NCBI RefSeq assembly: GCF_009828925.2 | Contig: NZ_WUTY02000001.1 | Location: 310,001-374,000, forward strand | Length of the DNA stretch: 64,000 bases | Origin: Methylicorpusculum oleiharenae | GTDB taxonomy: Bacteria; Pseudomonadota; Gammaproteobacteria; Methylococcales; Methylomonadaceae | Direction: 5' to 3' | Part shown: positions 1-64,000 of the stretch, one piece after another | Numbering within the stretch: position 1 is the first letter of the stretch | How the letters are laid out: the number at the start of each line of letters is the position of its first letter | Notes under the pieces: model-generated | Seen by the model: only the letters and a program-made list of their open reading frames with translations | What the model was told of the DNA's origin: nothing | The model's database searches: none | Translations under genes and position numbers: made by a program

Positions 1-460
1 CCGCTTCCGCATCGCCGAAGCGTTTAACGACCATGATACCAATCGTAAACAGAAAAGGTGCTGTCGCAAATAAATCCATTTGAATAGCGACCGAACGAGC
101 CCAATAACCGTAAGTTTGCTCCAGCACCGGCAAACCCAGGTAGGTCACATTTGGAAAGGCCGTCGCAAGTATCATCGCTCCCAGCCGGTGCCGATCGAAC
201 CTTAAAAGACGACCGATCAATACAATACAAACCATAGCAAAGGCAATAGCTGTTACGCCAAGCAAAGTGTATTGCAAAGACTGCATCCCGATGTTCGCCT
301 GCCATAAGACATCAAGCACCATAGCCGGTAGAAATAAATAGTAAACGACTGTTGTCAGAACAGGCCGCGCTTGCTCCGCAGTCAAACCGCCCGGCTGAAA
401 CAGGCGCCAAGCTCCGCCGCAGGCGATCAGCAAAGCCATTTGAATCAAGGTAGACATCAT
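1..460 (-). CDS. AEC-family (auxin efflux carrier/malate permease-like) transporter, 3' end cut by window
   Basis: Reading the minus strand from an ATG at 460 gives an open frame of about 153 residues that continues past base 1 without a stop. The protein is strongly hydrophobic, with several candidate membrane helices. It carries the motif AFPNVTYLGLPVL, which resembles the conserved N-x-x-(F/Y)-(L/M)-G-L-P segment of AEC permeases, which move organic anions across the inner membrane. Another in-frame ATG lies at 499 (giving MLKYAVSLSTTPD before the first helix), and neither start has a strong ribosome site. The gene is divergent from pyrF. Substrate unknown; family assignment fairly secure, exact start not. 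Confidence 0.7.
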   Translation of the reverse strand, partial: MMSTLIQMALLIACGGAWRLFQPGGLTAEQARPVLTTVVYYLFLPAMVLDVLWQANIGMQSLQYTLLGVTAIAFAMVCIVLIGRLLRFDRHRLGAMILATAFPNVTYLGLPVLEQTYGYWARSVAIQMDLFATAPFLFTIGIMVVKRFGDAEA

Positions 461-575
461 ATCAGGCGTAGTGCTCAACGAAACGGCGTATTTTAACATT
501 CACGCTCAAAACAAGTTCCGGTAATATAGCCTGCTGCATTTTTTCGACTTAACCCTTAGCCCTGAACCAATAGAC

Positions 576-1301
576 ATGACTGATTCTTTTATCTCCAAAA
601 AACCCATACCTACCCGTGAGCGTCTGATAATGGCGCTGGACGTACCCAGCATACCCGAGGCCCAAGCTTTGGTTGAAGAACTGGGCGATGCAGTCGTTTT
701 TTATAAGGTCGGCATGGAATTATTTATGGCCGGCGATTATTTCGGCTTTATCGAATGGCTTAAACAGCGCAATAAAAAGGTCTTTGTCGATTTAAAGTTT
801 TTTGATGTGCCGGCTACGGTGGGACGGGCCATTCGCGCCCTTAGCCAAAAAGGCGTTGATCTGGCGACTATTCACGGCAACGATGCCATTATGGAAGCTG
901 CCGCCAAAGAAAAAGGCTCACTCAAAGTCCTCGCTGTAACCGCTTTAACAAGCCTGGATCGCGGCGATTTAGATGATTTGGGATTTCAATGCGATGTCAG
1001 GGAACTGGTTTTATCACGGGCAAAGCGCGCTTTACAAATAGGCTGCGACGGCATTGTCTCCTCCGGACTTGAAGCCCCAATGTTAAGACAGGAACTGGAT
1101 AATCGTTTATTGATCATCACACCCGGTATCAGGCCCTTAGACAATCGCGAGGAAGATGATCAAAAAAGAGTCGTGAGTGTAGAACAGGCCTTTAGGAATG
1201 GCGCCGATTACATCGTGGTTGGCAGGCCCATTCGAGATGCAGATAACAGACAAGCCATGGCTGAAAAAATTCAGCAGCAAATAGCGGCGCAGTTCAAATA
1301 A
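576..1301 (+). CDS. pyrF: Orotidine 5'-phosphate decarboxylase
   Basis: The 241-residue protein matches the usual size of PyrF, which removes CO2 from OMP to give UMP in the last step of de novo pyrimidine synthesis in the cytoplasm. The signature appears as DLKFFDVPATV at residues 72-82 and contains the D-x-K-x-x-D catalytic array. This is a slightly unusual version of the common DLKLHDIPNTV. The C-terminal phosphate-binding segment VVGRPIRDADNR is also present. The start chosen gives 19 residues before the conserved MALDVPS strand, so translation could begin slightly later. It stands alone, divergent from the AEC transporter. Confidence 0.95.
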   Translation: MTDSFISKKPIPTRERLIMALDVPSIPEAQALVEELGDAVVFYKVGMELFMAGDYFGFIEWLKQRNKKVFVDLKFFDVPATVGRAIRALSQKGVDLATIHGNDAIMEAAAKEKGSLKVLAVTALTSLDRGDLDDLGFQCDVRELVLSRAKRALQIGCDGIVSSGLEAPMLRQELDNRLLIITPGIRPLDNREEDDQKRVVSVEQAFRNGADYIVVGRPIRDADNRQAMAEKIQQQIAAQFK

Positions 1302-1545
1302 CAGAGTTCACTTTAAACACCTAACCTGGATAAAGCACCAGCCGAATCCAGGCGAGGTACACACAAAATTGCGGATGTCCCCTTATTTTGCTGCACCGGT
1401 GTGCCTGCTTTTTATCATCTATACTTCTCGCACTTGTCTTATTGCCCTCGCCGATAAACCACATTCGCGTGGTCAAAACGGCTTATTTCTATTAATCAAT
1501 GTTATTTAACTGATTTTTTTACGTCAAATAACCTGTTTTAATTAA

Positions 1546-1573
1546 TTGACCGCACTGAACTATTGTATATATT
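1546..1573 (+). promoter_or_regulatory. Candidate sigma70 promoter for the TauE/SafE-like gene
   Basis: TTGACC at 1546-1551 and TATATT at 1568-1573 are separated by 16 bases. They lie 27 bases before the ATG at 1600, giving a leader of about 20 bases. The rest of the roughly 300-base gap after pyrF (1302-1599) holds only a 7-bp inverted repeat, CCTGGAT at 1325-1331 with ATCCAGG at 1346-1352, without a T tract. I see no gene there. Confidence 0.5.
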
Positions 1574-1599
1574 TTTTTCTGTGTTAATGTCTTGGGCCT

Positions 1600-2316
1600 A
1601 TGGAATTTCACATATCCTTTACTTCTTCCTATCTCGTGTCATTTTTGATGGGGCTATTAAGCAGCATGCATTGTATCGGCATGTGCGGCTCCATAATCGG
1701 CACATTGACACTCAGCCTGAAACCGGAAATTCGCAACAACAAAACACGGCTTCTTCCCTATGTTTTAAACTATAACCTGGGCCGGATTTTCAGCTATACG
1801 ATAGCGGGTGGATTGGCGGGGGCCGTTCAATTTTTACTGATGCTGCCTTTTGGTGAAGCCATTGCTTACCGCCTGTTTCAGATGCTGTCCGCAGTCATCA
1901 TGATCGGTGCAGGCTTTTACATTGCGGGCTGGTTTCCCCGCTTTGCCTATATTGAAAAAGCAGGTTCACGCTTCTGGAAATTGATAGAACCCTACGGACG
2001 AAAACTGATTCCTGTAAAAACCCGACTGCAGGCTTTCCTGTTCGGAATGGTATGGGGCTGGCTTCCGTGCGGATTAATTTATGCCGCATTGGCTCTAGCA
2101 GCCACTACGGGTGACATCACCCGAAGCGCATTGACCATGCTCTCATTTGGAATAGGGACTTTACCTGCCGTCATCGGTGTCGGTATAATGACCGGCATAC
2201 TGACAAGGTTATCGAGGATGCGGTATTTTAAACAGGCCGTAGGCCTTTTTATGATCATTTTGGCCTTGTTTGCAGCCCTTCCGTGGCTAAACCCCATGCG
2301 TTTACAACACATTTAA
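1600..2316 (+). CDS. Sulfite exporter TauE/SafE-family (UreH/DsbD-like) inner-membrane protein
   Basis: This 238-residue protein is largely hydrophobic with about six predicted membrane helices. It begins with MGLLSSMHCIGMCGSIIG, containing the CxGMCG motif at residues 25-30. That motif is typical of the UreH/DsbD_2-type transmembrane domain often annotated as TauE/SafE family and frequently found near cytochrome oxidase assembly or metal-handling genes. A second conserved block, WGWLPCGLIYAALALAA, repeats the cysteine-in-helix pattern. Both cysteine sites suggest a role in moving a metal or reductant across the membrane, but the substrate cannot be read from sequence. It is followed after 16 bases by the sigma54 activator gene, so the two may be cotranscribed. 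Confidence 0.8.
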   Translation: MEFHISFTSSYLVSFLMGLLSSMHCIGMCGSIIGTLTLSLKPEIRNNKTRLLPYVLNYNLGRIFSYTIAGGLAGAVQFLLMLPFGEAIAYRLFQMLSAVIMIGAGFYIAGWFPRFAYIEKAGSRFWKLIEPYGRKLIPVKTRLQAFLFGMVWGWLPCGLIYAALALAATTGDITRSALTMLSFGIGTLPAVIGVGIMTGILTRLSRMRYFKQAVGLFMIILALFAALPWLNPMRLQHI

Positions 2317-2332
2317 TTAAGTCGAGGTTCCA

Positions 2333-3298
2333 GTGGATCATTTTAATTCTATTATTGGTCAGTCTCCTGCACTCGAATCTTTAATTCGTAGCGCCAAGAT
2401 GGTTTCCGCTACCGATGTCACTATACTTCTCAAAGGAGAAACAGGAACCGGTAAAGAAGTTCTTGCCAAAGCGATTCAAAAAGAAAGCAACCGGGCCAAT
2501 AAACCTTTTATCACCATCAATTGCGGCGCCCTCCCTGAAAGCTTGGTCGAATCCGAATTATTCGGTCATAGAAAAGGAGCCTTCACCGGCGCAACCGGCA
2601 ACAAGCTGGGTATATTCCAGGCAGCTGACGGGGGCACTTTATTTCTGGACGAAATCAATTCCCTGCCTTTGACCATACAAGCCAAATTACTGCGTTTTCT
2701 GGAAACTGGCGAATGTCTGGCGGTCGGCGATACCAAACCTTATTTTGTTGACGTAAGAATCATTGCCGCTACCAACAATGACTTGCTGCAGCAGATTGAA
2801 AGAGGCGATTTCAGACGCGATTTGTATTTCCGCCTGAATGTTGTCCCACTTGACATCCCCCCTCTGTCTCAACGCACCGATGACATTGAAAAACTGATAC
2901 GGCACTTCCTTAATCACTTTTCAGAAACTCACGGCATTACAGCGCCTAAATTTAGCAAACAGGCATTAAAAACTCTGAAAAGCTATTCATGGCCGGGAAA
3001 CATTCGAGAACTACGTAATTTATGCGAACGCCTCAGTATTTTACTGGCAGGAAGAACGATTGAACCGGAAAATTTACCGCATGAATTCAAGCCCAGCACA
3101 CCCACTTTAAGTGAGCCGTCTAATACTGACTTCACGTTGCCTGCAACCGGAATCAAACTGGAAGCCCTGGAACTCGATTTAATCCATCAGGCCTTATCCA
3201 GAACCAATGGCAATCGCAGCAAATCAGCCCGACTATTGGGTATTTCCCGGGACACGCTGCTTTATCGTATTCAAAAACACGGACTGGCTACACATTAA
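2333..3298 (+). CDS. Sigma54-dependent transcriptional activator lacking an N-terminal sensor domain
   Basis: The 321-residue protein starts almost directly with the AAA+ sigma54-interaction domain. Walker A is GETGTGKE at 35-42, the sigma54-contacting loop GAFTGA at 82-87, and Walker B GGTLFLDEI at 100-108. A SWPGNIREL sensor-2/arginine region follows. The last ~45 residues form a Fis-type helix-turn-helix (NGNRSKSARLLGISRDTLLY). There is no receiver, PAS or GAF domain, so the architecture is PspF-like and control would have to come from a partner protein or from expression. The start is a GTG, supported by GAGGT five bases upstream; no suitable ATG gives the conserved N-terminus. It converges on the PP2C gene with 30 bases between stops. 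Confidence 0.9.
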   Translation: MDHFNSIIGQSPALESLIRSAKMVSATDVTILLKGETGTGKEVLAKAIQKESNRANKPFITINCGALPESLVESELFGHRKGAFTGATGNKLGIFQAADGGTLFLDEINSLPLTIQAKLLRFLETGECLAVGDTKPYFVDVRIIAATNNDLLQQIERGDFRRDLYFRLNVVPLDIPPLSQRTDDIEKLIRHFLNHFSETHGITAPKFSKQALKTLKSYSWPGNIRELRNLCERLSILLAGRTIEPENLPHEFKPSTPTLSEPSNTDFTLPATGIKLEALELDLIHQALSRTNGNRSKSARLLGISRDTLLYRIQKHGLATH

Positions 3299-3328
3299 TC
3301 ATCAGGCCAACCAGGACCACGGAAGGTC

Positions 3329-4066
3329 TTACGCTAAATACCTGACCCATTGGACGGTCACATTATCACTCTTTCCTTTCGCTCTCAGCACCGACAAACG
3401 CGCCATCTTGCCCAATTCCACACGTCCGCCGGCAGGCTCTGCCAATTGCAGCCATTCCAGTAGTTTGACGTGTTCCCAAAAGCCATCGGTACATAACACA
3501 AAGGTTTCACCCGGCTCCATCGACGGGTAAAGATTGACTTCAACCGGATGACTTTTCGCAATATTGATACTTCGCGTGAGTTGATTCTGCTCAGGATGCA
3601 AGCCCATCTCTTCTTCTGTAATCTCGCCCTGATCCAGCAATTTCTGTAAAACCGAATGATCCCGGGTGCGCCAAATGACCTTGCGCGGACTCATACGGTA
3701 AACCCGGCTGTCACCACAATGAGCGGTCAAAACAAACCGGTCATTGACAAATAATATGGCGCAGGTCGTGTGCGCTTCATCTGCAGTAGGATCATTACCG
3801 AATAAACGCTTCATTTCATCGATAGCATCTTCTACCCAAGCCGATAACACATCCAATGGAAACGAACGGATGGTATCGGTGTATCGCTCGGCCAATTGCA
3901 TCATAGCCTGACAAAAAAATTGAGCCGCTTTTTCGCCTGATTGATAACCTCCCAAGCCGTCTGCCACTATAAAAAGACCATAGTCTTCGTTAATCTGATG
4001 CGCCATTGCATCTTGATTAGTCTCTCTATCACCGGCAGAAGTTAATTGATAACAAACAAGTTTCAT
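3329..4066 (-). CDS. PP2C-type serine/threonine protein phosphatase
   Basis: From the ATG at 4066 the protein is 245 residues and spans a bare PP2C domain with no extra modules. The metal-binding and catalytic motifs are visible: NQD at 17-19, DGLGGYQSGEKAA from 36, CGDSRVY at 118-124, RTRDHS at 134-139, CTDGFWE from 193 and SDNVTV at 234-239. PP2C enzymes dephosphorylate phospho-Ser/Thr proteins using two Mn/Mg ions. The start lies two bases after the pdxJ stop, so it is the last gene of the mucD-to-pdxJ operon. A TTG at 4081 would lengthen it by five residues inside pdxJ and is less likely. No Hanks-type kinase gene is nearby, so its target is unknown. Confidence 0.9.
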   Translation of the reverse strand: MKLVCYQLTSAGDRETNQDAMAHQINEDYGLFIVADGLGGYQSGEKAAQFFCQAMMQLAERYTDTIRSFPLDVLSAWVEDAIDEMKRLFGNDPTADEAHTTCAILFVNDRFVLTAHCGDSRVYRMSPRKVIWRTRDHSVLQKLLDQGEITEEEMGLHPEQNQLTRSINIAKSHPVEVNLYPSMEPGETFVLCTDGFWEHVKLLEWLQLAEPAGGRVELGKMARLSVLRAKGKSDNVTVQWVRYLA

Positions 4067-4068
4067 AT

Positions 4069-4824
4069 CTATTTCGCACAAATGCTTTCCAAACGAGCCT
4101 GTCTCATCAACTGTTTCATATCAGACACTGACTTGGCTAAACCGGAAAATAAGGCCTGTGCAATCAGCGCATGACCAATGTTCAATTCAACGATTTCAGG
4201 TATTCGACAGATAGCTTCCACATTTGCGAAATTCAAGCCATGACCGGCATTCACCTGAAGACCCACCGAATGGGCATAGGCCGCCGCTTGTTGTATCCTT
4301 GCCAATTCTACAGCCAGTTGTGCTGAATTGCGGGCATCTGCGTAACGGCCGGTATGAAATTCAACAACAGGAGCGCCCGCTTTAACCGCAGCGTCTATCT
4401 GCCTTAGCTCAGGATCTATAAACAACGATACCTCAATGCCCGCCTCACCCAGCACATCACACACTTTTGCCATACTTTGTTGACTGGCGACCACATCCAG
4501 GCCGCCTTCCGTTGTTAATTCCTCTCGCTTTTCCGGAACCAAACAACAAGCGGCCGGTGCAACATCTATTGCTAACGCCACCATTTCATCAGTGACTGCC
4601 ATTTCAAAATTCAAGCGGGTGTGCAGCATCTCACTCAACAAATAAATATCCCTGTCCTGTATATGCCGGCGATCTTCACGAAGATGCGCGGTAATACCAT
4701 CCGCACCGGCCTGCTCTGCTATTAAAGCGGCCTGAACAGGTTCCGGGTATTTTGTTCCCCTCGCCTGTCTTAAAGTTGCCACATGATCGATATTAACGCC
4801 CAGCAAAATATTTGTAATTTTCAT
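4069..4824 (-). CDS. pdxJ: Pyridoxine 5'-phosphate synthase
   Basis: The 251-residue protein has the normal PdxJ length and barrel signatures: [16 protein letters not shown] at the N-terminus, [16 protein letters not shown], the [15 protein letters not shown] segment, and [11 protein letters not shown] near the C-terminus. PdxJ condenses 1-amino-acetone-3-phosphate (from PdxA chemistry) with deoxyxylulose 5-phosphate to form pyridoxine 5'-phosphate, the last ring-forming step of vitamin B6 synthesis. It follows recO by three bases, as in other gammaproteobacteria, and is followed by the PP2C gene. Confidence 0.97.
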
Positions 4825-4827
4825 TCT

Positions 4828-5544
4828 TCACAACTGTTTAATGATTTTAGCAATGGTCTCGCGACTTTTAAGCAACTTGCCTTGCAAATGAAAGTCGATC
4901 ACCATTCTCATGATTTTTTTGGCTTGCATTAACGATTCTTTATCTTTGAACTGACGAGAATGCAAAGCGTGCAAAGTGGCTCCATTGATTTCCCCGTTAA
5001 CCGCTTCCGTCGGCCCCCGCTCAACACTAAAATGGTATTTTCTATCGGCCTCTACCAATTGATGGGTTTGGCTGTCATAGCGAATGTCCAAACCATAGCC
5101 CACCAACTCCAGCAAATTAACCTCAAAACAACGCAGACAACTTTCTACTTCATCGCCATTTTGCAGAGCCAAAAGAGTCTGCTGATAAAGCTCAAATACT
5201 TCAGGATGGGGATCGGATTGATGAAGAAAATGCGTTATGAGTTCGTTGATATAAAATCCGCAAAAAAGCGCTTTACCGTGAAGAGAACTGTCAAAAGCAG
5301 GGAACTGAGGTTCGGCATGGGACAAATAATGTAATTCACCGCGCCCGGCACCGTAGGAAAGCAGTAAAGGAAAAAATGGCCTCAAAATACCGGCCATTTT
5401 CGATTTTGGCTTTCTCAAGCCTCTGGCCAGTATTGAAATCCGGCCAAAATCACGCGTTAAAACGTCCGTAAGTAAACTCGTTTCCCCATAGGGCCAATGC
5501 CGTATTAAAAAGCCTGGCTGCAGAGTGACAAGCCTTTCACTCAT
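4828..5544 (-). CDS. recO: DNA repair and recombination protein RecO
   Basis: The 238-residue protein begins with an OB-fold-like region (QPGFLIRHWPYGETSLLTDVLTRDFGR) and ends with the helical RecO domain, including CLRCFEVNLLELVGYGLDI. RecO works with RecR to load RecA onto SSB-coated single-stranded DNA in gap repair. Its start overlaps the era stop by 8 bases. The rnc-era-recO-pdxJ order is the standard one, which supports the identification despite the low sequence conservation typical of RecO. Confidence 0.95.
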   Translation of the reverse strand: MSERLVTLQPGFLIRHWPYGETSLLTDVLTRDFGRISILARGLRKPKSKMAGILRPFFPLLLSYGAGRGELHYLSHAEPQFPAFDSSLHGKALFCGFYINELITHFLHQSDPHPEVFELYQQTLLALQNGDEVESCLRCFEVNLLELVGYGLDIRYDSQTHQLVEADRKYHFSVERGPTEAVNGEINGATLHALHSRQFKDKESLMQAKKIMRMVIDFHLQGKLLKSRETIAKIIKQL

Positions 5545-6418
5545 TAAATCCTAAGCTCTGTAATGCACGCTCATTATCAGACCAGCCGTGTTTAACCTTG
5601 ACCCAAAGTTGCAGATACACTTTTTGCCCGATCAGGCGCTCAATGTCATGACGCGCATCGGTGCCTATGTTTTTAAGCATTTCACCTTGCTTGCCGATGA
5701 CAATCGATTTTTGAGAGTTCCGTTCAACCCAGATAATGGCGTATATTTTTGACAGGGTGGGATGCTCTTCGTAGCGCTCGATCTCAACTGTGAGCGCATA
5801 AGGCAATTCGTCGCCCAAACGTCGAGTCAATTTTTCCCTGACAATTTCAGCGCATAAAAACCGCTCCGGTCTGTCGGTAATCTGGTCTGCCGGATAGATC
5901 AATTCTCTCTCCGGCAATAATTTCATGATAAGGGATTCCAGCATCTGTAAATTAGTGTTTTTAAGTGCCGATATAGGAACGATATGCTCAAATGGAAAAC
6001 GCGCCTGGGCTTCTGCAAAAAAAGCCAGCATCGTGTCTTTGTCCTTAACCTTATCCACTTTATTGACAGCGAGAATTGCAGGCAAACCGGCTTGTTTTAA
6101 TTTGGCAAAAATAACGTCATCGTATTCCTGCCACGCCAAACCATCGATCAACCAGACCACGACATCAACGCCCGCCAATGTGGATTCTGCTGTTCTGTTC
6201 AGATAACGGTTAAGCGCTTTTTTCTCGTTATTATGCATACCTGGCGTATCCATATAGATAGCCTGACCTTCATCGGTGGTATTGATTCCCAGAATCCGAT
6301 GACGGGTTGTTTGCGGTTTTCTTGAGGTAATGCTGATCTTCTGCCCCAGCAGATGATTCATCAATGTAGATTTTCCAACGTTGGGGCGACCCACTAAAGC
6401 AACATAGCCACAATTCAT
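5537..6418 (-). CDS. era: Ribosome-associated GTPase Era
   Basis: The 293-residue protein has the G1 motif GRPNVGKS at 10-17, the G3 motif DTPGMH, the G4 motif NKVD, and a C-terminal KH-type RNA-binding region ending in WVKVKHGWSDNERALQSLGF. Era is an essential GTPase that binds the 3' end of 16S rRNA during small-subunit maturation. Its ATG overlaps the stop codon of rnc by one base (TAATG), a sign of translational coupling. Confidence 0.98.
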   Translation of the reverse strand: MNCGYVALVGRPNVGKSTLMNHLLGQKISITSRKPQTTRHRILGINTTDEGQAIYMDTPGMHNNEKKALNRYLNRTAESTLAGVDVVVWLIDGLAWQEYDDVIFAKLKQAGLPAILAVNKVDKVKDKDTMLAFFAEAQARFPFEHIVPISALKNTNLQMLESLIMKLLPERELIYPADQITDRPERFLCAEIVREKLTRRLGDELPYALTVEIERYEEHPTLSKIYAIIWVERNSQKSIVIGKQGEMLKNIGTDARHDIERLIGQKVYLQLWVKVKHGWSDNERALQSLGFNE

Positions 6419-7098
6419 TAATTATCTCTCTTTAGCAAGATCAACATTTGCTCTGCGGCATCCTGTTCGGCTCTCTTTCTTGAAACGCCTTTTCCAACTG
6501 AGAATTTATCAGTCAATTCGATAGCGCATTTGACTTTAAACGTTTGCTCATGAGGCAAACCTGACATGGATAAAAGCGTATATTCGGGCAGACTGAGTTT
6601 TTTAGACTGCATCAGTTCCTGTAGCTGAGTTTTAGGATCTTTTTGCCAGTTTTCCAGCGATAGACAAGTAAATTTTTCGTCAAACATGGTCAGAATCCAT
6701 TGTTTGCAGACTTCAATGCCCTGATCTTTAAAAAGAGAACCGATAATTGCTTCAAAAGCATCAGACAAAATGGAATCGCGCCTGAACCCTCCGCTTTTTA
6801 ATTCACCAGTACCTAAAATAAGATAATCACCAATATTATGTTTCCTAGCCACATCGGCCAAAGAACACTGATTCACAAGGCTGGCCCTGAGCCTGCTTAG
6901 CACGCCTTCACTGGCCTCGGGAAAAATCTCATGCAGCTTTTCGGCAATGACAAAACCTAAAATGGCGTCACCCAAAAACTCTAATCGTTCATTATTTCTC
7001 GCACCTACACTTCGATGCGTCAGCGCCATGACAAATAACTGGGGGTCATTAAATTTAAGGCCCAGTTTCTTACAAAGCACTTCCGGGTTTTTTATCAC
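6418..7098 (-). CDS. rnc: Ribonuclease III
   Basis: The 226-residue enzyme carries the RNase III signature NERLEFLGDAILGFVIAEKL and a C-terminal double-stranded-RNA-binding domain (DPKTQLQELMQSKKLSLPEY to RKRAEQDAAEQML). It cuts double-stranded RNA during rRNA maturation and mRNA turnover. It overlaps the preceding DUF4845 gene by four bases and era by one, inside the lepB-rnc-era-recO operon. Confidence 0.98.
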   Translation of the reverse strand: MIKNPEVLCKKLGLKFNDPQLFVMALTHRSVGARNNERLEFLGDAILGFVIAEKLHEIFPEASEGVLSRLRASLVNQCSLADVARKHNIGDYLILGTGELKSGGFRRDSILSDAFEAIIGSLFKDQGIEVCKQWILTMFDEKFTCLSLENWQKDPKTQLQELMQSKKLSLPEYTLLSMSGLPHEQTFKVKCAIELTDKFSVGKGVSRKRAEQDAAEQMLILLKRDN

Positions 7099-7472
7099 TC
7101 CTGCCCTACCTCAATAATTTCATAAAAATTTACCAGCACACTCAAATTGCCGACGATGGGCTTAACGACTTCATATTCGATTTCAACTTTCAAATAGCCG
7201 CCACGGCGCGTTACCTTGACATTGTCTTTAGTGATATCCGTGACGTAATTCATGTTGAAGCGCTTTTCCAGAGAACTCCATACCTCTTCCCGGGTCACCG
7301 TCTCAATATTTTCCATCTGCTCTACCCCTGTCAAAGCACTTTTCACTTTGCTGTGGTCGATATATATTGGCGCGATTTTTAAAACCAGCAACGTAATAAA
7401 GGCAATAAAACCCAGCAACAGTGTCAAGGTTATTAAGGTCAGACCGCTTTCGCGATTAGATGACAAGCTCAT
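7095..7472 (-). CDS. DUF4845 membrane-anchored small protein
   Basis: This 125-residue protein has one N-terminal membrane helix at about residues 12-30 (LITLTLLLGFIAFITLLVLK) followed by a ~90-residue extracytoplasmic region. A gene of this family (DUF4845) sits between lepB and rnc in Pseudomonas and relatives, so position and topology both support the call. Function is not established. It starts 41 bases after the lepB stop and overlaps rnc by four bases. Confidence 0.85.
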   Translation of the reverse strand: MSLSSNRESGLTLITLTLLLGFIAFITLLVLKIAPIYIDHSKVKSALTGVEQMENIETVTREEVWSSLEKRFNMNYVTDITKDNVKVTRRGGYLKVEIEYEVVKPIVGNLSVLVNFYEIIEVGQE

Positions 7473-7513
7473 TAGAAAACTCCTGAGTCAGATTCGAACT
7501 CATTAAGTGTAGT

Positions 7514-8290
7514 TTACTTAAGCAAGGTGCCAATTCGGTCAAAGCCAATCCCTTTATTCTGCCAATCCCAACTCATCCATATAAAAAAGGCCTTGCCAAC
7601 CAGATTGTCCTCGGGAACCGTGCCCCAATAACGGCTATCGTTACTGTTATCGCGATTGTCACCCATGACGAAGAAGTGCCCGTTCGGCACGACATAAACA
7701 CCTTCCACCGAAGGCGCGCCATTATGTATCAGAATACTGTGCTCAACCCCTTGAAGATCTTCCTGGAAATGTTCAGCACCGGTCATTGACTGGCCTTGAC
7801 CGACGCCGTGGTACATACCCAAGGAAACTCGCTGAACCGGCGAGCCGTTGACATAAAGATTTTTATTGTAATAAGCGATTTTATCACCCGGCAAACCGAT
7901 GATCCGTTTGATGTAATCGACAGTCGGCTCTTTTGGGTACCTGAAGACAACAACATCTCCTCTTTCAGGCTGATTCATGTCAATGACTTTGGTATTGATG
8001 ACAGGCAAACGAACACCGTACGTAAACTTGTTCACCAAAATAAAGTCGCCAATTAACAAGGTCGGCATCATGGAACCTGATGGAATTCTAAAAGGCTCCA
8101 CTAAAAATGAACGCAACACCAAAACGATCAATACGATAGGAAAAAAAGATCGTGCATATTCGACAATCAGAGGTTCGTTTTCAGGAGTCGGCTCTTTATG
8201 TGTGTATTTGAGCAGTAAAAGATAACCGCCCCAGATAACACCTGTTACAACCGTTGCCATCAGCAAAAAAAAAGAGAAATCAAAATCCAT
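7514..8290 (-). CDS. lepB: Signal peptidase I
   Basis: The 258-residue inner-membrane protease has two N-terminal membrane segments (about 6-27 and 46-63). The catalytic Ser is S73 in PSGSMMPTLLIGD and the general-base Lys is K128 in DYIKRIIGLPGD. The box-E signature GDNRDNSNDSRYWGTVP follows. It cleaves signal peptides from exported proteins on the periplasmic side of the membrane. The lepA-lepB order with a 42-base gap is conserved. Likely clients in this window include the MucD protease, RseB, the PhnD-like proteins and the metalloprotease. Confidence 0.98.
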   Translation of the reverse strand: MDFDFSFFLLMATVVTGVIWGGYLLLLKYTHKEPTPENEPLIVEYARSFFPIVLIVLVLRSFLVEPFRIPSGSMMPTLLIGDFILVNKFTYGVRLPVINTKVIDMNQPERGDVVVFRYPKEPTVDYIKRIIGLPGDKIAYYNKNLYVNGSPVQRVSLGMYHGVGQGQSMTGAEHFQEDLQGVEHSILIHNGAPSVEGVYVVPNGHFFVMGDNRDNSNDSRYWGTVPEDNLVGKAFFIWMSWDWQNKGIGFDRIGTLLK

Positions 8291-8332
8291 GTTTAATTGA
8301 TAGGTGATGTAAAGAAAATGGTTAGGCGGAAA

Positions 8333-10132
8333 TTACTCTTTATTAACCTGAAGAACCGCTAAAAAGGCTTCTTGAGGTATCTCAATATTACCGACTTGCT
8401 TCATCCTTTTTTTGCCGGCCTTTTGTTTTTCGAGTAGTTTCTTTTTGCGCGTGATATCACCGCCATAACATTTGGCTGTGACATTTTTTCTCAACGCTTT
8501 TACTGTGGATCGGGCAATAACCTTAGAACCAATTGCGGCTTGAATGGCTACTTCAAACATTTGGCGAGGTATCAGGTCTTTCATTTTTTCGACCAGATCG
8601 CGGCCCTTGATATGACTCATTTCCCGATGCACTATGATGGACAAGGCATCAACCTTGTCACCGTTTATCAATATATCCAACTTGACCAAATCGGCTTCCT
8701 GAAACCGGAGAAACTCATAATCAAACGACGCAAAACCACGACTTGCCGACTTTAATCGATCGAAAAAGTCCAGTACCACTTCGCTTAATGGCAGCTCATA
8801 ATGCAAGGAAACCTGACGCCCCACATACTGCATATCTTTTTGCGATCCTCTCTTTTCAATGCACAGAGAGATGACTGCGCCTAAATAATCCTGGGGAACC
8901 AAGATATTTGCGCGAATGATCGGCTCTTTGATGGTCCGGACAGTACCGGTATCGGGAAGTTTTGCCGGATTATCCACCATCAAAACTTCATCGTTATGAG
9001 TTGTCACTTCGTAAATTACGGTGGGTGACGTGGTAATAAGGTCCACATCATATTCCCGCTCCAACCGCTCCTGGATGATTTCCATGTGCAACATGCCAAG
9101 AAAACCGCAACGAAAACCAAAGCCCAACGCTTGAGACGTTTCAGGCTCAAACTGCAATGCCGCATCATTAAGCCTGAGCTTGTTCAGCGCTTCACGCAAA
9201 TCCTCATAATCATCGGAGCTGACCGGATAAAGGCCCGCAAAAACGCGTGGCTGAACTTTTTGGAATCCGGCAACAGGTTCATCTGCAGGATTATCAGTCC
9301 AGGTAATCGTGTCACCCACCGGAGCACCGTAAATATCCTTTATAGCGGCTACCATAAAACCGACTTCACCGGTTTTAAGCTCGTCCCGCTCTTGACGCTT
9401 TGGCGTAAATACGCCCACTTTCTCAACCAGAAACGACTTGCCCGTAGACATGATCGTAATTTTCTGTTTTTTACGGATACTACCGTTAAATATTCTTACT
9501 AGGGAAACTACGCCAAGATAACTATCGAACCATGAATCGATAATCAGCGCTTGTAAGGGCCCTTGCTCGTTGCCCTTGGGAGAAGGAACCAGATCAATAA
9601 TCTGTTCCAAAACATCTTCAACACCTATTCCGGTTTTTGCGCTAATTTTTAAAGCCGCATCCGCTGGAATGCCGATAACGTCTTCTATTTCGGCAGCGAC
9701 TCGCTCCGGCTCGGCAGAAGGCAAGTCAATCTTGTTAAGCACAGGAACCACTTCAAGGCCTTGCTCTATAGCGGTGTAGCAGTTGGCTACACTTTGGGCT
9801 TCAACACCTTGTGCGGCATCAACAACCAGCAAAGCGCCCTCGCACGCAGCGAGAGACCGCGACACTTCGTAAGAAAAATCCACATGGCCGGGCGTATCGA
9901 TAAAATTAAGCTGATAGGTTTCACCATTTTTTGCAGTATAAAACAAAGTAACGCTTTGTGCCTTGATGGTAATGCCGCGTTCGCGCTCAATATCCATGGA
10001 ATCAAGCACTTGATTACCCATTTCCCGATCTGTGAGTCCTCCACAAATCTGGATAAACCTATCTGCTAAGGTCGATTTTCCGTGATCGATATGCGCAATA
10101 ATGGAGAAATTTCTTATATTTTTTAAATCCAC
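8333..10132 (-). CDS. lepA: Elongation factor 4 (LepA)
   Basis: The 599-residue translational GTPase has the G1 motif [25 protein letters not shown], and the LepA-specific C-terminal domain ([26 protein letters not shown] and [25 protein letters not shown], both shown here in outline only). LepA binds ribosomes and influences initiation and elongation under stress. It follows mucD by three bases and precedes lepB, so protease, translation factor and signal peptidase are likely made from one message. Confidence 0.97.
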
Positions 10133-10135
10133 TGG

Positions 10136-11539
10136 TTACTTGTCTAGTTTAATTGCTAAAAATACCGGATTTCCGCGACGCTGGATCAAAACTGCAATTG
10201 ATTTCCCGGCAGAAAGTTGACTGACTATCTTATCAAAATCAGCCACATCACGGACGATATTATTATTGATGCGTAAAATCACATCACCGCTTTGAATACC
10301 CGCTTGCGATGCAGGTCCTCTGGCAACTATCTCAACTAGAACGCCATTTTTAATGACTTGTAATTGCTCTCTTTGCTCATCAGTTAAATTAGTGACTGAA
10401 ATTCCCAGACGATTAGTCGGCTTAACTTCTTTTTTCTCGACCGGTTGCTCACTTTCTTCTTCGGGCAGCAAGCCTACTTTAATCGGTATTGTTTTTTTCT
10501 CACCTTGACGGATCAAAGTTAAGCTGGCTTTTTGATCAATCGGAGTCATGCCAACTATGGGCGGTAAATCTCCAGACATTTCTATCGGGGTACCGTTAAA
10601 CTCGGTGATGATATCGCCAATTTGCAACGCCGCATCCTCTGCAGGACTTCCGGAAACAATTTTTGCGACCAATGCACCAACAGGTCTTTTCATCCCAAAT
10701 GACTCGGCCAATTCCCGGGTAACATCTTGAATCTGAACACCTAACCAACCGCGTGACACTTTCCCTTTAGTTTTAATCTGATCAACAACGTTCATCACCA
10801 CATCCATTGGAATGGCGAAAGAAAGCCCCATAAAACCGCCCGTACGACTATAGATTTGAGAATTTATGCCGACCACTTTACCATCCATGTTAAACAGCGG
10901 ACCGCCTGAATTACCCGGATTTATCGCAACATCGGTTTGAATAAAAGGCACATAATTCCCCCCCGGCAAACTCCGGCCTTTAGCGCTTACGATACCCGCT
11001 GTCACTGATTGCTCAAATCCAAACGGTGAGCCTATCGCCAAGACCCATTCCCCCACTTGCAACTGTTCCTGAGAACCGATGACAACCGCAGGTAAATCTG
11101 TAGCCTCTATTTTCAATAAAGCCACGTCAGTCCGGGCATCTGAACCAATTAACTTGGCCGGCACTTCCCTGCGGTCAGATAGTTTTACGATGATTTCATC
11201 GGCATTATTAACAACATGGTGGTTAGTTAACACATAGCCATCGCTGGATATAACAAATCCGGAACCCAAAGAATTAGTTTCACGTGGCGCCATGCCGCCA
11301 CCCGGTCCTTGAAAAAAATGTTTGAACAATTCTTCCATTTCCGGCGGAATGCCTTCCGGTAACTGAGGCATTTCAGTTGTTCCGACCATGTCATTTTCAG
11401 GCATTTTTTGTTTTGTACTGACATTAACGACAGCTTTACCATTTTCTTTGACCATGTTGGTGAAATCAGGCAGTTGAGCAATCGCTGATTGCGCAGCCAT
11501 CAACAACAGCAAGAAAATTCCGTAACTATTTTTGAGCAT
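10136..11539 (-). CDS. mucD: Periplasmic serine protease DegQ/MucD
   Basis: The start at 11539 is fixed by GGAGG four bases upstream (complement of 11544-11548) and gives a 467-residue precursor with a signal peptide ending near AQSAIA-QL. The trypsin-like domain has the triad H108 (TNHHVV), D138 (ARTDVALL) and S211 (NPGNSGGP), followed by two PDZ domains, the second near GPASQAGIQSGD. These HtrA-family enzymes degrade misfolded periplasmic proteins and, as MucD in Pseudomonas, dampen the RpoE/AlgU response. It lies downstream of rseB, separated by 259 bases with no gene, and heads the mucD-lepA-lepB run. Confidence 0.95.
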   Translation of the reverse strand: MLKNSYGIFLLLLMAAQSAIAQLPDFTNMVKENGKAVVNVSTKQKMPENDMVGTTEMPQLPEGIPPEMEELFKHFFQGPGGGMAPRETNSLGSGFVISSDGYVLTNHHVVNNADEIIVKLSDRREVPAKLIGSDARTDVALLKIEATDLPAVVIGSQEQLQVGEWVLAIGSPFGFEQSVTAGIVSAKGRSLPGGNYVPFIQTDVAINPGNSGGPLFNMDGKVVGINSQIYSRTGGFMGLSFAIPMDVVMNVVDQIKTKGKVSRGWLGVQIQDVTRELAESFGMKRPVGALVAKIVSGSPAEDAALQIGDIITEFNGTPIEMSGDLPPIVGMTPIDQKASLTLIRQGEKKTIPIKVGLLPEEESEQPVEKKEVKPTNRLGISVTNLTDEQREQLQVIKNGVLVEIVARGPASQAGIQSGDVILRINNNIVRDVADFDKIVSQLSAGKSIAVLIQRRGNPVFLAIKLDK

Positions 11540-11798
11540 AAAACCTCCGGGTAGACTCAAATAAAAAAATCCAGCGCTGTCCCCGTAAATGGTTAGACCA
11601 GCTAATTCAGTTTTTGTGGGGATTTAGACGTCTAAGAATACAGCTAAAACTTTAGAATCCAAATGATAATGCGTAGAAAGGGGTTTGCCGAAACACTCAA
11701 AAACACTGGACGTTGGGCCTGAAAGAATTCGAGTATCATTTTTATCAACTATCAGATGACCCATAATTTTCTTTTATCAGGAAAACGGATTGGCGATT

Positions 11799-12749
11799 TC
11801 AATCAGAACGAAGCCTGACCCCTTCTGCTATCAGCTTAACAGCTGCCGGAGGCACCTCACCCATCACGGTGAGAAGGTAACCATCAACCAGGCGGCTAAA
11901 TGAATTGACTGTACCGGATGAACTAGCGCCCAACTCCATCTTTTCATTTTTTTGTTCCAGATAAACAGACACCGATGAAAATCCATCACTCAGCAATAAA
12001 TGCTCAACAGGCTGCTCTGCATCACTCATATTGAGCTGAATGTAAAATTGAGGATTAAAACCACCCGGCACTTGCGTCAGCTCAAATCCAGCCTGATCAA
12101 AAGGCATGGGCATTCGGTCATGGATATGTTGTATTTCCCGTCCAGAAAAGCTGGCATTGACATCAACCAGGGGCAGCGACTTTTCCAGCGTCATTTCTGT
12201 AAAGACCACCTGCTCAATCGTATCGTTGTTTTGATCATAGACTTCAATTTTCAAAGGCAAAAACTGCTGCTTTTCTACCCAGATCCGTCTGGCATACCTG
12301 AAAGCGTCTTTAGGCTTGATATCCAAAACTCTCGCCGTCAGAAGAGCGACCTGCTCTTCACCTGAAAAAGTCAGGTCATAATATTCTTCAACGCCGTCCA
12401 TACGCTCAGGCAAATCCATTAGAAATGAACGGGCGGACGGCCGGTGATCGACAACTACCCTGGAAGTTGTCTCAAAGAAACAACTGACCTTATCTGCATC
12501 CCGGATAACTTCATGCATGGGAGAGTTTAACGTAATAAGACGCTCCTGATTTTGCCCTTCAATTGAAGCGTGAGAATATTTGAGCGTGTTTAATTTTCCA
12601 TTTCTAAGGAAAGCTACAGTACCGTGGTAATTCAGCAAATCCATGGCTTGCTGCATTTTCATCAGCGTTTGGCTTGGTGATGGCTGAGCTTCATCCGCGA
12701 AAACATTTGCCGCAGCCAGGATCAGAATAAGACTAAACAGTTTTAACAC
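11799..12749 (-). CDS. rseB: Periplasmic anti-sigmaE regulator RseB/MucB
   Basis: The 316-residue protein has a signal peptide (cleavage near NVFA-DE) and the two-part RseB fold. The N-terminal half resembles LolA/LppX-type lipoprotein binders, beginning LMKMQQAMDLLNYHGTVAFL. RseB binds the periplasmic part of RseA and shields it from DegS-type cleavage, releasing it when mislocalised LPS or lipoproteins bind. It starts four bases after rseA. The C-terminus ends in IAEGVRLRSD. No rseC/mucC gene follows; 259 empty bases separate it from mucD. Confidence 0.92.
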   Translation of the reverse strand: MLKLFSLILILAAANVFADEAQPSPSQTLMKMQQAMDLLNYHGTVAFLRNGKLNTLKYSHASIEGQNQERLITLNSPMHEVIRDADKVSCFFETTSRVVVDHRPSARSFLMDLPERMDGVEEYYDLTFSGEEQVALLTARVLDIKPKDAFRYARRIWVEKQQFLPLKIEVYDQNNDTIEQVVFTEMTLEKSLPLVDVNASFSGREIQHIHDRMPMPFDQAGFELTQVPGGFNPQFYIQLNMSDAEQPVEHLLLSDGFSSVSVYLEQKNEKMELGASSSGTVNSFSRLVDGYLLTVMGEVPPAAVKLIAEGVRLRSD

Positions 12750-12753
12750 GGGG

Positions 12754-13344
12754 TTATTCCTGACTGTAACTCACGACTCGAGCATAAGGTTGACGCTCAA
12801 ATCCCCCGTCAATATAACGGGTGCTGTTATGGGCTTGAAGGTATTCCGCAAAACGTGACACGGATGGCTGAACCGTCCCCGCCTTTGTTTCCAAGGGCCT
12901 GTCTGACGGAACCACCGGAGGATATACCTGGACCAATGTATTTAAAGGTTCTGGCTTAGTGTTTGAAGCAATAACTAGGCTTGGTTTAGTGAGGGCTTCA
13001 GACGGACTATAGGTTTGAAAGCCCTGAGAAACCAAAACAGCCAGCAATGCAACGGATGCCGCTAATGCGGAAAGTCTCAAATTAGGGTTAAACACAGCCT
13101 TTCGTCTGGGCAATAAGTAGACAGGTTCTTTATGAATCGCCTGATTTACCCGGGCTGCGAAATCAGAATCAACCGACAGGAAAACATCCGATTTGATGGC
13201 ATGACCTATCGTTTCATAGCGGCTTAATTTTGCCTGCAAAACAGGGTCTTGCTTCATCTTTTTAAGAAGGACTAGCGCCTCTTCTTTGTCTAAATCATTG
13301 TCAATTAATTGAGAAATTTTTTGATTCAGTTCTTCAATCATCAA
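12754..13344 (-). CDS. rseA: Anti-sigmaE factor RseA/MucA
   Basis: The 196-residue protein has an acidic N-terminal sigma-binding domain (EELNQKISQLIDNDLDKEE), one membrane helix at about 91-108, and a periplasmic tail. This is the RseA/MucA plan: the N-terminus traps RpoE at the membrane until proteolysis frees it. Its start is nine bases after the rpoE stop and four bases precede rseB, matching the classic autoregulated operon. Confidence 0.9.
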   Translation of the reverse strand: MMIEELNQKISQLIDNDLDKEEALVLLKKMKQDPVLQAKLSRYETIGHAIKSDVFLSVDSDFAARVNQAIHKEPVYLLPRRKAVFNPNLRLSALAASVALLAVLVSQGFQTYSPSEALTKPSLVIASNTKPEPLNTLVQVYPPVVPSDRPLETKAGTVQPSVSRFAEYLQAHNSTRYIDGGFERQPYARVVSYSQE

Positions 13345-13353
13345 AAACCACCG

Positions 13354-13944
13354 TTATCCCAATAAAGGGTTCAATTTACTATCTATTGCCTCACGAGCTC
13401 TAAAAATACGAGAACGCACCGTACCTACCGGACAATCCATTGCCTCAGCTATTTCTTCATAGCTCATGCCCTCGAATTCCCGCAGAGTGATTGCAATGCG
13501 CATTTCTTCAGGTAATTTCTCTATCGCTGATCTGATTGTTTCTATAATTTCATCATTCAATAACAGCTGTTCCGGCGTATCCAGACCTTTGAGCTCATTG
13601 ATATTGTGGACTTGCTCTTCGTCATCAATATCCAATTCACTGTCTGAACCACGTCGCGTTCTGGCGACCAAATAATTTTTTGCCGTATTTATGGCAATCC
13701 GGTAAAGCCAGGTATAAAAAGCACTGTCGCCTCTGAAATTTCCCAGTGCGCGGTAAGCTTTTATGAATGTTTCTTGAGCAACATCCTGAGCTTCGCTTTG
13801 ATCTTTGACATAACGATTAACCAATTGAATGATTTTATGCTGGTATTTTATCACCAACAAATCATAGGCCGACTTGTCGCCCTGCTGCACACGCAGCACC
13901 AAGTCTTGATCAAGCTCTTCGCTGTTCCCTGTTTTATTTTTCAC
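13354..13944 (-). CDS. rpoE: Extracytoplasmic-function sigma factor RpoE/AlgU
   Basis: The 196-residue sigma factor has region 2 (SAYDLLVIKYQHKIIQLVNR to GDSAFYTWLYRIAINTAKNY, outlined) and region 4 (LPEEMRIAITLREFEGMSYE followed by CPVGTVRSRIFRARE). It directs RNA polymerase to envelope-stress promoters. A well-matched sigmaE promoter lies directly upstream at 13965-13991, so it probably activates its own operon. It is divergent from nadB, a conserved arrangement. Confidence 0.97.
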   Translation of the reverse strand: MKNKTGNSEELDQDLVLRVQQGDKSAYDLLVIKYQHKIIQLVNRYVKDQSEAQDVAQETFIKAYRALGNFRGDSAFYTWLYRIAINTAKNYLVARTRRGSDSELDIDDEEQVHNINELKGLDTPEQLLLNDEIIETIRSAIEKLPEEMRIAITLREFEGMSYEEIAEAMDCPVGTVRSRIFRAREAIDSKLNPLLG

Positions 13945-13964
13945 AGCATTCTAAATTCATTCAA

Positions 13965-13991
13965 ATAGACCAAACCAAACCGTACAAGTTC
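13965..13991 (-). promoter_or_regulatory. SigmaE (RpoE)-type autoregulatory promoter upstream of rpoE
   Basis: On the minus strand GAACTT (complement of 13986-13991) and TCTAT (complement of 13965-13969) are separated by 16 bases. This fits the gammaproteobacterial sigmaE consensus GAACTT-N16-TCTGA with minor deviation in the -10. It ends about 20 bases before the rpoE start codon, giving a very short leader. Confidence 0.8.
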
Positions 13992-14099
13992 TATGGATGC
14001 AAAAAAAATTGCTATCGGTAAAAAAAACGTTATTATCCATTAACCTTAGCAATCGAGCTATACGGGTTTGAATACTTCTCGTAAAAAAAATTATCAGTA

Positions 14100-15731
14100 A
14101 TGTCAGAAAGTAACAACATTCAACAAAACTATGATGTACTTATAATCGGTAGTGGCGCTGCAGGGCTAAGCCTGGCACTTAAACTGGCTGACTATACGCG
14201 CATTGCCATCTTATCAAAGTTTACAGTTTCTGAGGGAAGTACTGCTTATGCGCAAGGCGGAATTTCAGCAGTACTGGATGCGCAGGATTCTCTGGAATCC
14301 CATATCGCTGACACGCTGGATGCAGGTGCCGGGCTATGCGACCCGGAAATAGTGAAACTCACAGTCACCCATGGCAAAGAATCGATCGAGTGGCTTAAAA
14401 GCCAGGGAGTCGCATTTACCGAGGAACAATCCAGCAGCGGAGAGACGCAGTTCCATTTAAACCGCGAGGGTGGCCATTCTCACCGACGTATTGTGCACAC
14501 AGCCGATGCCACGGGTAAAGCGGTATCAGAATCGTTAGTCAGCAGAGCCAAGCAACATCCGAATATTACAATTTTTGAACACCACAACGTCATTGATCTG
14601 ATTACAACCCCTAAATGTGGCAAAGCACCTGACCGGGTAATTGGAGCCTACGTCCTGGATGTTAAAGCCGGAAAAGTCAAATCTATTGCAGCCCGTATTT
14701 TTGCCCTGGCAACCGGGGGCGCCAGCAAAGTCTATCTATACAGCACCAACCCTCAAATTGCTACCGGCGATGGCATTGCATTAGCGTGGCGGGCAGGCTG
14801 CCGGATCGGTAATATGGAATTCATGCAATTCCATCCGACCTGTCTTTATCATCCGCTTGGCCGCTCTTTCCTGATTAGTGAGGCGGTCAGAGGTGAAGGA
14901 GGAAAGTTAATCCTGCCTGACGGCACCCGGTTTATGGCAAGATTCGATAAACGGGAAGAACTGGCGCCTAGGGACATTGTTGCCAGAGCAATTGATCACG
15001 AGATCAAGAAACGCGGAATTGATTGCGTTTATCTGGATATCAGCCACAAGCCCAACTCGTTCATATTGGAACATTTCCCGAATATTTATGAAACGTGTCT
15101 GAAGCTGGGTATTGATATTACAAAACAACCGATACCCGTGGTTCCCGCCGCCCATTATACCTGCGGGGGCATTGTCACCGACCAAAACGCCCGCACAGAT
15201 ATCAGCAATCTTTATGCTGTGGGCGAAGTGGCTTTTACGGGTTTGCACGGCGCAAATCGCATGGCCAGCAATTCACTGCTGGAGTGCTTGGTATTTGCAG
15301 AGCAGGCAAGCCGCGATATTTTAAAAAATCTAGCCTCCACACCCGCTGTTGTTGCCATTCCTGAGTGGGACGAATCGAAAGTCGGTGATTCGGATGAAGA
15401 AGTCGTGGTTTCTCATAACTGGAACGAACTCAGAAACTTTATGTGGGACTATGTCGGCATAGTCAGAACAGATAAACGCTTGAGCCGGGCCATGCGCCGT
15501 ATTGAACTGCTTAAAAGCGAAATCACCGAATACTACAGTCACTTTAGAGTCACCAGCGACTTGCTGGAACTTCGGAATCTGGTGATTGTAGCGGAGTTGA
15601 TCATTCGCTGCGCCCAGCAACGCAAGGAAAGCCGGGGCCTACACTACACGCTGGATTATCCAGAAGCAGATAACTCTAAACCGGCGGTAAACACGCTGTT
15701 AACGCCCGACAATTTACTCCCCCGGAATTAA
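14100..15731 (+). CDS. nadB: L-aspartate oxidase
   Basis: The 543-residue flavoprotein begins with the FAD-binding motif [15 protein letters not shown] and shows the succinate-dehydrogenase-like signature [11 protein letters not shown]. It also carries [29 protein letters not shown] and the helical C-terminal domain. NadB oxidises aspartate to iminoaspartate in the first step of NAD synthesis. It is divergent from rpoE, as in Escherichia coli and Pseudomonas. A perfect hairpin follows the stop. No strong ribosome site is visible before the ATG. Confidence 0.97.
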
Positions 15732-15760
15732 GGATACCCGTAAACTGGATACGGGTATCC
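15732..15760. terminator. Hairpin between convergent nadB and lpxA-like genes
   Basis: GGATACCCGTA at 15732-15742 pairs perfectly with TACGGGTATCC at 15750-15760 around a 7-base loop. It sits between two convergent stop codons and could end transcription from both sides, although neither side has a clear T tract. Confidence 0.6.
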
Positions 15761-15768
15761 AATCCGAC

Positions 15769-16560
15769 TTATCGGTCTTCTGCCCTGGAAAGCTCGATAA
15801 AACCGTGCAAGCCCCGTTTGGATTTAACAGACAGCCACTCTTTAAGCAGCAGAATCTCTTCAGTTTCCTCCAGCTCATCTATGCTTTTTTTCTTTTTTAG
15901 CAGCCGAAATGCCGTTTCCAGCACTTTATAACGGTCACCGGTAATGCCAGCGCGTCGTAATCCTATGGTATTAAGACGATAATGCCGGGCGGGGCGGCCG
16001 CCAATCAGCATAAAAGGTATCACATCCATATTAAGACCGGTGGTACCCTGTACGATCGCGTATGCACCGATTCGGCAAAACTGATGCGCCACCACCGAGC
16101 CCCCCATAAATACTTTATGACCTACCTCGACGTGGCCTCCAATCGCGACATTATTGGCAAATATGGTGTTGTCCCCAATGACACAATCGTGTGCGACATG
16201 ACTGTTATTCATAAAATAGCAGCCTGAACCTATCCGCGTTTCACCGTTCTCTTTAGTGGCTCGGTGCGCGGTAAAACCCTCTCTGAATACATTATTATCG
16301 CCAATAGCCAGCCAGGTAACGGTTTCCGGTTTAAAACCAAGATCCTGAGGCAAGTCTCCCAACACGGAGTGAGGATGCAAAACATTTCCTGAGCCCATTT
16401 TGACATAGCGCTGTACAACGGCGTGCGCGCCTATTTGGCAGCCGGGACCGATTTGAACGTCCTCTTCAATCACTGCGAAAGGACCCACTTTGACATCGTC
16501 AGCCAATTCGGCTTTATCGGCTATATAAGCGGTTGGATGAATCAATTTTGCCATTTGCAT
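15769..16560 (-). CDS. LpxA-like acyl-ACP-UDP-GlcNAc O-acyltransferase, outside the usual lpx cluster
   Basis: The 263-residue protein has the left-handed beta-helix hexapeptide repeats and the C-terminal helical tail of LpxA. LpxA transfers a hydroxyacyl chain to UDP-GlcNAc at the start of lipid A synthesis. The two conserved histidines are present in NNSHVAHDC, and LGDLPQDL and VAHQFCRIGA match LpxA. It differs in reading FREGFTAHRAT where typical LpxA has RESVTIHRGT, and in lying with xerD rather than lpxD-fabZ-lpxB. It may be the sole LpxA or a second copy with a different acyl preference. The start overlaps the xerD stop (TAAATG); a second ATG six bases later is possible. Confidence 0.8.
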   Translation of the reverse strand: MQMAKLIHPTAYIADKAELADDVKVGPFAVIEEDVQIGPGCQIGAHAVVQRYVKMGSGNVLHPHSVLGDLPQDLGFKPETVTWLAIGDNNVFREGFTAHRATKENGETRIGSGCYFMNNSHVAHDCVIGDNTIFANNVAIGGHVEVGHKVFMGGSVVAHQFCRIGAYAIVQGTTGLNMDVIPFMLIGGRPARHYRLNTIGLRRAGITGDRYKVLETAFRLLKKKKSIDELEETEEILLLKEWLSVKSKRGLHGFIELSRAEDR

Positions 16561-17442
16561 TTATCCTCTGGGGTGGAATTTTTCATGTAAATCTTTTAAA
16601 CGTTCACGTGCAATATGGGTGTATATCTGTGTCGTTGATAAATCCGAATGCCCTAACAGCAACTGCACGACACGCAAATCAGCACCGTGATTCAACAAAT
16701 GCGTAGCAAAGGCATGACGCAGCGTGTGAGGCGATAAATCCTTAGTGATACCGGCCTGCTTTGAATGCCGTTTGATAATATGCCAAAACGCCTGTCGTGT
16801 CATGCCTTCAGCGCGTTGCGTTACAAAAAGGAACTCACAGCGCCGTTCCTTCAGCAACTGCGGCCGTGTCCTTTCAAAATACTCTTGCAACCAGGTCATG
16901 GCTTCTTCGCCCACCGGCACCAAACGCTCCTTATTGCCTTTACCGGTAATGCGCACCACACCTTGCCTGAAACTGACTTGTTCTAATCTTAACCCGACCA
17001 GCTCCGATACCCTCAAACCTGTCGCATAAAGCATTTCCAACATGGTTCTGTCCCTGTGCCCAAGCACATGGACTGTCTCCGGCGCATTAAGAAGACTCTC
17101 AACATCTTGCTCCGAAAGTGATATCGGCAATTTTCTGCCGATATAGGGTAAATCGATAAGCGAGGTTGGGTCGATAACAATCTGATTTTCTCTTAGCAGG
17201 TAACCATAAAACTTTCTCAGACTAGACAGGATTCGCGCAGTTGAGCGGTTACCAATACCTTGCTTATAGCGATAGGCTAAAAAAGCTGAGATATCATCAG
17301 ACATAACCTCTATCAGGGATTTTTCTTTTAACCATTTGGAAAATATCTTTAAATCGCTGCCATAGGCAGACAAGGTATTTTCACTCACGCCTTGTTCAGC
17401 CCACAGCATGTCAAGAAATGTGTCGATTAAATCAAGTGACAT
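16561..17442 (-). CDS. xerD: Site-specific tyrosine recombinase XerD
   Basis: The 293-residue protein has the SAM-like N-terminal core-binding domain and the catalytic residues R144 (ATGLRVSEL), K168 (TGKGNKER), H239 and R242 (SPHTLRHAFATHLLNHG), H265 (LLGHSDL) and Y274 (TTQIYTHI). With XerC it resolves chromosome dimers at dif near FtsK. XerD rather than XerC is preferred from the HGADLRVVQLLLGHSDLSTTQIYTH-type C-terminus, but the pair is similar. Its start overlaps the ogt stop by 11 bases. Confidence 0.9.
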   Translation of the reverse strand: MSLDLIDTFLDMLWAEQGVSENTLSAYGSDLKIFSKWLKEKSLIEVMSDDISAFLAYRYKQGIGNRSTARILSSLRKFYGYLLRENQIVIDPTSLIDLPYIGRKLPISLSEQDVESLLNAPETVHVLGHRDRTMLEMLYATGLRVSELVGLRLEQVSFRQGVVRITGKGNKERLVPVGEEAMTWLQEYFERTRPQLLKERRCEFLFVTQRAEGMTRQAFWHIIKRHSKQAGITKDLSPHTLRHAFATHLLNHGADLRVVQLLLGHSDLSTTQIYTHIARERLKDLHEKFHPRG

Positions 17443-17941
17443 ATTTAAACATTGCTTCGGCCGCTAATAACTTTCGCTTGATTGCCACTAAATCGCCTTG
17501 AGTTTCTCCGCTATATCCGCCCAAGCCGTGAGCCGCAACGATCCGATGACACGGAATAATTAAAGGATAGGGATTTTTTTTGCAGGCGTTACCAATCGCT
17601 CTGGCCCCTGAACCGATTTGCAACGCCAAGGCTTTATAGGTCATTGTGTGTCCAAAGGGAATTTTGAGCAATTCCTGCCAAACTTTAAACTGATAGCACG
17701 TTCCTTGCTTAAGTAATTTGAGGCTTGTTGATTTATCCGCTTGCTGCCAGCACTCCAGCCAAACAGATGTCATCGTTACATCAGCGTGCTTTTTAGCCAC
17801 CGGATCGGCACTTAGCACCCAGTCAGCAGAAACTATCACATCTCCCCGCCGGTCAATTTTTATATCAGCAAATGGGAGATTTATAATCTGGGATTCCTGC
17901 AGACCTTCTGCCGTATCAACCCATTCAACACTAAACGTCAT
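17432..17941 (-). CDS. ogt: Methylated-DNA-protein-cysteine methyltransferase
   Basis: The 169-residue protein ends with the MGMT active-site region: IPFGHTMTYKALA, the helix-turn-helix arginine in GSGARAIGNACKKNP, and PCHRIV with acceptor C131. It repairs O6-alkylguanine by moving the alkyl group to its own cysteine, a suicide reaction. The N-terminal ~85 residues are poorly conserved, as usual in this family. It is read into xerD with an 11-base overlap. Confidence 0.92.
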   Translation of the reverse strand: MTFSVEWVDTAEGLQESQIINLPFADIKIDRRGDVIVSADWVLSADPVAKKHADVTMTSVWLECWQQADKSTSLKLLKQGTCYQFKVWQELLKIPFGHTMTYKALALQIGSGARAIGNACKKNPYPLIIPCHRIVAAHGLGGYSGETQGDLVAIKRKLLAAEAMFKYVT

Positions 17942-17982
17942 GACATTAAGAGTAAGTAAGGAATTAATGCTTTGCCTCCAAC

Positions 17983-18010
17983 AAAAAAGGCAGCCTAGGC
18001 TGCCTTTTTT
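17983..18010. terminator. Bidirectional Rho-independent terminator after rplS
   Basis: GGCAGCC at 17989-17995 pairs with GGCTGCC at 17998-18004, flanked by six A on the left and six T on the right. It ends the rpsP-rimM-trmD-rplS operon on the minus strand and separates it from ogt. Confidence 0.9.
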
Positions 18011-18028
18011 CGGTATTTCGATGCCGAA

Positions 18029-18373
18029 TTAAATTTTTTCTTTGATTCTAGCCGCTTTACCCGTCAAGTCACGCAAATAATACAACTTAGCGCGGCGGAC
18101 GGCACCGCGTCTTTTAACCTGCACTTCGCTGATCAAATGACTGTGGGTTTGAAAAACCCGCTCAACACCTTCACCGTGTGATATTTTTCTGACGGTAAAC
18201 GATGAATTCAGACCGCGATTGCGTTTAGCAATTACGATTCCTTCGAAAGCCTGTATTCTTTCCCGTTCGCCTTCTTTTACTTTAACTTGTACAACAACGG
18301 TATCACCAGCGCCGAACACGGGTATGTCCTTTCTCAGCTGTTCCGCTTCCAAAACATCTATAATATTACTCAT
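18029..18373 (-). CDS. rplS: 50S ribosomal protein L19
   Basis: The 114-residue protein contains the L19 signatures [19 protein letters not shown] and [12 protein letters not shown], with [20 protein letters not shown] at the C-terminus. L19 sits at the subunit interface near the aminoacyl site. The ATG at 18373 is preferred because AAGGTG lies five bases upstream; a GTG two codons earlier lacks a ribosome site. It overlaps trmD by eight bases and is last in the rpsP operon. Confidence 0.98.
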
Positions 18374-19127
18374 TACCACACCTTAAATTATTCAATTCCA
18401 CAATAAATTCTTCCAGCAGTTTGCGCTGCATTTCATCTAATGGCTTGTTTTTCAACAAATCCGGACGTTTAAGCCAGGTTCGCCCCAATGCCTGCTTGGT
18501 ACGCCACCGCTCAATCTCCGCGTGATTGCCACTCAATAAAACCGCCGGTACGCTATTCTCATCAATTTTCTCAGGTCGCGTGTAATGAGGAAAATCAAGC
18601 AACCCGTCCATGTGCGAGTCTTGCTTTGCAGACTCTTCATCCCCCAACACACCCGGCAACAAACGTGTAATACCATCCACCACAATCAGCGCAGCCAGTT
18701 CGCCGCCACTGATCACATAATCGCCTAAAGACCATTCTTCGTCACAAACGTGTTGAACAAAGCGTTCATCAATCCCTTCATATCGGCCGGCAATTAAGAT
18801 CAATTGCTCCAATTCCACCGCTTGCGTTAACAAACTCTGACTGATAGGCCATCCCTGCGGACTTAAGTAGACCACTTTGAGTTTTTTATTTTTCTGTTCG
18901 GCTTTTATAGCGTTGACCGTATCGAACAAAGGCTGGTATTTCATAACCATCCCCGGTCCACCGCCATAAGGCCTATCGTCTACTGTCCGATACTTGTCTA
19001 CAGTAAAATCTCTTGGATTCCAGGCCTTTAAACTTACCAGTCCACTCTGAATGGCTTTGCCAGTCACACCATAACCTGAGGCTCCGATAACCATCTCGGG
19101 GAACAACGTTATGATGTCAAATCGCAT
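18366..19127 (-). CDS. trmD: tRNA (guanine37-N1)-methyltransferase
   Basis: The conserved N-terminus [13 protein letters not shown] sets the start at 19127, giving 253 residues. The SPOUT-fold knot motifs are clear: [16 protein letters not shown] and [20 protein letters not shown], with [12 protein letters not shown] after the knot. TrmD methylates G37 next to the anticodon and prevents frameshifting. It lies eight bases after rimM and overlaps rplS. Confidence 0.97.
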
Positions 19128-19135
19128 GTCTAAAG

Positions 19136-19642
19136 CTAAAAATCCGGATCCCAATTCACTATAATCTGACCGTCTTCAAAATTGACTTTGATGACATAAT
19201 CATTCATGACAAACGGGATTAACCGTTCTCTGTCTCCAATAACAACCAGCACGTCGTTTGCCCCGGTTTCCAGTAAATGATCAACCAAACCTAAATCTAA
19301 ACCTTCAGTAGTGAGCACTTTCAAACCAACAAGATCGGTCCAGTAATACTCATTTTCATCCGGATCAGGCAGTTGACTACGATCAACAGAGATTTTCGAA
19401 CCCAAAAGCGCTTCAGCATCTTCTCTGGTATTGACGCCTTTGATATGAGCGACAACTGTTTTTCCTTGCCTTTGCCCTTCTACAACCTCTACGGATTTAC
19501 TGTTTCCACCCTTCGTTAAAACCAAAGGTGAATAGGACAGAATATTTTCACGCGGGTTCGTAAATGAGAATATCTTTACCCAGCCTTTTAAACCAAAAAC
19601 GCCGGAAATTTCACCGACATCGATTGAATAAGACTTAGACAA
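19136..19642 (-). CDS. rimM: Ribosome maturation factor RimM
   Basis: The 168-residue protein shows the RimM N-domain ([20 protein letters not shown]) and the PRC-barrel C-domain ([20 protein letters not shown], then ANDVLVV and RLIPF). RimM assists maturation of the 30S head around S19. It is the second gene of the rpsP-rimM-trmD-rplS operon, three bases after rpsP. Confidence 0.97.
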
Positions 19643-19645
19643 ATT

Positions 19646-19897
19646 TTAAGCTGCTGCTTTTTTTGCGTTTTTTATCAAGCTTGCAACGCGTTCAGAAGGC
19701 TGTGCGCCTCTAGCTTGCCAAAAAGCAATCCGCTCAACATCCAACTGTAATTTTTGCTCATTACCGCGAGCGATAGGATTAAAAAAGCCTACACGTTCGA
19801 TGTAGCGTCCATCACGGCTACTTCTACTGTCAGTCACTACAACTTGATAGAAAGGGCGATTTTTTGCGCCACCTCTTGAAAGACGAATGGTTACCAT
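19646..19897 (-). CDS. rpsP: 30S ribosomal protein S16
   Basis: The 83-residue protein begins [20 protein letters not shown] and contains [15 protein letters not shown], both diagnostic for S16. S16 is an early assembly protein that stabilises the 5' domain of 16S rRNA. It heads its operon, with ffh 154 bases upstream on the same strand and no clear terminator between them. Confidence 0.98.
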
Positions 19898-20051
19898 CTA
19901 GTTTCCTCGAAACATTATTCAAAAAATTAATCGCACTATTTTACGCATTTTTAGAAATATGTGAAGGGCTAAATTTCTAAACTGGCTTTGGTACGGAATA
20001 TTACTCTATCTTGCTCAAACGCTCACTCATTGCGAACGCTTGTTGTATCAC

Positions 20052-21407
20052 CTACATTTTCATGCCGCGCATATTGGATTTCAATCCACGAACCATATTG
20101 GCCATATTGCCCTTTTTGAATCGTTTCATCATTTTTTCCATCATTTTATGCTGCTTGAGAATACGATTGACGTCCTGCAACTCTTGCCCGCATCCGTCTG
20201 CAATTCGTTTTTTGCGGTTACCCTTGATTAAATCAGGGTAGCGCCGCTCTTTCATCGTCATTGAATTAATAACGGCGACTTGCCTTGCTATGTCTTTATC
20301 CTTAACTTTTTCTTTCATTTCTTTCGGAATATCGCTCATTCCCGGCAATTTTTCCAGCATGGATCCTACGCCACCCATTTTTTGCATTTGCACTAACTGC
20401 TCGCGCAAATCTTCCAGATCAAAACTTTTACCTTTTTGCAGTTTTTTGGCGAGTTTTTCAGCATTGGCTTTATCAACCTTTTGCTCAATTTCTTCGATCA
20501 AACCCAGGATGTCGCCCATCCCCAATATACGCGAAGCCAACCGATCAGGGTAAAAAGGCTCCAGCGCATCAGTTTTCTCACCCACCCCGATAAACTTGAT
20601 GGGTTTACCAGTGATATGCCGGATTGATAATGCAGCACCGCCTCTGGCATCACCATCAGCCTTGGTCAAAATCACACCGGTAAGCGGCAGAGCGTCATTA
20701 AACGCTTTGGCCGTATTTGCCGCATCCTGGCCGGTCATACTATCGACAACAAACAAGGTTTCGATAGGATTGATCGCCGCATGTAAGGCCTTAATCTCAG
20801 CCATCATTTCGTCATCGACGTGAAGACGGCCCGCGGTATCGACTATGACCACATCCAGAAATTTCTTCTTAGCCGCCTCAATTGCATTGCGGGCAATATC
20901 TACCGGATTTTGAGAAATATCACTCTCAAAAAACGTCAAATCCAGATCGTTAGCCAATGTTTCCAATTGCTTGATCGCCGCTGGACGGTAAACGTCAGCA
21001 CTGACAACCCCGACTTTTTTCTTTTTGTTCAACTGCAGCCAGCGGCCTAACTTGGCAACCGTTGTCGTCTTACCGGCCCCCTGTAATCCGGCCATCAGTA
21101 TGATAGCGGGAGGGTTCATTTTCAGATTAAGCTCTTCATTAGCCTCACCCATCACCTTGACGAGTTCCGCTTGAACCAGCTTAATCAAAGCCTGGCCTGG
21201 CGTTAAACTGGTTTGAACCTGCTGGCCTAGAGCGCCTTCTTTAACGCGTTCGATAAAATCGGTTACTACCGGCAAAGCAACATCGGCCTCTAAAAGCGCC
21301 ATGCGAACTTCGCGCAACGTCTCTTTTATATTGCTCTCAGTCAGCTTTCCCTGACCTTTAACTTTTTTTAGCGTACTACTTAATCGATCGGTTAAATTAT
21401 CAAACAT
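20052..21407 (-). CDS. ffh: Signal recognition particle protein
   Basis: The 451-residue protein has the NG GTPase domain (G1 GLQGAGKTT, DTAGR, TKADGDARGGAAL) and the methionine-rich M domain ending in KSNMRGMKM. Ffh with 4.5S RNA binds signal sequences of nascent membrane proteins and docks to FtsY. The ffh-rpsP neighbourhood is conserved in gammaproteobacteria. Confidence 0.98.
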   Translation of the reverse strand: MFDNLTDRLSSTLKKVKGQGKLTESNIKETLREVRMALLEADVALPVVTDFIERVKEGALGQQVQTSLTPGQALIKLVQAELVKVMGEANEELNLKMNPPAIILMAGLQGAGKTTTVAKLGRWLQLNKKKKVGVVSADVYRPAAIKQLETLANDLDLTFFESDISQNPVDIARNAIEAAKKKFLDVVIVDTAGRLHVDDEMMAEIKALHAAINPIETLFVVDSMTGQDAANTAKAFNDALPLTGVILTKADGDARGGAALSIRHITGKPIKFIGVGEKTDALEPFYPDRLASRILGMGDILGLIEEIEQKVDKANAEKLAKKLQKGKSFDLEDLREQLVQMQKMGGVGSMLEKLPGMSDIPKEMKEKVKDKDIARQVAVINSMTMKERRYPDLIKGNRKKRIADGCGQELQDVNRILKQHKMMEKMMKRFKKGNMANMVRGLKSNMRGMKM

Positions 21408-21708
21408 GGCTGCGTCTACACCTTCAGAAATGAGTCATATGCCTATACGTAAATGCGCTAGGACTATTCAGCTCGATATATTAACATAACGTAACGAATA
21501 CGCCTTTTGATTTGTTTAATGATTGCAAGACCGGGGTAATTAAGCAAAATCAGTGACCGCAAAAATCCTGCAAGACAGAAAAACGGGATCTAACTGAATC
21601 AAGGCATGAGTGCTAAAGTTGCTTTTCACTCCCTACAATTGAATGATCAAGATCCATACTTAAGCTTTACTGATCGACAACATTGACAACCTGACATCAA
21701 CCACACAT
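21408..21708. other. Divergent intergenic region between ffh and the CcsA-like gene
   Basis: The 301 bases separate two divergent genes and must carry both promoters. I see no open frame, no convincing -35/-10 pair and no strong hairpin. Confidence 0.5.
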
Positions 21709-22506
21709 ATGGCCGCCCTATTAACCGGTATTTTATCCATCCTAGGTTATCTATCCGCCACATTTCTTTTATTAAAAGACTTGTTTAAAGCTAAAACACG
21801 GCGCCCTTTTTTAATTATTGCCTGGATAGCTGTTTCACTCCATGCCATCAACATCGCTTTAGTCACAGATAAACATCAAGGCTTTAATTTCAGTTTCTTC
21901 AGTACGGCCTCATTAATTTCTCTGTCAATTGCCATACTTCTGCTGATTGCGGTATTGGACAAACCCGTGGAAAAACTGGGTATTGTTATATTCCCACTGG
22001 CATCCTTGATGCTTGGACTTGAAATAGCGATGCCCGAAGCATCATTCACGCCGGTGTCTTACAGCTGGCAAATGTCAACGCACATACTCACATCCATCAT
22101 GGCGTTCAGCCTGCTCAACATTGCCGCGCTTCAGGCTGCGCTGCTGGCTATTCAAGATCAACAGTTACGCAGTCACCATCCCAGAAAACTGATAAGGTCA
22201 TTACCGCCATTGCAAGCAATGGAGTCATTACTTTTTCAAATGATTGGTTACGGACTTCTGTTTTTATCGGCGTCGCTTCTGACCGGATTTATTTTTATTG
22301 AAGATTTGTTTGCTCAGCACTTAGTCCATAAAACCGTACTTTCTATCCTTGCCTGGATCATTTTTTCATGTCTTTTGATTGGACGCTCTCGTTATGGTTG
22401 GCGGGGAAACACCGCCATTCAATGGACTTTGATAGGATTTATTCTGCTACTGCTAGCTTATTTCGGCAGCAAACTGGTATTGGAACTGATACTCAAAAAA
22501 CACTAA
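21709..22506 (+). CDS. CcsA/YpjD-family inner-membrane protein (cytochrome c assembly-like)
   Basis: The 265-residue protein is almost entirely hydrophobic, with about eight predicted helices. In gammaproteobacteria a CcsA/YpjD-like gene is commonly placed next to ffh, as here. The family shares a haem-handling domain with CcmC/CcsA. Candidate ligand histidines are H126 (SWQMSTHILTS) and H211 (AQHLVHKTVLS). A typical tryptophan-rich WWD motif is not obvious, although RSRYGWRGNTAIQW near the end is the usual C-terminal signature. Whether it handles haem is not proven. It converges with the fliT-like gene with a four-base overlap of stop regions. Confidence 0.85.
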   Translation: MAALLTGILSILGYLSATFLLLKDLFKAKTRRPFLIIAWIAVSLHAINIALVTDKHQGFNFSFFSTASLISLSIAILLLIAVLDKPVEKLGIVIFPLASLMLGLEIAMPEASFTPVSYSWQMSTHILTSIMAFSLLNIAALQAALLAIQDQQLRSHHPRKLIRSLPPLQAMESLLFQMIGYGLLFLSASLLTGFIFIEDLFAQHLVHKTVLSILAWIIFSCLLIGRSRYGWRGNTAIQWTLIGFILLLLAYFGSKLVLELILKKH

Positions 22507-22805
22507 GGCTCGCCTTGCCCATACGCTTTAGCCGCGGCGCGCCCCTTTTTCATCTGTGTCATTTGATCATTAAGGGAATGCATCTGATCCTCGCTCAAGG
22601 CAATCACTTGATCCAACAGTGAATTAATTTTGATAATGAGCGACTGATCATTTTGAGTCAGAACCGCCCCCTGATTGAAGAACGATTGAATCGTTTCACG
22701 CTGTAACGCTTCGAGCTGGTTTAACTGTTGCCACTCCTGCTGCAAAGCAAGCATCAGCATTTGCTCCGTCAAATCTAGCGCATGCTCTAAGGTAGCTGGA
22801 CTCAT
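22503..22805 (-). CDS. FliT-like flagellar export chaperone
   Basis: This 100-residue protein is predicted to be all helical, with heptad-like leucines (TEQMLMLALQQEWQQLNQLE), matching FliT in size and shape. It lies 24 bases downstream of fliS, exactly where fliT is expected. FliT binds FliD and holds it unassembled before export. Sequence conservation in this family is weak, so the call rests mainly on position, length and helical character. Confidence 0.65.
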   Translation of the reverse strand: MSPATLEHALDLTEQMLMLALQQEWQQLNQLEALQRETIQSFFNQGAVLTQNDQSLIIKINSLLDQVIALSEDQMHSLNDQMTQMKKGRAAAKAYGQGEP

Positions 22806-22829
22806 ATCAACCCAACAGGAAATAAAAAG

Positions 22830-23213
22830 CTAAACACTGATGGCATCCCACGCAGATTTTACATCCCTGAGCAAGCCACTCACTTCATCCAGAATCTGTT
22901 CGTCATTTTTGATATTCGCCTCAAGCAAACGGCGCTCCATATATTCATAAAGATTGTCCAGATTGACCGCAATATCACCCTGACTCAGATCCAAACTCGA
23001 ACGCAATCCGCCCAGTATGGCTATTGCACGACTGATATTCTCACCTTTGGTCGCAATTTCATTGCGTTGAATTGCCCCTTTGGCAACGGCAATCTTCTGC
23101 AACCCTCCCTCATAAAGCATTTGAATTAACCGGTGCGGACTGGCCCCATCAATTTCAGAAGCCATTCCGGACTTATAACTATTAACAGCGTATTTTCTGG
23201 AACCCATATTCAT
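22830..23213 (-). CDS. fliS: Flagellar secretion chaperone FliS
   Basis: The 127-residue protein has the FliS signature near the N-terminus (YKSGMASEIDGASPHRLIQM) and the four-helix layout ending in LRDVKSAWDAI. FliS caps the C-terminus of flagellin to prevent early polymerisation. It has its own sigma28-like promoter upstream and a terminator of flagellin 1 in between, so it can be expressed apart from the flagellin gene. Confidence 0.95.
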   Translation of the reverse strand: MNMGSRKYAVNSYKSGMASEIDGASPHRLIQMLYEGGLQKIAVAKGAIQRNEIATKGENISRAIAILGGLRSSLDLSQGDIAVNLDNLYEYMERRLLEANIKNDEQILDEVSGLLRDVKSAWDAISV

Positions 23214-23249
23214 GTCGATCTTCCTTCAAGTAACTTTTCGATGCCTTAA

Positions 23250-23276
23250 TTATCGGCAGCCCCTTCATTTCTTGAA
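23250..23276 (-). promoter_or_regulatory. Sigma28 (FliA)-type promoter for fliS
   Basis: The minus strand reads a perfect sigma28 -10 box GCCGATAA (complement of 23250-23257). Eleven bases further upstream is TTCAAGAA (complement of 23269-23276), a weaker match to TAAAGTTT. It lies 37 bases before the fliS ATG. Confidence 0.65.
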
Positions 23277-23286
23277 TAGTCCAAAT

Positions 23287-23314
23287 AAAAAAAGCCGAAA
23301 TAAATCGGCTTTTT
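23287..23314 (-). terminator. Rho-independent terminator of flagellin gene 1
   Basis: AAAAAGCCGA at 23289-23298 pairs with TCGGCTTTTT at 23305-23314 around a 6-base loop, with A/T tracts on both sides. It begins 20 bases after the flagellin stop codon. Confidence 0.9.
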
Positions 23315-23333
23315 CATGAGAGTATAAGACCGC

Positions 23334-25037
23334 TTAGCCTTGAAGTAAACTCATAACATTTTGGGTTTGCGCATTGGCCTGACTTAACATCGCTGTACCT
23401 GCTTGTTGCAAGATCTGATTTCGCGTCATTTCAGTCGTTTCCTTTGCAAAGTCGGCATCACGTATCCGAGAATTCGCGGCCGAGAGATTTTCAGCTACGT
23501 TATCAAGATTCCTGATCGTCATTTCAAAACGGTTCTGCGCAGCACCTAACACCGCTCTTAAACTGTCAACTTGATTAATCGCACTATCGACTGATTTCAT
23601 CAAACGATTTGCTCCTTCAACTGTAGTAACATCGGCGTTGGCTATTGTTCCAACAGCCTGAACGTTTTGCTGGATTCCACGCCCAGCCGATACCGTTGAA
23701 CCCGAACTCAAACCAGCTGCAGCCAGTGTTGAACCACTTGAAGAAATTGTATCGGTAGCAGAGATTGTTACCTGACCAGACACACGCAAGCTCAAAGGTC
23801 CACTAAAGTCATTAGTATCGCCACCAGCGCCATTTACAGCTCCACCTCCACCATTAAAAATTAAATTTGCAGCCTCGGTTGTAGCTGTTTCTATAATTAT
23901 ATCTCGCCCATCTTCAGCCACCAGATTAAGCCGACCGTCCTTATCAATATTGGCAACAACCCCTGTAGCGCCAGTTTTGGCATTAATTGCGTTAACAAGT
24001 GAGCCATCAGAATCTTTTGTTTTTATATCTACTGGACCTACACTAACGCCATTGATTTTTAATCCGTCATGATCAATTCTTCCCACGCCAACGTAAGAAT
24101 ATTCCAAGGCGGGCATTGCAGCCCCTGATACATCAACATCACCTAATGCTGCATCACCAATTGAAAACTCAGTTCGAGCAGTAGCATACACACCTTCTAG
24201 CACTATCTTACCTGTGCTGTCTACCTGCCCCATCTCCCGTATTGAATTGATCCGAGCAGCTATGTCTTTAGCTACACCAGCACCGTAATTTAAATTATTA
24301 CTATCAACAAGATTACCACTGGCAAATTGAACAATATCTCCCCCATAGCGTATCTCAGCAATATCAACATCCAGAGCTCCTCCTCTGACACTCAGAGTAA
24401 CGTCACCTTGTGTGACTGCCGTACCTGAGGCTCCGGTATCTGCTGTAGAACCTACCCCTATATTACCGGCAGAATCACCACTTAGAGCTACTCGCGTACC
24501 AACTGTCTGAACCGCACCCGGCTGTTGACCTAAAGCACTCGCTCTCATATCGCCCATATTGACAGCTAATTGCTGACCGGCATTTGCTCCAATCTGAAAA
24601 TTAAAGACCTTGTTACTTCCGTCTAGTAGACTTTTGCCGTTGAACTGAGTGGTAGTACCAATACGGTTTATCTCACTGACAATTTGATCGATTTCTAACT
24701 GAATGGATTGACGGTCGCTGGCTGAGTTGGTGTCATTGGCAGACTGCACCGCCAAGGTCCGCATCCGCTGCAGACCGTTAGAGACCTCGTCTAACGCACC
24801 TTCGGCGGTTTGCGCCAAAGAAATTCCGTCATTCGCATTTCGGGATGCCTGATTCAAGCCATTGATCTGGGCTATAAAGCGATCCGAAATCGCGAGACCG
24901 GCAGCATCATCTTTGGCGCTGTTAATGCGCAAACCGGAAGATAACCGTTGCATACTGGTTTGCAACGCCGTTTGCGACTTGTTCAAATTCCGTTGTGCTG
25001 TCAATGCGGGTATATTGGTATTGATAATTTGTGGCAT
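23334..25037 (-). CDS. fliC: Flagellin (copy 1)
   Basis: The 567-residue protein has the conserved flagellin D0/D1 ends: [20 protein letters not shown] and [20 protein letters not shown] at the N-terminus, and the mirrored C-terminus with [20 protein letters not shown] and [13 protein letters not shown]. The central ~300 residues form the surface-exposed D2/D3 region, rich in Gly, Ser, Thr and Asp, offering many possible O-glycosylation sites. It is the same length as flagellin copy 2 and alike even in the middle (for example [20 protein letters not shown]), so the two arose by duplication. GGGAG lies before the ATG. Its promoter is unclear: no sigma28 match, only a sigma54-like candidate. 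Confidence 0.97.
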
Positions 25038-25726
25038 AGTCTTTCTCCCATTTGCATTCGCAATGTCAAATAACTTTCGCTATTTAATTTGTAATTTCAT
25101 CCCAACACCGCGAATGCGGCTTAGAATTGAGTCACAAAGACAGATACACTAGCCATGCCAAAATTTATTTAATTATTTAAATACAATTAGATACAAACAA
25201 AACTCAATCAAAAACGGAAAAAAAACATCTTCCAGTCAATTTTTTGACCTCATGTATTAGAGGCTTTTCTCTAACTCTACATAGTCCGATTTATGAAAAC
25301 GCCGTCATGTCCACAGGGAAACGGGCATCCCTGCCGGAATGACGGACACCTACTAGAATCTGACATAGAGAACAAAGTATCAAGAGTTGGCGGGGTTAGA
25401 GCTCATAAAGCGCATACCCTGGGCTGCGGCTATCGCTCAACCACGCCTAAATGGCAGATCAATATCGTGATGCGGAAAAGTATTAAAGAGGAATATTGAA
25501 AAGCAGTAAATGAAAATGAACAGCAATTATTTGCCTAGACAGCGGCAAATAATTACCGCTTTGAGTGAATGCTTTTGAAACAAGTGAAAAAAGAACAACT
25601 TTTGCCGTCTCTATTTCGAAAAGCTATTTTTGAACAATAGCTTAAAAATTATGATGCAATTCAAACCAAACTCTTAGAAAAGTTCAGTATTGATGGGAAA
25701 GCGATCAACAAAAGCTCATTTTAGGA
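25038..25726. other. 689-base intergenic region between fliD and flagellin 1, with repeat debris
   Basis: It contains the promoter region of flagellin 1, then a degenerate dispersed repeat fragment at about 25305-25350 (ACGGGCATCCCTGCCGGAAT). Two perfect inverted repeats follow: AATTATTTGCC/GGCAAATAATT at 25525-25535 and 25544-25554, and AAGCTATT/AATAGCTT at 25621-25628 and 25636-25643. Short plus-strand reading frames from 25511 are broken by stops and look like decayed coding sequence of unknown origin. I find no intact gene. Confidence 0.6.
25145..25161 (-). promoter_or_regulatory. Possible sigma54 promoter upstream of flagellin 1
   Basis: The minus strand reads TTGGCATGGCTAGTGTA (complement of 25145-25161), aligned to the sigma54 pattern TTGGCACG-N4-TTGCA with three mismatches. 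One mismatch replaces the -12 GC by GT, which weakens the case. It is 108 bases before the ATG. Confidence 0.35.
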
Positions 25727-27745
25727 TTATTTTTCTCTGGTAAATGGCAAAGTTGCCAACTGGCCTGTCAAAAAATCGCCAGTTGAACGCATTTTACCTA
25801 CCATTAAATCCATTGCCAAAAATTGGCTGCGCAAGCGCTCTTCGAGACTTTCCATTCGCTCATTAAGCTTAACTCTGCTTTCGCCGATTGACTCAATGCG
25901 CTGGGTAAAATCGTTCATTTGACGCGTTAATACTCCATCACTGGATAAAAAACCGCCTATCAAAGTATTAAGCTGCTCTGCATACCCTTTGGTATAACCC
26001 ACCGTGCCACGGTCTCCGGTCAGGCCGCCCGCCACATTAATCACTAAACCTTCTGCATCGCCTGTTCCGGTTAATTGAGCACCTAATCCTTTTGCAGAAA
26101 ATCCACCAATAGTGCCTGCGACATCCAGACCAGCTGTACCCGATTTAATCGTTAACCCTAACGTGTTGCTGGCAGGAGAAATTTGAGTCACAGCAATTGC
26201 AGACTCGCTGCCAAATCGGCTGGACTTGATCGCCATTTCGCCGCTATCTGTATCAAAGCTTACAGTTACAGAACGGCCTGCAGCTTGTAAAGCCGAATCT
26301 TTATTGATTTGAGTTTGTATCTCCTGAGCCAGCGCTGCACCGCTCAGATTTGAACTTGTACTCAGTGTAATTAAACCGGACTCAGTACCATCCACTTTCA
26401 ACTTAAAGGTATTATTGTTGTTATCAATATTAAAAGTGCCATTACCAATTGTGCTGACATAGGAACTTTGAGTCGCTAGCTGAGTGATATTAACCGCATA
26501 CGACCCGACTTTAGTATCGCTGCCCGCCTTGCTATAGCTGACAAGACTGTCACTGCTGCGACCCGTCGTTGCAAACAATGCCGCAAAATCATCGATATTG
26601 TTATTTAGCGCTTGATCTAATTTCCCACCTTCAAGTAACAAAGTGCCATCTCTTGCGCTGGTTATACCAATATCGGCCAAGGATCTGACGTCGGTTGTCA
26701 AGCCTTTAACCATGTCACCCATAATGCGCTGCATCTGACTGTTCATACTGCGAATTGAGGGATCGCCGGTTAAAAGCGAACCCTTTTTTTCTTCCGCATC
26801 ATATTTAGTCGCCTTATTTAGAACACCTTTTAGCTCATTAAAACTATCAACAAATTTTTGCACCGACTCTTTGATACTGGTTTTATTCTCACCTATCGTT
26901 AGCGTGGTAGGCGCGTCCGGCGCAATATCCTTTAGATCAAGCGTCACCCCCGGTAATACTCCAGTAACAGAGTTGGTGGATCGCTTGATATTGATACCAT
27001 CGACTTTAAGCAAGGCATCTTTTGCAGCCAGTGTTTGCTCCATGTTTTTTCCACTATCAATCCCCACCGCTTCAGGATCAAAAGCCAACTGAGACAAGCC
27101 TGAATCATTGGTATGATTACCATCATCATCGTTGACCGTAATACGCATGCTATTATCCGCACCACTTTCGGAACTTAACACCAACCGATCACCGGTTCCG
27201 TCGTTCAAAATCGTAGCGGTCAAGCCGGCCTTAGCGGAATTGATTGCATCCCTTATACCCTGCAAGCTTGAGTTTTGAGGGGTAATGCTTATTGATTTGC
27301 TGGGCTTATTGGCATTTTCGGTGAACTCGTTTAAATCTTTATCATATGAGCCGAACTGGATGGTTAGCGTCCCACTGCCGACACTAGCCGAACTATCGGC
27401 AAATGATTTGGATGCCAACTTTTGTGCCTGAGCCAATTGCTTGACCTCAACGCTGTGCTGCCCGGCTTTCGCCGCACTGCTGACGGTCGCCGAAAACAAT
27501 TTTTCATTACCAATGGACACCGTTTTACTTTGAAAAGCTGACAGCGAAGTCAGCGCCCGAATTGAGCTTTGGAAATCGGAGACCGAACTTTTTACAATAC
27601 CCAGTGTTGAGAGTCTGGCTTGCGCTAACGCTTCATCACTGTTCAAGCGTTTCTCAGTCGGTGCTTTTTCTGCTGAAACGAGCTGAGTAACGATACTGTT
27701 GATGTCTAAGTTCGAGCCGACACCGGGCGCTTGAATTCCTGCCAT
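25727..27745 (-). CDS. fliD: Flagellar filament cap protein FliD
   Basis: The 672-residue protein has the FliD N-terminus (MAGIQAPGVGSNLDINSIVT, then LSTLGIVKSSVSDFQSSI) and the C-terminal coiled coil with RIESIGESRVKLNERMESLE. Internal flagellin-hook-like repeats occur around QLAQAQKLASKSF. FliD forms the pentameric or hexameric cap under which flagellin folds. It is longer than many homologues (often 450-500 residues), mostly in the variable outer domains, which may parallel the long flagellins here. AAGAGG precedes the ATG, and flaG lies 18 bases upstream. Confidence 0.96.
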   Translation of the reverse strand: MAGIQAPGVGSNLDINSIVTQLVSAEKAPTEKRLNSDEALAQARLSTLGIVKSSVSDFQSSIRALTSLSAFQSKTVSIGNEKLFSATVSSAAKAGQHSVEVKQLAQAQKLASKSFADSSASVGSGTLTIQFGSYDKDLNEFTENANKPSKSISITPQNSSLQGIRDAINSAKAGLTATILNDGTGDRLVLSSESGADNSMRITVNDDDGNHTNDSGLSQLAFDPEAVGIDSGKNMEQTLAAKDALLKVDGINIKRSTNSVTGVLPGVTLDLKDIAPDAPTTLTIGENKTSIKESVQKFVDSFNELKGVLNKATKYDAEEKKGSLLTGDPSIRSMNSQMQRIMGDMVKGLTTDVRSLADIGITSARDGTLLLEGGKLDQALNNNIDDFAALFATTGRSSDSLVSYSKAGSDTKVGSYAVNITQLATQSSYVSTIGNGTFNIDNNNNTFKLKVDGTESGLITLSTSSNLSGAALAQEIQTQINKDSALQAAGRSVTVSFDTDSGEMAIKSSRFGSESAIAVTQISPASNTLGLTIKSGTAGLDVAGTIGGFSAKGLGAQLTGTGDAEGLVINVAGGLTGDRGTVGYTKGYAEQLNTLIGGFLSSDGVLTRQMNDFTQRIESIGESRVKLNERMESLEERLRSQFLAMDLMVGKMRSTGDFLTGQLATLPFTREK

Positions 27746-27763
27746 GTTCTTATCCTCTTAAGG

Positions 27764-28186
27764 TTAGGCCCTACTCTTGATAAGCATGCCGGACAAATCT
27801 TCTTTATCCAACTGATCAGAGAGCCTTCTGGAAATTTCCAGCATCTCCTCAGATGGAATTTGCTTGATTTCTTCTCCGGTTTTTTGATCAACCACTTTAA
27901 TGACAGTCCTACCGCTATCATCATCGAGTTTAAATTGAATACTCCGCTTTTCATTTTGAAAAGCCGTATTGATCTGGGTGACTACGTCTGCTAACTCTTC
28001 CTGGTTTAGCGCCTCTTTTTTCTCATTCTTCTCAACACCTTCAGACTCAAGCTTTTTAGTTTGCTGCTCTACTAAAACACGTTTAGCCTCATCCTGTTTT
28101 TCAGCAGGATGAGGCTTTTTTGATTCCAGCTCTGAGGGGACCTGGTTAATGGTGCGAAAGATATTTTTAATTCCCGTGTCCATCAT
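27764..28186 (-). CDS. flaG: FlaG family protein
   Basis: The 140-residue protein has a disordered, Lys/Glu-rich first half. Its FlaG domain occupies residues ~65-135 (IQFKLDDDSGRTVIKVVDQK, then TGEEIKQIPSEEML). FlaG proteins influence filament length in Pseudomonas and relatives. The flagellin-flaG-fliD order is standard. AGAGG is seen before the first of two adjacent ATG codons. Confidence 0.92.
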   Translation of the reverse strand: MMDTGIKNIFRTINQVPSELESKKPHPAEKQDEAKRVLVEQQTKKLESEGVEKNEKKEALNQEELADVVTQINTAFQNEKRSIQFKLDDDSGRTVIKVVDQKTGEEIKQIPSEEMLEISRRLSDQLDKEDLSGMLIKSRA

Positions 28187-28203
28187 CTGTTCCTCTTAGT
28201 TTA

Positions 28204-28235
28204 GCCGGAATAGATGCCTAAGCACCTATTCCGGC
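28204..28235 (-). terminator. Strong hairpin between flagellin 2 and flaG
   Basis: GCCGGAATAG at 28204-28213 pairs perfectly with CTATTCCGGC at 28226-28235, with a further TGC/GCA pairing inside the loop. It begins nine bases after the flagellin stop and has no T tract, so it may be a weak terminator or an mRNA 3'-end stabiliser that allows high flagellin and low flaG-fliD expression. Confidence 0.65.
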
Positions 28236-28243
28236 ATTAAAGA

Positions 28244-29947
28244 CTATCTTAATAAAGACATCACATTTTGAGTCTGCGCGTTAGCTTGAGACAACATTGA
28301 GATACCGGCTTGTTGCAGGATCTGGTTCCTCGTCATTGCTGTGGTTTCCGCAGCAAAATCTGCATCTCTAATTCGAGAATTTGCAGCTGACAAGTTTTCA
28401 GAGACATTATCAAGGTTACGGATGGTCATTTCAAACCGGTTTTGTGCAGAACCTAAATTCGCCCGGAAAGAGTCGACTTGCTCCAATGCGCTGTCAACCG
28501 ATTTCATCAAGGTGTTAGCGCCTTGAATCGTAGTGACATCCGCGTTGGCAATGGTTCCTTTAGCCTGAACATTCTCCTGTATGTCTCGACCGGCTGATAC
28601 GGTTTGACCGGAATCCAACCCTGCACTTTCCATTGTGGCACCGGAAGCAACTATAGTGTCAGTAGCAGAATAAGTCACTTGGCCGGAAATCCTGAGATCT
28701 AATGCACCAGTAAAGTCATTATCAGTATTTCCAGCCCCATTGACAGCACCTCCACCCCCGTTGAAAATCAGATTCGAGGCGACTGCATCCTTCGTTTCAA
28801 TGATTATATCTCTGCCATCCTCGGCAACAAGATTTAATCGGCCGTCTTTGTCAACACTCGCAGCGACACCTGTTATGTTAGTTTTAGAGTTGATCGCATT
28901 AACAAGATCACCACCAGCATCATTCTCCTGAATGTTAACAGGTCCTACATCAACACCATTAATTTTTAAACTATCAAACTCCAGCTTACCAGCACCCACA
29001 TTGGAATTTTCCAAAGCAGGCATGCCACTAGTTCCAGCTACACCTACATCACCTGAGACAGCTTCAGAAATATTAAACTCTGTGCGTGCGGTTGCATAAA
29101 CGCCTTCCAATACAGTTTTTCCTGTGGAATCCACCTCACCTAACTCACGGATTGAATTAACTCGAGTTGCTATGTCTTTAGCAAGACCCGCACCGTAATA
29201 GGTTCCAGAAGTAGTGGTTAATTCCGCACCTGAACGTTGGGAAATATCGCCACCATAACGAGCTAACGCAATATCTACGTTTTGTGCACCGCCATTAACG
29301 CTTAGCGTCACATCACCAGATCCTACGGCCACCCCAGAGGAACTTGTAGCCCCACCACTTGAAACACCAATGTTTCCTACTGAATCCCCGGAAAGTGCAA
29401 CTCGGGTTCCTACCGTTTGAACCGCGCCAGGTTGTTGTCCTAATGCACTCGCCCGCATATCTCCCATTTTAACGGATAATTGCTGCCCGGAATTGGCGCC
29501 AATTTGGAAAGAAAACTCCTTATTACTGCCGTCCAAGAGATTTTTTCCGTTGAACTGAGTCGTTCCACCAATCCGATTTATTTCGCTGACAATTTGATCA
29601 ATTTCCAGCTGTATAGACTGCCGGTCACTGGCAGAATTCGTATCGTTAGCCGCTTGAACAGCCAAGGTCCGCATTCTTTGCAAACCGTTGGTAACCTCGT
29701 CCAATGCGCCTTCGGCCGTTTGCGCAAGAGAAATACCATCATTGGCATTTCGAGACGCTTGATTCAGACCATTGACTTGTGCTTGGAAACGATTAGAAAT
29801 CGCAAGACCGGCAGCATCATCCTTGGCGCTATTGATACGCAACCCTGATGAGAGCCTTTGCAAATTGGTTTGCATTGCTGATTGTGACTTATTTAAGTTC
29901 CGTTGCGCATTGAGCGCTGAAACATTCGTATTAATGACTTGTGCCAT
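28244..29947 (-). CDS. fliC: Flagellin (copy 2)
   Basis: The 567-residue protein has the same D0/D1 ends as copy 1 ([57 protein letters not shown]). Its central region is homologous but diverged, for example VSSGGATSSSGVAVGSGD against a different stretch in copy 1. AAGGAG precedes the ATG and a strong sigma28 promoter lies upstream, so this is probably the main filament subunit. It heads the fliC2-flaG-fliD unit, directly downstream of the glycosyltransferase cassette. Confidence 0.97.
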   Translation of the reverse strand: MAQVINTNVSALNAQRNLNKSQSAMQTNLQRLSSGLRINSAKDDAAGLAISNRFQAQVNGLNQASRNANDGISLAQTAEGALDEVTNGLQRMRTLAVQAANDTNSASDRQSIQLEIDQIVSEINRIGGTTQFNGKNLLDGSNKEFSFQIGANSGQQLSVKMGDMRASALGQQPGAVQTVGTRVALSGDSVGNIGVSSGGATSSSGVAVGSGDVTLSVNGGAQNVDIALARYGGDISQRSGAELTTTSGTYYGAGLAKDIATRVNSIRELGEVDSTGKTVLEGVYATARTEFNISEAVSGDVGVAGTSGMPALENSNVGAGKLEFDSLKINGVDVGPVNIQENDAGGDLVNAINSKTNITGVAASVDKDGRLNLVAEDGRDIIIETKDAVASNLIFNGGGGAVNGAGNTDNDFTGALDLRISGQVTYSATDTIVASGATMESAGLDSGQTVSAGRDIQENVQAKGTIANADVTTIQGANTLMKSVDSALEQVDSFRANLGSAQNRFEMTIRNLDNVSENLSAANSRIRDADFAAETTAMTRNQILQQAGISMLSQANAQTQNVMSLLR

Positions 29948-30005
29948 GATGACTCTCCTTCAGGGTCTTTGCTTAAAAAGCAAGTTTGTTTAATCTCGCT
30001 TTGTT

Positions 30006-30032
30006 TATCGACCATGCCCCATGAAGCTTTAA
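30006..30032 (-). promoter_or_regulatory. Sigma28 (FliA) promoter of flagellin 2
   Basis: The minus strand reads TAAAGCTT (complement of 30025-30032), 11 bases, then GTCGATAA (complement of 30006-30013). This matches the FliA consensus TAAAGTTT-N11-GCCGATAA at 14 of 16 positions. The leader to the ATG at 29947 is about 50 bases. Bases 30033-30217 up to the giant glycosyltransferase stop hold no gene or clear terminator. Confidence 0.88.
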
Positions 30033-30217
30033 TAATTTTTCATGACTTTTCACTGCGAGGAAACATAAATGAGAACCAAGTCACAACAGCAGGTAAACTG
30101 ACAACTAAAAGATCATCTTGGGAGTCTGTTATACCATCCTCCCATCTAAATTTCATACTCACCAAATTTATACACACGGTTACAGCAATCGACTTTGTCG
30201 CAGTGACTACCCCAATA

Positions 30218-33200
30218 CTAAGGTGTCAACGCCATCAACCAATCATCCAAATGATCTTCAAGCAAGTAATTATCCAACACCCATTGCTGCAATGCATTTC
30301 CCTCCGCTGTTAACGCTTCAGGTTCACCGATTTTCTCTCTGATGGCTTTAAGCCAATACTGAGTATTATTACCGACTAAGGTCACCGGGGCATTCTGGTA
30401 AGGAAGAATATCGGAACAAATTACCGGCCAACCGAGCACGCCGTATTCAAGTATGCGTAAATTCGTTTTAGCCGTATTAAAATTGTTGTACTCCAATGGC
30501 GCAATGGCTAAATCAAGATCCAGTTCAGCCAGTTTTTGAGGATAAAGATCAAACGACACCCCCCCATGATACTCCTTGATAATAGGCTTAAGCCTATCAG
30601 GGCACATACCCATAAAAATCCAGTCGACCTCGTTTTTTAGGGATTCAACCACAGGAATAATAAATTCAAGATCACCATGATGTTGCGCGCCCCCCGCCCA
30701 ACCAACACGCAGTTTATTGCCAGTACGTTGTCTGTTGGTGACCGACAAATTCAGCCATCGGGTACTTTCCAAATAATTGGGCACAATTTTGATGTCATCA
30801 ATCCACCGGCTGTAGGCTTCTTTTAAAGGCTCATTCGCCACAATCAACCGGTCGGAGTTCTCCATCAATTTTCTAAGACGTTTGCGCATATCTTTGGGCC
30901 ACTTACCTTGCAAAGGATGCTTGCCAGGCAATGCAAAAACCAAATCATCTTGCGAGTAGATTCTAAATACTGAATTAAAGCGTTTGTACTGTTCCCATGC
31001 ATGGATTAAATAATCAGCAGTACCATTTTGCAGCAACAAGAGATCAGGCTTAACCCGCTCAATTTCAACAATATCAGGAATCAATGTGGCGCTGTGATTA
31101 GGCAATAAACTGCTTTGAATCATCGCTGCATTGGTCAATGCCCGGAGCGGGGATCTAACCCGATATTCGCCGACACCTGAATCATTCGCAGGAAAGGCGT
31201 AAATCCGAAGCCTATCATGAAAATCGACATTCCATGTTACATCCGTTTCTGTTTCAATCTGAAAATGCCGATGTTTGAGACTAAGATTACGATTATAAGC
31301 AGGGTCATTGGCTAGCTGAGGAAGCCACTTTTCCAACATTTTGTCAGCTTCTTGTCTAGCTCTCTTGGCTTTATCAGGATTTTTATCAGCTTTTATTGAG
31401 CTGGAACCATGATGAACAACTGTTGCATAAGGAGTCCAGACAATTTTATAGCCCCGCTCTCTTACTTTTAAACATAAATCAACATCATTGAACAAAACTT
31501 TAAAGTTTTCCTCATCAAGCCCGCCCACTTCGAAATATAAAGATTTAGGAATCAACAAACATGCGGCGGTCACGGCGGAAAAGTTTTGAACCACTTGGGC
31601 GCGGTTCATATAACCTGGATCAGTCATGGGCAAACTAATATGAGGATGATCAGCCACACCAAAAGACCCCATGCCTAAAATCACGCCGGCGTGCTGCAAC
31701 GTTTGATTCGGAAACACCAAGCGTGCACCGACAATACCAACCTCTTCATGTTGACAGTGGTTAAGCATACGCTCCAACCAGTTTTCATGCACCATTATCG
31801 TATCGTTATTCAACAAGACAAGGTACTCGCCAAGGGCGAGCTCTGCCGCATAGTTATTGATGGCGGAATAGTTATAGGCCTTCGGGTAACTCAATACACG
31901 GACAGTGTCGGGGTACTGTTCTTGTATAGTTTTGAAGTAGGTCAGCGTCTCCGGCAATTCACTCTGGTTATCAACAATGAGCACCTCGTATTGCGCATAA
32001 CTCGTTTTCGCCAGCAAACTGGCTATACAGGGTTGCAAAATATCTAGGCGATCACGGGTAGGTACAATAATGGAAACTAATGGCTGGTCTGACCATTGAT
32101 AAACTATGTTGTAAGTACCAGGAACATAACCTTCTTGCACTTCAGCATTGCGATGAGTGCGATGGAGATGTTGCTCCAACGCCACTTTGACTGATGTATC
32201 ATGGCTTGCACTTATGGTCCTTTGCGGATAATGCAGTAACACTTCGGGGATATGCGCAATTGCCGCCTCACCGAAAACCTCCATTAATTGTAATGCCCAG
32301 TGATAATCAAGTGCCTGACTGCTCAAAAGCCACGTTTCAAGCGATTTAAGAGCACGACTCGAAACTGCACAAGCTCCAAGATAATCATACGAATACAGAT
32401 AATCCCGATTAAAGTCCGGTTTAAAACGTGGATTTTTCAGAGCCCCCCCGTCAGCTAGTTCATCGTCATCAACATAAAATAAGCACGCTTGCAAATTGGT
32501 GCTGATGTAATCACCTAGAACTAAAAACGCTTGAGGTTCAAACTGCACGCCGACGGGTACCAGCCACAACCAGTTGCGCTCATCCTCGCTCAGGAGCGAC
32601 CGTATTACCGAGTCGCGAGTGACCACACTATTTAATACGACCCAACTGACGATATCAATTTCATCGAAGGAATTATCGGGAGCCGAAAAAGGTGCCAAAA
32701 TGACCAATCGCCAATCGGAATAAAGCTGCTGAGATAGACTGTCAATGGTATTAGCTAAGAGTTGCTCATCACCCACATTTAATTCAATAATGACATGGAC
32801 AACAGGATAAATTTGCCAGAAAGTATCTAACCTATGATTGTGTATAATGAGATCGGCTTCGGTTAAGGTTTTTTTTACTCGCCAGTTTTCATAAGAATTT
32901 AACGTTGACTTTGTGATAGCAGCACTAGGGCGGCTATTTTTAACTAATACAGCAGTATGCGAACCAATTTGAGGCTGATCGGATTGACTGACCGTCACAG
33001 GATTAACATCAATCTTTGCATACAAGGAAATCGGCCCTGAAATGCCACGCAATCCAGCGGTTGCCCCAGTACAATTTATTACGACAAGTTGATTTCCATC
33101 TTTATCAGGTTGATAAGGTATTTCTAGTGTCCGAGTGGTTCCTCCATTAATAACTAATGAAACGAATATATCTCCATTAACATTAATGACCACTTCAAAT

Positions 33201-35590
33201 GGATATAGGTCATAATCAGCATTTGGTATCTTTGATAGAGAAATAAAAACAGATTTAGTACTTGGCAAGCCCCTAACAGCCGGAACCATATTAAAGCTAG
33301 CGCTTTGACATAAAATATATCGCTGCCGTCCAACATCCTTAATTACACCTTTACCGTATACAAGATTTAAATCGTTTGCTGGCCACATAGAGGCACCCTG
33401 CTTAATCGATAGGGTACGCCACCAAATATCGAAAACGGTTTTAGATATTAGTTCTGGCAGTTGCTTTAGTTCTCCCAAAAAAGCTGGGCCGCTTAGCATT
33501 ACCCAAGCAGGAACCTCATGAAAGCTGGAAATTGAATTAACTAATCTTTTAAGTAGCCAATCATTTTCAAGAGCCCCCGTCACATCAATGCTGAGCTGAT
33601 CATCCTCTTTATTCACTAATACTGCACATTTAAGAGCCCCACTCTGAAGTTTACCGATAAATGAGTTTATTTGATGAGCACTTCCTGGTGTATATGTGGT
33701 TCTTCCATCCACTAATAATAAATAATCACTGGTATCTTCAAATTCTCTTAAAAAAACATCCCGCCAGCTTTCACAACTAGAGTATTCTGTTACTGTAGCT
33801 CCGCTTAGCCCAAATGATCCAATGACGCTGATGGTGGAAAGTGAAAGCACTGCACGAAAAGATTTAGCCAAGTCCAGAATATGTGCAGCATCGGCATCTT
33901 TTATATCAAGAGCATTAATAACGATATGGAATTTTGAGAGATGTGCAATAGCAGCAGCTACACGTTCAGTTGAAAGCCCATCTTGATAAAAGCCATAAAG
34001 TTGCTGCGCCCTTTTTCTCTGAGCCAAACTACAGCTTTCTTTATGTATCTCAAACGGATTTTTTAAAAGTTTAATAAAGCCTTTGTCGTCACTAAACTCA
34101 AGACCAACGTCACGCCAGCTGTTCCCTGGTGCATTTGGATTGTATGCCCAATGTTGAACTGGTATGTCGCTTGAGTAAAGTAAAATAGGACGATCCAAGG
34201 TCATAAACTCAAATATCAACGACGAAGCATCTGCCACCAGAATATCTGCTTCTGCAAAACTATCAGCAATACTAGCTTCCGGCGCATCAATCAATTCCAC
34301 CAAAGGATCCTTTTGAGTCCAAGCATGCCAATCATCCATTAACCCCTTAAATAGGTTTTTATATGCTACAAAAGCATGGTCGTTTTGAACGATTGCCGGA
34401 TGGGGTTTGATTACGATGCGCGAGTTTGGAAAAACCTGTCGAATTATTGGGACTAATCGATCTCCAAAAAAAACAGCTGCACTAATTTCAGGATTATACG
34501 TTGGAGCGAATAATATAGTGAGGTTCTGTTGGTTAAGCTCTCGCTTTGGCAACTTAAATACTTGATCAACCCAAGCATTGCCAGTTAGCAAAAAACCTCG
34601 CCGAGGATGAATTTTCGAAAGCAGTGTATCTTCTATATCCCATACACTGCCGCACATAAAATCTGCGAAGTTATATTGAGATTCGGCATAACCATATCTC
34701 GTTACCGAACCATGGCGCATCGCAATTAGTTCTACATTATAGGCATCACAATAATCTCGCCAAAATTCAACAGACCAGCCATCTGCCACCGCGATTACAT
34801 CCGGGCTCCACTCCATCACTTCGTCAATCGATAAAGTCAGCAAACTTTCCTCAAAACACTCGGATAAAGGCTTAAGCGAACGAAAGTGAAAAGGCATATT
34901 TCCATAACAAGCTACCCTCATCCCTTTGATCTTCTCATGAAATGGCATGACTGAAGTCTGACGAAAAATATATAGGACTCTGGTTTGTCCACAATTTTCC
35001 ATTGTTAGGATGGGAAATTCGGCGAACAAATCGAAACCCAAGGAACGAACAAGATGGATATATTCAAATTGGGGACGGTATATTGCTTCATAGGTTGCAT
35101 TTTTAAGCAATTTAGATTCTGTGCCTGTAAGCATCACAGAATCTTTTAAAATTAACCACCCCCCGGGGACCAGCAAGGAAGAAGCTTTCAGTACCACTCG
35201 CTCTGCGGAAAGATTATCTTTAATAGTAGTTAGCACCCCCATTAAGCTTACTACCTGAAATCGTTCTGCTGATTCAAATTCAAATACATCCCTGACCTGA
35301 AATTCAACATTCTGAATGCCTTCGGATCGTACCTTCGTTTGGGCTTGATCAATCAATTTTGCACTAATATCAATCCCCACTACCTGCTTGGCTACTTGGG
35401 CATATAACAGTGTGAATTCACCATCGGCACAGCCTATATCTAATACGCTATCCCCGGCGAATATCAATGGTAAAACATAATCAGACAAAAGTTGTTTTTG
35501 CCGAACGTAAAGATCGACAGGCCCAATTTTCCCCCGATTTGTTTGCTGCCAAAAATCCCGGGCGACATCGCTCTGATTTTTATTGCTCAT
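30218..35590 (-). CDS. Giant multidomain methyltransferase / CDP-glycerol-glycerophosphotransferase-like / glycosyltransferase
   Basis: This 1790-residue protein joins at least five modules. Residues ~1-210 form a class I SAM methyltransferase (VLDIGCADGEFT at 49-60). Residues ~225-550 resemble the CDP-glycerol glycerophosphotransferase family (MRHGSVTRYG at 291-300, FAPTYNPE, VIKPHPAI, ADILVADASSLIFEF at 448-462). Residues ~555-900 are unassigned, partly beta-rich. Residues ~925-1150 form a GT2-like domain with a DDDE metal site near 1041. Residues ~1170-1420 are a clear GT2 domain (VSIIVPTRDR at 1172, LNNDT near 1260, FNDVDLCLKVRERGYKI). Residues ~1455-1790 look like a GT-B glycosyltransferase (VGWAGGAQHHGD, RILEYGVLGWPVI). 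It is the last gene of a four-gene run ending just upstream of flagellin 2, suggesting glycosylation of flagellin or a surface glycan. The acceptor is inferred, not shown. Confidence 0.85.
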   Translation of the reverse strand: MSNKNQSDVARDFWQQTNRGKIGPVDLYVRQKQLLSDYVLPLIFAGDSVLDIGCADGEFTLLYAQVAKQVVGIDISAKLIDQAQTKVRSEGIQNVEFQVRDVFEFESAERFQVVSLMGVLTTIKDNLSAERVVLKASSLLVPGGWLILKDSVMLTGTESKLLKNATYEAIYRPQFEYIHLVRSLGFDLFAEFPILTMENCGQTRVLYIFRQTSVMPFHEKIKGMRVACYGNMPFHFRSLKPLSECFEESLLTLSIDEVMEWSPDVIAVADGWSVEFWRDYCDAYNVELIAMRHGSVTRYGYAESQYNFADFMCGSVWDIEDTLLSKIHPRRGFLLTGNAWVDQVFKLPKRELNQQNLTILFAPTYNPEISAAVFFGDRLVPIIRQVFPNSRIVIKPHPAIVQNDHAFVAYKNLFKGLMDDWHAWTQKDPLVELIDAPEASIADSFAEADILVADASSLIFEFMTLDRPILLYSSDIPVQHWAYNPNAPGNSWRDVGLEFSDDKGFIKLLKNPFEIHKESCSLAQRKRAQQLYGFYQDGLSTERVAAAIAHLSKFHIVINALDIKDADAAHILDLAKSFRAVLSLSTISVIGSFGLSGATVTEYSSCESWRDVFLREFEDTSDYLLLVDGRTTYTPGSAHQINSFIGKLQSGALKCAVLVNKEDDQLSIDVTGALENDWLLKRLVNSISSFHEVPAWVMLSGPAFLGELKQLPELISKTVFDIWWRTLSIKQGASMWPANDLNLVYGKGVIKDVGRQRYILCQSASFNMVPAVRGLPSTKSVFISLSKIPNADYDLYPFEVVINVNGDIFVSLVINGGTTRTLEIPYQPDKDGNQLVVINCTGATAGLRGISGPISLYAKIDVNPVTVSQSDQPQIGSHTAVLVKNSRPSAAITKSTLNSYENWRVKKTLTEADLIIHNHRLDTFWQIYPVVHVIIELNVGDEQLLANTIDSLSQQLYSDWRLVILAPFSAPDNSFDEIDIVSWVVLNSVVTRDSVIRSLLSEDERNWLWLVPVGVQFEPQAFLVLGDYISTNLQACLFYVDDDELADGGALKNPRFKPDFNRDYLYSYDYLGACAVSSRALKSLETWLLSSQALDYHWALQLMEVFGEAAIAHIPEVLLHYPQRTISASHDTSVKVALEQHLHRTHRNAEVQEGYVPGTYNIVYQWSDQPLVSIIVPTRDRLDILQPCIASLLAKTSYAQYEVLIVDNQSELPETLTYFKTIQEQYPDTVRVLSYPKAYNYSAINNYAAELALGEYLVLLNNDTIMVHENWLERMLNHCQHEEVGIVGARLVFPNQTLQHAGVILGMGSFGVADHPHISLPMTDPGYMNRAQVVQNFSAVTAACLLIPKSLYFEVGGLDEENFKVLFNDVDLCLKVRERGYKIVWTPYATVVHHGSSSIKADKNPDKAKRARQEADKMLEKWLPQLANDPAYNRNLSLKHRHFQIETETDVTWNVDFHDRLRIYAFPANDSGVGEYRVRSPLRALTNAAMIQSSLLPNHSATLIPDIVEIERVKPDLLLLQNGTADYLIHAWEQYKRFNSVFRIYSQDDLVFALPGKHPLQGKWPKDMRKRLRKLMENSDRLIVANEPLKEAYSRWIDDIKIVPNYLESTRWLNLSVTNRQRTGNKLRVGWAGGAQHHGDLEFIIPVVESLKNEVDWIFMGMCPDRLKPIIKEYHGGVSFDLYPQKLAELDLDLAIAPLEYNNFNTAKTNLRILEYGVLGWPVICSDILPYQNAPVTLVGNNTQYWLKAIREKIGEPEALTAEGNALQQWVLDNYLLEDHLDDWLMALTP

Positions 35591-35599
35591 TTTTTAGTA

Positions 35600-36253
35600 T
35601 TAGCTCCACTGCTTAGCCATAACATGACGCGCCATATCAAGATCTGCTGTCGTGTCAATATCAAAGGCTTTCAACTCGAAAGCCGGTAAAGGCAAATGAG
35701 ATTCTAGCGCTTGATAAACATAGATAGGTTTATTCACGACTAAATGCGGCTCTATCACAGCGATTCCGGTCCATTCAAACTCATGTCTTACATGCCGACT
35801 AAAACCAATCACATTGCGCCCTACAGTGTCAAGCTGAGCCCTTACCCCATCACTAGTGGTGTATCGTGATACACCAAGAAGATTAGAATGTTCCTCCGCT
35901 GCCACAACAAATTTATAAAAAGAATTATCTTCAAGCACTGTATCAGCATCTATAACTAACACTCGCTCCTTAAGATGCCGAGCCACCCTATAAATACTCT
36001 GCAACGTATTGGTGCGGGCATATTCGGGATTTCGTACAATTATGATATCTCGCCTTAAACTTAAAGCGTGCTGTATAACCACATCTTCATGAAAACCTAC
36101 CACAACCCACAACGTTTCCACACCATGAAGTCTCTCTACATGGTAATCTAACAAAGTTCGATTCAAAACCTCGACCATGCATTTCGGCTTATCAAGGCCC
36201 AGCCTTGAACCTATTCCGGCAGCACTAATTACAGCGTGTTTAATAGGCGGCAT
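35600..36253 (-). CDS. NTP-transferase (sugar- or phosphoalcohol-nucleotidyltransferase)
   Basis: The 217-residue protein has the nucleotidyltransferase P-loop-like motif SAAGIGSRLGLDKPK at 10-24 and the metal-binding IDADT at 101-105. The TNTLQSIY segment at 81-88 resembles phosphocholine and aminoethylphosphonate cytidylyltransferases (LicC/PntC type) as well as glucose-1-phosphate transferases. It would make an NDP-activated donor. It overlaps the HAD gene by 25 bases and lies nine bases before the giant transferase, which contains a domain family that uses CDP-activated donors. A CTP-dependent activity is therefore my preferred inference, not established. Confidence 0.8.
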   Translation of the reverse strand: MPPIKHAVISAAGIGSRLGLDKPKCMVEVLNRTLLDYHVERLHGVETLWVVVGFHEDVVIQHALSLRRDIIIVRNPEYARTNTLQSIYRVARHLKERVLVIDADTVLEDNSFYKFVVAAEEHSNLLGVSRYTTSDGVRAQLDTVGRNVIGFSRHVRHEFEWTGIAVIEPHLVVNKPIYVYQALESHLPLPAFELKAFDIDTTADLDMARHVMAKQWS

Positions 36254-36831
36254 AAAGATACTCCATCATAGACAACAAAATCACTGAGGCTAATGAGTTG
36301 TTTATGAGGAGGATGAACTCCTCCAAAGGCAATTCGCCAATCAGCCACCTCAAACATTGAGACATCGTTCATACCATCACCTACAACCACAATGCGGTCA
36401 AAACGATCGCGTAAACTAGAAACAGCATCGCCTTTATGCAATACAGTTTCTACACCGTCTAACTTATCGTTACACATACGCGCTGTTGAAGTGAAACTTT
36501 GAATATTTAAGTCGTCCAGCATTGATTTTACCCATAAATCGAGGTTTCCAGTAACCACGAAAGATTCCTCAATATGAGAAAAAATAAAGTCGATAATTTG
36601 GGGCTGTAAATTTATCTCTTCAGACAAAACTCTATGAATCCAATCCACATCAGCATCCTTTAACAGTTTCACCCTTAACTTAAAAGATTTATCAAAAGGC
36701 AAATAGCCGTTAATGGTAGCCTCTGTTAATACACCTATTTCATCTTCCAAACCAACAGATGAAGCTATTAATGGCAGTATTTCTTGATTGGTAAGTGTTC
36801 CATCTAAATCAAAGCAATATGCTGTTTTCAT
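36229..36831 (-). CDS. HAD-superfamily phosphatase (phosphoserine phosphatase-like)
   Basis: The 200-residue protein has HAD motif I CFDLDGTLTN with nucleophile D8 and acid D10, motif II Thr in VVTGNLD (T94), motif III Lys in HKGDAV (K133), and motif IV GDGMNDVSMF at 151-160. The arrangement is that of the HAD-IB class (SerB-like), which removes phosphate from small phosphomonoesters. In this operon it could free a phosphorylated precursor or product of the NTP-transferase. The methyltransferase stop and this ATG are adjacent with no gap. Confidence 0.85.
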   Translation of the reverse strand: MKTAYCFDLDGTLTNQEILPLIASSVGLEDEIGVLTEATINGYLPFDKSFKLRVKLLKDADVDWIHRVLSEEINLQPQIIDFIFSHIEESFVVTGNLDLWVKSMLDDLNIQSFTSTARMCNDKLDGVETVLHKGDAVSSLRDRFDRIVVVGDGMNDVSMFEVADWRIAFGGVHPPHKQLISLSDFVVYDGVSLCRLLNTL

Positions 36832-37596
36832 TTAACTAAATCCTTTCTGAAATATAGAGAAATACTGTCTTGTTTCTTTGCGTTTTTCCATCTCGTTTGG
36901 AAATAAGAATCCGCTTTCCTTTCTTATGAAATTATTAGAATATAAAGTTACATCATAAAACGAATTCAACTCATCAATTGTTCTATAAATAGCAGAATAC
37001 TCATGAGAAAGTTCTATAGAGTAGAACTTATCCAGAGTAACTCTCTTAGCTATACCAACCGGCTCTCTTAAGTATATTTTTCCACCAGGAGCACAAAAAC
37101 TTGCGGCATTTTTTAAAACACTCAAACAATCACTATCATTTAGATAGATCAATAAACCAGATAGCAATATCAAATCATAAGGAGGGTATAGAATCAGTTT
37201 CTCGGATTGCATTTCAATTGCTGACATAACTTGAAAACGGAGATTTGTAAATCCTAATTTCATCGATTCTTGCTTTGCTTTTCCTATTAAAGAACTTGAA
37301 AAATCGATCCCCAAATAATCTATTTTTTCAAACTGCTCTGCAAAAAACCATCCCCAACGCCCTATACCGCAACCTATGTCAAAAACGTTCTTCGTCTCGT
37401 ACAGATTAAGCAGCCCCGCGATATTTGCTTTTTCATACCGATCACGCAACTCGACCAACTTGGGATCTTTATCCTGGTACATTGTTGTGCTTAGAACGGT
37501 ATCGTATTCACGAATGCCACGCTCTTCAAAAAATGCTTGAGTTGCCGCATAGTCTATTGCCTTACTTTTACCTAAAATTCTTCGTGGATGTTGCAC
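36832..37596 (-). CDS. Class I SAM-dependent methyltransferase
   Basis: The 254-residue protein has motif I VFDIGCGIGR at 71-80, an acidic motif II loop near YLGIDFSSSLIGKAKQ, and motif IV-like PPYDLILLSGLLIYL, all typical of Rossmann-type methyltransferases acting on small molecules. Substrate unknown. It opens the four-gene cassette with the HAD phosphatase, NTP-transferase and giant transferase. Because the giant protein carries its own methyltransferase domain, the pathway may include two methylations. Upstream DNA is AT-rich accessory sequence. Confidence 0.85.
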   Translation of the reverse strand: MQHPRRILGKSKAIDYAATQAFFEERGIREYDTVLSTTMYQDKDPKLVELRDRYEKANIAGLLNLYETKNVFDIGCGIGRWGWFFAEQFEKIDYLGIDFSSSLIGKAKQESMKLGFTNLRFQVMSAIEMQSEKLILYPPYDLILLSGLLIYLNDSDCLSVLKNAASFCAPGGKIYLREPVGIAKRVTLDKFYSIELSHEYSAIYRTIDELNSFYDVTLYSNNFIRKESGFLFPNEMEKRKETRQYFSIFQKGFS

Positions 37597-37807
37597 TAGA
37601 CCCCCTCATTACCAATCTAAAATGACTCATAGAACATCTTGACCTGAATTCGCAAAATGTTAAGCGTCGGCGCCTAAAAATTGACGCTACCAAGTTAAAA
37701 AGCATAATTAGTGCCATCAATAGTCTTGGGGAAACCGATGGTGATAATTCTGAACATTACGTCGTTTAATACCGCTTAGGCTTTGGAGTTTAAATTGGGA
37801 ATTGCAG

Positions 37808-37894
37808 CCCATTTAGCGACCTAAATTTAGCGAATCGACTCTGATTAAGTCATCAATATAATAATGCGCCGTTCCTTAGTTTGAGCATTACATC
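37808..37894 (+). repeat. Degenerate direct repeat, unit 1
   Basis: This segment shares the core ACCTAAATTTAGCG and a following TTAAGTCAT with 41124-41212 in the same orientation, with roughly three quarters of positions alike by eye over ~90 bases. Each copy lies on the 3' side of one AAA-ATPase gene, suggesting both belonged to a duplicated block. Confidence 0.6.
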
Positions 37895-37939
37895 TATGTC
37901 ACGCTAGGTCTTTTTTCCAGCCCAAGAGCTCAGCGAGAT

Positions 37940-38275
37940 CTAACTTATCAATCGCTTATCATATTCTCTCACCCAGAAAATCAACCATAGCTGTAATAGG
38001 GCAGCCAACAAGCGGCCGAACGGGCTAATAAATGCATCGACGAGTCTTACCAAGACTTCATTAAATACCAGTTGTTTAGCCAATTCCCGCGTTAAAAGCG
38101 CCACAACTATTCGCGCATCTGTTCTTTGAAAATGCTTTACCTCTCGCGTTACGGCCTTATGTAATATTTGAGCCGCGTCGGAGTAGCTGATTAATCCATC
38201 AAAGTCATAGGTATTTTTTAAGGCTATGTTTACGCTAATTGGTGGCGTCACCACGGCACCGATTTTCGGGATCAA
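37940..38275 (-). CDS. Hypothetical small protein or gene remnant
   Basis: A 111-codon frame with TTG as its first possible start encodes a protein of ordinary composition: charged first two thirds (DAAQILHKAVTREVKHFQRT) and a hydrophobic stretch near the end (LLAALLQLWLIFWV). I do not recognise it. It lacks a ribosome site, sits in repeat-bearing accessory DNA and may be the tail of a decayed gene rather than a live one. Confidence 0.25.
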   Translation of the reverse strand: MIPKIGAVVTPPISVNIALKNTYDFDGLISYSDAAQILHKAVTREVKHFQRTDARIVVALLTRELAKQLVFNEVLVRLVDAFISPFGRLLAALLQLWLIFWVREYDKRLIS

Positions 38276-38402
38276 GACAAGGAGGGGTGTTGAACTTTCA
38301 CATCCTTATCACCTGGTTTCGCTTACGCGGTCTAACGGCTCCGGCAAGCCATTCTGGAATGAGGGCTTTAATGTTTTTTCAATTACTTACGCGAACAGTG
38401 CC

Positions 38403-38424
38403 TTTTTTAACATGGTTTATCTTG
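38403..38424 (+). repeat. 22-bp direct repeat, left copy
   Basis: A 22-base segment beginning TTTTTTAACATGG and ending TTTATCTTG is identical to 39984-40005. The left copy overlaps the 3' end of the first AAA-ATPase gene (38417) and the right copy covers its start codon, so the gene is bracketed by a copy of its own start region. Confidence 0.85.
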
Positions 38425-39994
38425 ACTTGCTGAGTTGCCGCCAATCCAGCTGCACTAAATTACGCTGCTGTTGGTTAAAAATTAAGCCCACTTCAAATAC
38501 GGTCTTGCCTTGATGCCGGTATTTTTGGGCATAGTCTTTATCCTGAATTTGCTGTAGGGCCGGGTTGGGGGTTTGCTCTTGGTAGTTGGGTTTTTTGTCG
38601 AGTTTGATTTCCATGACGTATATAAAGTCACCTAACTCGACGGTCATATCCACTTGCCCTTGGTTGGTGGTGTCTTCCGGTCGGATAACCGCATTCAGGC
38701 TGGCAAAAAAGGCGTAGAGGACGCTGGCGTAGTAGCCTTCGGAATTGGGCAGGTCGTTGTTGGTGAAATTGCGCCAGGGGATGCCGGAAAACAGGCGTTG
38801 CAGCATCGGTTTCAGTTCATCAATGTCGCCCTTATGTAATAGCGTGAACAATTCAGTACGTAGTGCTTTCTTCTCTGTATCAATCTGGCAATAGCCTTCA
38901 ATCAATTGGTTATTGAGCGCCATTTTGACTTCATAATTGGGTACCGCTAAAACAAAAGCCTGTTCGCCCATTACATCGGTATAGGCTTTTTTTATTGTCA
39001 GATAGCCTGTTTGAAAGAGTAAAGTTACCGGGTTGATGCGTTCAACATCGAATGAATCAAGAATTTCTTCGGAGACTTCGAGTTGTTCCAAATCAGGCAG
39101 AAAATAGGCTTTTTGCTGGAACAGTTTGATCAAAAAGCTGGGGTTGCCGGTTTCGAACCAGTAGTTGCGGTAACGCCGATTGCAGCTGATGAACAATAAG
39201 ATGTCATAAGGGTTGTAGACGGCTTCGCCGAGAAACTGATAACCGTTGTACCAGGTTTTCAATTGCGCCCAGTCGACACCGGCCAAATGTCCGGCAAAGG
39301 TGGTTTCCAGATCGGTTTGGGTATAGCCGCAAATTGTGGCGTAGTTCTCGTCCAGGGTAATGTCTTTGAGCTGATTTAAGCCGCTGAACAAGCTGACTTT
39401 GGAAAACTTGGTGACCCCGGTCATAAAGACAAACTGCAAATGCGCATCCTGACCTTTCAGCACCGAGTAGATGTTTTTCAGTCCCTCGCGCACTTCGGCA
39501 GCGCGTTCCGGGTAGTCGATGTTGCCCAAAATCGGCTTGTCGTATTCATCGACTAAAACGACAACTTTTTGGCCGTATTTTTCGCGGGCTTTGAGGATCA
39601 GATCCTCAAAGCAGCCGGACAGATCAAACCGGCGATCACCGTCTATGCCTAAACGTTGCTGATTAAGCGTTAACAGGGTTTCTATGCGCTCATCCAGTTG
39701 CGCTCGATTTTGCAATACGCCACTGGCAAAATCCAGCTTGATCACCGGATACTGTTTCGACCAGTCCCATTTATCATCTATATACAAGCCTTCGAATAAC
39801 GCTCGATTACCTTCAAACAGTTCTTTTAAGGTGTCAACCAACAAGCTTTTGCCAAAGCGCCTTGGCCGCGATAGAAAAAAGCGCGCGGTTTGCTGCACCA
39901 TTTGCCAAATGAGCGGGGTTTTGTCGACGTAGACCATGTCATTATCCCGGATCGATGACAGGGTGTTAATTCCGATAGGTAGTTTTTTTAACAT
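38417..39994 (-). CDS. AAA-ATPase-like / PD-(D/E)XK nuclease family protein, intact copy
   Basis: The 525-residue protein has the AAA-ATPase_like domain (PF09820 type): N-terminal YVDKTPLIWQMV, Walker A-like RPRRFGKSLLVDTLKELF, and VVLVDEYDKPILG as Walker B. A C-terminal PD-(D/E)XK nuclease-like domain (PDDEXK_9) carries DMTVELGDFIYVMEIKLD with the E-x-K signature. Such genes are abundant and often multi-copy in bacteria and are suspected nucleases or mobile-element-like selfish genes; the biological role is unproven. A diverged, frameshifted paralogue lies 1.4 kb away with stretches of near identity. A 22-bp direct repeat brackets this copy. Base composition is richer in GC than the surrounding intergenic DNA. 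Confidence 0.85.
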   Translation of the reverse strand: MLKKLPIGINTLSSIRDNDMVYVDKTPLIWQMVQQTARFFLSRPRRFGKSLLVDTLKELFEGNRALFEGLYIDDKWDWSKQYPVIKLDFASGVLQNRAQLDERIETLLTLNQQRLGIDGDRRFDLSGCFEDLILKAREKYGQKVVVLVDEYDKPILGNIDYPERAAEVREGLKNIYSVLKGQDAHLQFVFMTGVTKFSKVSLFSGLNQLKDITLDENYATICGYTQTDLETTFAGHLAGVDWAQLKTWYNGYQFLGEAVYNPYDILLFISCNRRYRNYWFETGNPSFLIKLFQQKAYFLPDLEQLEVSEEILDSFDVERINPVTLLFQTGYLTIKKAYTDVMGEQAFVLAVPNYEVKMALNNQLIEGYCQIDTEKKALRTELFTLLHKGDIDELKPMLQRLFSGIPWRNFTNNDLPNSEGYYASVLYAFFASLNAVIRPEDTTNQGQVDMTVELGDFIYVMEIKLDKKPNYQEQTPNPALQQIQDKDYAQKYRHQGKTVFEVGLIFNQQQRNLVQLDWRQLSKSR

Positions 39995-40005
39995 GGTTTA
40001 TCTTG
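39984..40005 (+). repeat. 22-bp direct repeat, right copy
   Basis: Identical to 38403-38424. It contains the ATG (complement of 39992-39994) and the bases just upstream of the intact AAA-ATPase gene. Confidence 0.85.
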
Positions 40006-40339
40006 TCTTTACCTGATTATAAAGGTGTTTCAGCCCTTACTATTTTCCTCTAGAGAACCGAGTCAGTTCGGAAGGGATTGCCGAAATCCAGACTAAATGG
40101 ATAGCTCCAAGCTTACCCTCCATGGCACTGGATGCCCGTTTTCTGAAAGGCATGACGGGCTTATGAATTTAGCTGAAACATATTGCTAATCAGTTTGGCT
40201 TTAGACTCTCTCACCCCAGCCCTCTCAATTAGGCAAAAGGCGTATATTGACACAATTTATTTTATGCTTATCCGTTAGTACTTTCTATTCGGTTATATTT
40301 GAATGGTTCGATGCCGATTTCTTGTTATCCCTACCCTAC
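39995..40339. other. Intergenic region with dispersed repeat A
   Basis: Between the AAA-ATPase start and the Uma2 stop lie ~345 bases. They contain a degenerate dispersed repeat at 40070-40160 and one arm of a 13-bp inverted repeat at 40187-40199. No gene seen. Confidence 0.5.
40070..40160 (+). repeat. Dispersed repeat, copy A
   Basis: The pattern AGGGATTGCCGAAATCCAGA, then CCATGGCACTGGATGCCCG and GGCATGACGGGC, recurs in related form at 41222-41315 (same orientation) and 43111-43187 (inverted). It looks like a family of short palindromic intergenic repeats. Confidence 0.6.
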
Positions 40340-40936
40340 TTATGCTTGCCCAGTCTGCAAAAACGCCTGCATGTCATCGTTATTCACTTGATAATAAATA
40401 TCTTCCACGGCCACGACCACATCAATGCCATCAAATTTAATGCTATCACCGGGATAAAAATATTCCGCCTGCCATCCGCTTTGTCGGGTGAACATTTCAA
40501 TTTCTGCACGTTCTTGGTCGATCAATACGTATGCCTGTAAACTTTCCAGACTTTGATAGGTTAGGCGTTTATGGGTCTTGTCGAAACGACGGGTGCTGGG
40601 TGATAACACTTCGACAATGATGATGGGACGGGTTTTGTAATAATCATTGCCAATGTCTTCATGATCACAGGTCACCATCACATCAGGGTAGTAGAAGTTG
40701 TGGTTGACTTTTACTTTCATGTCGTTGATGTAAATACTGCAAGGTGACTTGTTTCGTTTTAGTGCCATCCTCAATTCTGCAAATAGATTGCCACTCAGTT
40801 TATTATGGCAATCACTCGCGCCTGTCATGGCATAAGCCTTTCCACCAATCAATTCATGCCTAATCTCAGCGTCGCGCTCACCATCTAAATAGTCCGCTTC
40901 GGTTAAATGACTTTGTGCTGCGTTTATTTCCATCAT
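40340..40936 (-). CDS. Uma2-family (DUF820) putative restriction endonuclease
   Basis: The 198-residue protein has the Uma2 family plan: N-terminal EADYLDGERDAEIRHELIGG, then FYYPDVMVTCD carrying the metal-binding Asp. The nuclease-like IIVEVLSPSTRRFDKTHK follows, and later VLIDQERAEIEMF. The fold is PD-(D/E)XK-like, but cellular function is unknown for the family, which is expanded in cyanobacteria and some proteobacteria. It stands alone between the two AAA-ATPase genes. A 13-bp inverted repeat (40187-40199 and 41047-41059) encloses it. Confidence 0.88.
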   Translation of the reverse strand: MMEINAAQSHLTEADYLDGERDAEIRHELIGGKAYAMTGASDCHNKLSGNLFAELRMALKRNKSPCSIYINDMKVKVNHNFYYPDVMVTCDHEDIGNDYYKTRPIIIVEVLSPSTRRFDKTHKRLTYQSLESLQAYVLIDQERAEIEMFTRQSGWQAEYFYPGDSIKFDGIDVVVAVEDIYYQVNNDDMQAFLQTGQA

Positions 40937-41123
40937 GATTCCTAATGCATTACTTACGATGTAGCTAATTTTTGCTTGTCAAATCAATCGAAAGATTGTT
41001 TCGAATAAATACACCTTAGAAAAAAAGTGAGGGTGTTGTGCTTAATGCCAAACTGATTAAAGGCACCGGGCTCATCTTTCACTTTCAGTAAACATCCGGT
41101 TAGCCGCACAAGCCAAACCTACA

Positions 41124-41212
41124 CCCATTTCTTGACCTAAATTTAGCGCATCGAGCTTGGTTAAGTCATTAGTATATTCATTCGCCATTTCTTAGCTTGT
41201 GTATTCAATCTA
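41124..41212 (+). repeat. Degenerate direct repeat, unit 2
   Basis: Counterpart of 37808-37894, sharing ACCTAAATTTAGCG and TTAAGTCAT in the same order and spacing. Confidence 0.6.
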
Positions 41213-41221
41213 CTTCTTTCG

Positions 41222-41315
41222 GTAGGGATTGCCGGGATCCAGAACATAAGGACGAGCTACAGCCCTTGCCGTCCATGGCTTCTAGGGCCCGACAATGCCA
41301 GCCGGAACGACGATA
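41222..41315 (+). repeat. Dispersed repeat, copy B
   Basis: The core GCCGGGATCCAGAACA followed by TAAGGACG at 41231-41254 has an inverted near-copy at 43155-43178. The copy continues with GTCCATGGCTTCTAGGG and ends near GCCGGAACGACG. Copies B and C face each other across the AAA-ATPase pseudogene. Confidence 0.65.
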
Positions 41316-41357
41316 ACTATTAATGCAAAAAAAGTTCTCTAACAAGCTTGGAAAATC

Positions 41358-42963
41358 CTATAAATACTGGGAAACTTCAGTTAACGTTATGTGTTGCCGC
41401 CAATCCAGCTGCACTAAATTACGCTGCTGTTGGTTAAAAATTAAGCCCACTTCAAACACGGTCTTGCCTTGCTGCCGGTATTTTTGGGCATAGTTTTTAT
41501 CCTGAATTTGCTGTAGGGCCGGATTGGGGGTTTGCTCTTGGTAGTCGGGGCTTTTGTCGAGTTTGATTTCCATGACATATATAAAGTCACCCAACTCGAC
41601 GGTCATATCCACTTGCCCTTGGTTGGTGGTGTCTTCCGGGGTGATGACCGCATTCAGACTCGCAAAAAAGGCGTAGAGGACGCTGGCGTAGTAACCTTCG
41701 GAATTGGGCAGGTCCGTAGTTGGTGAAATTGCGCCAGGGTATGCCGGAAAACAGGCGTTGCAGCACGGTTTTTAGCTGCGGCAAATCACCTTGATTCAGA
41801 CTGTCAAAAACCTGATGCTGGATTTTAAGTTTTTCGCTGGCCAACGTTTGGGTATAGCCATTGATGAGATGGGAGTTTAAAGCTTGACGGACTTCCCGGT
41901 TGGGCACTTTGAGCAGAAACATGAATTGACCGCTAAAGCCGGCGTAGGCTTTTTCGATGGTCAAATACCCGGCTTGAAATAATAGCGTTACCGGATCAAT
42001 GGCTTCCACATCAAACGAATCAAGAATTTCTTCAGAGACTTCGAGTTGTTCCAAATTAGGCAGAAAATAGGCTTTTTGCTGGAACAGTTTGATCAAAAAG
42101 CTGGGGTTGCCGGTTTCGAACCAGTAGTTGCGGTAGCGCCGATTGCCGCTGATGAACAGTAAGATGTCATAAGGGTTGTAGACGGCTTCGCCGAGAAACT
42201 GATAGCCGTTATACCAGGTTTTCAATTGCGTCCAGTCGACACCGGCCAAATGTCCGGCAAAGGTGGTTTCCAGATCGGTTTGGGTATAGCCGCAAATTGT
42301 GGCGTAGTTCTCGTCCAGGGTAATGTCTTTGAGCTGATTTAAGCCGCTGAACAAGCTGACTTTGGAAAACTTGGTGACCCCGGTCATAAAGACAAACTGC
42401 AAATGCGCATCCTGACCTTTCAGCACCGAGTAGATGTTTTTCAGTCCCTCGCGCACTTCGGCAGCGCGTTCCGGGTAGTCGATGTTGCCCAAAATCGGCT
42501 TGTCGTATTCATCGACTAAAACGACAACTTTTTGGCCGTATTTTTCGCGGGCCTTCAAGATTAAATCCGTAAACTTACCCGGAATATCGGCTCGCTCGTT
42601 GCAGGATTCGACGCCTAGCCTTTGTTGATTTTCGGTCAAGATGATTTCAATTCGCTCGTCGAGTTGCTTTCGGCTCTGTAAGGTGCCCGAAGCAAAATCG
42701 ATTTTAATGACGGGGTAGGTCTTGCTCCAGTCCCATTTATCATAAATATATAAAGCTTCGAACAAGGCTCGATTCCCTTCAAACAGTTCTTTGAAGGTAT
42801 CGATCAACAAGCTTTTGCCAAAACGCCTCGGCCGTGACAGGAAATAAGCTTTGCCGGCATCAACCAGTTTCCAGACCAATTCGGTTTTATCAACATAGCA
42901 GATATTGCCTTGGCGGATCTCGGCAAAGTTCTGTATGGATAAGGGCAGCTTGGGTAATGTCAT
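41358..42963 (-). pseudogene. AAA-ATPase-like / PD-(D/E)XK gene, frameshifted second copy
   Basis: Residues 1-~405 read in one frame from the ATG at 42963 (MTLPKLPLSIQNFAEIRQGN, Walker A-like RPRRFGKSLLIDTFKELF, VVLVDEYDKPILG) and match the intact copy. After LFSGIPWRNFTN the frame is lost: at about 41712-41714 the plus strand reads GGTCCGTAGTT where the intact copy reads GGTCGTTGTT, one base more. The C-terminal nuclease part continues in another frame (41358-41612, DMTVELGDFIYVMEIKLD to VSQYL). One indel separates the two, so this is a recent pseudogene or an assembly error. Identity to the intact copy is uneven, near-complete in the middle and lower at the N-terminus. Confidence 0.85.
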
Positions 42964-43269
42964 GTTAGCGATTCGTGTGAATATTCAGTTGAATTTATAA
43001 CAGTTTGATTCTTTAATTGACAGTTATAAAACTTTTCTGATTTGACTAAGGCGTAAGCTGGTCCTGCGCATGATGTGAGGGCAATCGCCCGAAGGGTGGC
43101 GGGCAGGACAACCCGGCATGAGCCCAAAAGCCATGGATGACAAAGACCGTGGCACGTCCTTGTGTTCTGGATCCCGGCTATCCCTTATATCTGCCGGGAT
43201 TACACCTCACGCGAGCAATTGCTTAATTAAATGGGTTGAATTCGCCTTATACCGAATCACACGATTATT
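42964..43269. other. Intergenic region with dispersed repeat C
   Basis: The 306 bases upstream of the AAA-ATPase pseudogene contain inverted repeat copy C (43111-43187) and a GC-rich stretch at ~43075-43110. No gene seen. Confidence 0.5.
43111..43187 (-). repeat. Dispersed repeat, copy C (inverted relative to B)
   Basis: Read on the minus strand it gives GCCGGGATCCAGAACA then CAAGGACG, differing from copy B at one base in that core, followed by ATCCATGGCTTTTGGG. With copy B it encloses the frameshifted AAA-ATPase gene. Confidence 0.65.
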
Positions 43270-44745
43270 TTAATAAATCCCCCTCGATCCCCTTTTTTCA
43301 AAGGGGGAGGTTGTTTTAACGAGATACGAAGAAATCAACACATTGATGCGGGGAAAAAGCTGGTTTATTGATTGTTTCAAGGCTTTTTTAGCGCCTTCAT
43401 CACCATGAATCAAGCGTATTTCACTGGGCTTGATACGCATGCCTTTGATAAATCGCAGCAACGAATCCTTATCGGCATGCGCAGAGAAACCGTTTAACTG
43501 ATAAACGCCCGATTTGATGTGATATCGCTCTCCTTCCAAATCCACATAGCCTTGACGCGGCCCATATGTTTGAATGATGCGTCCCGGTGTTCCTGCTGCC
43601 TGATAACCGACCAGAAGAATATCGGTGCGTTCGTCTTCGATCATTGCTTTCAAATAATTGACTATCCTTCCTCCTGCACACATGCCGCTGGCGGCAATGA
43701 CGATGCAAGGACTCGCAGTTTTCTTTAAATACTCAACCGCGGCAAGATGATCCTGATGCGAATTGATCGTCGTCAATTGTTCAAACGCCAAAGGATGCCT
43801 GCCTGTCCGGACTTTAGCCTTGGCTTCGGCATCCCAAAAGGGCTTGAGTTTTCGATAAACTTCGGTAAAGCGGTTTGCAAGAGGAGAATCGACGATAATT
43901 TCTAAGTCTTCCCACACCAGACCTTTGGCAAGCGATTCGGTTTTATGACGGTGAATAAGCTCTTCCAGCTCATAAAGCAATTCCTGAGTCCTTCCTATAC
44001 TGAAGGCAGGAATCAAAATTACACCTCGATTTTGCAGACATTTTTTTATCAGCTGTTTGAGCTGATCTTTGCGTTGCCGTCGATTTTCATGCCGGCGGTC
44101 CCCATAAGTGCTTTCCAATACCAGCACGTCGGCCTGATAGGGCGATTTCGGTGACGGTAATAACGGTGTATAAGGCCCACCAAGATCACCCGAAAACACA
44201 ACACGCTTTTTCTTTCCTTTAGCGGCAATATCGCACTCAATGTAGGCAGAACCCAATATATGACCGGCGGGTTTAAACTTGATTTGTAACCGGCTCTCAC
44301 TGTTTTCGCCCATTCCCACTGACTGCCAGAGATCATAAGGAACAGCCGCTATCCTGGATTTAATGAGTTTGATAACCCGCTCGATAAGCGATTTGTTACG
44401 AGTAACACCAATAGCAACAGCATCTTCCAGTACTAGAGGTAATAACTCCGCCGTCGGTTCTGAGCAATAAATAGGACCTCTGAATCCGGCCGCAATCAAA
44501 TGAGGAATCCGTCCGACATGGTCGATGTGACAATGTGTTACAACCAAGGCTTTTATTTTATCTACCGGAAACTCGATTTGAAGATGATTGGCACCTGCTC
44601 CTTCGGGTGATTCTTCTGCACCCTGGAATAACCCGCAATCAATCAGAATTGAGTTGTCCTGATCGACTTTTAATTCGTGACACGAACCGGTTACACCATC
44701 GACAGCACCGTGATGTTCAATTGTGGGATAAATTAAATCATTCAT
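43270..44745 (-). CDS. Metallo-beta-lactamase / beta-CASP family ribonuclease-like protein
   Basis: The protein has the zinc motif THCHIDHVGRIPHL, further MBL motifs near GHILGSAYIE and VVFSGDLGGP, the beta-CASP region (ILIPAFSIGRTQELLYELEE), and IAASGMCAGGRIVNYLK. The C-terminal NGFSAHADKDSLLRFIKG resembles CPSF-73-like and archaeal-type RNases. Such enzymes cut or trim RNA. Starting at the ATG at 44745 gives 491 residues; an ATG at 44787 would add 14 and is possible. The last ~13 residues (SPFEKRGSRGIY) are encoded by a dispersed repeat, not by conserved family sequence. It lies at the edge of the repeat-rich island. Confidence 0.88.
   Translation of the reverse strand: MNDLIYPTIEHHGAVDGVTGSCHELKVDQDNSILIDCGLFQGAEESPEGAGANHLQIEFPVDKIKALVVTHCHIDHVGRIPHLIAAGFRGPIYCSEPTAELLPLVLEDAVAIGVTRNKSLIERVIKLIKSRIAAVPYDLWQSVGMGENSESRLQIKFKPAGHILGSAYIECDIAAKGKKKRVVFSGDLGGPYTPLLPSPKSPYQADVLVLESTYGDRRHENRRQRKDQLKQLIKKCLQNRGVILIPAFSIGRTQELLYELEELIHRHKTESLAKGLVWEDLEIIVDSPLANRFTEVYRKLKPFWDAEAKAKVRTGRHPLAFEQLTTINSHQDHLAAVEYLKKTASPCIVIAASGMCAGGRIVNYLKAMIEDERTDILLVGYQAAGTPGRIIQTYGPRQGYVDLEGERYHIKSGVYQLNGFSAHADKDSLLRFIKGMRIKPSEIRLIHGDEGAKKALKQSINQLFPRINVLISSYLVKTTSPFEKRGSRGIY
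43273..43311. repeat. Palindromic intergenic-type repeat overlapping the gene end
   Basis: CCCCTTT at 43289-43295 pairs with AAAGGGG at 43300-43306, inside a larger C-rich/G-rich palindrome. Its translation (SPFEKRGSRGI) is the familiar read-through product of a widespread bacterial palindromic repeat. Confidence 0.65.
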
Positions 44746-45209
44746 TTTGTTGCTCGGACTTTGATCGATTGGACCCGTCTGAATCATAGCCCATGCCGCT
44801 TTTAATACCAGTTATGAAAAGGCTTAACTGATCTCGCGCCTTGTCTGCAAAAAGTACGAAATACAAAAAATTCAACCTGAATAAGCCAACTGTTTTAGCG
44901 TCCCTGCCCCCACGTCATCCCTTTTGACAGTTCCTTTGCCATGCACGCTTGATCAGCCGCATCAAGATCATCACAATCCATTTCTCTAGTCCTGTTTTTA
45001 GTGCTTAACATTTACTATTAAGACAAGGTTCATTAATCGTCTATTTGTTTACCTGTCTCCAACCAACATCAGGCACAGCGGCCAAAATCTGCTTATTGCT
45101 TATTTAACAGGTATTTAGGTCTGTTTTTAAACCCGTCACCTGAGTTACACTAGTACCGCAAATCCATTAACATAAATCAGCTGTAAAATTATCCAAAGGA
45201 GTAAATCAA
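44746..45209. other. Divergent intergenic region before mscL
   Basis: About 460 bases upstream of mscL. It holds one possible 28-codon minus-strand frame (see 44895-44981) and no repeat or clear promoter. The ribosome site of mscL (AAGGAG) lies at the right end. Confidence 0.5.
44895..44981 (-). CDS. Possible 28-residue small protein
   Basis: A frame from the ATG at 44981 to a TAA at 44895 encodes a short acidic N-terminus (MDCDDLDAADQACMAKEL) and the tail SKGMTWGQGR, with two cysteines. GGACTAGAGAA just upstream offers a weak ribosome site. The composition looks protein-like, but at this length chance is a serious alternative. Confidence 0.25.
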   Translation of the reverse strand: MDCDDLDAADQACMAKELSKGMTWGQGR

Positions 45210-45614
45210 ATGAGCGTATTAAAAGAATTCAAAGAATTTGCCGTTAAAGGAAACGTGATTGACATGGCTGTTGGTATTATTATCGGCGCGGCATTTAGCA
45301 AGATTGTTTCATCATTTGTTGGTGACGTGATCATGCCCCCTATCGGCGTTTTGGTCGGTGGTGTAGATTTTTCTGACCTTGCCGTTGTTCTAAAAGAAGC
45401 CACAATGGACACTCCCGCTGTTACATTAGGCTATGGCAAATTTATTCAATCTTTGATCGATTTTACAATTGTGGCTTTTGTGATTTTTATCGCCATAAAA
45501 TTCATCAATAAACTTAAAAAACAAGAAGAAGCCGCACCGGCTCCTGAACCAGGCCCTTCAAATGAAGAAGTGTTGCTTGCCGAAATTCGTGATTTGCTTA
45601 AAGAAAAGAAATAA
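45210..45614 (+). CDS. mscL: Large-conductance mechanosensitive channel
   Basis: The 134-residue protein is a typical MscL. The N-terminal amphipathic helix [20 protein letters not shown] leads into TM1 ([18 protein letters not shown]), followed by [15 protein letters not shown]2 ([18 protein letters not shown]), and a charged C-terminal helix with [16 protein letters not shown]. It forms a homopentameric pore that opens under extreme membrane tension to release solutes after osmotic downshock. A strong AAGGAG lies upstream and a bidirectional terminator follows. Confidence 0.98.
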
Positions 45615-45631
45615 TCGTTAACGCCGAAAAT

Positions 45632-45656
45632 AAAAAGGGGAAATAATCCCCTTTTT
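45632..45656. terminator. Bidirectional terminator between mscL and clpB
   Basis: AAAAAGGGG at 45632-45640 pairs with CCCCTTTTT at 45648-45656 around a 7-base loop. It serves both convergent genes. Confidence 0.92.
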
Positions 45657-45704
45657 ATTGATTCAGCTATTTATCTAGGTGTTCTGGAAAAATTCGTCAT
45701 TTTT

Positions 45705-48284
45705 TTATGAAGTTTTTGTAAACACCATCATGTCATTCTCAACACCAACAACCACGGTATCTCCGGCTACAAATTTCCCGCCCAGAATTTCCTGGGCCAA
45801 AGGATTTTCCATCTGTTGCTGAATGGCTCTTTTCAACGGTCTTGCCCCATAAACAGGGTCATATCCCGCCTCAGCCAACTTATCCATAGCCTGCTCGGAC
45901 AATGAAAGATCAATGCCACGTTCCAAAAGCCGTTGGCGTAAAAACTCAAGTTGAATGCTGCCAATTGCTTTAATTTGATCTCTCCCCAAGGGATGAAAAA
46001 CCACCACTTCATCAATACGATTCAGAAACTCGGGTCTGAAATGCAACCCAACGGTTGCCATGACAGCGGACTTCATCATATTGTAGTTACTCTCTCCGGC
46101 CATCTCCTGAATGCGGTCAGAGCCCAAATTCGAGGTCATTACGATAACTGTGTTGCGAAAATCTACCGTACGGCCTTGACCATCCGTTAAGCGACCATCA
46201 TCCAGTACCTGCAACAAGACGTTAAATACATCGGGATGCGCTTTTTCAACTTCATCCAGCAAAATCACCGAATACGGTTTTCGCCTGACCGCTTCAGTCA
46301 AATAGCCGCCCTCTTCATAACCCACATAACCGGGAGGTGCACCAATCAGGCGGGCAACAGAATGTTTCTCCATAAATTCCGACATGTCTATACGGACCAT
46401 CGCATCGACGGTATCAAATAAAAACTCGGCCAAAGCCTTACAAAGCTCTGTTTTACCGACGCCGGTAGGGCCTAAAAACAAGAACGACCCATTCGGACGA
46501 TTAGGATCTGATAAACCCGCCCTTGATCTGCGAATAGCATTACTTACCGCTTTAAGTGCTTCTGTCTGACCCACAACGCGCCGTCCCAGTGCTTCCTCCA
46601 TCCGCAGCAATTTATCCCGCTCGCCCTCCATCATTTTGGAAACAGGGATGCCCGTCCACTTCGAGACCACCTCGGCGATTTCTTCTTCAGTCACTTTATT
46701 ACGCAACAATCGCATATCCTGCATCTCGGCCTGAGAGGCTAAATCAAGCTCTTTGACCAACGAAGGAATAAGGCCATATTGTAATTCAGACATCCGCGTC
46801 AAATCATTGGCGCGACTCGCAACTTCCAGATCCAGGCGGGCTTTCTCAAGCTTCTCCTTGATTGCGGCCGTACCTTGTAAGGCTGCTTTTTCTGCCTTCC
46901 AAATCTCTTCAAGATCCGAATATTCTTTTTCTAACGAGGCGATTGACTCTTCTAAAATAAGTAACCTTTTTTTAGACGCATCATCGGTTTCATTTTTCAA
47001 TGCTTCACGTTCTATTTTTTGCTGAATCAACCGCCTATCCAGTTTATCCATCGCTTCCGGCTTGGAATCAATTTCCATGCGTATCCGGCTGGCCGCCTCA
47101 TCGATCAAGTCTATTGCCTTATCCGGTAATTGCCGGTCAGAGATATAGCGATACGATAAAGTTGCTGCCGCAACTATGGCTGGATCGGTGATATCCACGC
47201 CATGATGGACCTCATATTTTTCTTTCAGGCCGCGCAAAATAGCGACAGTGTCTTCAACCGTCGGTTCATCAACCAATACTTTTTGAAAACGTCTTTCCAA
47301 TGCAGCATCTTTTTCAATATAGTGCCGGTACTCATCCAGAGTCGTTGCGCCGACACAATGCAACTCGCCACGCGCCAAAGCCGGCTTCAACATATTCCCC
47401 GCATCCATTGCGCCCTCGGCCTTTCCTGCGCCGACCATAGTATGCAGCTCGTCAATAAAAAGAATGACTTGACCTTCCTGTTTGGCCAGTTCATTCAAAA
47501 CCGCTTTCAAGCGTTCCTCAAATTCACCTCTGAATTTTGCGCCCGCAATTAGCGCGGCCATGTCCAAAGCCAATACCTGTTTACCCTTGATACCCTCGGG
47601 AACTTCACCATTGACGATGCGTTGTGCCAAGCCTTCCACAATTGCCGTTTTACCCACACCGGGTTCACCAATCAAAACCGGATTGTTTTTGGTTCGGCGT
47701 TGCAAAACCTGAATAGTTCTTCGAATTTCATCATCTCTACCAATAACCGGATCCAGCTTACCTTTTTCAGCCCGCTCAGTAAGATTGATGGTGTATTTAT
47801 TTAAAGCCTGCCGCTGATCTTCAACACCGGCATCATTGACAGACTGTCCACCACGAATACTTTCAACAGCATTTTCTGCCGAGGCTCTCGTTAAACCTGC
47901 TTTTTTAAGTATTTCCTTTAATGTACCTTCTGTCTCGCAAGCAGCGAGCAAGAACAACTCACTGGAAATAAATTTGTCGTTCTTCTTTTGGGCCAGTTTG
48001 TCAGTCACATTCAGTAATCGTGACAATTCATTGGAAATCTGAACATCGCCACCCACGCCGGAAACAGAAGGCATACGCTCCAGTTCCTTCTTTAATTCCG
48101 CCTGAATCGTATTCGAATTGACCCCGATCTGAGCCAATAAAGGTTTAATGCTGCCGCCTTCCTGATTGATTAATGCCAGCATCACATGCACAGGCTCTAT
48201 GAATTGATGGTCTTTGCCTACGGCAAGACTCTGCGCATCAGCCAAAGCCATTTGAAATTTGCTGGTTAATTTATCCATTCTCAT
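45705..48284 (-). CDS. clpB: ATP-dependent chaperone ClpB
   Basis: The 859-residue protein has the N-terminal Clp-repeat domain, the first AAA+ module with Walker A GEPGVGKT at 206-213, the ClpB-specific coiled-coil middle domain (about 400-520), and the second AAA+ module with [10 protein letters not shown]. It ends without a ClpP-binding loop, as expected. ClpB works with DnaK to dissolve protein aggregates. The start at 48284 is supported by GAGG eight bases upstream. A sigma32-type promoter lies at 48324-48352. Confidence 0.98.
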
Positions 48285-48323
48285 TTTCTTTACCTCAGTA
48301 ATGAATTCTTATCGTTAGCAACT

Positions 48324-48352
48324 TAATGGGGCCTGCTTAGCTTCATTTCAAC
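48324..48352 (-). promoter_or_regulatory. Sigma32 (heat-shock) promoter of clpB
   Basis: The minus strand reads GTTGAAA (complement of 48346-48352), 15 bases, then CCCATTA (complement of 48324-48330). This is close to the RpoH consensus CTTGAAA-N13-17-CCCATNT, with one mismatch in each box. It ends 39 bases before the clpB ATG. Confidence 0.78.
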
Positions 48353-48524
48353 TCGGCGCAGATATAAAACCTTTTGCGAGAACCACTTCAAATAAAAATT
48401 AATCGCTTTTTTAATGTGAGAAGTCAGTCCCACTAAAAATTTTCACATGAGAACTGCCGCTCAAAATAGTCTGCCCTCAATCCCTAGACTGTTTTCAACA
48501 CTTACAAGAGGTAGGGGAAAGACT

Positions 48525-50909
48525 ATGAACACACTATCAAACAAAATCATCAGTATCACCATCACACTCCTTATGACCTTATGCTTCGTTAACGTAGACG
48601 CTAAAGAGTTAAAAAGAAACAAAGCGAGGCAATTCGGTTTGAACTCACCTTTTTTACTAAAAGACTTGCCTGAAGGACGAGTTAAAAATCGCTTGAACAA
48701 ATTGCCCAAAAAATCACGCGACCGTGCAATGAAATGGATGCATAACTTTACCTTCGCTGAGCACGATCTCAAGCACATACAAATTGACAGAGAAGGCGGT
48801 ATCCTTTATGCGGATGATTTCGAGTTAGAAGAAATTACTACAGGTGAAATTGAACCAGTTGATTCGCCTCAAGCGATCGATGCGATACAAGCGTTCACTT
48901 TACATAGCAAACCAGGCGCAAAAAACAAGGTTTATTTAAACTTTAAAGGCCACACCATTACCGGAACAGCCTGGAATTACAGTGTGAAATCGTTTATTGC
49001 AAGGCCGTTTGATACCGATGGCAATCCAAATAACTTTGGAGCTACCGAGCTCACTCAAATCGCTGAAATATGGCATCGAGTCGCTGAAGATTATGCGCCT
49101 TTCGATATTGATGTTACCACTGAGAAGCCCTCAACATTCGGACCCAATGTAGGCCACGTTCTGATTACACGCAACGTAGATGCGAATAACGTCAACATGC
49201 CCAGCTCGACTGCTGGTGGTGTAGCTTACGTGAGTGTATGGGGACGCACCGATTATCACACCAAATACTCTCCCGCTCTTGTCTATTACAATAATTTAGC
49301 CTCTGCCCCCAATTACATCGCCGAAGCCGCTTCCCATGAACTTGGGCATAACATGGGATTGTCGCATGATGGCACATCGACCTCTTCTTATTACACCGGC
49401 CATGGCTCAGGCTTTGTATCATGGGCCCCCATTATGGGCGTTGGCTACTACAACAACGTTACCCAATGGAGTAAAGGTGAATATACAGGTGCCAATCAAA
49501 TTCAAGACGATATCGGTATTTTAACCACTCGCCTGACAACCAGAAGTGATGACCATGGTAATACCTTTGCAAATCCAACGCCTTTACAGGTTGATGCTTC
49601 CAATAAAATCGTTTCAAGCAACCCTGAAAACGACCCTGGCAATTTAAATACTTTCAACAAAGGTGTGATTGAAACAGCTGCCGATATTGATGTATTCATG
49701 TTCGAAAGCGGTGCCGGTAGTATTGAAATTTCAGTAACCCCTGCTTGGGATGCGTTTTATCGCACCTCCAGAAGAGGCGCCAATTTAGACATTGAAGCCG
49801 CACTTTATAACTGGACTGGCCAACTGATTCAAAAGGTGGATCCCATTGATGAAACAGATGCCACTATTAAGGTCACAGTCCCTGCCGGCAAATACCTACT
49901 AACTGTTCGCGGCACAGGCAATATCAAGGTGCCTTATTCCGAATACGGTAGCTTGGGCCAATATTTCATTTCCGGCAGCGTGGTTGCCAGTACTGACAAC
50001 ACCCCTCCATCACCCAATCCAATGGGCTGGGAGTCTTCGCCTCAAGCCGTTGACAGAGCGACGATTGCGATGAAAGCAATCACCGCAACCGATGCATCCG
50101 GAACAGTCGAATATCAATTTGTCTGTGTCGCTGGCCCTAACAGTTGCGTTACCAGTAAGTGGCAAGCAAATCCAAGCTATTCTGCAACTAATTTGATGGC
50201 AGGTTATAGCTACAGCTATAAAGTCAAAGCCAGAGATGCTCATGGTAACGAAACCGATTTATCAGGCTTAGCTAGCGCCATTACCCAAAACAATAATGCC
50301 CCCCAAGCCTTTGCCGGCAGCTATTCAACTAACGCCAATACTGCTTTGACTATCAATTTGGCTAACAATGCAACAGATGCTGATAACGATCCACTGTCTT
50401 TTTCCATCACTAAAAACCCCGGTAATGGTTCAGTTACTTTGCAAGCAAACGGACAAGTCATTTACAACCCTGCCTCAGGCTTCAGTGGTTCCGATACGTT
50501 TAGCTTTAATGTAACAGATAGTTTTGGGGCCAGCGCAACAGCAACCATTAGTATTCAAGTGATTGCTTCGCTAGCGGCTCCGGATGCTCCGTCAAATTTA
50601 ACCAGTTCCGTTTTAAAAACATTAACAGTCACTGATAAAGGTAAAGAGACCAGCCAAGCCCTTATCGAGTTGAATTGGAATACCTCTGACAATGCTACAA
50701 CTTACAATGTCTTTCGCTGTACTGAACAATTGACCGGAACAAGAAGAAATAAGACAGTCAGCTGCAACTATTCATCCACCCCTTATAAAACCAGCTCAAC
50801 AAATAATATTGCTGAATCTCATCCCGGTTATACCGTCAGATACAAGGTAACAGCGTGCAACAAAGCAGGAGAATCCGGCTTCAGTAATGAAATTAGAGTC
50901 ACCCCCTGA
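48525..50909 (+). CDS. Secreted metzincin-type zinc metalloprotease with PPC, fibronectin-III and cadherin-like repeats
   Basis: The ATG at 48525 follows an AGGGGAAAG ribosome site and yields 794 residues with a signal peptide ending near VNVDA. The zinc motif HELGHNMGLSHDG lies at 271-283, in the H-E-x-x-H-x-x-G-x-x-H/D form of metzincins. The Met-turn is APIMGVGY with M304. After the protease domain come a PPC-like domain (~345-500), a fibronectin-III-like domain (~505-605), a cadherin/Ig-like repeat with DADNDPLSFSITKNPGNGSV (~605-690), and a C-terminal fibronectin-III-like domain. The enzyme is presumably secreted or surface-held; the target is unknown. It stands alone between clpB and the DUF1538 operon, with a terminator after it. 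Confidence 0.85.
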   Translation: MNTLSNKIISITITLLMTLCFVNVDAKELKRNKARQFGLNSPFLLKDLPEGRVKNRLNKLPKKSRDRAMKWMHNFTFAEHDLKHIQIDREGGILYADDFELEEITTGEIEPVDSPQAIDAIQAFTLHSKPGAKNKVYLNFKGHTITGTAWNYSVKSFIARPFDTDGNPNNFGATELTQIAEIWHRVAEDYAPFDIDVTTEKPSTFGPNVGHVLITRNVDANNVNMPSSTAGGVAYVSVWGRTDYHTKYSPALVYYNNLASAPNYIAEAASHELGHNMGLSHDGTSTSSYYTGHGSGFVSWAPIMGVGYYNNVTQWSKGEYTGANQIQDDIGILTTRLTTRSDDHGNTFANPTPLQVDASNKIVSSNPENDPGNLNTFNKGVIETAADIDVFMFESGAGSIEISVTPAWDAFYRTSRRGANLDIEAALYNWTGQLIQKVDPIDETDATIKVTVPAGKYLLTVRGTGNIKVPYSEYGSLGQYFISGSVVASTDNTPPSPNPMGWESSPQAVDRATIAMKAITATDASGTVEYQFVCVAGPNSCVTSKWQANPSYSATNLMAGYSYSYKVKARDAHGNETDLSGLASAITQNNNAPQAFAGSYSTNANTALTINLANNATDADNDPLSFSITKNPGNGSVTLQANGQVIYNPASGFSGSDTFSFNVTDSFGASATATISIQVIASLAAPDAPSNLTSSVLKTLTVTDKGKETSQALIELNWNTSDNATTYNVFRCTEQLTGTRRNKTVSCNYSSTPYKTSSTNNIAESHPGYTVRYKVTACNKAGESGFSNEIRVTP

Positions 50910-50949
50910 TTCTCAGTAAAGTCCCCCTGCTTTACTGATGTACCCTAAT

Positions 50950-50972
50950 GGCGCAAGGATGCGCCTTTTTTT
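50950..50972 (+). terminator. Rho-independent terminator after the metalloprotease gene
   Basis: GGCGCA at 50950-50955 pairs with TGCGCC at 50960-50965 around a 4-base loop, followed by seven T. Confidence 0.9.
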
Positions 50973-51150
50973 CCTTGTAACAATCAACGAAAGATTGGTC
51001 GATTTGTAAACTGCTGACATAAAACGGGCCCTTTCAATTCCCAATCTCCAATAAATCTCCATTTAATCAGTTATTTATTAACTGACCCGCATTACTTCAT
51101 AAAAACTCATGCCTAAGTCAAGCACCTGGATTTACTGTCTTTTTTTAAGA

Positions 51151-51156
51151 TACAAT
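51151..51156 (+). promoter_or_regulatory. Possible -10 box of the DUF1538 operon
   Basis: TACAAT at 51151-51156 lies 24 bases before the start codon and would give a ~17-base leader carrying AAGGAG. No good -35 is seen at the right distance, so an activator may be needed, or this is not the promoter. Confidence 0.35.
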
Positions 51157-51179
51157 CCGGGTATCGTCAAGGAGTGTTC

Positions 51180-51914
51180 ATGTTTTTACGTACTAGTCGT
51201 TTTGTAAAACAGATAATCAGCAGCTTTCTGGATCTGGCTCCCATTTTAGTCGTTGTACTGGTCTTTCAGTTGGCCGTCATACAGCAACCCATTCCCGATA
51301 TCATTAACATGGTTGTCGGCTCTTTGTTTGTGGTGTTGGGACTAACTTTTTTCATGCTGGGACTGGAACAAAGTTTGTTCCCGATTGGCGAGGCCATGGC
51401 CTATGCATTTGCCCGCAAGGGCAGCTTGTTCTGGCTTTTGTTATTTTCATTTTGCCTGGGATTCGGCACAACCGTTGCCGAACCAGCCCTGATTGCTGTA
51501 GCTAATGAGGCCGCCAACATTGCAAGCAAAGGTAACATGATCGCCAATACCGACGAGGCCAGAATCAGCTATGCATTAGCCCTCAGACTAACAGTTGCTA
51601 CTGCGGTCGGTTTTGCGATTTTGATTGGCGTACTCCGCATTATTCGGGGCTGGCCTTTACATTATTTGATCATAAGCGGTTATTGCATAGTCATCATCAT
51701 GACTCCATTTGCCCCACCGGAAATTATTGGGGTAGCCTATGATTCAGGGGGTGTTGCAACTTCCACTATCACGGTACCCTTAGTAACCGCCTTAGGTGTC
51801 GGTTTAGCAAGTTCTATCAAAGGCCGTAACCCGTTGACTGATGGTTTTGGCTTAATTTCTTTTGCCTCCCTGAGCCCCATCATTTTTGTATTAGCATTTG
51901 GTATGGTGGCATGA
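51180..51914 (+). CDS. DUF1538 multi-pass membrane protein, first copy
   Basis: AAGGAG five bases before the ATG at 51180 fixes the start and gives 244 residues. The protein has about seven predicted helices and two conserved signatures: [18 protein letters not shown], and the [20 protein letters not shown] block followed by [15 protein letters not shown]1538 proteins are uncharacterised inner-membrane proteins, probably transporters. Glycine-rich reentrant-like loops and tandem occurrence hint at a two-part channel or carrier. It overlaps the second copy by four bases. Confidence 0.85.
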
Positions 51915-52687
51915 CCGAGTGGCTATTTCATTTTGCCGGGGATTTGCTGACAACGTGCCGTAACGTTTTACCGATCGCAGCAATCATTATCGGCTTTCAA
52001 TTACTTGTAATTAGAAAGCCTCTGGCGCATCCATTTAAAACGTTATTAGGATTCTTCAATGTACTAATAGGGATCACATTTTTCATGGATGGACTTAAAA
52101 TGGCGCTATTCCCGCTTGGCGAACTCATGGCCACACAGTTGACCGCACCTGAATTTCTTGGCACAGCGGCTGATAGCCTATCTGTTATCTGGCAAAATTA
52201 TTCTTGGGTTTATGTCTTTGCCGCCAGTATCGGATTTGCTACAACGCTGGCAGAACCTTCCCTGATGGCAGTTGCAATGAAAGCAGAAGAGATTTCGGGC
52301 GGAACCATACAAGCATGGGGTTTACGCATCGCAGTATCGCTGGGCGTCGCTTTAGGCATCACGCTAGGCGTAATCCGTATCATTACAGGAGGTGAGTTGT
52401 ATTATTTTATAATTTTCGCTTATATCCTCGTCATTATTCAAACCATATCAGCTCCAAAGCCGATAATCGGACTAGCCTATGATTCAGGAGGCGTAACCAC
52501 ATCAACAGTAACGGTTCCCCTGGTTACTGCTTTAGGAATTGGTCTCGCTTCGACAGTCCCGGGCCGTAATCCATTGATTGACGGATTTGGTTTAATCGCG
52601 TTTGCCAGTCTATTTGCAGTTATTGCTGTTCTCACCTATGCCCAAATCGCAGAACTGCTCAATAAATACCGTAATTCATCAAAATAG
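51911..52687 (+). CDS. DUF1538 multi-pass membrane protein, second copy
   Basis: The 258-residue protein is homologous to the preceding one: [38 protein letters not shown] and [12 protein letters not shown] occur in the same order. It translates from an ATG overlapping the previous stop (ATGA), so the pair is made in equal amounts and may form a heterodimer. Stop and the first base of the following PII-like leader overlap closely. Function of the family is unknown; transport is an inference from topology. Confidence 0.85.
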
Positions 52688-52698
52688 TGAGAATAATC

Positions 52699-53049
52699 AT
52701 GCGTTTCAAACTAATTATTGCATTTGTAGAAGACACCAAGACCGACCTGGTGCTTGATACGGCTCGTAAAAGTGGCGCTAAAGGTGCCACGGTCATCAAT
52801 CACGCCCGTGGCGAAGGCCTTAAAACATCCAAGACCTTTTTCGGCCTGACCCTCGAAACGCAAAGAGATGTTTTAATGTTCCTGGTCGAAGAGCATTTGA
52901 GCCGTCATATTCTAGAAAAGATTGCCAAAGCTGCCGAATTTGACAGCACTTCAGGCACCGGGATCGCCTTTAAAATCGATGTAGAGGATGCCATTGGCGT
53001 CATGCATCAGGTTGAAGAACTCACTCACGAACTGGAAGACGAAATATGA
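52699..53049 (+). CDS. PII-like regulatory protein
   Basis: The 116-residue protein has the PII-type ferredoxin-like fold pattern: an opening strand MRFKLIIAFVEDTKTD, GAKGATVINHARGEG preceding a short T-loop, and GTGIAFKIDVEDAIGV as the ligand-contacting C-terminal strand. The T-loop is shorter than in GlnB and lacks the uridylylated tyrosine. PII-like proteins bind nucleotides or small ligands and gate membrane transporters. Its position between two DUF1538 membrane proteins and a CBS-domain protein suggests that role here. ATG 52699 is preferred over an upstream GTG because GAG sits seven bases before it. Confidence 0.8.
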   Translation: MRFKLIIAFVEDTKTDLVLDTARKSGAKGATVINHARGEGLKTSKTFFGLTLETQRDVLMFLVEEHLSRHILEKIAKAAEFDSTSGTGIAFKIDVEDAIGVMHQVEELTHELEDEI

Positions 53050-53456
53050 TTGATACCACAAAAATAATACGCGTCAGGGATATCATGAAAACCAGCTACG
53101 CCCTGATTGATGGCGCCGCAACCGTCAGCGCCGCGCTGAAAATGATGAAAGAAGAAAAAACCTCGACGCTCATCGTTAACAAACGCCATGACCTGGATGA
53201 ATACGGCCTGATCACCTCCGGTGACATTGCCCGGCACGTCCTTGCCAAGGATAAATCACCGGACCGGGTCAACGTTTACGAAATAATGAACTGTCCTGTC
53301 ATTCATGTTCATCCTGACATGGATATCCGCTTGTGCTCAAGATTGTTTGCCACCTATAACCTGGTAAGAGCACCTGTTGTTGAAAACAGAGTGGTAATAG
53401 GCATGGTTAGCCCTAACTCGTTGGTCCTGGATGGCTTGTATCAAATATGCAGATGA
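53046..53456 (+). CDS. CBS-domain pair protein
   Basis: The 136-residue protein consists of two CBS motifs: VRDIMKTSYALIDGAATVSA with LITSGDIARHVLAK, then VYEIMNCPVIHVHPDMDIRL with GMVSPNSLVLDG. CBS pairs bind adenine nucleotides and act as energy sensors, often attached to transporters. It overlaps the PII-like gene by four bases (ATGA). In this operon it is the second candidate nucleotide-sensing module. No catalytic domain is attached. Confidence 0.88.
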   Translation: MIDTTKIIRVRDIMKTSYALIDGAATVSAALKMMKEEKTSTLIVNKRHDLDEYGLITSGDIARHVLAKDKSPDRVNVYEIMNCPVIHVHPDMDIRLCSRLFATYNLVRAPVVENRVVIGMVSPNSLVLDGLYQICR

Positions 53457-53588
53457 CAGGTTTACATTATTAGCAGTAAAATGAGGCCATCAGAATGTGA
53501 GTATTGGGTTAAACCGAACCTTCAGTCTCGGGTTGTCAATGTTATCCTTCTGTGTCAAACATAGTTTTTATTAGTTGGAGTTTTTCAA

Positions 53589-53792
53589 ATGGCAACAGGC
53601 ACTGTAAAGTGGTTTAATAATACAAAGGGTTTTGGATTTATCGAGCCTTCAGAAGGCAAAGATGATGTATTCGTTCACCATTCAGTCATCCAAGGTGACG
53701 GATTTAAAACTTTAAATCCAGGCCAAACGGTAAAGTTTGACATAGAAACGGGTCCAAAAGGCTTAACCGCTGCCAATGTTACACCTGTTTAA
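53589..53792 (+). CDS. Cold-shock domain protein (CspA family)
   Basis: The 67-residue protein is a single cold-shock domain with RNP1 KGFGFIEP and RNP2 DVFVHHS. It begins [17 protein letters not shown]. It binds single-stranded RNA and melts secondary structure; whether it is cold-induced cannot be told. GGAG lies before the ATG. The 3' end carries an unusually long hairpin terminator. Confidence 0.97.
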
Positions 53793-53812
53793 CTAAAAGT
53801 CTTTTGGGAACC

Positions 53813-53847
53813 AAAAGGGCTCTTGTGTAAAACACAAGAGCCCTTTT
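53813..53847 (+). terminator. Rho-independent terminator of the cold-shock gene
   Basis: AAAAGGGCTCTTGTGT at 53813-53828 pairs perfectly with its complement at 53832-53847 across a 3-base loop, ending in a T tract. A second hairpin, CTTTTGG/CCAAAAG at 53801-53807 and 53811-53817, shares bases with it and cannot form at the same time. Confidence 0.93.
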
Positions 53848-53908
53848 TTATGCCTTAAAAGCTGAAAAAAGTTATAATTTTTTATTTATCGATTCAGAGG
53901 ATTACATA

Positions 53909-54577
53909 ATGAAAGAAAATTGGATTGCCCCCTCCATTCTCTCTGCCGATTTTGCACGTTTGGGCGAAGAAGTTGACAACGTATTGGCCGCAGGCGCCGA
54001 TGTAGTCCATTTCGACGTAATGGATAATCACTTTGTCCCCAATCTCACTATTGGCCCTTTAGTTTGCGAGGCACTGAGAAAACACGGTGTAACAGCACCT
54101 ATCGATGTTCATTTGATGATTGAACCGGTTGACCGTATTGTTCCTGATTTTGCCAAAGCCGGCGCCAACTTCATCACTTTTCACCCGGAAGCCTCTGTTC
54201 ATATTGACAGAACATTGCAATTAATCCGAGACAATGGCTGCAAAGCCGGATTAGTGTTTAATCCAGGCACCTCTTTGCATTATTTGGATTATGTGATGGA
54301 CAAACTGGATATGATTCTGTTGATGTCAGTCAACCCGGGCTTTGGCGGACAGTCATTTATTCCATCCGCTCTGGACAAACTGCGCCAAGTGAGAAAAATA
54401 ATTGATGAAAGCGGCTATGATATTCGCCTTGAAATTGATGGGGGCGTCAAAGTAGATAATATTCGTGAAATTAAAGCAGCCGGTGCAGACACTTTTGTTG
54501 CCGGTTCTGCGATTTTCGGAAAACCCGATTACAAACAAATCATCGACGAAATGCGAGCTGAATTGGCTAAAGCCTAA
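53909..54577 (+). CDS. rpe: Ribulose-phosphate 3-epimerase
   Basis: The 222-residue TIM-barrel enzyme shows [30 protein letters not shown] with metal-binding His/Asp, [12 protein letters not shown], and EIDGGV. It interconverts ribulose 5-phosphate and xylulose 5-phosphate in the pentose phosphate or ribulose monophosphate cycles. It converges with acnB. Confidence 0.98.
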
Positions 54578-54581
54578 TCAG

Positions 54582-54634
54582 AACAAAACCAGCCGTAGGC
54601 CCGGCACAAAACCGGGCTTACGGCTGTTTTGTTT
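54582..54634. terminator. Bidirectional terminator between rpe and acnB
   Basis: A long stem forms around AGCCGTA at 54591-54597 and TACGGCT at 54619-54625. It includes CCCGG/CCGGG pairing inside and AACAAAAC/GTTTTGTT outside, giving A and T tracts on both ends. Confidence 0.88.
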
Positions 54635-54643
54635 ACAGACAAT

Positions 54644-57214
54644 CTAAGAAGTTAAAGCGACATCGTCAGCCTTGTTTTTATAATCATCGATCTTGTCAAA
54701 ATTTAAATAGCGATAGGTATCCTCAGACGTTTGCTGGATTTGCATGGCGTATTGCATATACTCATCAAAAGTGGGAATCCGGCCAAGAATCGAACATACT
54801 GACGCGAGCTCTGCAGAAGCCAGATAAACATTTGCACCATTGCCCAAACGATTAGGAAAATTGCGTGTCGATGTTGACACTACGGTCGCATTATCGGCCA
54901 CGCGCGCCTGGTTACCCATACATAACGAGCAACCCGGCATTTCCATCCTCGCACCCGAACGACCGAAAATACCGTAATAACCTTCCTCAACCAATTGCGA
55001 CTGATCCATTTTGGTAGGTGGAGACATCCACAGCCGGGTTGGTAATTCGCCTTTATAGTTATCCAATAACTTGCCGGCCGCGCGGAAATGGCCAATGTTG
55101 GTCATACACGATCCAACGAACACTTCGTCAATTTTTGTTCCCGCCACATCGGATAGCGTTTTAACATCGTCAGGATCATTGGGACACGCCAGCAAAGGCT
55201 CTTTGATTTCGCTCATATTGATGTCGATGATTTCAAAATATTCGGCATCGGCATCAGGCTTCAGCAAAACCGGATTAGCCAGCCACTCTTCCATAGCGTT
55301 AATTCGTCTCGAAATCGTCCGGGTATCGCCATAACCTTCCGCGATCATCCATTTCAACAAAGTGATGTTGGAATTCAGATATTCTCTGATCGGGGCCTCA
55401 CTCAAACGGATTGTGCAGCCCCCCGCAGAGCGCTCCGCTGAAGCATCCGATAATTCGAAGGCTTGTTCAACCTTTAAGTCGGGCAAGCCTTCGATTTCGA
55501 GAATACGGCCGGAAAACACGTTTTTCTTGCCTTTTTTCTCAACCGTTAACAAGCCTTTTTGGATAGCCGCATAAGGAATGGCATTGACCAAATCCCGTAA
55601 AGTAATGCCTGGTTGCATTTCACCGCTGAAACGGACTAAAACCGATTCCGGCATATCCAGAGGCATCACGCCGGTAGCCGCAGCAAAAGCCACCAAACCG
55701 GATCCGGCTGGAAAAGATATCCCTATTGGGAAACGGGTGTGTGAGTCACCGCCGGTTCCAACCGTATCTGGCAGTAACGTGCGGTTAAGCCATGAATGGA
55801 TAATGCCGTCTCCCGGTCGCAGTGAAACACCGCCGCGATTCATTATAAAATCGGGCAAAGTATGCTGCATTTCGACATCGACCGGTTTCGGATAAGCGGC
55901 TGTGTGACAGAAAGACTGCAAGACCAGATCAGCAGAAAAACCCAAACACGCCAGATCCTTGAGTTCGTCGCGAGTCATGGGGCCGGTTGTGTCCTGCGAG
56001 CCTACCGTTGTCATGTGCGGCTCACAATAAGTACCGGGGCGAATTCCCTTAACACCACAGGCTTGTCCGACTATTTTTTGAGCTAAAGTAAAACCTTTTC
56101 CCGAATCGGCAAGGTCTGCCGGGCGCTTGAATACGCTAGAAGGCTCAAGTCCCAGCGCTTTGCGTGCACGATCAGTCAAACCTCTGCCTATAATCAACGG
56201 TATCCGTCCACCGGCCTGCACTTCATCTAGTATCACATCCGTTTTTAAAGAAAATTCGGCAATGATTTCATCTGAATCGTGGTTTTTAACAAGCCCTTGA
56301 TAGGGAAAAATATCGATCACATCGCCCATGCTCATGCCTGAAACATCGCACTCAAAAGGCAAAGCGCCTGAATCTTCCATTGTATTAAAAAATATCGGCG
56401 CAATTTTGCTACCGATACACACACCGCCTTCACGCTTGTTGGGTACACAAGGTATATCGCGCCCGGTAAACCACAACACCGAGTTCGTTGCCGATTTACG
56501 TGAGGACCCCGTGCCAACGACATCACCCACATAAGCCACAGGAAAGCCTTTTTTCTTCAGATCTTCTATTTGCTGCTCAGCATTTGTTATTCCCTCTCTG
56601 GGCATTTTCAACATCGCTTTGGCATGCAACGGAATATCAGGCCGGGACCAGGCATCGGGTGCCGGCGATAAATCGTCTGTATTGGTCTCACCCACCACTT
56701 TAAAAACGGTCACGGTCAATTTTTCAGGCATAACCGGTTTACTGGTAAACCATTCTGCTTCGGCCCATGAGCGGAGAACCTGCTGAGCAAAAGCATTCCC
56801 GGCATCGGCCTTTTCTTTGACATCATGAAATGCATCGAACACTAATAAAGTATGAGACAAGGCTTTTGCAGCAATCGCACCTAACGATTCGCTGTCAAGC
56901 AATTCGATCAGAGGCGCAACGTTATAGCCGCCCAGCATAGTGCCCAATAATTCTGTAGCCTTCGCCGCATCTAAAATAGGTGAGACGGCTTCGCCTTTGG
57001 CAATAGCGGTTAAGAAACCCGATTTGACATAAGCCGCTTCATCGACCCCCGCAGGAACCCGGTTGATCAATAAATCGAGAATGAAATCTTCCTCGCCTTG
57101 GGGAGGGTTTTTTATCAACTCAACTAATGCCGCTACCTGCTCCGCATTTAAAGGTTTGGGAACAATTCCTTCTGCTGCACGTTCTGCAACATGTTTACGA
57201 TACGCTTCTAACAT
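54644..57214 (-). CDS. acnB: Bifunctional aconitate hydratase 2/2-methylisocitrate dehydratase
   Basis: The 856-residue protein is AcnB: an N-terminal HEAT-like domain ([20 protein letters not shown]), a swivel domain, and the catalytic domains. The 4Fe-4S cysteines sit in [11 protein letters not shown] and [11 protein letters not shown]. It isomerises citrate to isocitrate and can act in the methylcitrate cycle. Size matches E. coli AcnB (865). It shares its strand and neighbourhood with isocitrate dehydrogenase, 191 bases apart, so consecutive TCA steps are adjacent. Confidence 0.98.
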
Positions 57215-57405
57215 TTTGAGCCCTTATCAAAAATTTTAAACCTTAACCGGCGAGGTTAGCCTGTACGACCGAATTTACGTATAACCGTGCAAAGCAACTG
57301 CTGGCCTATGACGTTCTGCATAACACGCACCAAACCTGACCGACTTTGCACCAAAAGGTACCGGCTCTTTGACCACCGGTTCTACGGAAAGTGTCTTTAA
57401 ATGAC

Positions 57406-58419
57406 TTACTTCATCGCATCCAGAATCGCCTGACCCATCGCATCGGTTCCCACGCCTGAAGTAGGATTAAGATCCGGCGTGACAAATTTTCCTTCTGAAA
57501 CAACTTTTTCCAACGCATTTTGTACTCGCCGCGCCGCCTCATGTTCCTTAAGGTGATCCAGCATCATGATGCCAGCCATGATGACGGCAGTAGGATTCGC
57601 TATATTCTTGCCCTCAATATCGGGCGCGCTGCCGTGCACGGCTTCAAATAACGCGGCATCTTCGCCAATATTGGCGCCGGGAATCAAGCCCAAGCCGCCG
57701 ACCAGACCGGCAGTCAAATCAGACAAGATGTCACCGAACATATTTGTGGTAACAATCACATCAAACTGATGAGGGTTCATCACCATATGCATACAGGTTG
57801 CATCAATGATTTTTTCGTCAAATTGAATATCAGGATACTTGGCGGCAACTTCACGAGCGGTATCCAGGAAAAGGCCTTGCGTGTACTTAAGAATATTAGC
57901 CTTGTGGCAGACTGTAACTTTCTTGCGTCCGTTGTCACGGGCATATTCAAACGCATATTCGACAATTCTTTGCGAGCCTTGACGCGTAACAACAGCCAAG
58001 CTCTCAGCAATATCTTTTTTAGGGGTGAGAAAATGTTCCAGACCGGCATAAAGTCCTTCAGTATTTTCTCTGACAATGACAATATCGACATCCGTAAAAC
58101 GGGTATTAACACCTTGCCAGCTTTTTGCAGGTCGCACGTTTGCATAAAGATCGTATTTTTTACGCAGCTCTACATTGATACTGCGGAATCCTGTCCCGCC
58201 GACAGCCGTAGTTAACGGCCCTTTGAAGGCTAAGCGGTTTTTATCGATGGACGCCAGGGTTTGATCAGGAATCGGGGTGCCAAACTTATTGTATGCGGCC
58301 ATACCGGCATAGGCTTCTTCCCAATTTATTTTAGCGCCTGATGCATCGATAATTCTTACCGCCTCATCCATAATGGACGGCCCAATGCCATCCCCTTTGA
58401 TCAACGTCACGTTATGCAT
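57406..58419 (-). CDS. Isocitrate dehydrogenase, probably NAD-dependent
   Basis: The 337-residue enzyme shows the beta-decarboxylating dehydrogenase signature [20 protein letters not shown], Mg-binding aspartates in that segment, and the substrate loop [20 protein letters not shown] typical of isocitrate dehydrogenases. At the cofactor site it reads [15 protein letters not shown], with D267-I268 where NADP-enzymes have Lys-Tyr, indicating NAD. It is short like mitochondrial-type and methanotroph NAD-IDHs and not like the ~416-residue NADP enzyme. It lies upstream of acnB on the same strand. Confidence 0.9.
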
Positions 58420-58643
58420 TCATGTTCTCCATGAGTAAAAATTAAATTGATAATACACAGATTTAAACTGTTTTAAAATAAGCAGGTTTCTTGCCACTCA
58501 ACATCTATTGAATTAGGATCTTTATAAGCTAAAGCTCGTGCTTGCAAGCCAAGCACTTAAAGACAAAGGTTACAATAGATGGCAACAACCGCTTGACGAC
58601 CGCCAATATCAAGCTCTTTGATAAAAACCTTCAGGAACCTCAC

Positions 58644-59108
58644 ATGCGCTATTGGCTAATGAAATCAGAGCCTAACGAATTCAGTATTGATGATCTTTAC
58701 TTAAGACCGCACCAGACAGAACAATGGGATGGTGTTCGCAATTATCAAGCCAGAAACATGATGCGCGATGAAATGAAAAACGGCGATCAGGTTTTCTTTT
58801 ATCATTCAAATTGTGACGTGCCCGGAATCGTAGGTCTTATGCGCATAACCCGCGAAGGTTACCCTGATCATTTTGCTTTTGATCCGAATGACAAACATCA
58901 TGACCCTAAAAGCACGCCAGACGCACCAAGATGGTTCATGGTCGATGTGACTTTTGAACGTAAGCTCAACAGGACTATCAGTCTTCATGAACTGAAAAGA
59001 TACACCGATGGGGAACTTGCAGAGTTTGCCTTATTGAGACGGGGCAACAGACTCTCGATTATGCCGGTTACCCCGGCTCAATGGGAATTTATTCTGACCC
59101 TGGAATGA
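58644..59108 (+). CDS. EVE-domain protein
   Basis: The start at 58644 is chosen because AGGA sits seven bases upstream and the family begins MRYWLMKSEP; upstream codons are not conserved. The 154-residue EVE domain contains EFSIDDLYLRP, WDGVRNYQARNMMRDEMK and QVFFYHSNCDVPGIVGLM. EVE domains belong to the PUA superfamily and bind modified bases in DNA or RNA. Such stand-alone YTH-like proteins are common beside housekeeping genes, and the ligand here is unknown. Confidence 0.92.
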   Translation: MRYWLMKSEPNEFSIDDLYLRPHQTEQWDGVRNYQARNMMRDEMKNGDQVFFYHSNCDVPGIVGLMRITREGYPDHFAFDPNDKHHDPKSTPDAPRWFMVDVTFERKLNRTISLHELKRYTDGELAEFALLRRGNRLSIMPVTPAQWEFILTLE

Positions 59109-59148
59109 TGTATACCTTTCGCACTTCAAATTTCGGCAGTCTCTAAGG

Positions 59149-59250
59149 AGGCAACGGGTTGTTCGGCAAAGGCTTTGCCAGCATGGATGCTGGCATAGAG
59201 ACTACATGGATGAATTTACGGCATCCTTTGACGGGCACCCCGGTGCCGAA
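59149..59250. repeat. Cluster of three palindromes (dispersed repeat)
   Basis: GGCAAA/TTTGCC at 59165-59170 and 59174-59179, TGCCAGCAT/ATGCTGGCA at 59176-59184 and 59187-59195, and GGCACC/GGTGCC at 59234-59239 and 59242-59247 lie in a row between the EVE gene and the histidine kinase. The repeated CATGGAT words recall the repeats in the 40-43 kb island. Confidence 0.6.
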
Positions 59251-59341
59251 TTTCGATCTACGATGGGTATAAAACCCGCTTATAGCCACTCTCTTTTCCA
59301 CTTAAATCAACCACATCAAGAAAGTGGATACAAGCTTGCTT

Positions 59342-60949
59342 CTAACTGCGTCCGGTTCTCCGTCTTTCAATCTGCAAATGAAATCCGGGAACCTTAGGTA
59401 CTTCAACAATAAAAACGGCGCCCTCGGCATCATTTTCGGCTGTCAACGTGCCGTGCATTGTATTTTCAACAATCATTTTTGACATGTATAAGCCTATACC
59501 CGTGCCTTTTCCATCTGAACGCGTCGTAAAGTAAGGATCATATATTTTATCCATGATATCAGTTGCGATTCCTCCTGCATTGTCGGAAACTCTGATGCTA
59601 TACCAGCCGTCGCGGATGAGCTGTACATTAATTCTGACTCGCGGCGAAGTAGTACCTCGCTCGATAAAAGTATCGCGCGCATTGTTCAATAAATTAAGCA
59701 TTACCTGGGAAAACTCGCCTTGCAGGCCGTTTATACTGAACTGCTCATCGCAATTCAATTCCGTGTGTATGTTGTTATTTTTAAATGTCGCTTCCAGCAG
59801 CTCCAGCACAGCGGTAATCGCCCCATGCAAATAAAATTGCTCCGGCTCTTTGTTAGGCTTAAAAAAATTACGGAAATCATCGATGGTCGTGGACATTTTA
59901 GTAATCAATCGTTCCGACTTTTCCATACTCCGGGACATAAAGACGTCATCGAGTTTACCCTGGCTATAAGTCAACTGCATGTTTTGCAGTACCAAGCCCA
60001 AGGCATTGAGCGGCTGCCGCCACTGATGCGCAATCGCACCAATCATTTCCCCCATAGCGGCCAAGCGGGACTGGCGAATCAACAATTCCTCCTGTTGCTG
60101 ACGTCTGGATACTTCATCTCTCACTCGTTGATCAAGACTTTGATTTAAATCGTCCAACTCGTGCGTGCGCCGGTCAACTTCCTGCTCCAATTCTTCACTG
60201 TAATGCTGCAAATGCGTCTTCGATTCTCTAAGCGAAGCCACCATTTGATTAAAACTCTCGGACAACAAGCCAATTTCATCATTTCGTTTAATATCCGATT
60301 TAACCGACAAATCACCCTCGGCCACAAGCGTCGCCAGTTGACTGATCGTTGAAACCGGCAGCGTAATCCAGCGAGCAAAAAAGTACCCGACCACCAAAAT
60401 TAGAACGATTGAAATACCGGTAATAATAAAAATTTGCTGATACATATTACGGAGGTATTCATCGTATTCATCGGTAGAAAATCCGATATGCAGCCAGCCC
60501 CATTCTATGCTGGAGAAACTGACCGGATAGACAAAGTGATAAACTTTGCGTGATTCGGAAAGATCAAGAAAATGAAAATCGTTTTTAGCGGTCTCAAATT
60601 TGGCAAATCGCGCATCCGGCGCGTCCATTATTTTCCATTGTTTTGGTTCTATCCAGAGACGTTCCCCGCGCAACGGCGAGATCATCACATAATGAATGCC
60701 GGCATTTTTCTCAAGCACTTCGACATTATGTTCAACGATAAAACCAAAGTCCTGGCTGATCATGGCATCAGAACAAGCCTGAACGATAGACTGTGATACC
60801 GTGACTGCTTGAGTATACATAATTTGTTCCAAAGAGCGCTGCTGCCAGGGAATGATCATCAGCGCAATGACCAGTGTGATCGCCAGCACCAGCGTACCAA
60901 AGACGGTAAACACCCTGATAAAAATCTTGTTTCTACCGCTAAAGCTCAT
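59342..60949 (-). CDS. Membrane sensor histidine kinase
   Basis: The 535-residue protein has TM1 at ~11-33, a ~135-residue periplasmic sensor domain, TM2 at ~172-194, a HAMP domain (~192-245), a coiled coil, a HisKA domain with the phospho-acceptor H308 in GAIAHQWRQPLN, and the ATPase domain. The N box is MLNLLNNARD, G1 is DNAGGI, and the F/G2 region is YDPYFTTRSDGKGTGIGLYM. The HQWRQPLN variant defines a known subgroup of kinases often lacking a linked regulator; no response regulator is encoded here. The upstream tandem PhnD-like proteins may supply ligand sensing. Confidence 0.93.
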   Translation of the reverse strand: MSFSGRNKIFIRVFTVFGTLVLAITLVIALMIIPWQQRSLEQIMYTQAVTVSQSIVQACSDAMISQDFGFIVEHNVEVLEKNAGIHYVMISPLRGERLWIEPKQWKIMDAPDARFAKFETAKNDFHFLDLSESRKVYHFVYPVSFSSIEWGWLHIGFSTDEYDEYLRNMYQQIFIITGISIVLILVVGYFFARWITLPVSTISQLATLVAEGDLSVKSDIKRNDEIGLLSESFNQMVASLRESKTHLQHYSEELEQEVDRRTHELDDLNQSLDQRVRDEVSRRQQQEELLIRQSRLAAMGEMIGAIAHQWRQPLNALGLVLQNMQLTYSQGKLDDVFMSRSMEKSERLITKMSTTIDDFRNFFKPNKEPEQFYLHGAITAVLELLEATFKNNNIHTELNCDEQFSINGLQGEFSQVMLNLLNNARDTFIERGTTSPRVRINVQLIRDGWYSIRVSDNAGGIATDIMDKIYDPYFTTRSDGKGTGIGLYMSKMIVENTMHGTLTAENDAEGAVFIVEVPKVPGFHLQIERRRTGRS

Positions 60950-61090
60950 CCGTACTCATGACCGGGTAATTGAAATCGGTTATAGATCTTATGCATTCAT
61001 TCGTGTCAAGTTCATAAACTGATATCGGAAAATACCTGTTAATTGAATAGCTGGAGCCTTAACAACACATTAGCCCTGCCGCAAGCTGTT

Positions 61091-61990
61091 CTAATTGCCT
61101 TTTACCTGCTTTTTTAATTCCAGATATTCCGCATAAAGCGCATCGAACATCTCCAACTCTTCAACCTTGCAGTAATCCAGCTCTGGCGTTTTATAAACTG
61201 CCAAAATTTGTTTTGCTCTGGGAAACTCACCGTAGCTCATGGCTTTTTGGGTCAGTAATTCTCTTAGCGGGTAATCCTTATGGAAATAACTGAAATTTTT
61301 TGCCCGGACGGGATAGCTCGCCAGAATTTTTAGTTTGGTAAGAATCTGAGGATTCAATTCGGCCATCACATCAAATGCGCCCTGGTAAACAATAGCCGCA
61401 TCGGCTTTATCAAAAAATAAATCGAGCACAATACGATTATTTTTGATTTTGGGTTGAGTGACCGAAAAAATGTTTTTAAAGCTTTTCTTAAAGGCTTTAA
61501 GTGTCAGGGTATCTAGAAACACTTCCGCCAACTCATCATTAACAGGAAGAATGATTCGTTTACCGCGCAAATCCTTTACTGTATTGATTCGGTCTTTGTT
61601 AACCAGCAAAAGCAAAGCATTATTCAAGCCCCCTTCACGAACACCGACAAAGCCATCCGCAAGCATGGCCCTATCAAAATACTTGGCTATAACCAATGGC
61701 GGCGCGATTATCATATCAATTTCGCCCTCGTCAAAGGCCTTGCGCATCGTTTGAACGGTATCGTAAAGAAATGCATGCGATTCAGTAATCGCAACTTCCT
61801 CGGTCAACTCCTTCGTCCAAAAGGTTAACGAAATTTCAATATCGGTACGATCTGCAATATCATTGATGGAAGGATAATAAAAACCCATATTGATCCGCGC
61901 CGGGTCCTGCCCATAGAGCGACCCCGGCAGTATAATGATCAAAACCGGAATCAATAACTTTAAAACCAAACTTCGCAGAGAAAATATCAC
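61091..61990 (-). CDS. PhnD-like periplasmic substrate-binding protein 2
   Basis: The 299-residue protein has a signal peptide ending near PGSLYGQ, then a type 2 periplasmic-binding fold of the phosphate/phosphite/phosphonate (PhnD) family: FAFLYDT-like second strand, EGEIDMIIAPPLVIAKYFDR, LRGKRIILPVNDELAEVFLD, FFDKADAAIVYQGAFDV. It is homologous to the neighbouring protein in the same order. No ABC permease or ATPase gene is linked, so it is unlikely to be a transporter component here. It overlaps the previous gene by four bases. Confidence 0.85.
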   Translation of the reverse strand: MIFSLRSLVLKLLIPVLIIILPGSLYGQDPARINMGFYYPSINDIADRTDIEISLTFWTKELTEEVAITESHAFLYDTVQTMRKAFDEGEIDMIIAPPLVIAKYFDRAMLADGFVGVREGGLNNALLLLVNKDRINTVKDLRGKRIILPVNDELAEVFLDTLTLKAFKKSFKNIFSVTQPKIKNNRIVLDLFFDKADAAIVYQGAFDVMAELNPQILTKLKILASYPVRAKNFSYFHKDYPLRELLTQKAMSYGEFPRAKQILAVYKTPELDYCKVEELEMFDALYAEYLELKKQVKGN

Positions 61991-62877
61991 CGCCTCGCTC
62001 TGCTCTTGTTATGCTTGTATTCCTCATAAAGAGAAATCACTTTGTCCAGATCGCTCACTTGTGAACGCTCAAGTTTTTCAGAATTAAACAACGTCAATAA
62101 CTGCCGTCCTCTGGGAAACTGATCAATAAAAAGCGCTTTGGTAAGAATATATTCGCGAAAGCTACTGTCCACATCTTTATGAAAAAATCCGATGCTTCGA
62201 GGAAATGAGGAGAAAGTTGCAATGATTTGGGTCTTTCTTTCGATCTGGGGGTTCAGTTCACACGCCAAACGATAAGCTTTCAAATACACCAGGGCAATAT
62301 CGGCTTTTTTAAAAAACAAATCCAGCACCATCCGATGCGAATTCGTCGCCCAAACTACATTTTCAAAAAAACGGTTGTAATCACTCCCGCTGGATTTGCG
62401 CGTCAAGTTATCGATAAAAACGGCGGCTAGTTCATCACCTTTTAGCAATACCAGCCTTTTTCCCTGGGCTTGTTTAATTGTGCTGATGCCCTCGTCACTT
62501 CTGACCACTAAAACCAGGCTGTCGAAATCGCGTGTATCGTTAACCGCTCTGAAGCCATCACTTAACGAGTCCAGTTTGAAATGTTTGATGACACTGAGCG
62601 GCGATCCAACTATAAAATTGATTTTACCGTTTGCAAAATCGGCCGCCATGTTTTCGATATTGTCATACATCTCCACTTGAGTCGTCAGATCCAGCTGCTG
62701 ACCCAGCTCCTCTCCCCAAAATTTCATTGCAATTTCCATATCGCCCCGGGATACATCGGAAAACGATTGAACATAAAATCCCACACGGAATAAAAGCCCA
62801 TGGAAGTGATCTTCAGCATTTACCGTTTGACTACAGATCAGGGCTGATATCATCAGGAAAACCGGAAATCTGAACAT
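61987..62877 (-). CDS. PhnD-like periplasmic substrate-binding protein 1
   Basis: The 296-residue protein has a signal peptide (cleavage near SQTVNA-ED) and the PhnD-family fold: FYVQSFSDVSRGDMEIAMKF, NGKINFIVGSPLSVIKHF, QGKRLVLLKGDELAAVFIDN, FFKKADIALVYLKAYRLA. It lies 13 bases after the TolC-family gene and overlaps the second PhnD-like gene by four bases (ATGA), so all three form one operon. Ligand unknown; the shared fold suggests a small anion or peptide-like solute. Confidence 0.85.
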   Translation of the reverse strand: MFRFPVFLMISALICSQTVNAEDHFHGLLFRVGFYVQSFSDVSRGDMEIAMKFWGEELGQQLDLTTQVEMYDNIENMAADFANGKINFIVGSPLSVIKHFKLDSLSDGFRAVNDTRDFDSLVLVVRSDEGISTIKQAQGKRLVLLKGDELAAVFIDNLTRKSSGSDYNRFFENVVWATNSHRMVLDLFFKKADIALVYLKAYRLACELNPQIERKTQIIATFSSFPRSIGFFHKDVDSSFREYILTKALFIDQFPRGRQLLTLFNSEKLERSQVSDLDKVISLYEEYKHNKSRARR

Positions 62878-62890
62878 GAAATTCTCTATG

Positions 62891-64000
62891 TTATTGATTT
62901 AACGATTGAATGTTCTGACCGATTAAAAATTCCAGCGAAACCAATGCCATTTCCAATTCGTGACGGGAACGGTATTGAGAGCTTTGCGTGAAAGTTTCGA
63001 CAATTTCCGACTCGATGACATCCTTGGTCTCGACCATCTCTTCCTGGTAAGCGCGAACGTGAAGCTCCCGGTTTTCTTTTGCATAACTCGAAGCTTCGCG
63101 GGTATCTTCCATTTGTTTTCCGGCACTGCGCAGCCTTAAAAACTGCTGCTTGACTTGCAACGCCATGGCTTGATCCAGCAAGATTTGCTGGCTTTCCAAT
63201 TGTCTTCGTTGCGCCTTGGCATAATCGACCTTACCTGAGGTCTGAAAACCATCGAATAAATTCCACTGCAAACCCACACCAATGGTCCAGCCTTCGCGGT
63301 TGTCATTGTTAACCAGACCGCCGTCAAAATCGTTCCATAACTTGTAAGCCGATGCCTGGAATCCGATTACCGGAAAATAGCCGCTTCGCGCTTCGGTTAT
63401 TTTATTTTCAGTCACCTGAACAGCTAATTTAAGCTGCTGGATATCCGGATTAAAATCATGCGCGCTGCTGATCAAGGTTTGTAATTCCTCATTCAAGTGC
63501 AGAGGTTGTTCATCTTTTGCCAGCGTCACGTTGCTGTTCCAATCCAGCCCCATCGCATTAGTTAATGCTTCGTGGGCTAGTTCCCTGGAATAATTGGCTT
63601 CGTGCAATAACGAACGAGTAATGGCCGTTGAGGTTTTTGTGCGCAGATAATCGGTTTTTTTAACCTTCATGGAACCATGCTGATAAAGCCGTTCGGTCAG
63701 TTCTTCCAGCACCTGAAAACGCTCCAGCGTATCGCTGGCCAACTGCTCCATATCCAGTGCAAACAGGGCGCCGTAATAATATTTTTTGACATCGCGGATG
63801 ACTTCAAGCCGGGTTTTGCGTTCACCGATTTCGGCAATTGCAAGCCCTTTTTCAGCCTGATCGACAATAGCGCCGCGCCGTCCTCCGGTGAAAATAGGGT
63901 AGGTCAAATTGACGGATGTAGTCAGCATGTCTCTATCGAACAATTTGACATCCAAATCCATAGGTAACGAACTAATGGGAGCCCCACCAACCGCCCCACC
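62891..64000 (-). CDS. TolC-family outer-membrane efflux protein, 5' end beyond the window
   Basis: The frame is open to base 64000 and gives at least 369 residues ending in LEFLIGQNIQSLNQ. It matches the outer-membrane factor pattern: two halves with coiled-coil periplasmic helices and beta segments (VNLTYPIFTGGRRGAIVDQA and GVGLQWNLFDGFQTSGKVDY). TolC channels link inner-membrane pumps to the outside. Here the partners are PhnD-like binding proteins, not a visible pump; adaptor or pump genes may lie beyond the right edge. Confidence 0.88.
   Translation of the reverse strand, partial: GGAVGGAPISSLPMDLDVKLFDRDMLTTSVNLTYPIFTGGRRGAIVDQAEKGLAIAEIGERKTRLEVIRDVKKYYYGALFALDMEQLASDTLERFQVLEELTERLYQHGSMKVKKTDYLRTKTSTAITRSLLHEANYSRELAHEALTNAMGLDWNSNVTLAKDEQPLHLNEELQTLISSAHDFNPDIQQLKLAVQVTENKITEARSGYFPVIGFQASAYKLWNDFDGGLVNNDNREGWTIGVGLQWNLFDGFQTSGKVDYAKAQRRQLESQQILLDQAMALQVKQQFLRLRSAGKQMEDTREASSYAKENRELHVRAYQEEMVETKDVIESEIVETFTQSSQYRSRHELEMALVSLEFLIGQNIQSLNQ

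Follow-up and report, generated by a model that had tools for sequence, protein, structure and literature searches.

A gene cassette beside a flagellin gene of Methylicorpusculum oleiharenae resembles the flagellin glycosylation sets of P. aeruginosa b-type and C. difficile Type A

The question raised by this locus is what a run of three small genes and one very large one, lying next to a flagellin gene, makes and where the product is attached. The window (the whole stretch of DNA that was analyzed) comprises 64,000 nucleotides from Methylicorpusculum oleiharenae, a probable methane oxidizer; a PF02461 (pmoA/amoA) gene is present in its genome. A sequence-only reading had proposed that the run activates a phospho-alcohol or phosphonate-like group and attaches it to flagellin or to a surface glycan. 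We conclude that the cassette quite probably serves flagellin glycosylation and belongs with the sets of P. aeruginosa (b-type) and C. difficile (Type A). Gene content, order, orthology, protein family, and key residues were determined here; the chemistry would be that carried over from the published relatives.

The coordinates (Table 1) bear out the genes, the spacing, and the flagellin neighbor given in the sequence-only reading. The methyltransferase and HAD genes are separated by 0 bases, the HAD and nucleotidyltransferase genes overlap by 25 bases (36229–36253), and 9 bases (35591–35599) lie between the nucleotidyltransferase gene and that of the giant protein. The first flagellin gene starts 270 bases beyond the end of the giant gene, which places the cassette at a flagellin gene; downstream of it follow the genes for FlaG, FliD, and a second flagellin. 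A methyltransferase, a phosphoserine phosphatase (PSP)-like HAD protein, a LicC-like nucleotidyltransferase, a TagF-like domain, and a glycosyltransferase are thus encoded together, and the run holds two methyltransferases, one separate and one forming the N-terminal domain of the giant. No match to flgK or flgL was found at positions 20001–46000, unlike several Pseudomonas loci, and this was counted against assignment to the b-type kind.

Table 1. Positions of the cassette genes, the domains of the giant protein, and the neighboring flagellar genes in the window
Feature	Positions	Strand	Details
Class I SAM methyltransferase gene	36832..37596	-	254 aa, GTG start
HAD phosphoserine-phosphatase-like gene	36229..36831	-	200 aa
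LicC/PntC-like nucleotidyltransferase (NTP-transferase) gene	35600..36253	-	217 aa
Giant multidomain protein gene	30218..35590	-	1790 aa
Giant residues 1–211, methyltransferase domain	34958..35590	-	Methyltransf_31 at residues 45–166
Giant residues 212–560, TagF-like CDP-alcohol phosphotransferase domain	33911..34957	-	Glyphos_transf PF04464, residues 352–548
Giant residues 561–1790, linker + GT2 (1173–1293) + C-terminal region	30218..33910	-	GT2 by Pfam
First flagellin, presumed acceptor protein	28244..29947	-	Pfam Flagellin_N 3.4e-50
FlaG	27764..28186	-	PF03646 8e-20
FliD	25727..27745	-	PF07195 3.4e-44
Second flagellin, possible second acceptor	23334..25037	-	Flagellin_N 3.8e-49

According to PMC11833859 and PMC10714395, the P. 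aeruginosa b-type (pa1088–pa1091) and C. difficile Type A (cd0240–cd0244) clusters attach a phospho-N-methylated threonine to a core sugar of flagellin, and CDP-threonine is the donor proposed for both. These 2023 and 2025 papers describe core sugar only in mutants of pa1088–pa1090, cd0241, cd0242, and cd0244, a missing methyl group in a cd0243 mutant (PMC10714395), and mainly non-glycosylated flagellin in a pa1091 mutant (PMC11833859). The b-type product is described as carrying dimethylthreonine, the deoxyhexose form with this group having a mass of 355.10 Da and the dimethylthreonine fragment an m/z of 130.086 (PMC11833859). Earlier mutants of cd0244 (PMC4441256) and pa1089 (as told in PMC11833859) gave mixed structures, wild type among them, which we counted against placing the cassette with the b-type set.

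The P. aeruginosa comparison was made with a record carrying the PAO1 glycopeptide, which is not PAO1 itself; counterparts of PA1088–PA1091 were named from the gene order, from the annotation of the flagellin as B-type, and from the presence in FliC of the glycopeptide published in PMC11833859, rather than by locus tags. The order in this record is flgK-flgL-methyltransferase-HAD-nucleotidyltransferase-giant-fliC-flaG-fliD, so that the same four genes directly precede flagellin, FlaG, and FliD, and the 25-base overlap is shared. Identity to the window proteins is 54% (251 aa) for the methyltransferase, 65.5% for the HAD protein, 61% (215 aa) for the nucleotidyltransferase, and 39% for the giant (1710 columns, giant residues 104–1790); the first flagellin is 36% identical to the b-type FliC over 585 columns. 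The window differs in having two flagellins, a host with PF02461, and a giant longer than the 1694 aa of P. aeruginosa, and in showing no flgK/flgL match around the cassette. C. difficile 630 Type A, likened to the window by its published description, has the same predicted set of glycosyltransferase, PSP-like HAD, nucleotidyltransferase, methyltransferase, and TagF-like protein, but there the glycosyltransferase and the TagF-like protein each have a gene of their own, and GlcNAc is reported as the core sugar (PMC10714395, PMC4441256). The system is already described in these two species, and the window appears to be a further instance of it.

The separate methyltransferase matched Pfam Methyltransf_31 (1.1e-16), and phospho(methyl)ethanolamine N-methyltransferases took the first four places among the PDB matches of its profile, at 2.6e-19 to 3.6e-17. 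It is the predicted counterpart of PA1088/CD0243 and would N-methylate the phospho-amino acid, either as such or as its CDP ester. The HAD protein (Pfam HAD, 8e-12), which carries the HAD motifs, is the predicted counterpart of PA1089/CD0241 and would make the phospho-amino acid. Its top PDB match was phosphoserine phosphatase 1f5s (2.6e-32), with whose Glu20 and Arg56 its residues E17 and R53 align; R53 was kept in 21 of 21 alignment rows, and E17 in all 20 rows reaching that position, L055 having no N terminus. Glu20 and Arg56 are described as binding the amino and carboxyl groups (PMC6321591). A housekeeping SerB role was rejected for this protein: it scored 85.2 bits, the best score in the genome was 115.8 elsewhere, and the SerB cut-off of 144.15 was reached nowhere in the genome. 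The structure 1rku, presumably ThrH although the PDB table names it homoserine kinase, matched at only 1.2e-8 (row 21 of 22), and ThrH was therefore not the closest relative. In the published account, the phosphotransferase role of the HAD protein rests on its likeness to ThrH, yet the profile is far nearer to phosphoserine phosphatase than to 1rku; this was counted against the b-type assignment.

The HAD residues also bear on which amino acid is used. E17 and R53 would fix only amino and carboxylate groups, the best relative acts on phosphoserine, the sequences give nothing to separate serine from threonine, and PMC10714395 refers to CDP-serine as a compound that has been reported. The same machinery might then load CDP with phosphoserine or another phospho-amino acid and produce a decoration different from the published one. 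We consider this unlikely, given how closely the HAD protein and the nucleotidyltransferase match those of the b-type locus, whose product is reported to carry dimethylthreonine. Threonine would be the amino acid by extension from two species, P. aeruginosa and C. difficile.

The nucleotidyltransferase matched Pfam NTP_transf_3 (4.7e-13). The sequence-only reading had seen kinship with CTP-dependent transferases, and this held among solved structures: the PDB profile placed LicC (3.2e-18) and PntC (1.4e-15) first, with GlmU next at 7.8e-9, and a Foldseek search with the predicted model (pLDDT 93.5) returned PntC at ranks 1–5, 7, and 8 and a CTP:inositol-1-phosphate enzyme at rank 6. LicC (S. 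pneumoniae) and the PntC-AEPT cytidylyltransferases differ from it in acting on phosphocholine and aminoethylphosphonate, and their identity to it in structural alignments is 20–23%. We predict that it is the counterpart of PA1090/CD0242, a CTP:phosphothreonine cytidylyltransferase.

Grouping with dTDP/UDP-sugar enzymes was not seen in the PDB profile, and activation of such sugars is thought unlikely because that profile favors CTP enzymes; sub-threshold NCBIfam matches point the other way. There, nothing lay above cut-off, the best weak matches were sugar-1-phosphate enzymes (Arch_glmU, 46.7 bits; cut-off 292.1), and no LicC or PntC model was among the 25 matches listed. In the fold search GlmU held ranks 9 and 10, ahead of LicC at rank 11. 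The sugar-1-phosphate matches and the closeness of GlmU behind PntC were counted against the b-type assignment, and either the NCBIfam list or the Foldseek ranks beyond 8, taken alone, would still allow dTDP/UDP-sugar activation.

A donor carrying choline-phosphate or a phosphonate group would make the enzyme LicC/PntC-like in substrate as well as family. The two are its nearest solved relatives, and phosphoethanolamine N-methyltransferases are the closest matches of the methyltransferase; against such a donor, the HAD protein is a phosphoserine-type enzyme and the product described for the relatives is methylthreonine. The genome gave no choline kinase match, and the choline donor was set aside; the phosphonate donor was likewise set aside, the best PEP mutase score in the genome being 104.7 bits against a cut-off of 319.55, a search without a positive control since 0 of 14 control genomes passed. 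We regard donors of either type as extremely improbable. The genome showed neither enzyme by these measures, and a phospho-amino acid is the likelier group, the donor most likely being CDP-(N-methyl)threonine as published for the relatives. A CDP-activated donor, as first proposed, was supported, and its phosphonate- or choline-like nature was not.

The giant had been read as holding a family that uses CDP-activated donors, and a PF04464 TagF/CDP-glycerophosphotransferase domain was indeed found (44.6 bits; gathering cut-off 22.1). This TagF-like part is the best conserved of the giant, with 65–72% identity to P. aeruginosa per 100 residues (residues 201–500), and the stretches of the TagF motifs HG, KPHP, and DxSS are identical in nine giants. 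Two results were counted against the b-type assignment: the PF04464 match spans only profile positions 188–365 of 367, and the 50 Foldseek matches listed for a 900-residue predicted model (pLDDT 73.1, pTM 0.60) were methyltransferase-type by title, with no TagF. The N-terminal domain has an intact SAM motif I, FAGDSVLDIGCADGEF; the matching P. aeruginosa stretch is degenerate and has lost the motif. Residues 561–1790 are predicted to be the core-sugar transferase, FgtA-like, and are 42% identical over 919 columns to a separate 1267-aa glycosyltransferase of locus L038. Pfam gave no match in the C-terminal region, which we assume to be GT4-like.

The three small genes (the triad) occurred together in 14 of 21 loci, in a scan biased to close relatives. 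Thirteen of these 14 had a flagellar gene and, with P. aeruginosa, they support the view that relatives keep the cassette next to flagellar genes. The order methyltransferase-HAD-nucleotidyltransferase-giant-flagellin recurs in P. aeruginosa, P. straminea (L045), and P. oryzihabitans (L052), and is therefore not due to chance. Other loci (Pseudomonas L041, L042, L046, L047, and L050; L038) have the same triad by flagellar genes, with nucleotidyltransferases 67–73% identical, but the giant is split: a separate TagF protein of another subfamily is accompanied by acetyltransferase, FdtA-type, and (as we read them) aminotransferase genes. This gene content suggests another, amino-deoxysugar core.

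Among the 21 loci, L058–L061 had no triad match and are absent from alignments A4–A7, as is L047; A6 also omits L042 and the four loci in which the window methyltransferase had no match (L027, L039, L055, and L056). The P. aeruginosa proteins stand outside these alignments and were used in the pairwise comparisons, the tree, and the motif comparison. The tree, built from the concatenated small proteins of 18 sequences, did not place the window, as its adjoining branches had support values of 21 and 37. Six-frame matches in G118, G169, and G285 were left out as cassettes, that in G285 being read as SerB-type. No match was found in 25 genomes from the genus to which G472 belongs, searched without a positive control. 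Carriage by phage was set aside, since at E 1e-15 the HAD protein matched none of 50,697 phage records; one plasmid record matched at this E value, and the stretch concerned is a flagellar locus of P. aeruginosa.

Triad-type sets also occur outside flagella, accompanied by a LicD gene in L054 and by a PF04464 gene in L027 and L028; both families are known for CDP-activated donors. L027 is a second HAD/nucleotidyltransferase/methyltransferase/TagF-like set in the same genome, located within C1:4573204–4576779, and it adjoins an O-antigen ABC transporter gene (Wzt-type) in an O-antigen-type cluster. This second set, and the lack of a flagellar match in the stretch examined of L028, L039, L054, and L056, would fit decoration of a cell-surface polysaccharide (O-antigen), the flagellin neighborhood being incidental. 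The flagellar genes in nearly all close triad loci argue against this, as does the C-terminal half of the giant, which resembles the P. aeruginosa protein whose mutation reportedly leaves flagellin mainly non-glycosylated, and we judge it very unlikely for the cassette studied here. As a tentative proposal, one we would rather doubt than adopt, the genome might use CDP-phospho-amino-acid chemistry twice, on flagellin and, via L027, for an O-antigen cap or substituent, while the extra methyltransferase of the giant might methylate the flagellin glycan differently from P. aeruginosa.

Flagellin glycosylation by the cassette would proceed as follows. The HAD protein would make phosphothreonine, the phosphate moving from phosphoserine to threonine in the published model; the separate methyltransferase would N-methylate it before or after activation; and, judging from family and homology, the LicC-like enzyme would use CTP to form CDP-(N-methyl)threonine. 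The glycosyltransferase part of the giant would add the core sugar to Ser/Thr of flagellin, and its TagF-like domain would transfer the phospho-amino acid from CDP to that sugar as a phosphodiester. The N-terminal methyltransferase of the giant may add another methyl group. Of the two acceptors first suggested, flagellin or a surface glycan, the evidence favors the flagellum, and in the published model the group is received by a core sugar already on flagellin.

With these results, a type of flagellin decoration so far described in two pathogens would extend to an apparently free-living methane oxidizer. In the ortholog set the donor enzymes and the TagF domain are strongly conserved and the sugar-adding parts are variable; the proposed metabolite, CDP-threonine, which only two papers in the library searched name, can thus be tested with the enzymes of a non-pathogen. 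Since LicD- and TagF-type partners accompany relatives of the set outside flagella, bacteria may decorate their surfaces with phospho-amino acids more widely than has been reported.

The methyltransferase, HAD, and nucleotidyltransferase genes and the gene for the 1790-residue protein (the giant) form one run (see table), with a flagellin gene, FlaG, FliD, and a second flagellin gene downstream. The spacings described in the sequence-only reading (0 bases, a 25-base overlap, and 9 bases) were exact on re-measuring. The same 25-base overlap of HAD and nucleotidyltransferase (36229–36253) was found in P. aeruginosa (locus L066, 14579–14603) and in relatives such as L045; its recurrence suggests that translation of the two genes may be coupled.

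Coordinates of the window cassette and of the second set in the host genome
Feature	Position	Strand
Methyltransferase	36832–37596	minus
HAD protein	36229–36831	minus
Nucleotidyltransferase	35600–36253	minus
1790-residue giant	30218–35590	minus
Second set	L027:11436–16086 = G000:C1 4573435–4578085	

In the P. aeruginosa record, flgK and flgL come first, then the methyltransferase, HAD, and nucleotidyltransferase genes; next is a gene whose 1694-residue product is annotated as CDP-glycerol glycerophosphotransferase family, and B-type flagellin, FlaG, and FliD follow. The flagellin of this record holds the b-type glycopeptide given in PMC11833859. Identities between window and P. aeruginosa proteins were 54% over 251 amino acids for the methyltransferase, 65.5% over 200 for HAD, 61% over 215 for the nucleotidyltransferase, and 39% over 1710 columns for the giant (window residues 104–1790). 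The record, NZ_CP131792.1:395899–424498, is labeled as an 847-kb conjugative plasmid. According to PMC11833859, PMC10714395, and PMC4441256, the P. aeruginosa and C. difficile genes lead to a core sugar that carries N,N-dimethyl- or N-methylthreonine through a phosphodiester; CDP-threonine is a proposed intermediate in the first two, the only papers in the literature searched to name it, its methylated form, or its enzyme. The sequence-only reading proposed that a phospho-alcohol or phosphonate-like group could be activated and attached to flagellin or a surface glycan; its direction held, and the cassette corresponds to this published flagellin-glycan system. We consider it quite probable that the window cassette is a flagellin glycosylation cassette of the P. 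aeruginosa b-type and C. difficile Type A kind. Our confidence is not higher because of sugar-1-phosphate matches of the nucleotidyltransferase in NCBIfam and because the mutant results do not all agree: earlier work found mixed structures in a cd0244 mutant (PMC4441256) and in a pa1089 mutant (as told in PMC11833859).

The nucleotidyltransferase was to be compared with LicC and PntC, and a 21-row profile ranked both (3.2e-18 and 1.4e-15) ahead of sugar enzymes, the next being GlmU at 7.8e-9; IspD and CTP:inositol-1-phosphate enzymes were near 2e-8. In a Foldseek search with the structure model (pLDDT 93.5), PntC occupied ranks 1–5, 7, and 8, a CTP:inositol-phosphate enzyme rank 6, GlmU ranks 9 and 10, and LicC rank 11. 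Because GlmU precedes LicC there and the best NCBIfam matches, all sub-threshold, are sugar-1-phosphate enzymes, a sugar enzyme is still compatible with the fold and general libraries alone. The HAD profile matched phosphoserine phosphatase 1f5s at 2.6e-32, versus 1.2e-8 for 1rku, which we take to be ThrH. Residue R53 is invariant (21 of 21 rows), as is E17 in all 20 rows reaching that position. They align with Arg56 and Glu20, reported in PMC6321591 to hold phosphoserine by its carboxylate and its amino group, respectively. This conservation and alignment support a phospho-amino acid as the likely HAD substrate, with the reaction direction not fixed by the residues. The top four PDB matches of the methyltransferase were phospho(methyl)ethanolamine N-methyltransferases (2.6e-19 to 3.6e-17).

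LicD and TagF families use CDP-activated alcohols. Identity of the giant to its P. aeruginosa counterpart was 0.72, 0.65, and 0.67 over residues 201–300, 301–400, and 401–500, the TagF-like part, and 0.18–0.55 per hundred residues elsewhere; this would fit a constant donor combined with an acceptor that varies. Of nine giants compared, six (window, L043, L044, L045, L048, and L052) carry an intact SAM motif I in the N-terminal domain and one, L049, an altered one; the giants of L053 and P. aeruginosa have lost the motif. A separate 592-residue protein at L038, the flagellar cassette locus of genome G598, keeps the motif. The P. aeruginosa stand-alone methyltransferase matched the window giant with 29% identity over 165 columns (7.35e-11), so by sequence the N-terminal domain is related to that enzyme. 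Matches listed by Foldseek for a 900-residue model (pLDDT 73.1, pTM 0.60) were methyltransferase-type structures, among them the NodS N-methyltransferase and phosphoethanolamine enzymes. From the intact motif, this kinship, and these fold matches, a second methylation step by the N-terminal domain is predicted in the host.

Named genomes were scanned using nucleotidyltransferase alignment A3 and two short peptide patterns; since these were drawn from only three sequences, the scan, which gave 21 loci, favors close relatives. In 14 of these loci the three small genes sit together, each with at least 50% identity by tblastn; eleven of the 14 are named Pseudomonas, one Pantoea, one Erwinia, and one is a Moraxellaceae MAG. 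As the sequence-only reading expected, the cassette is kept beside flagellar genes in relatives: 13 of the 14 stretches contain a flagellar gene, the exception (L051) being a 6-kb contig. Eleven had a flagellin match, and L041 and L042 only FlgK and FlgL. Seven of the 14 have a giant with the window-type TagF domain and six a stand-alone TagF from a different subfamily, L051 showing neither; acetyltransferase, aminotransferase (presumably, from our reading), and FdtA-type genes accompany the separate TagF in five of the six. At L045 and L052 the genes run methyltransferase-HAD-nucleotidyltransferase-giant-flagellin, and FliD is the second gene after the flagellin or lies close by. In the cassette tree, L043, a record named Pantoea sp. 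Cy-639, clusters with Pseudomonas reidholzensis (support 100), through either transfer or a misnamed genome. Upstream of the window cassette, in the place taken by flgK/flgL in several Pseudomonas loci, lie two AAA-ATPase_like (PF09820) genes (38417–42963) that by reading share long similar stretches, with a Uma2 gene between them and a PD-(D/E)XK-like part of the second in a separate frame (41358–41612).

A profile search (E ≤1e-20) of 237 genomes from the host's family found HAD in two, the host and G878; among 398 genomes sampled from the phylum there were three, host included. The G878 relative is broken by a stop and a frame change (L040 ~9425–10029 = G878:C4:10924–11513) and sits among genes reading as cobalamin biosynthesis. 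A single-protein search (1e-12) found HAD in 5 of 369 genomes of the class; outside the host, only G080 reached 39% identity, the other three giving 29–31%. In the large genus of G598 it was found in 3 of 199 sampled genomes (1e-25). G+C was 0.357 for the methyltransferase and 0.376 for HAD versus 0.446 for the window; the nucleotidyltransferase (0.433) and parts of the giant (0.414–0.427) deviate less. Rarity and composition suggest that the cassette may have been acquired horizontally; the cassette tree indicated no source lineage.

The host has a second set near 4.574 Mb of contig C1, where HAD, nucleotidyltransferase, methyltransferase, and a 470-residue PF04464 protein lie together (HAD 39% and nucleotidyltransferase 36% identical to those of the window). 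One flank holds a Wzt-type ABC protein with a Wzt_C domain, and the other a WbsX glycosyltransferase, further glycosyltransferases, and UDP-galactopyranose mutase. By the same logic as for the flagellin cassette, this set may put a phospho-amino acid, possibly a cap, on O-antigen. In Odoribacter sp. (L054:8671–11433), methyltransferase, HAD, and nucleotidyltransferase precede a LicD-family gene (PF04991, 5.3e-39), and no flagellar genes were matched in that locus. At L028:4667–9099, HAD and nucleotidyltransferase have a methyltransferase, an Asp/Glu racemase, and a PF04464 protein in their vicinity; the substrate there could be a D-amino acid.

The host genome contains a PF02461 gene (pmoA/amoA family, 1.3e-130) and a frame that reads like a PQQ alcohol dehydrogenase; we therefore take the host to be a methanotroph. 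A literature search for methanotroph flagellin glycosylation gave unrelated titles only. The system and its function are already known, established in relatives; what is new is the kind of host, together with what may be a variant in methylation and with another copy in the same genome.
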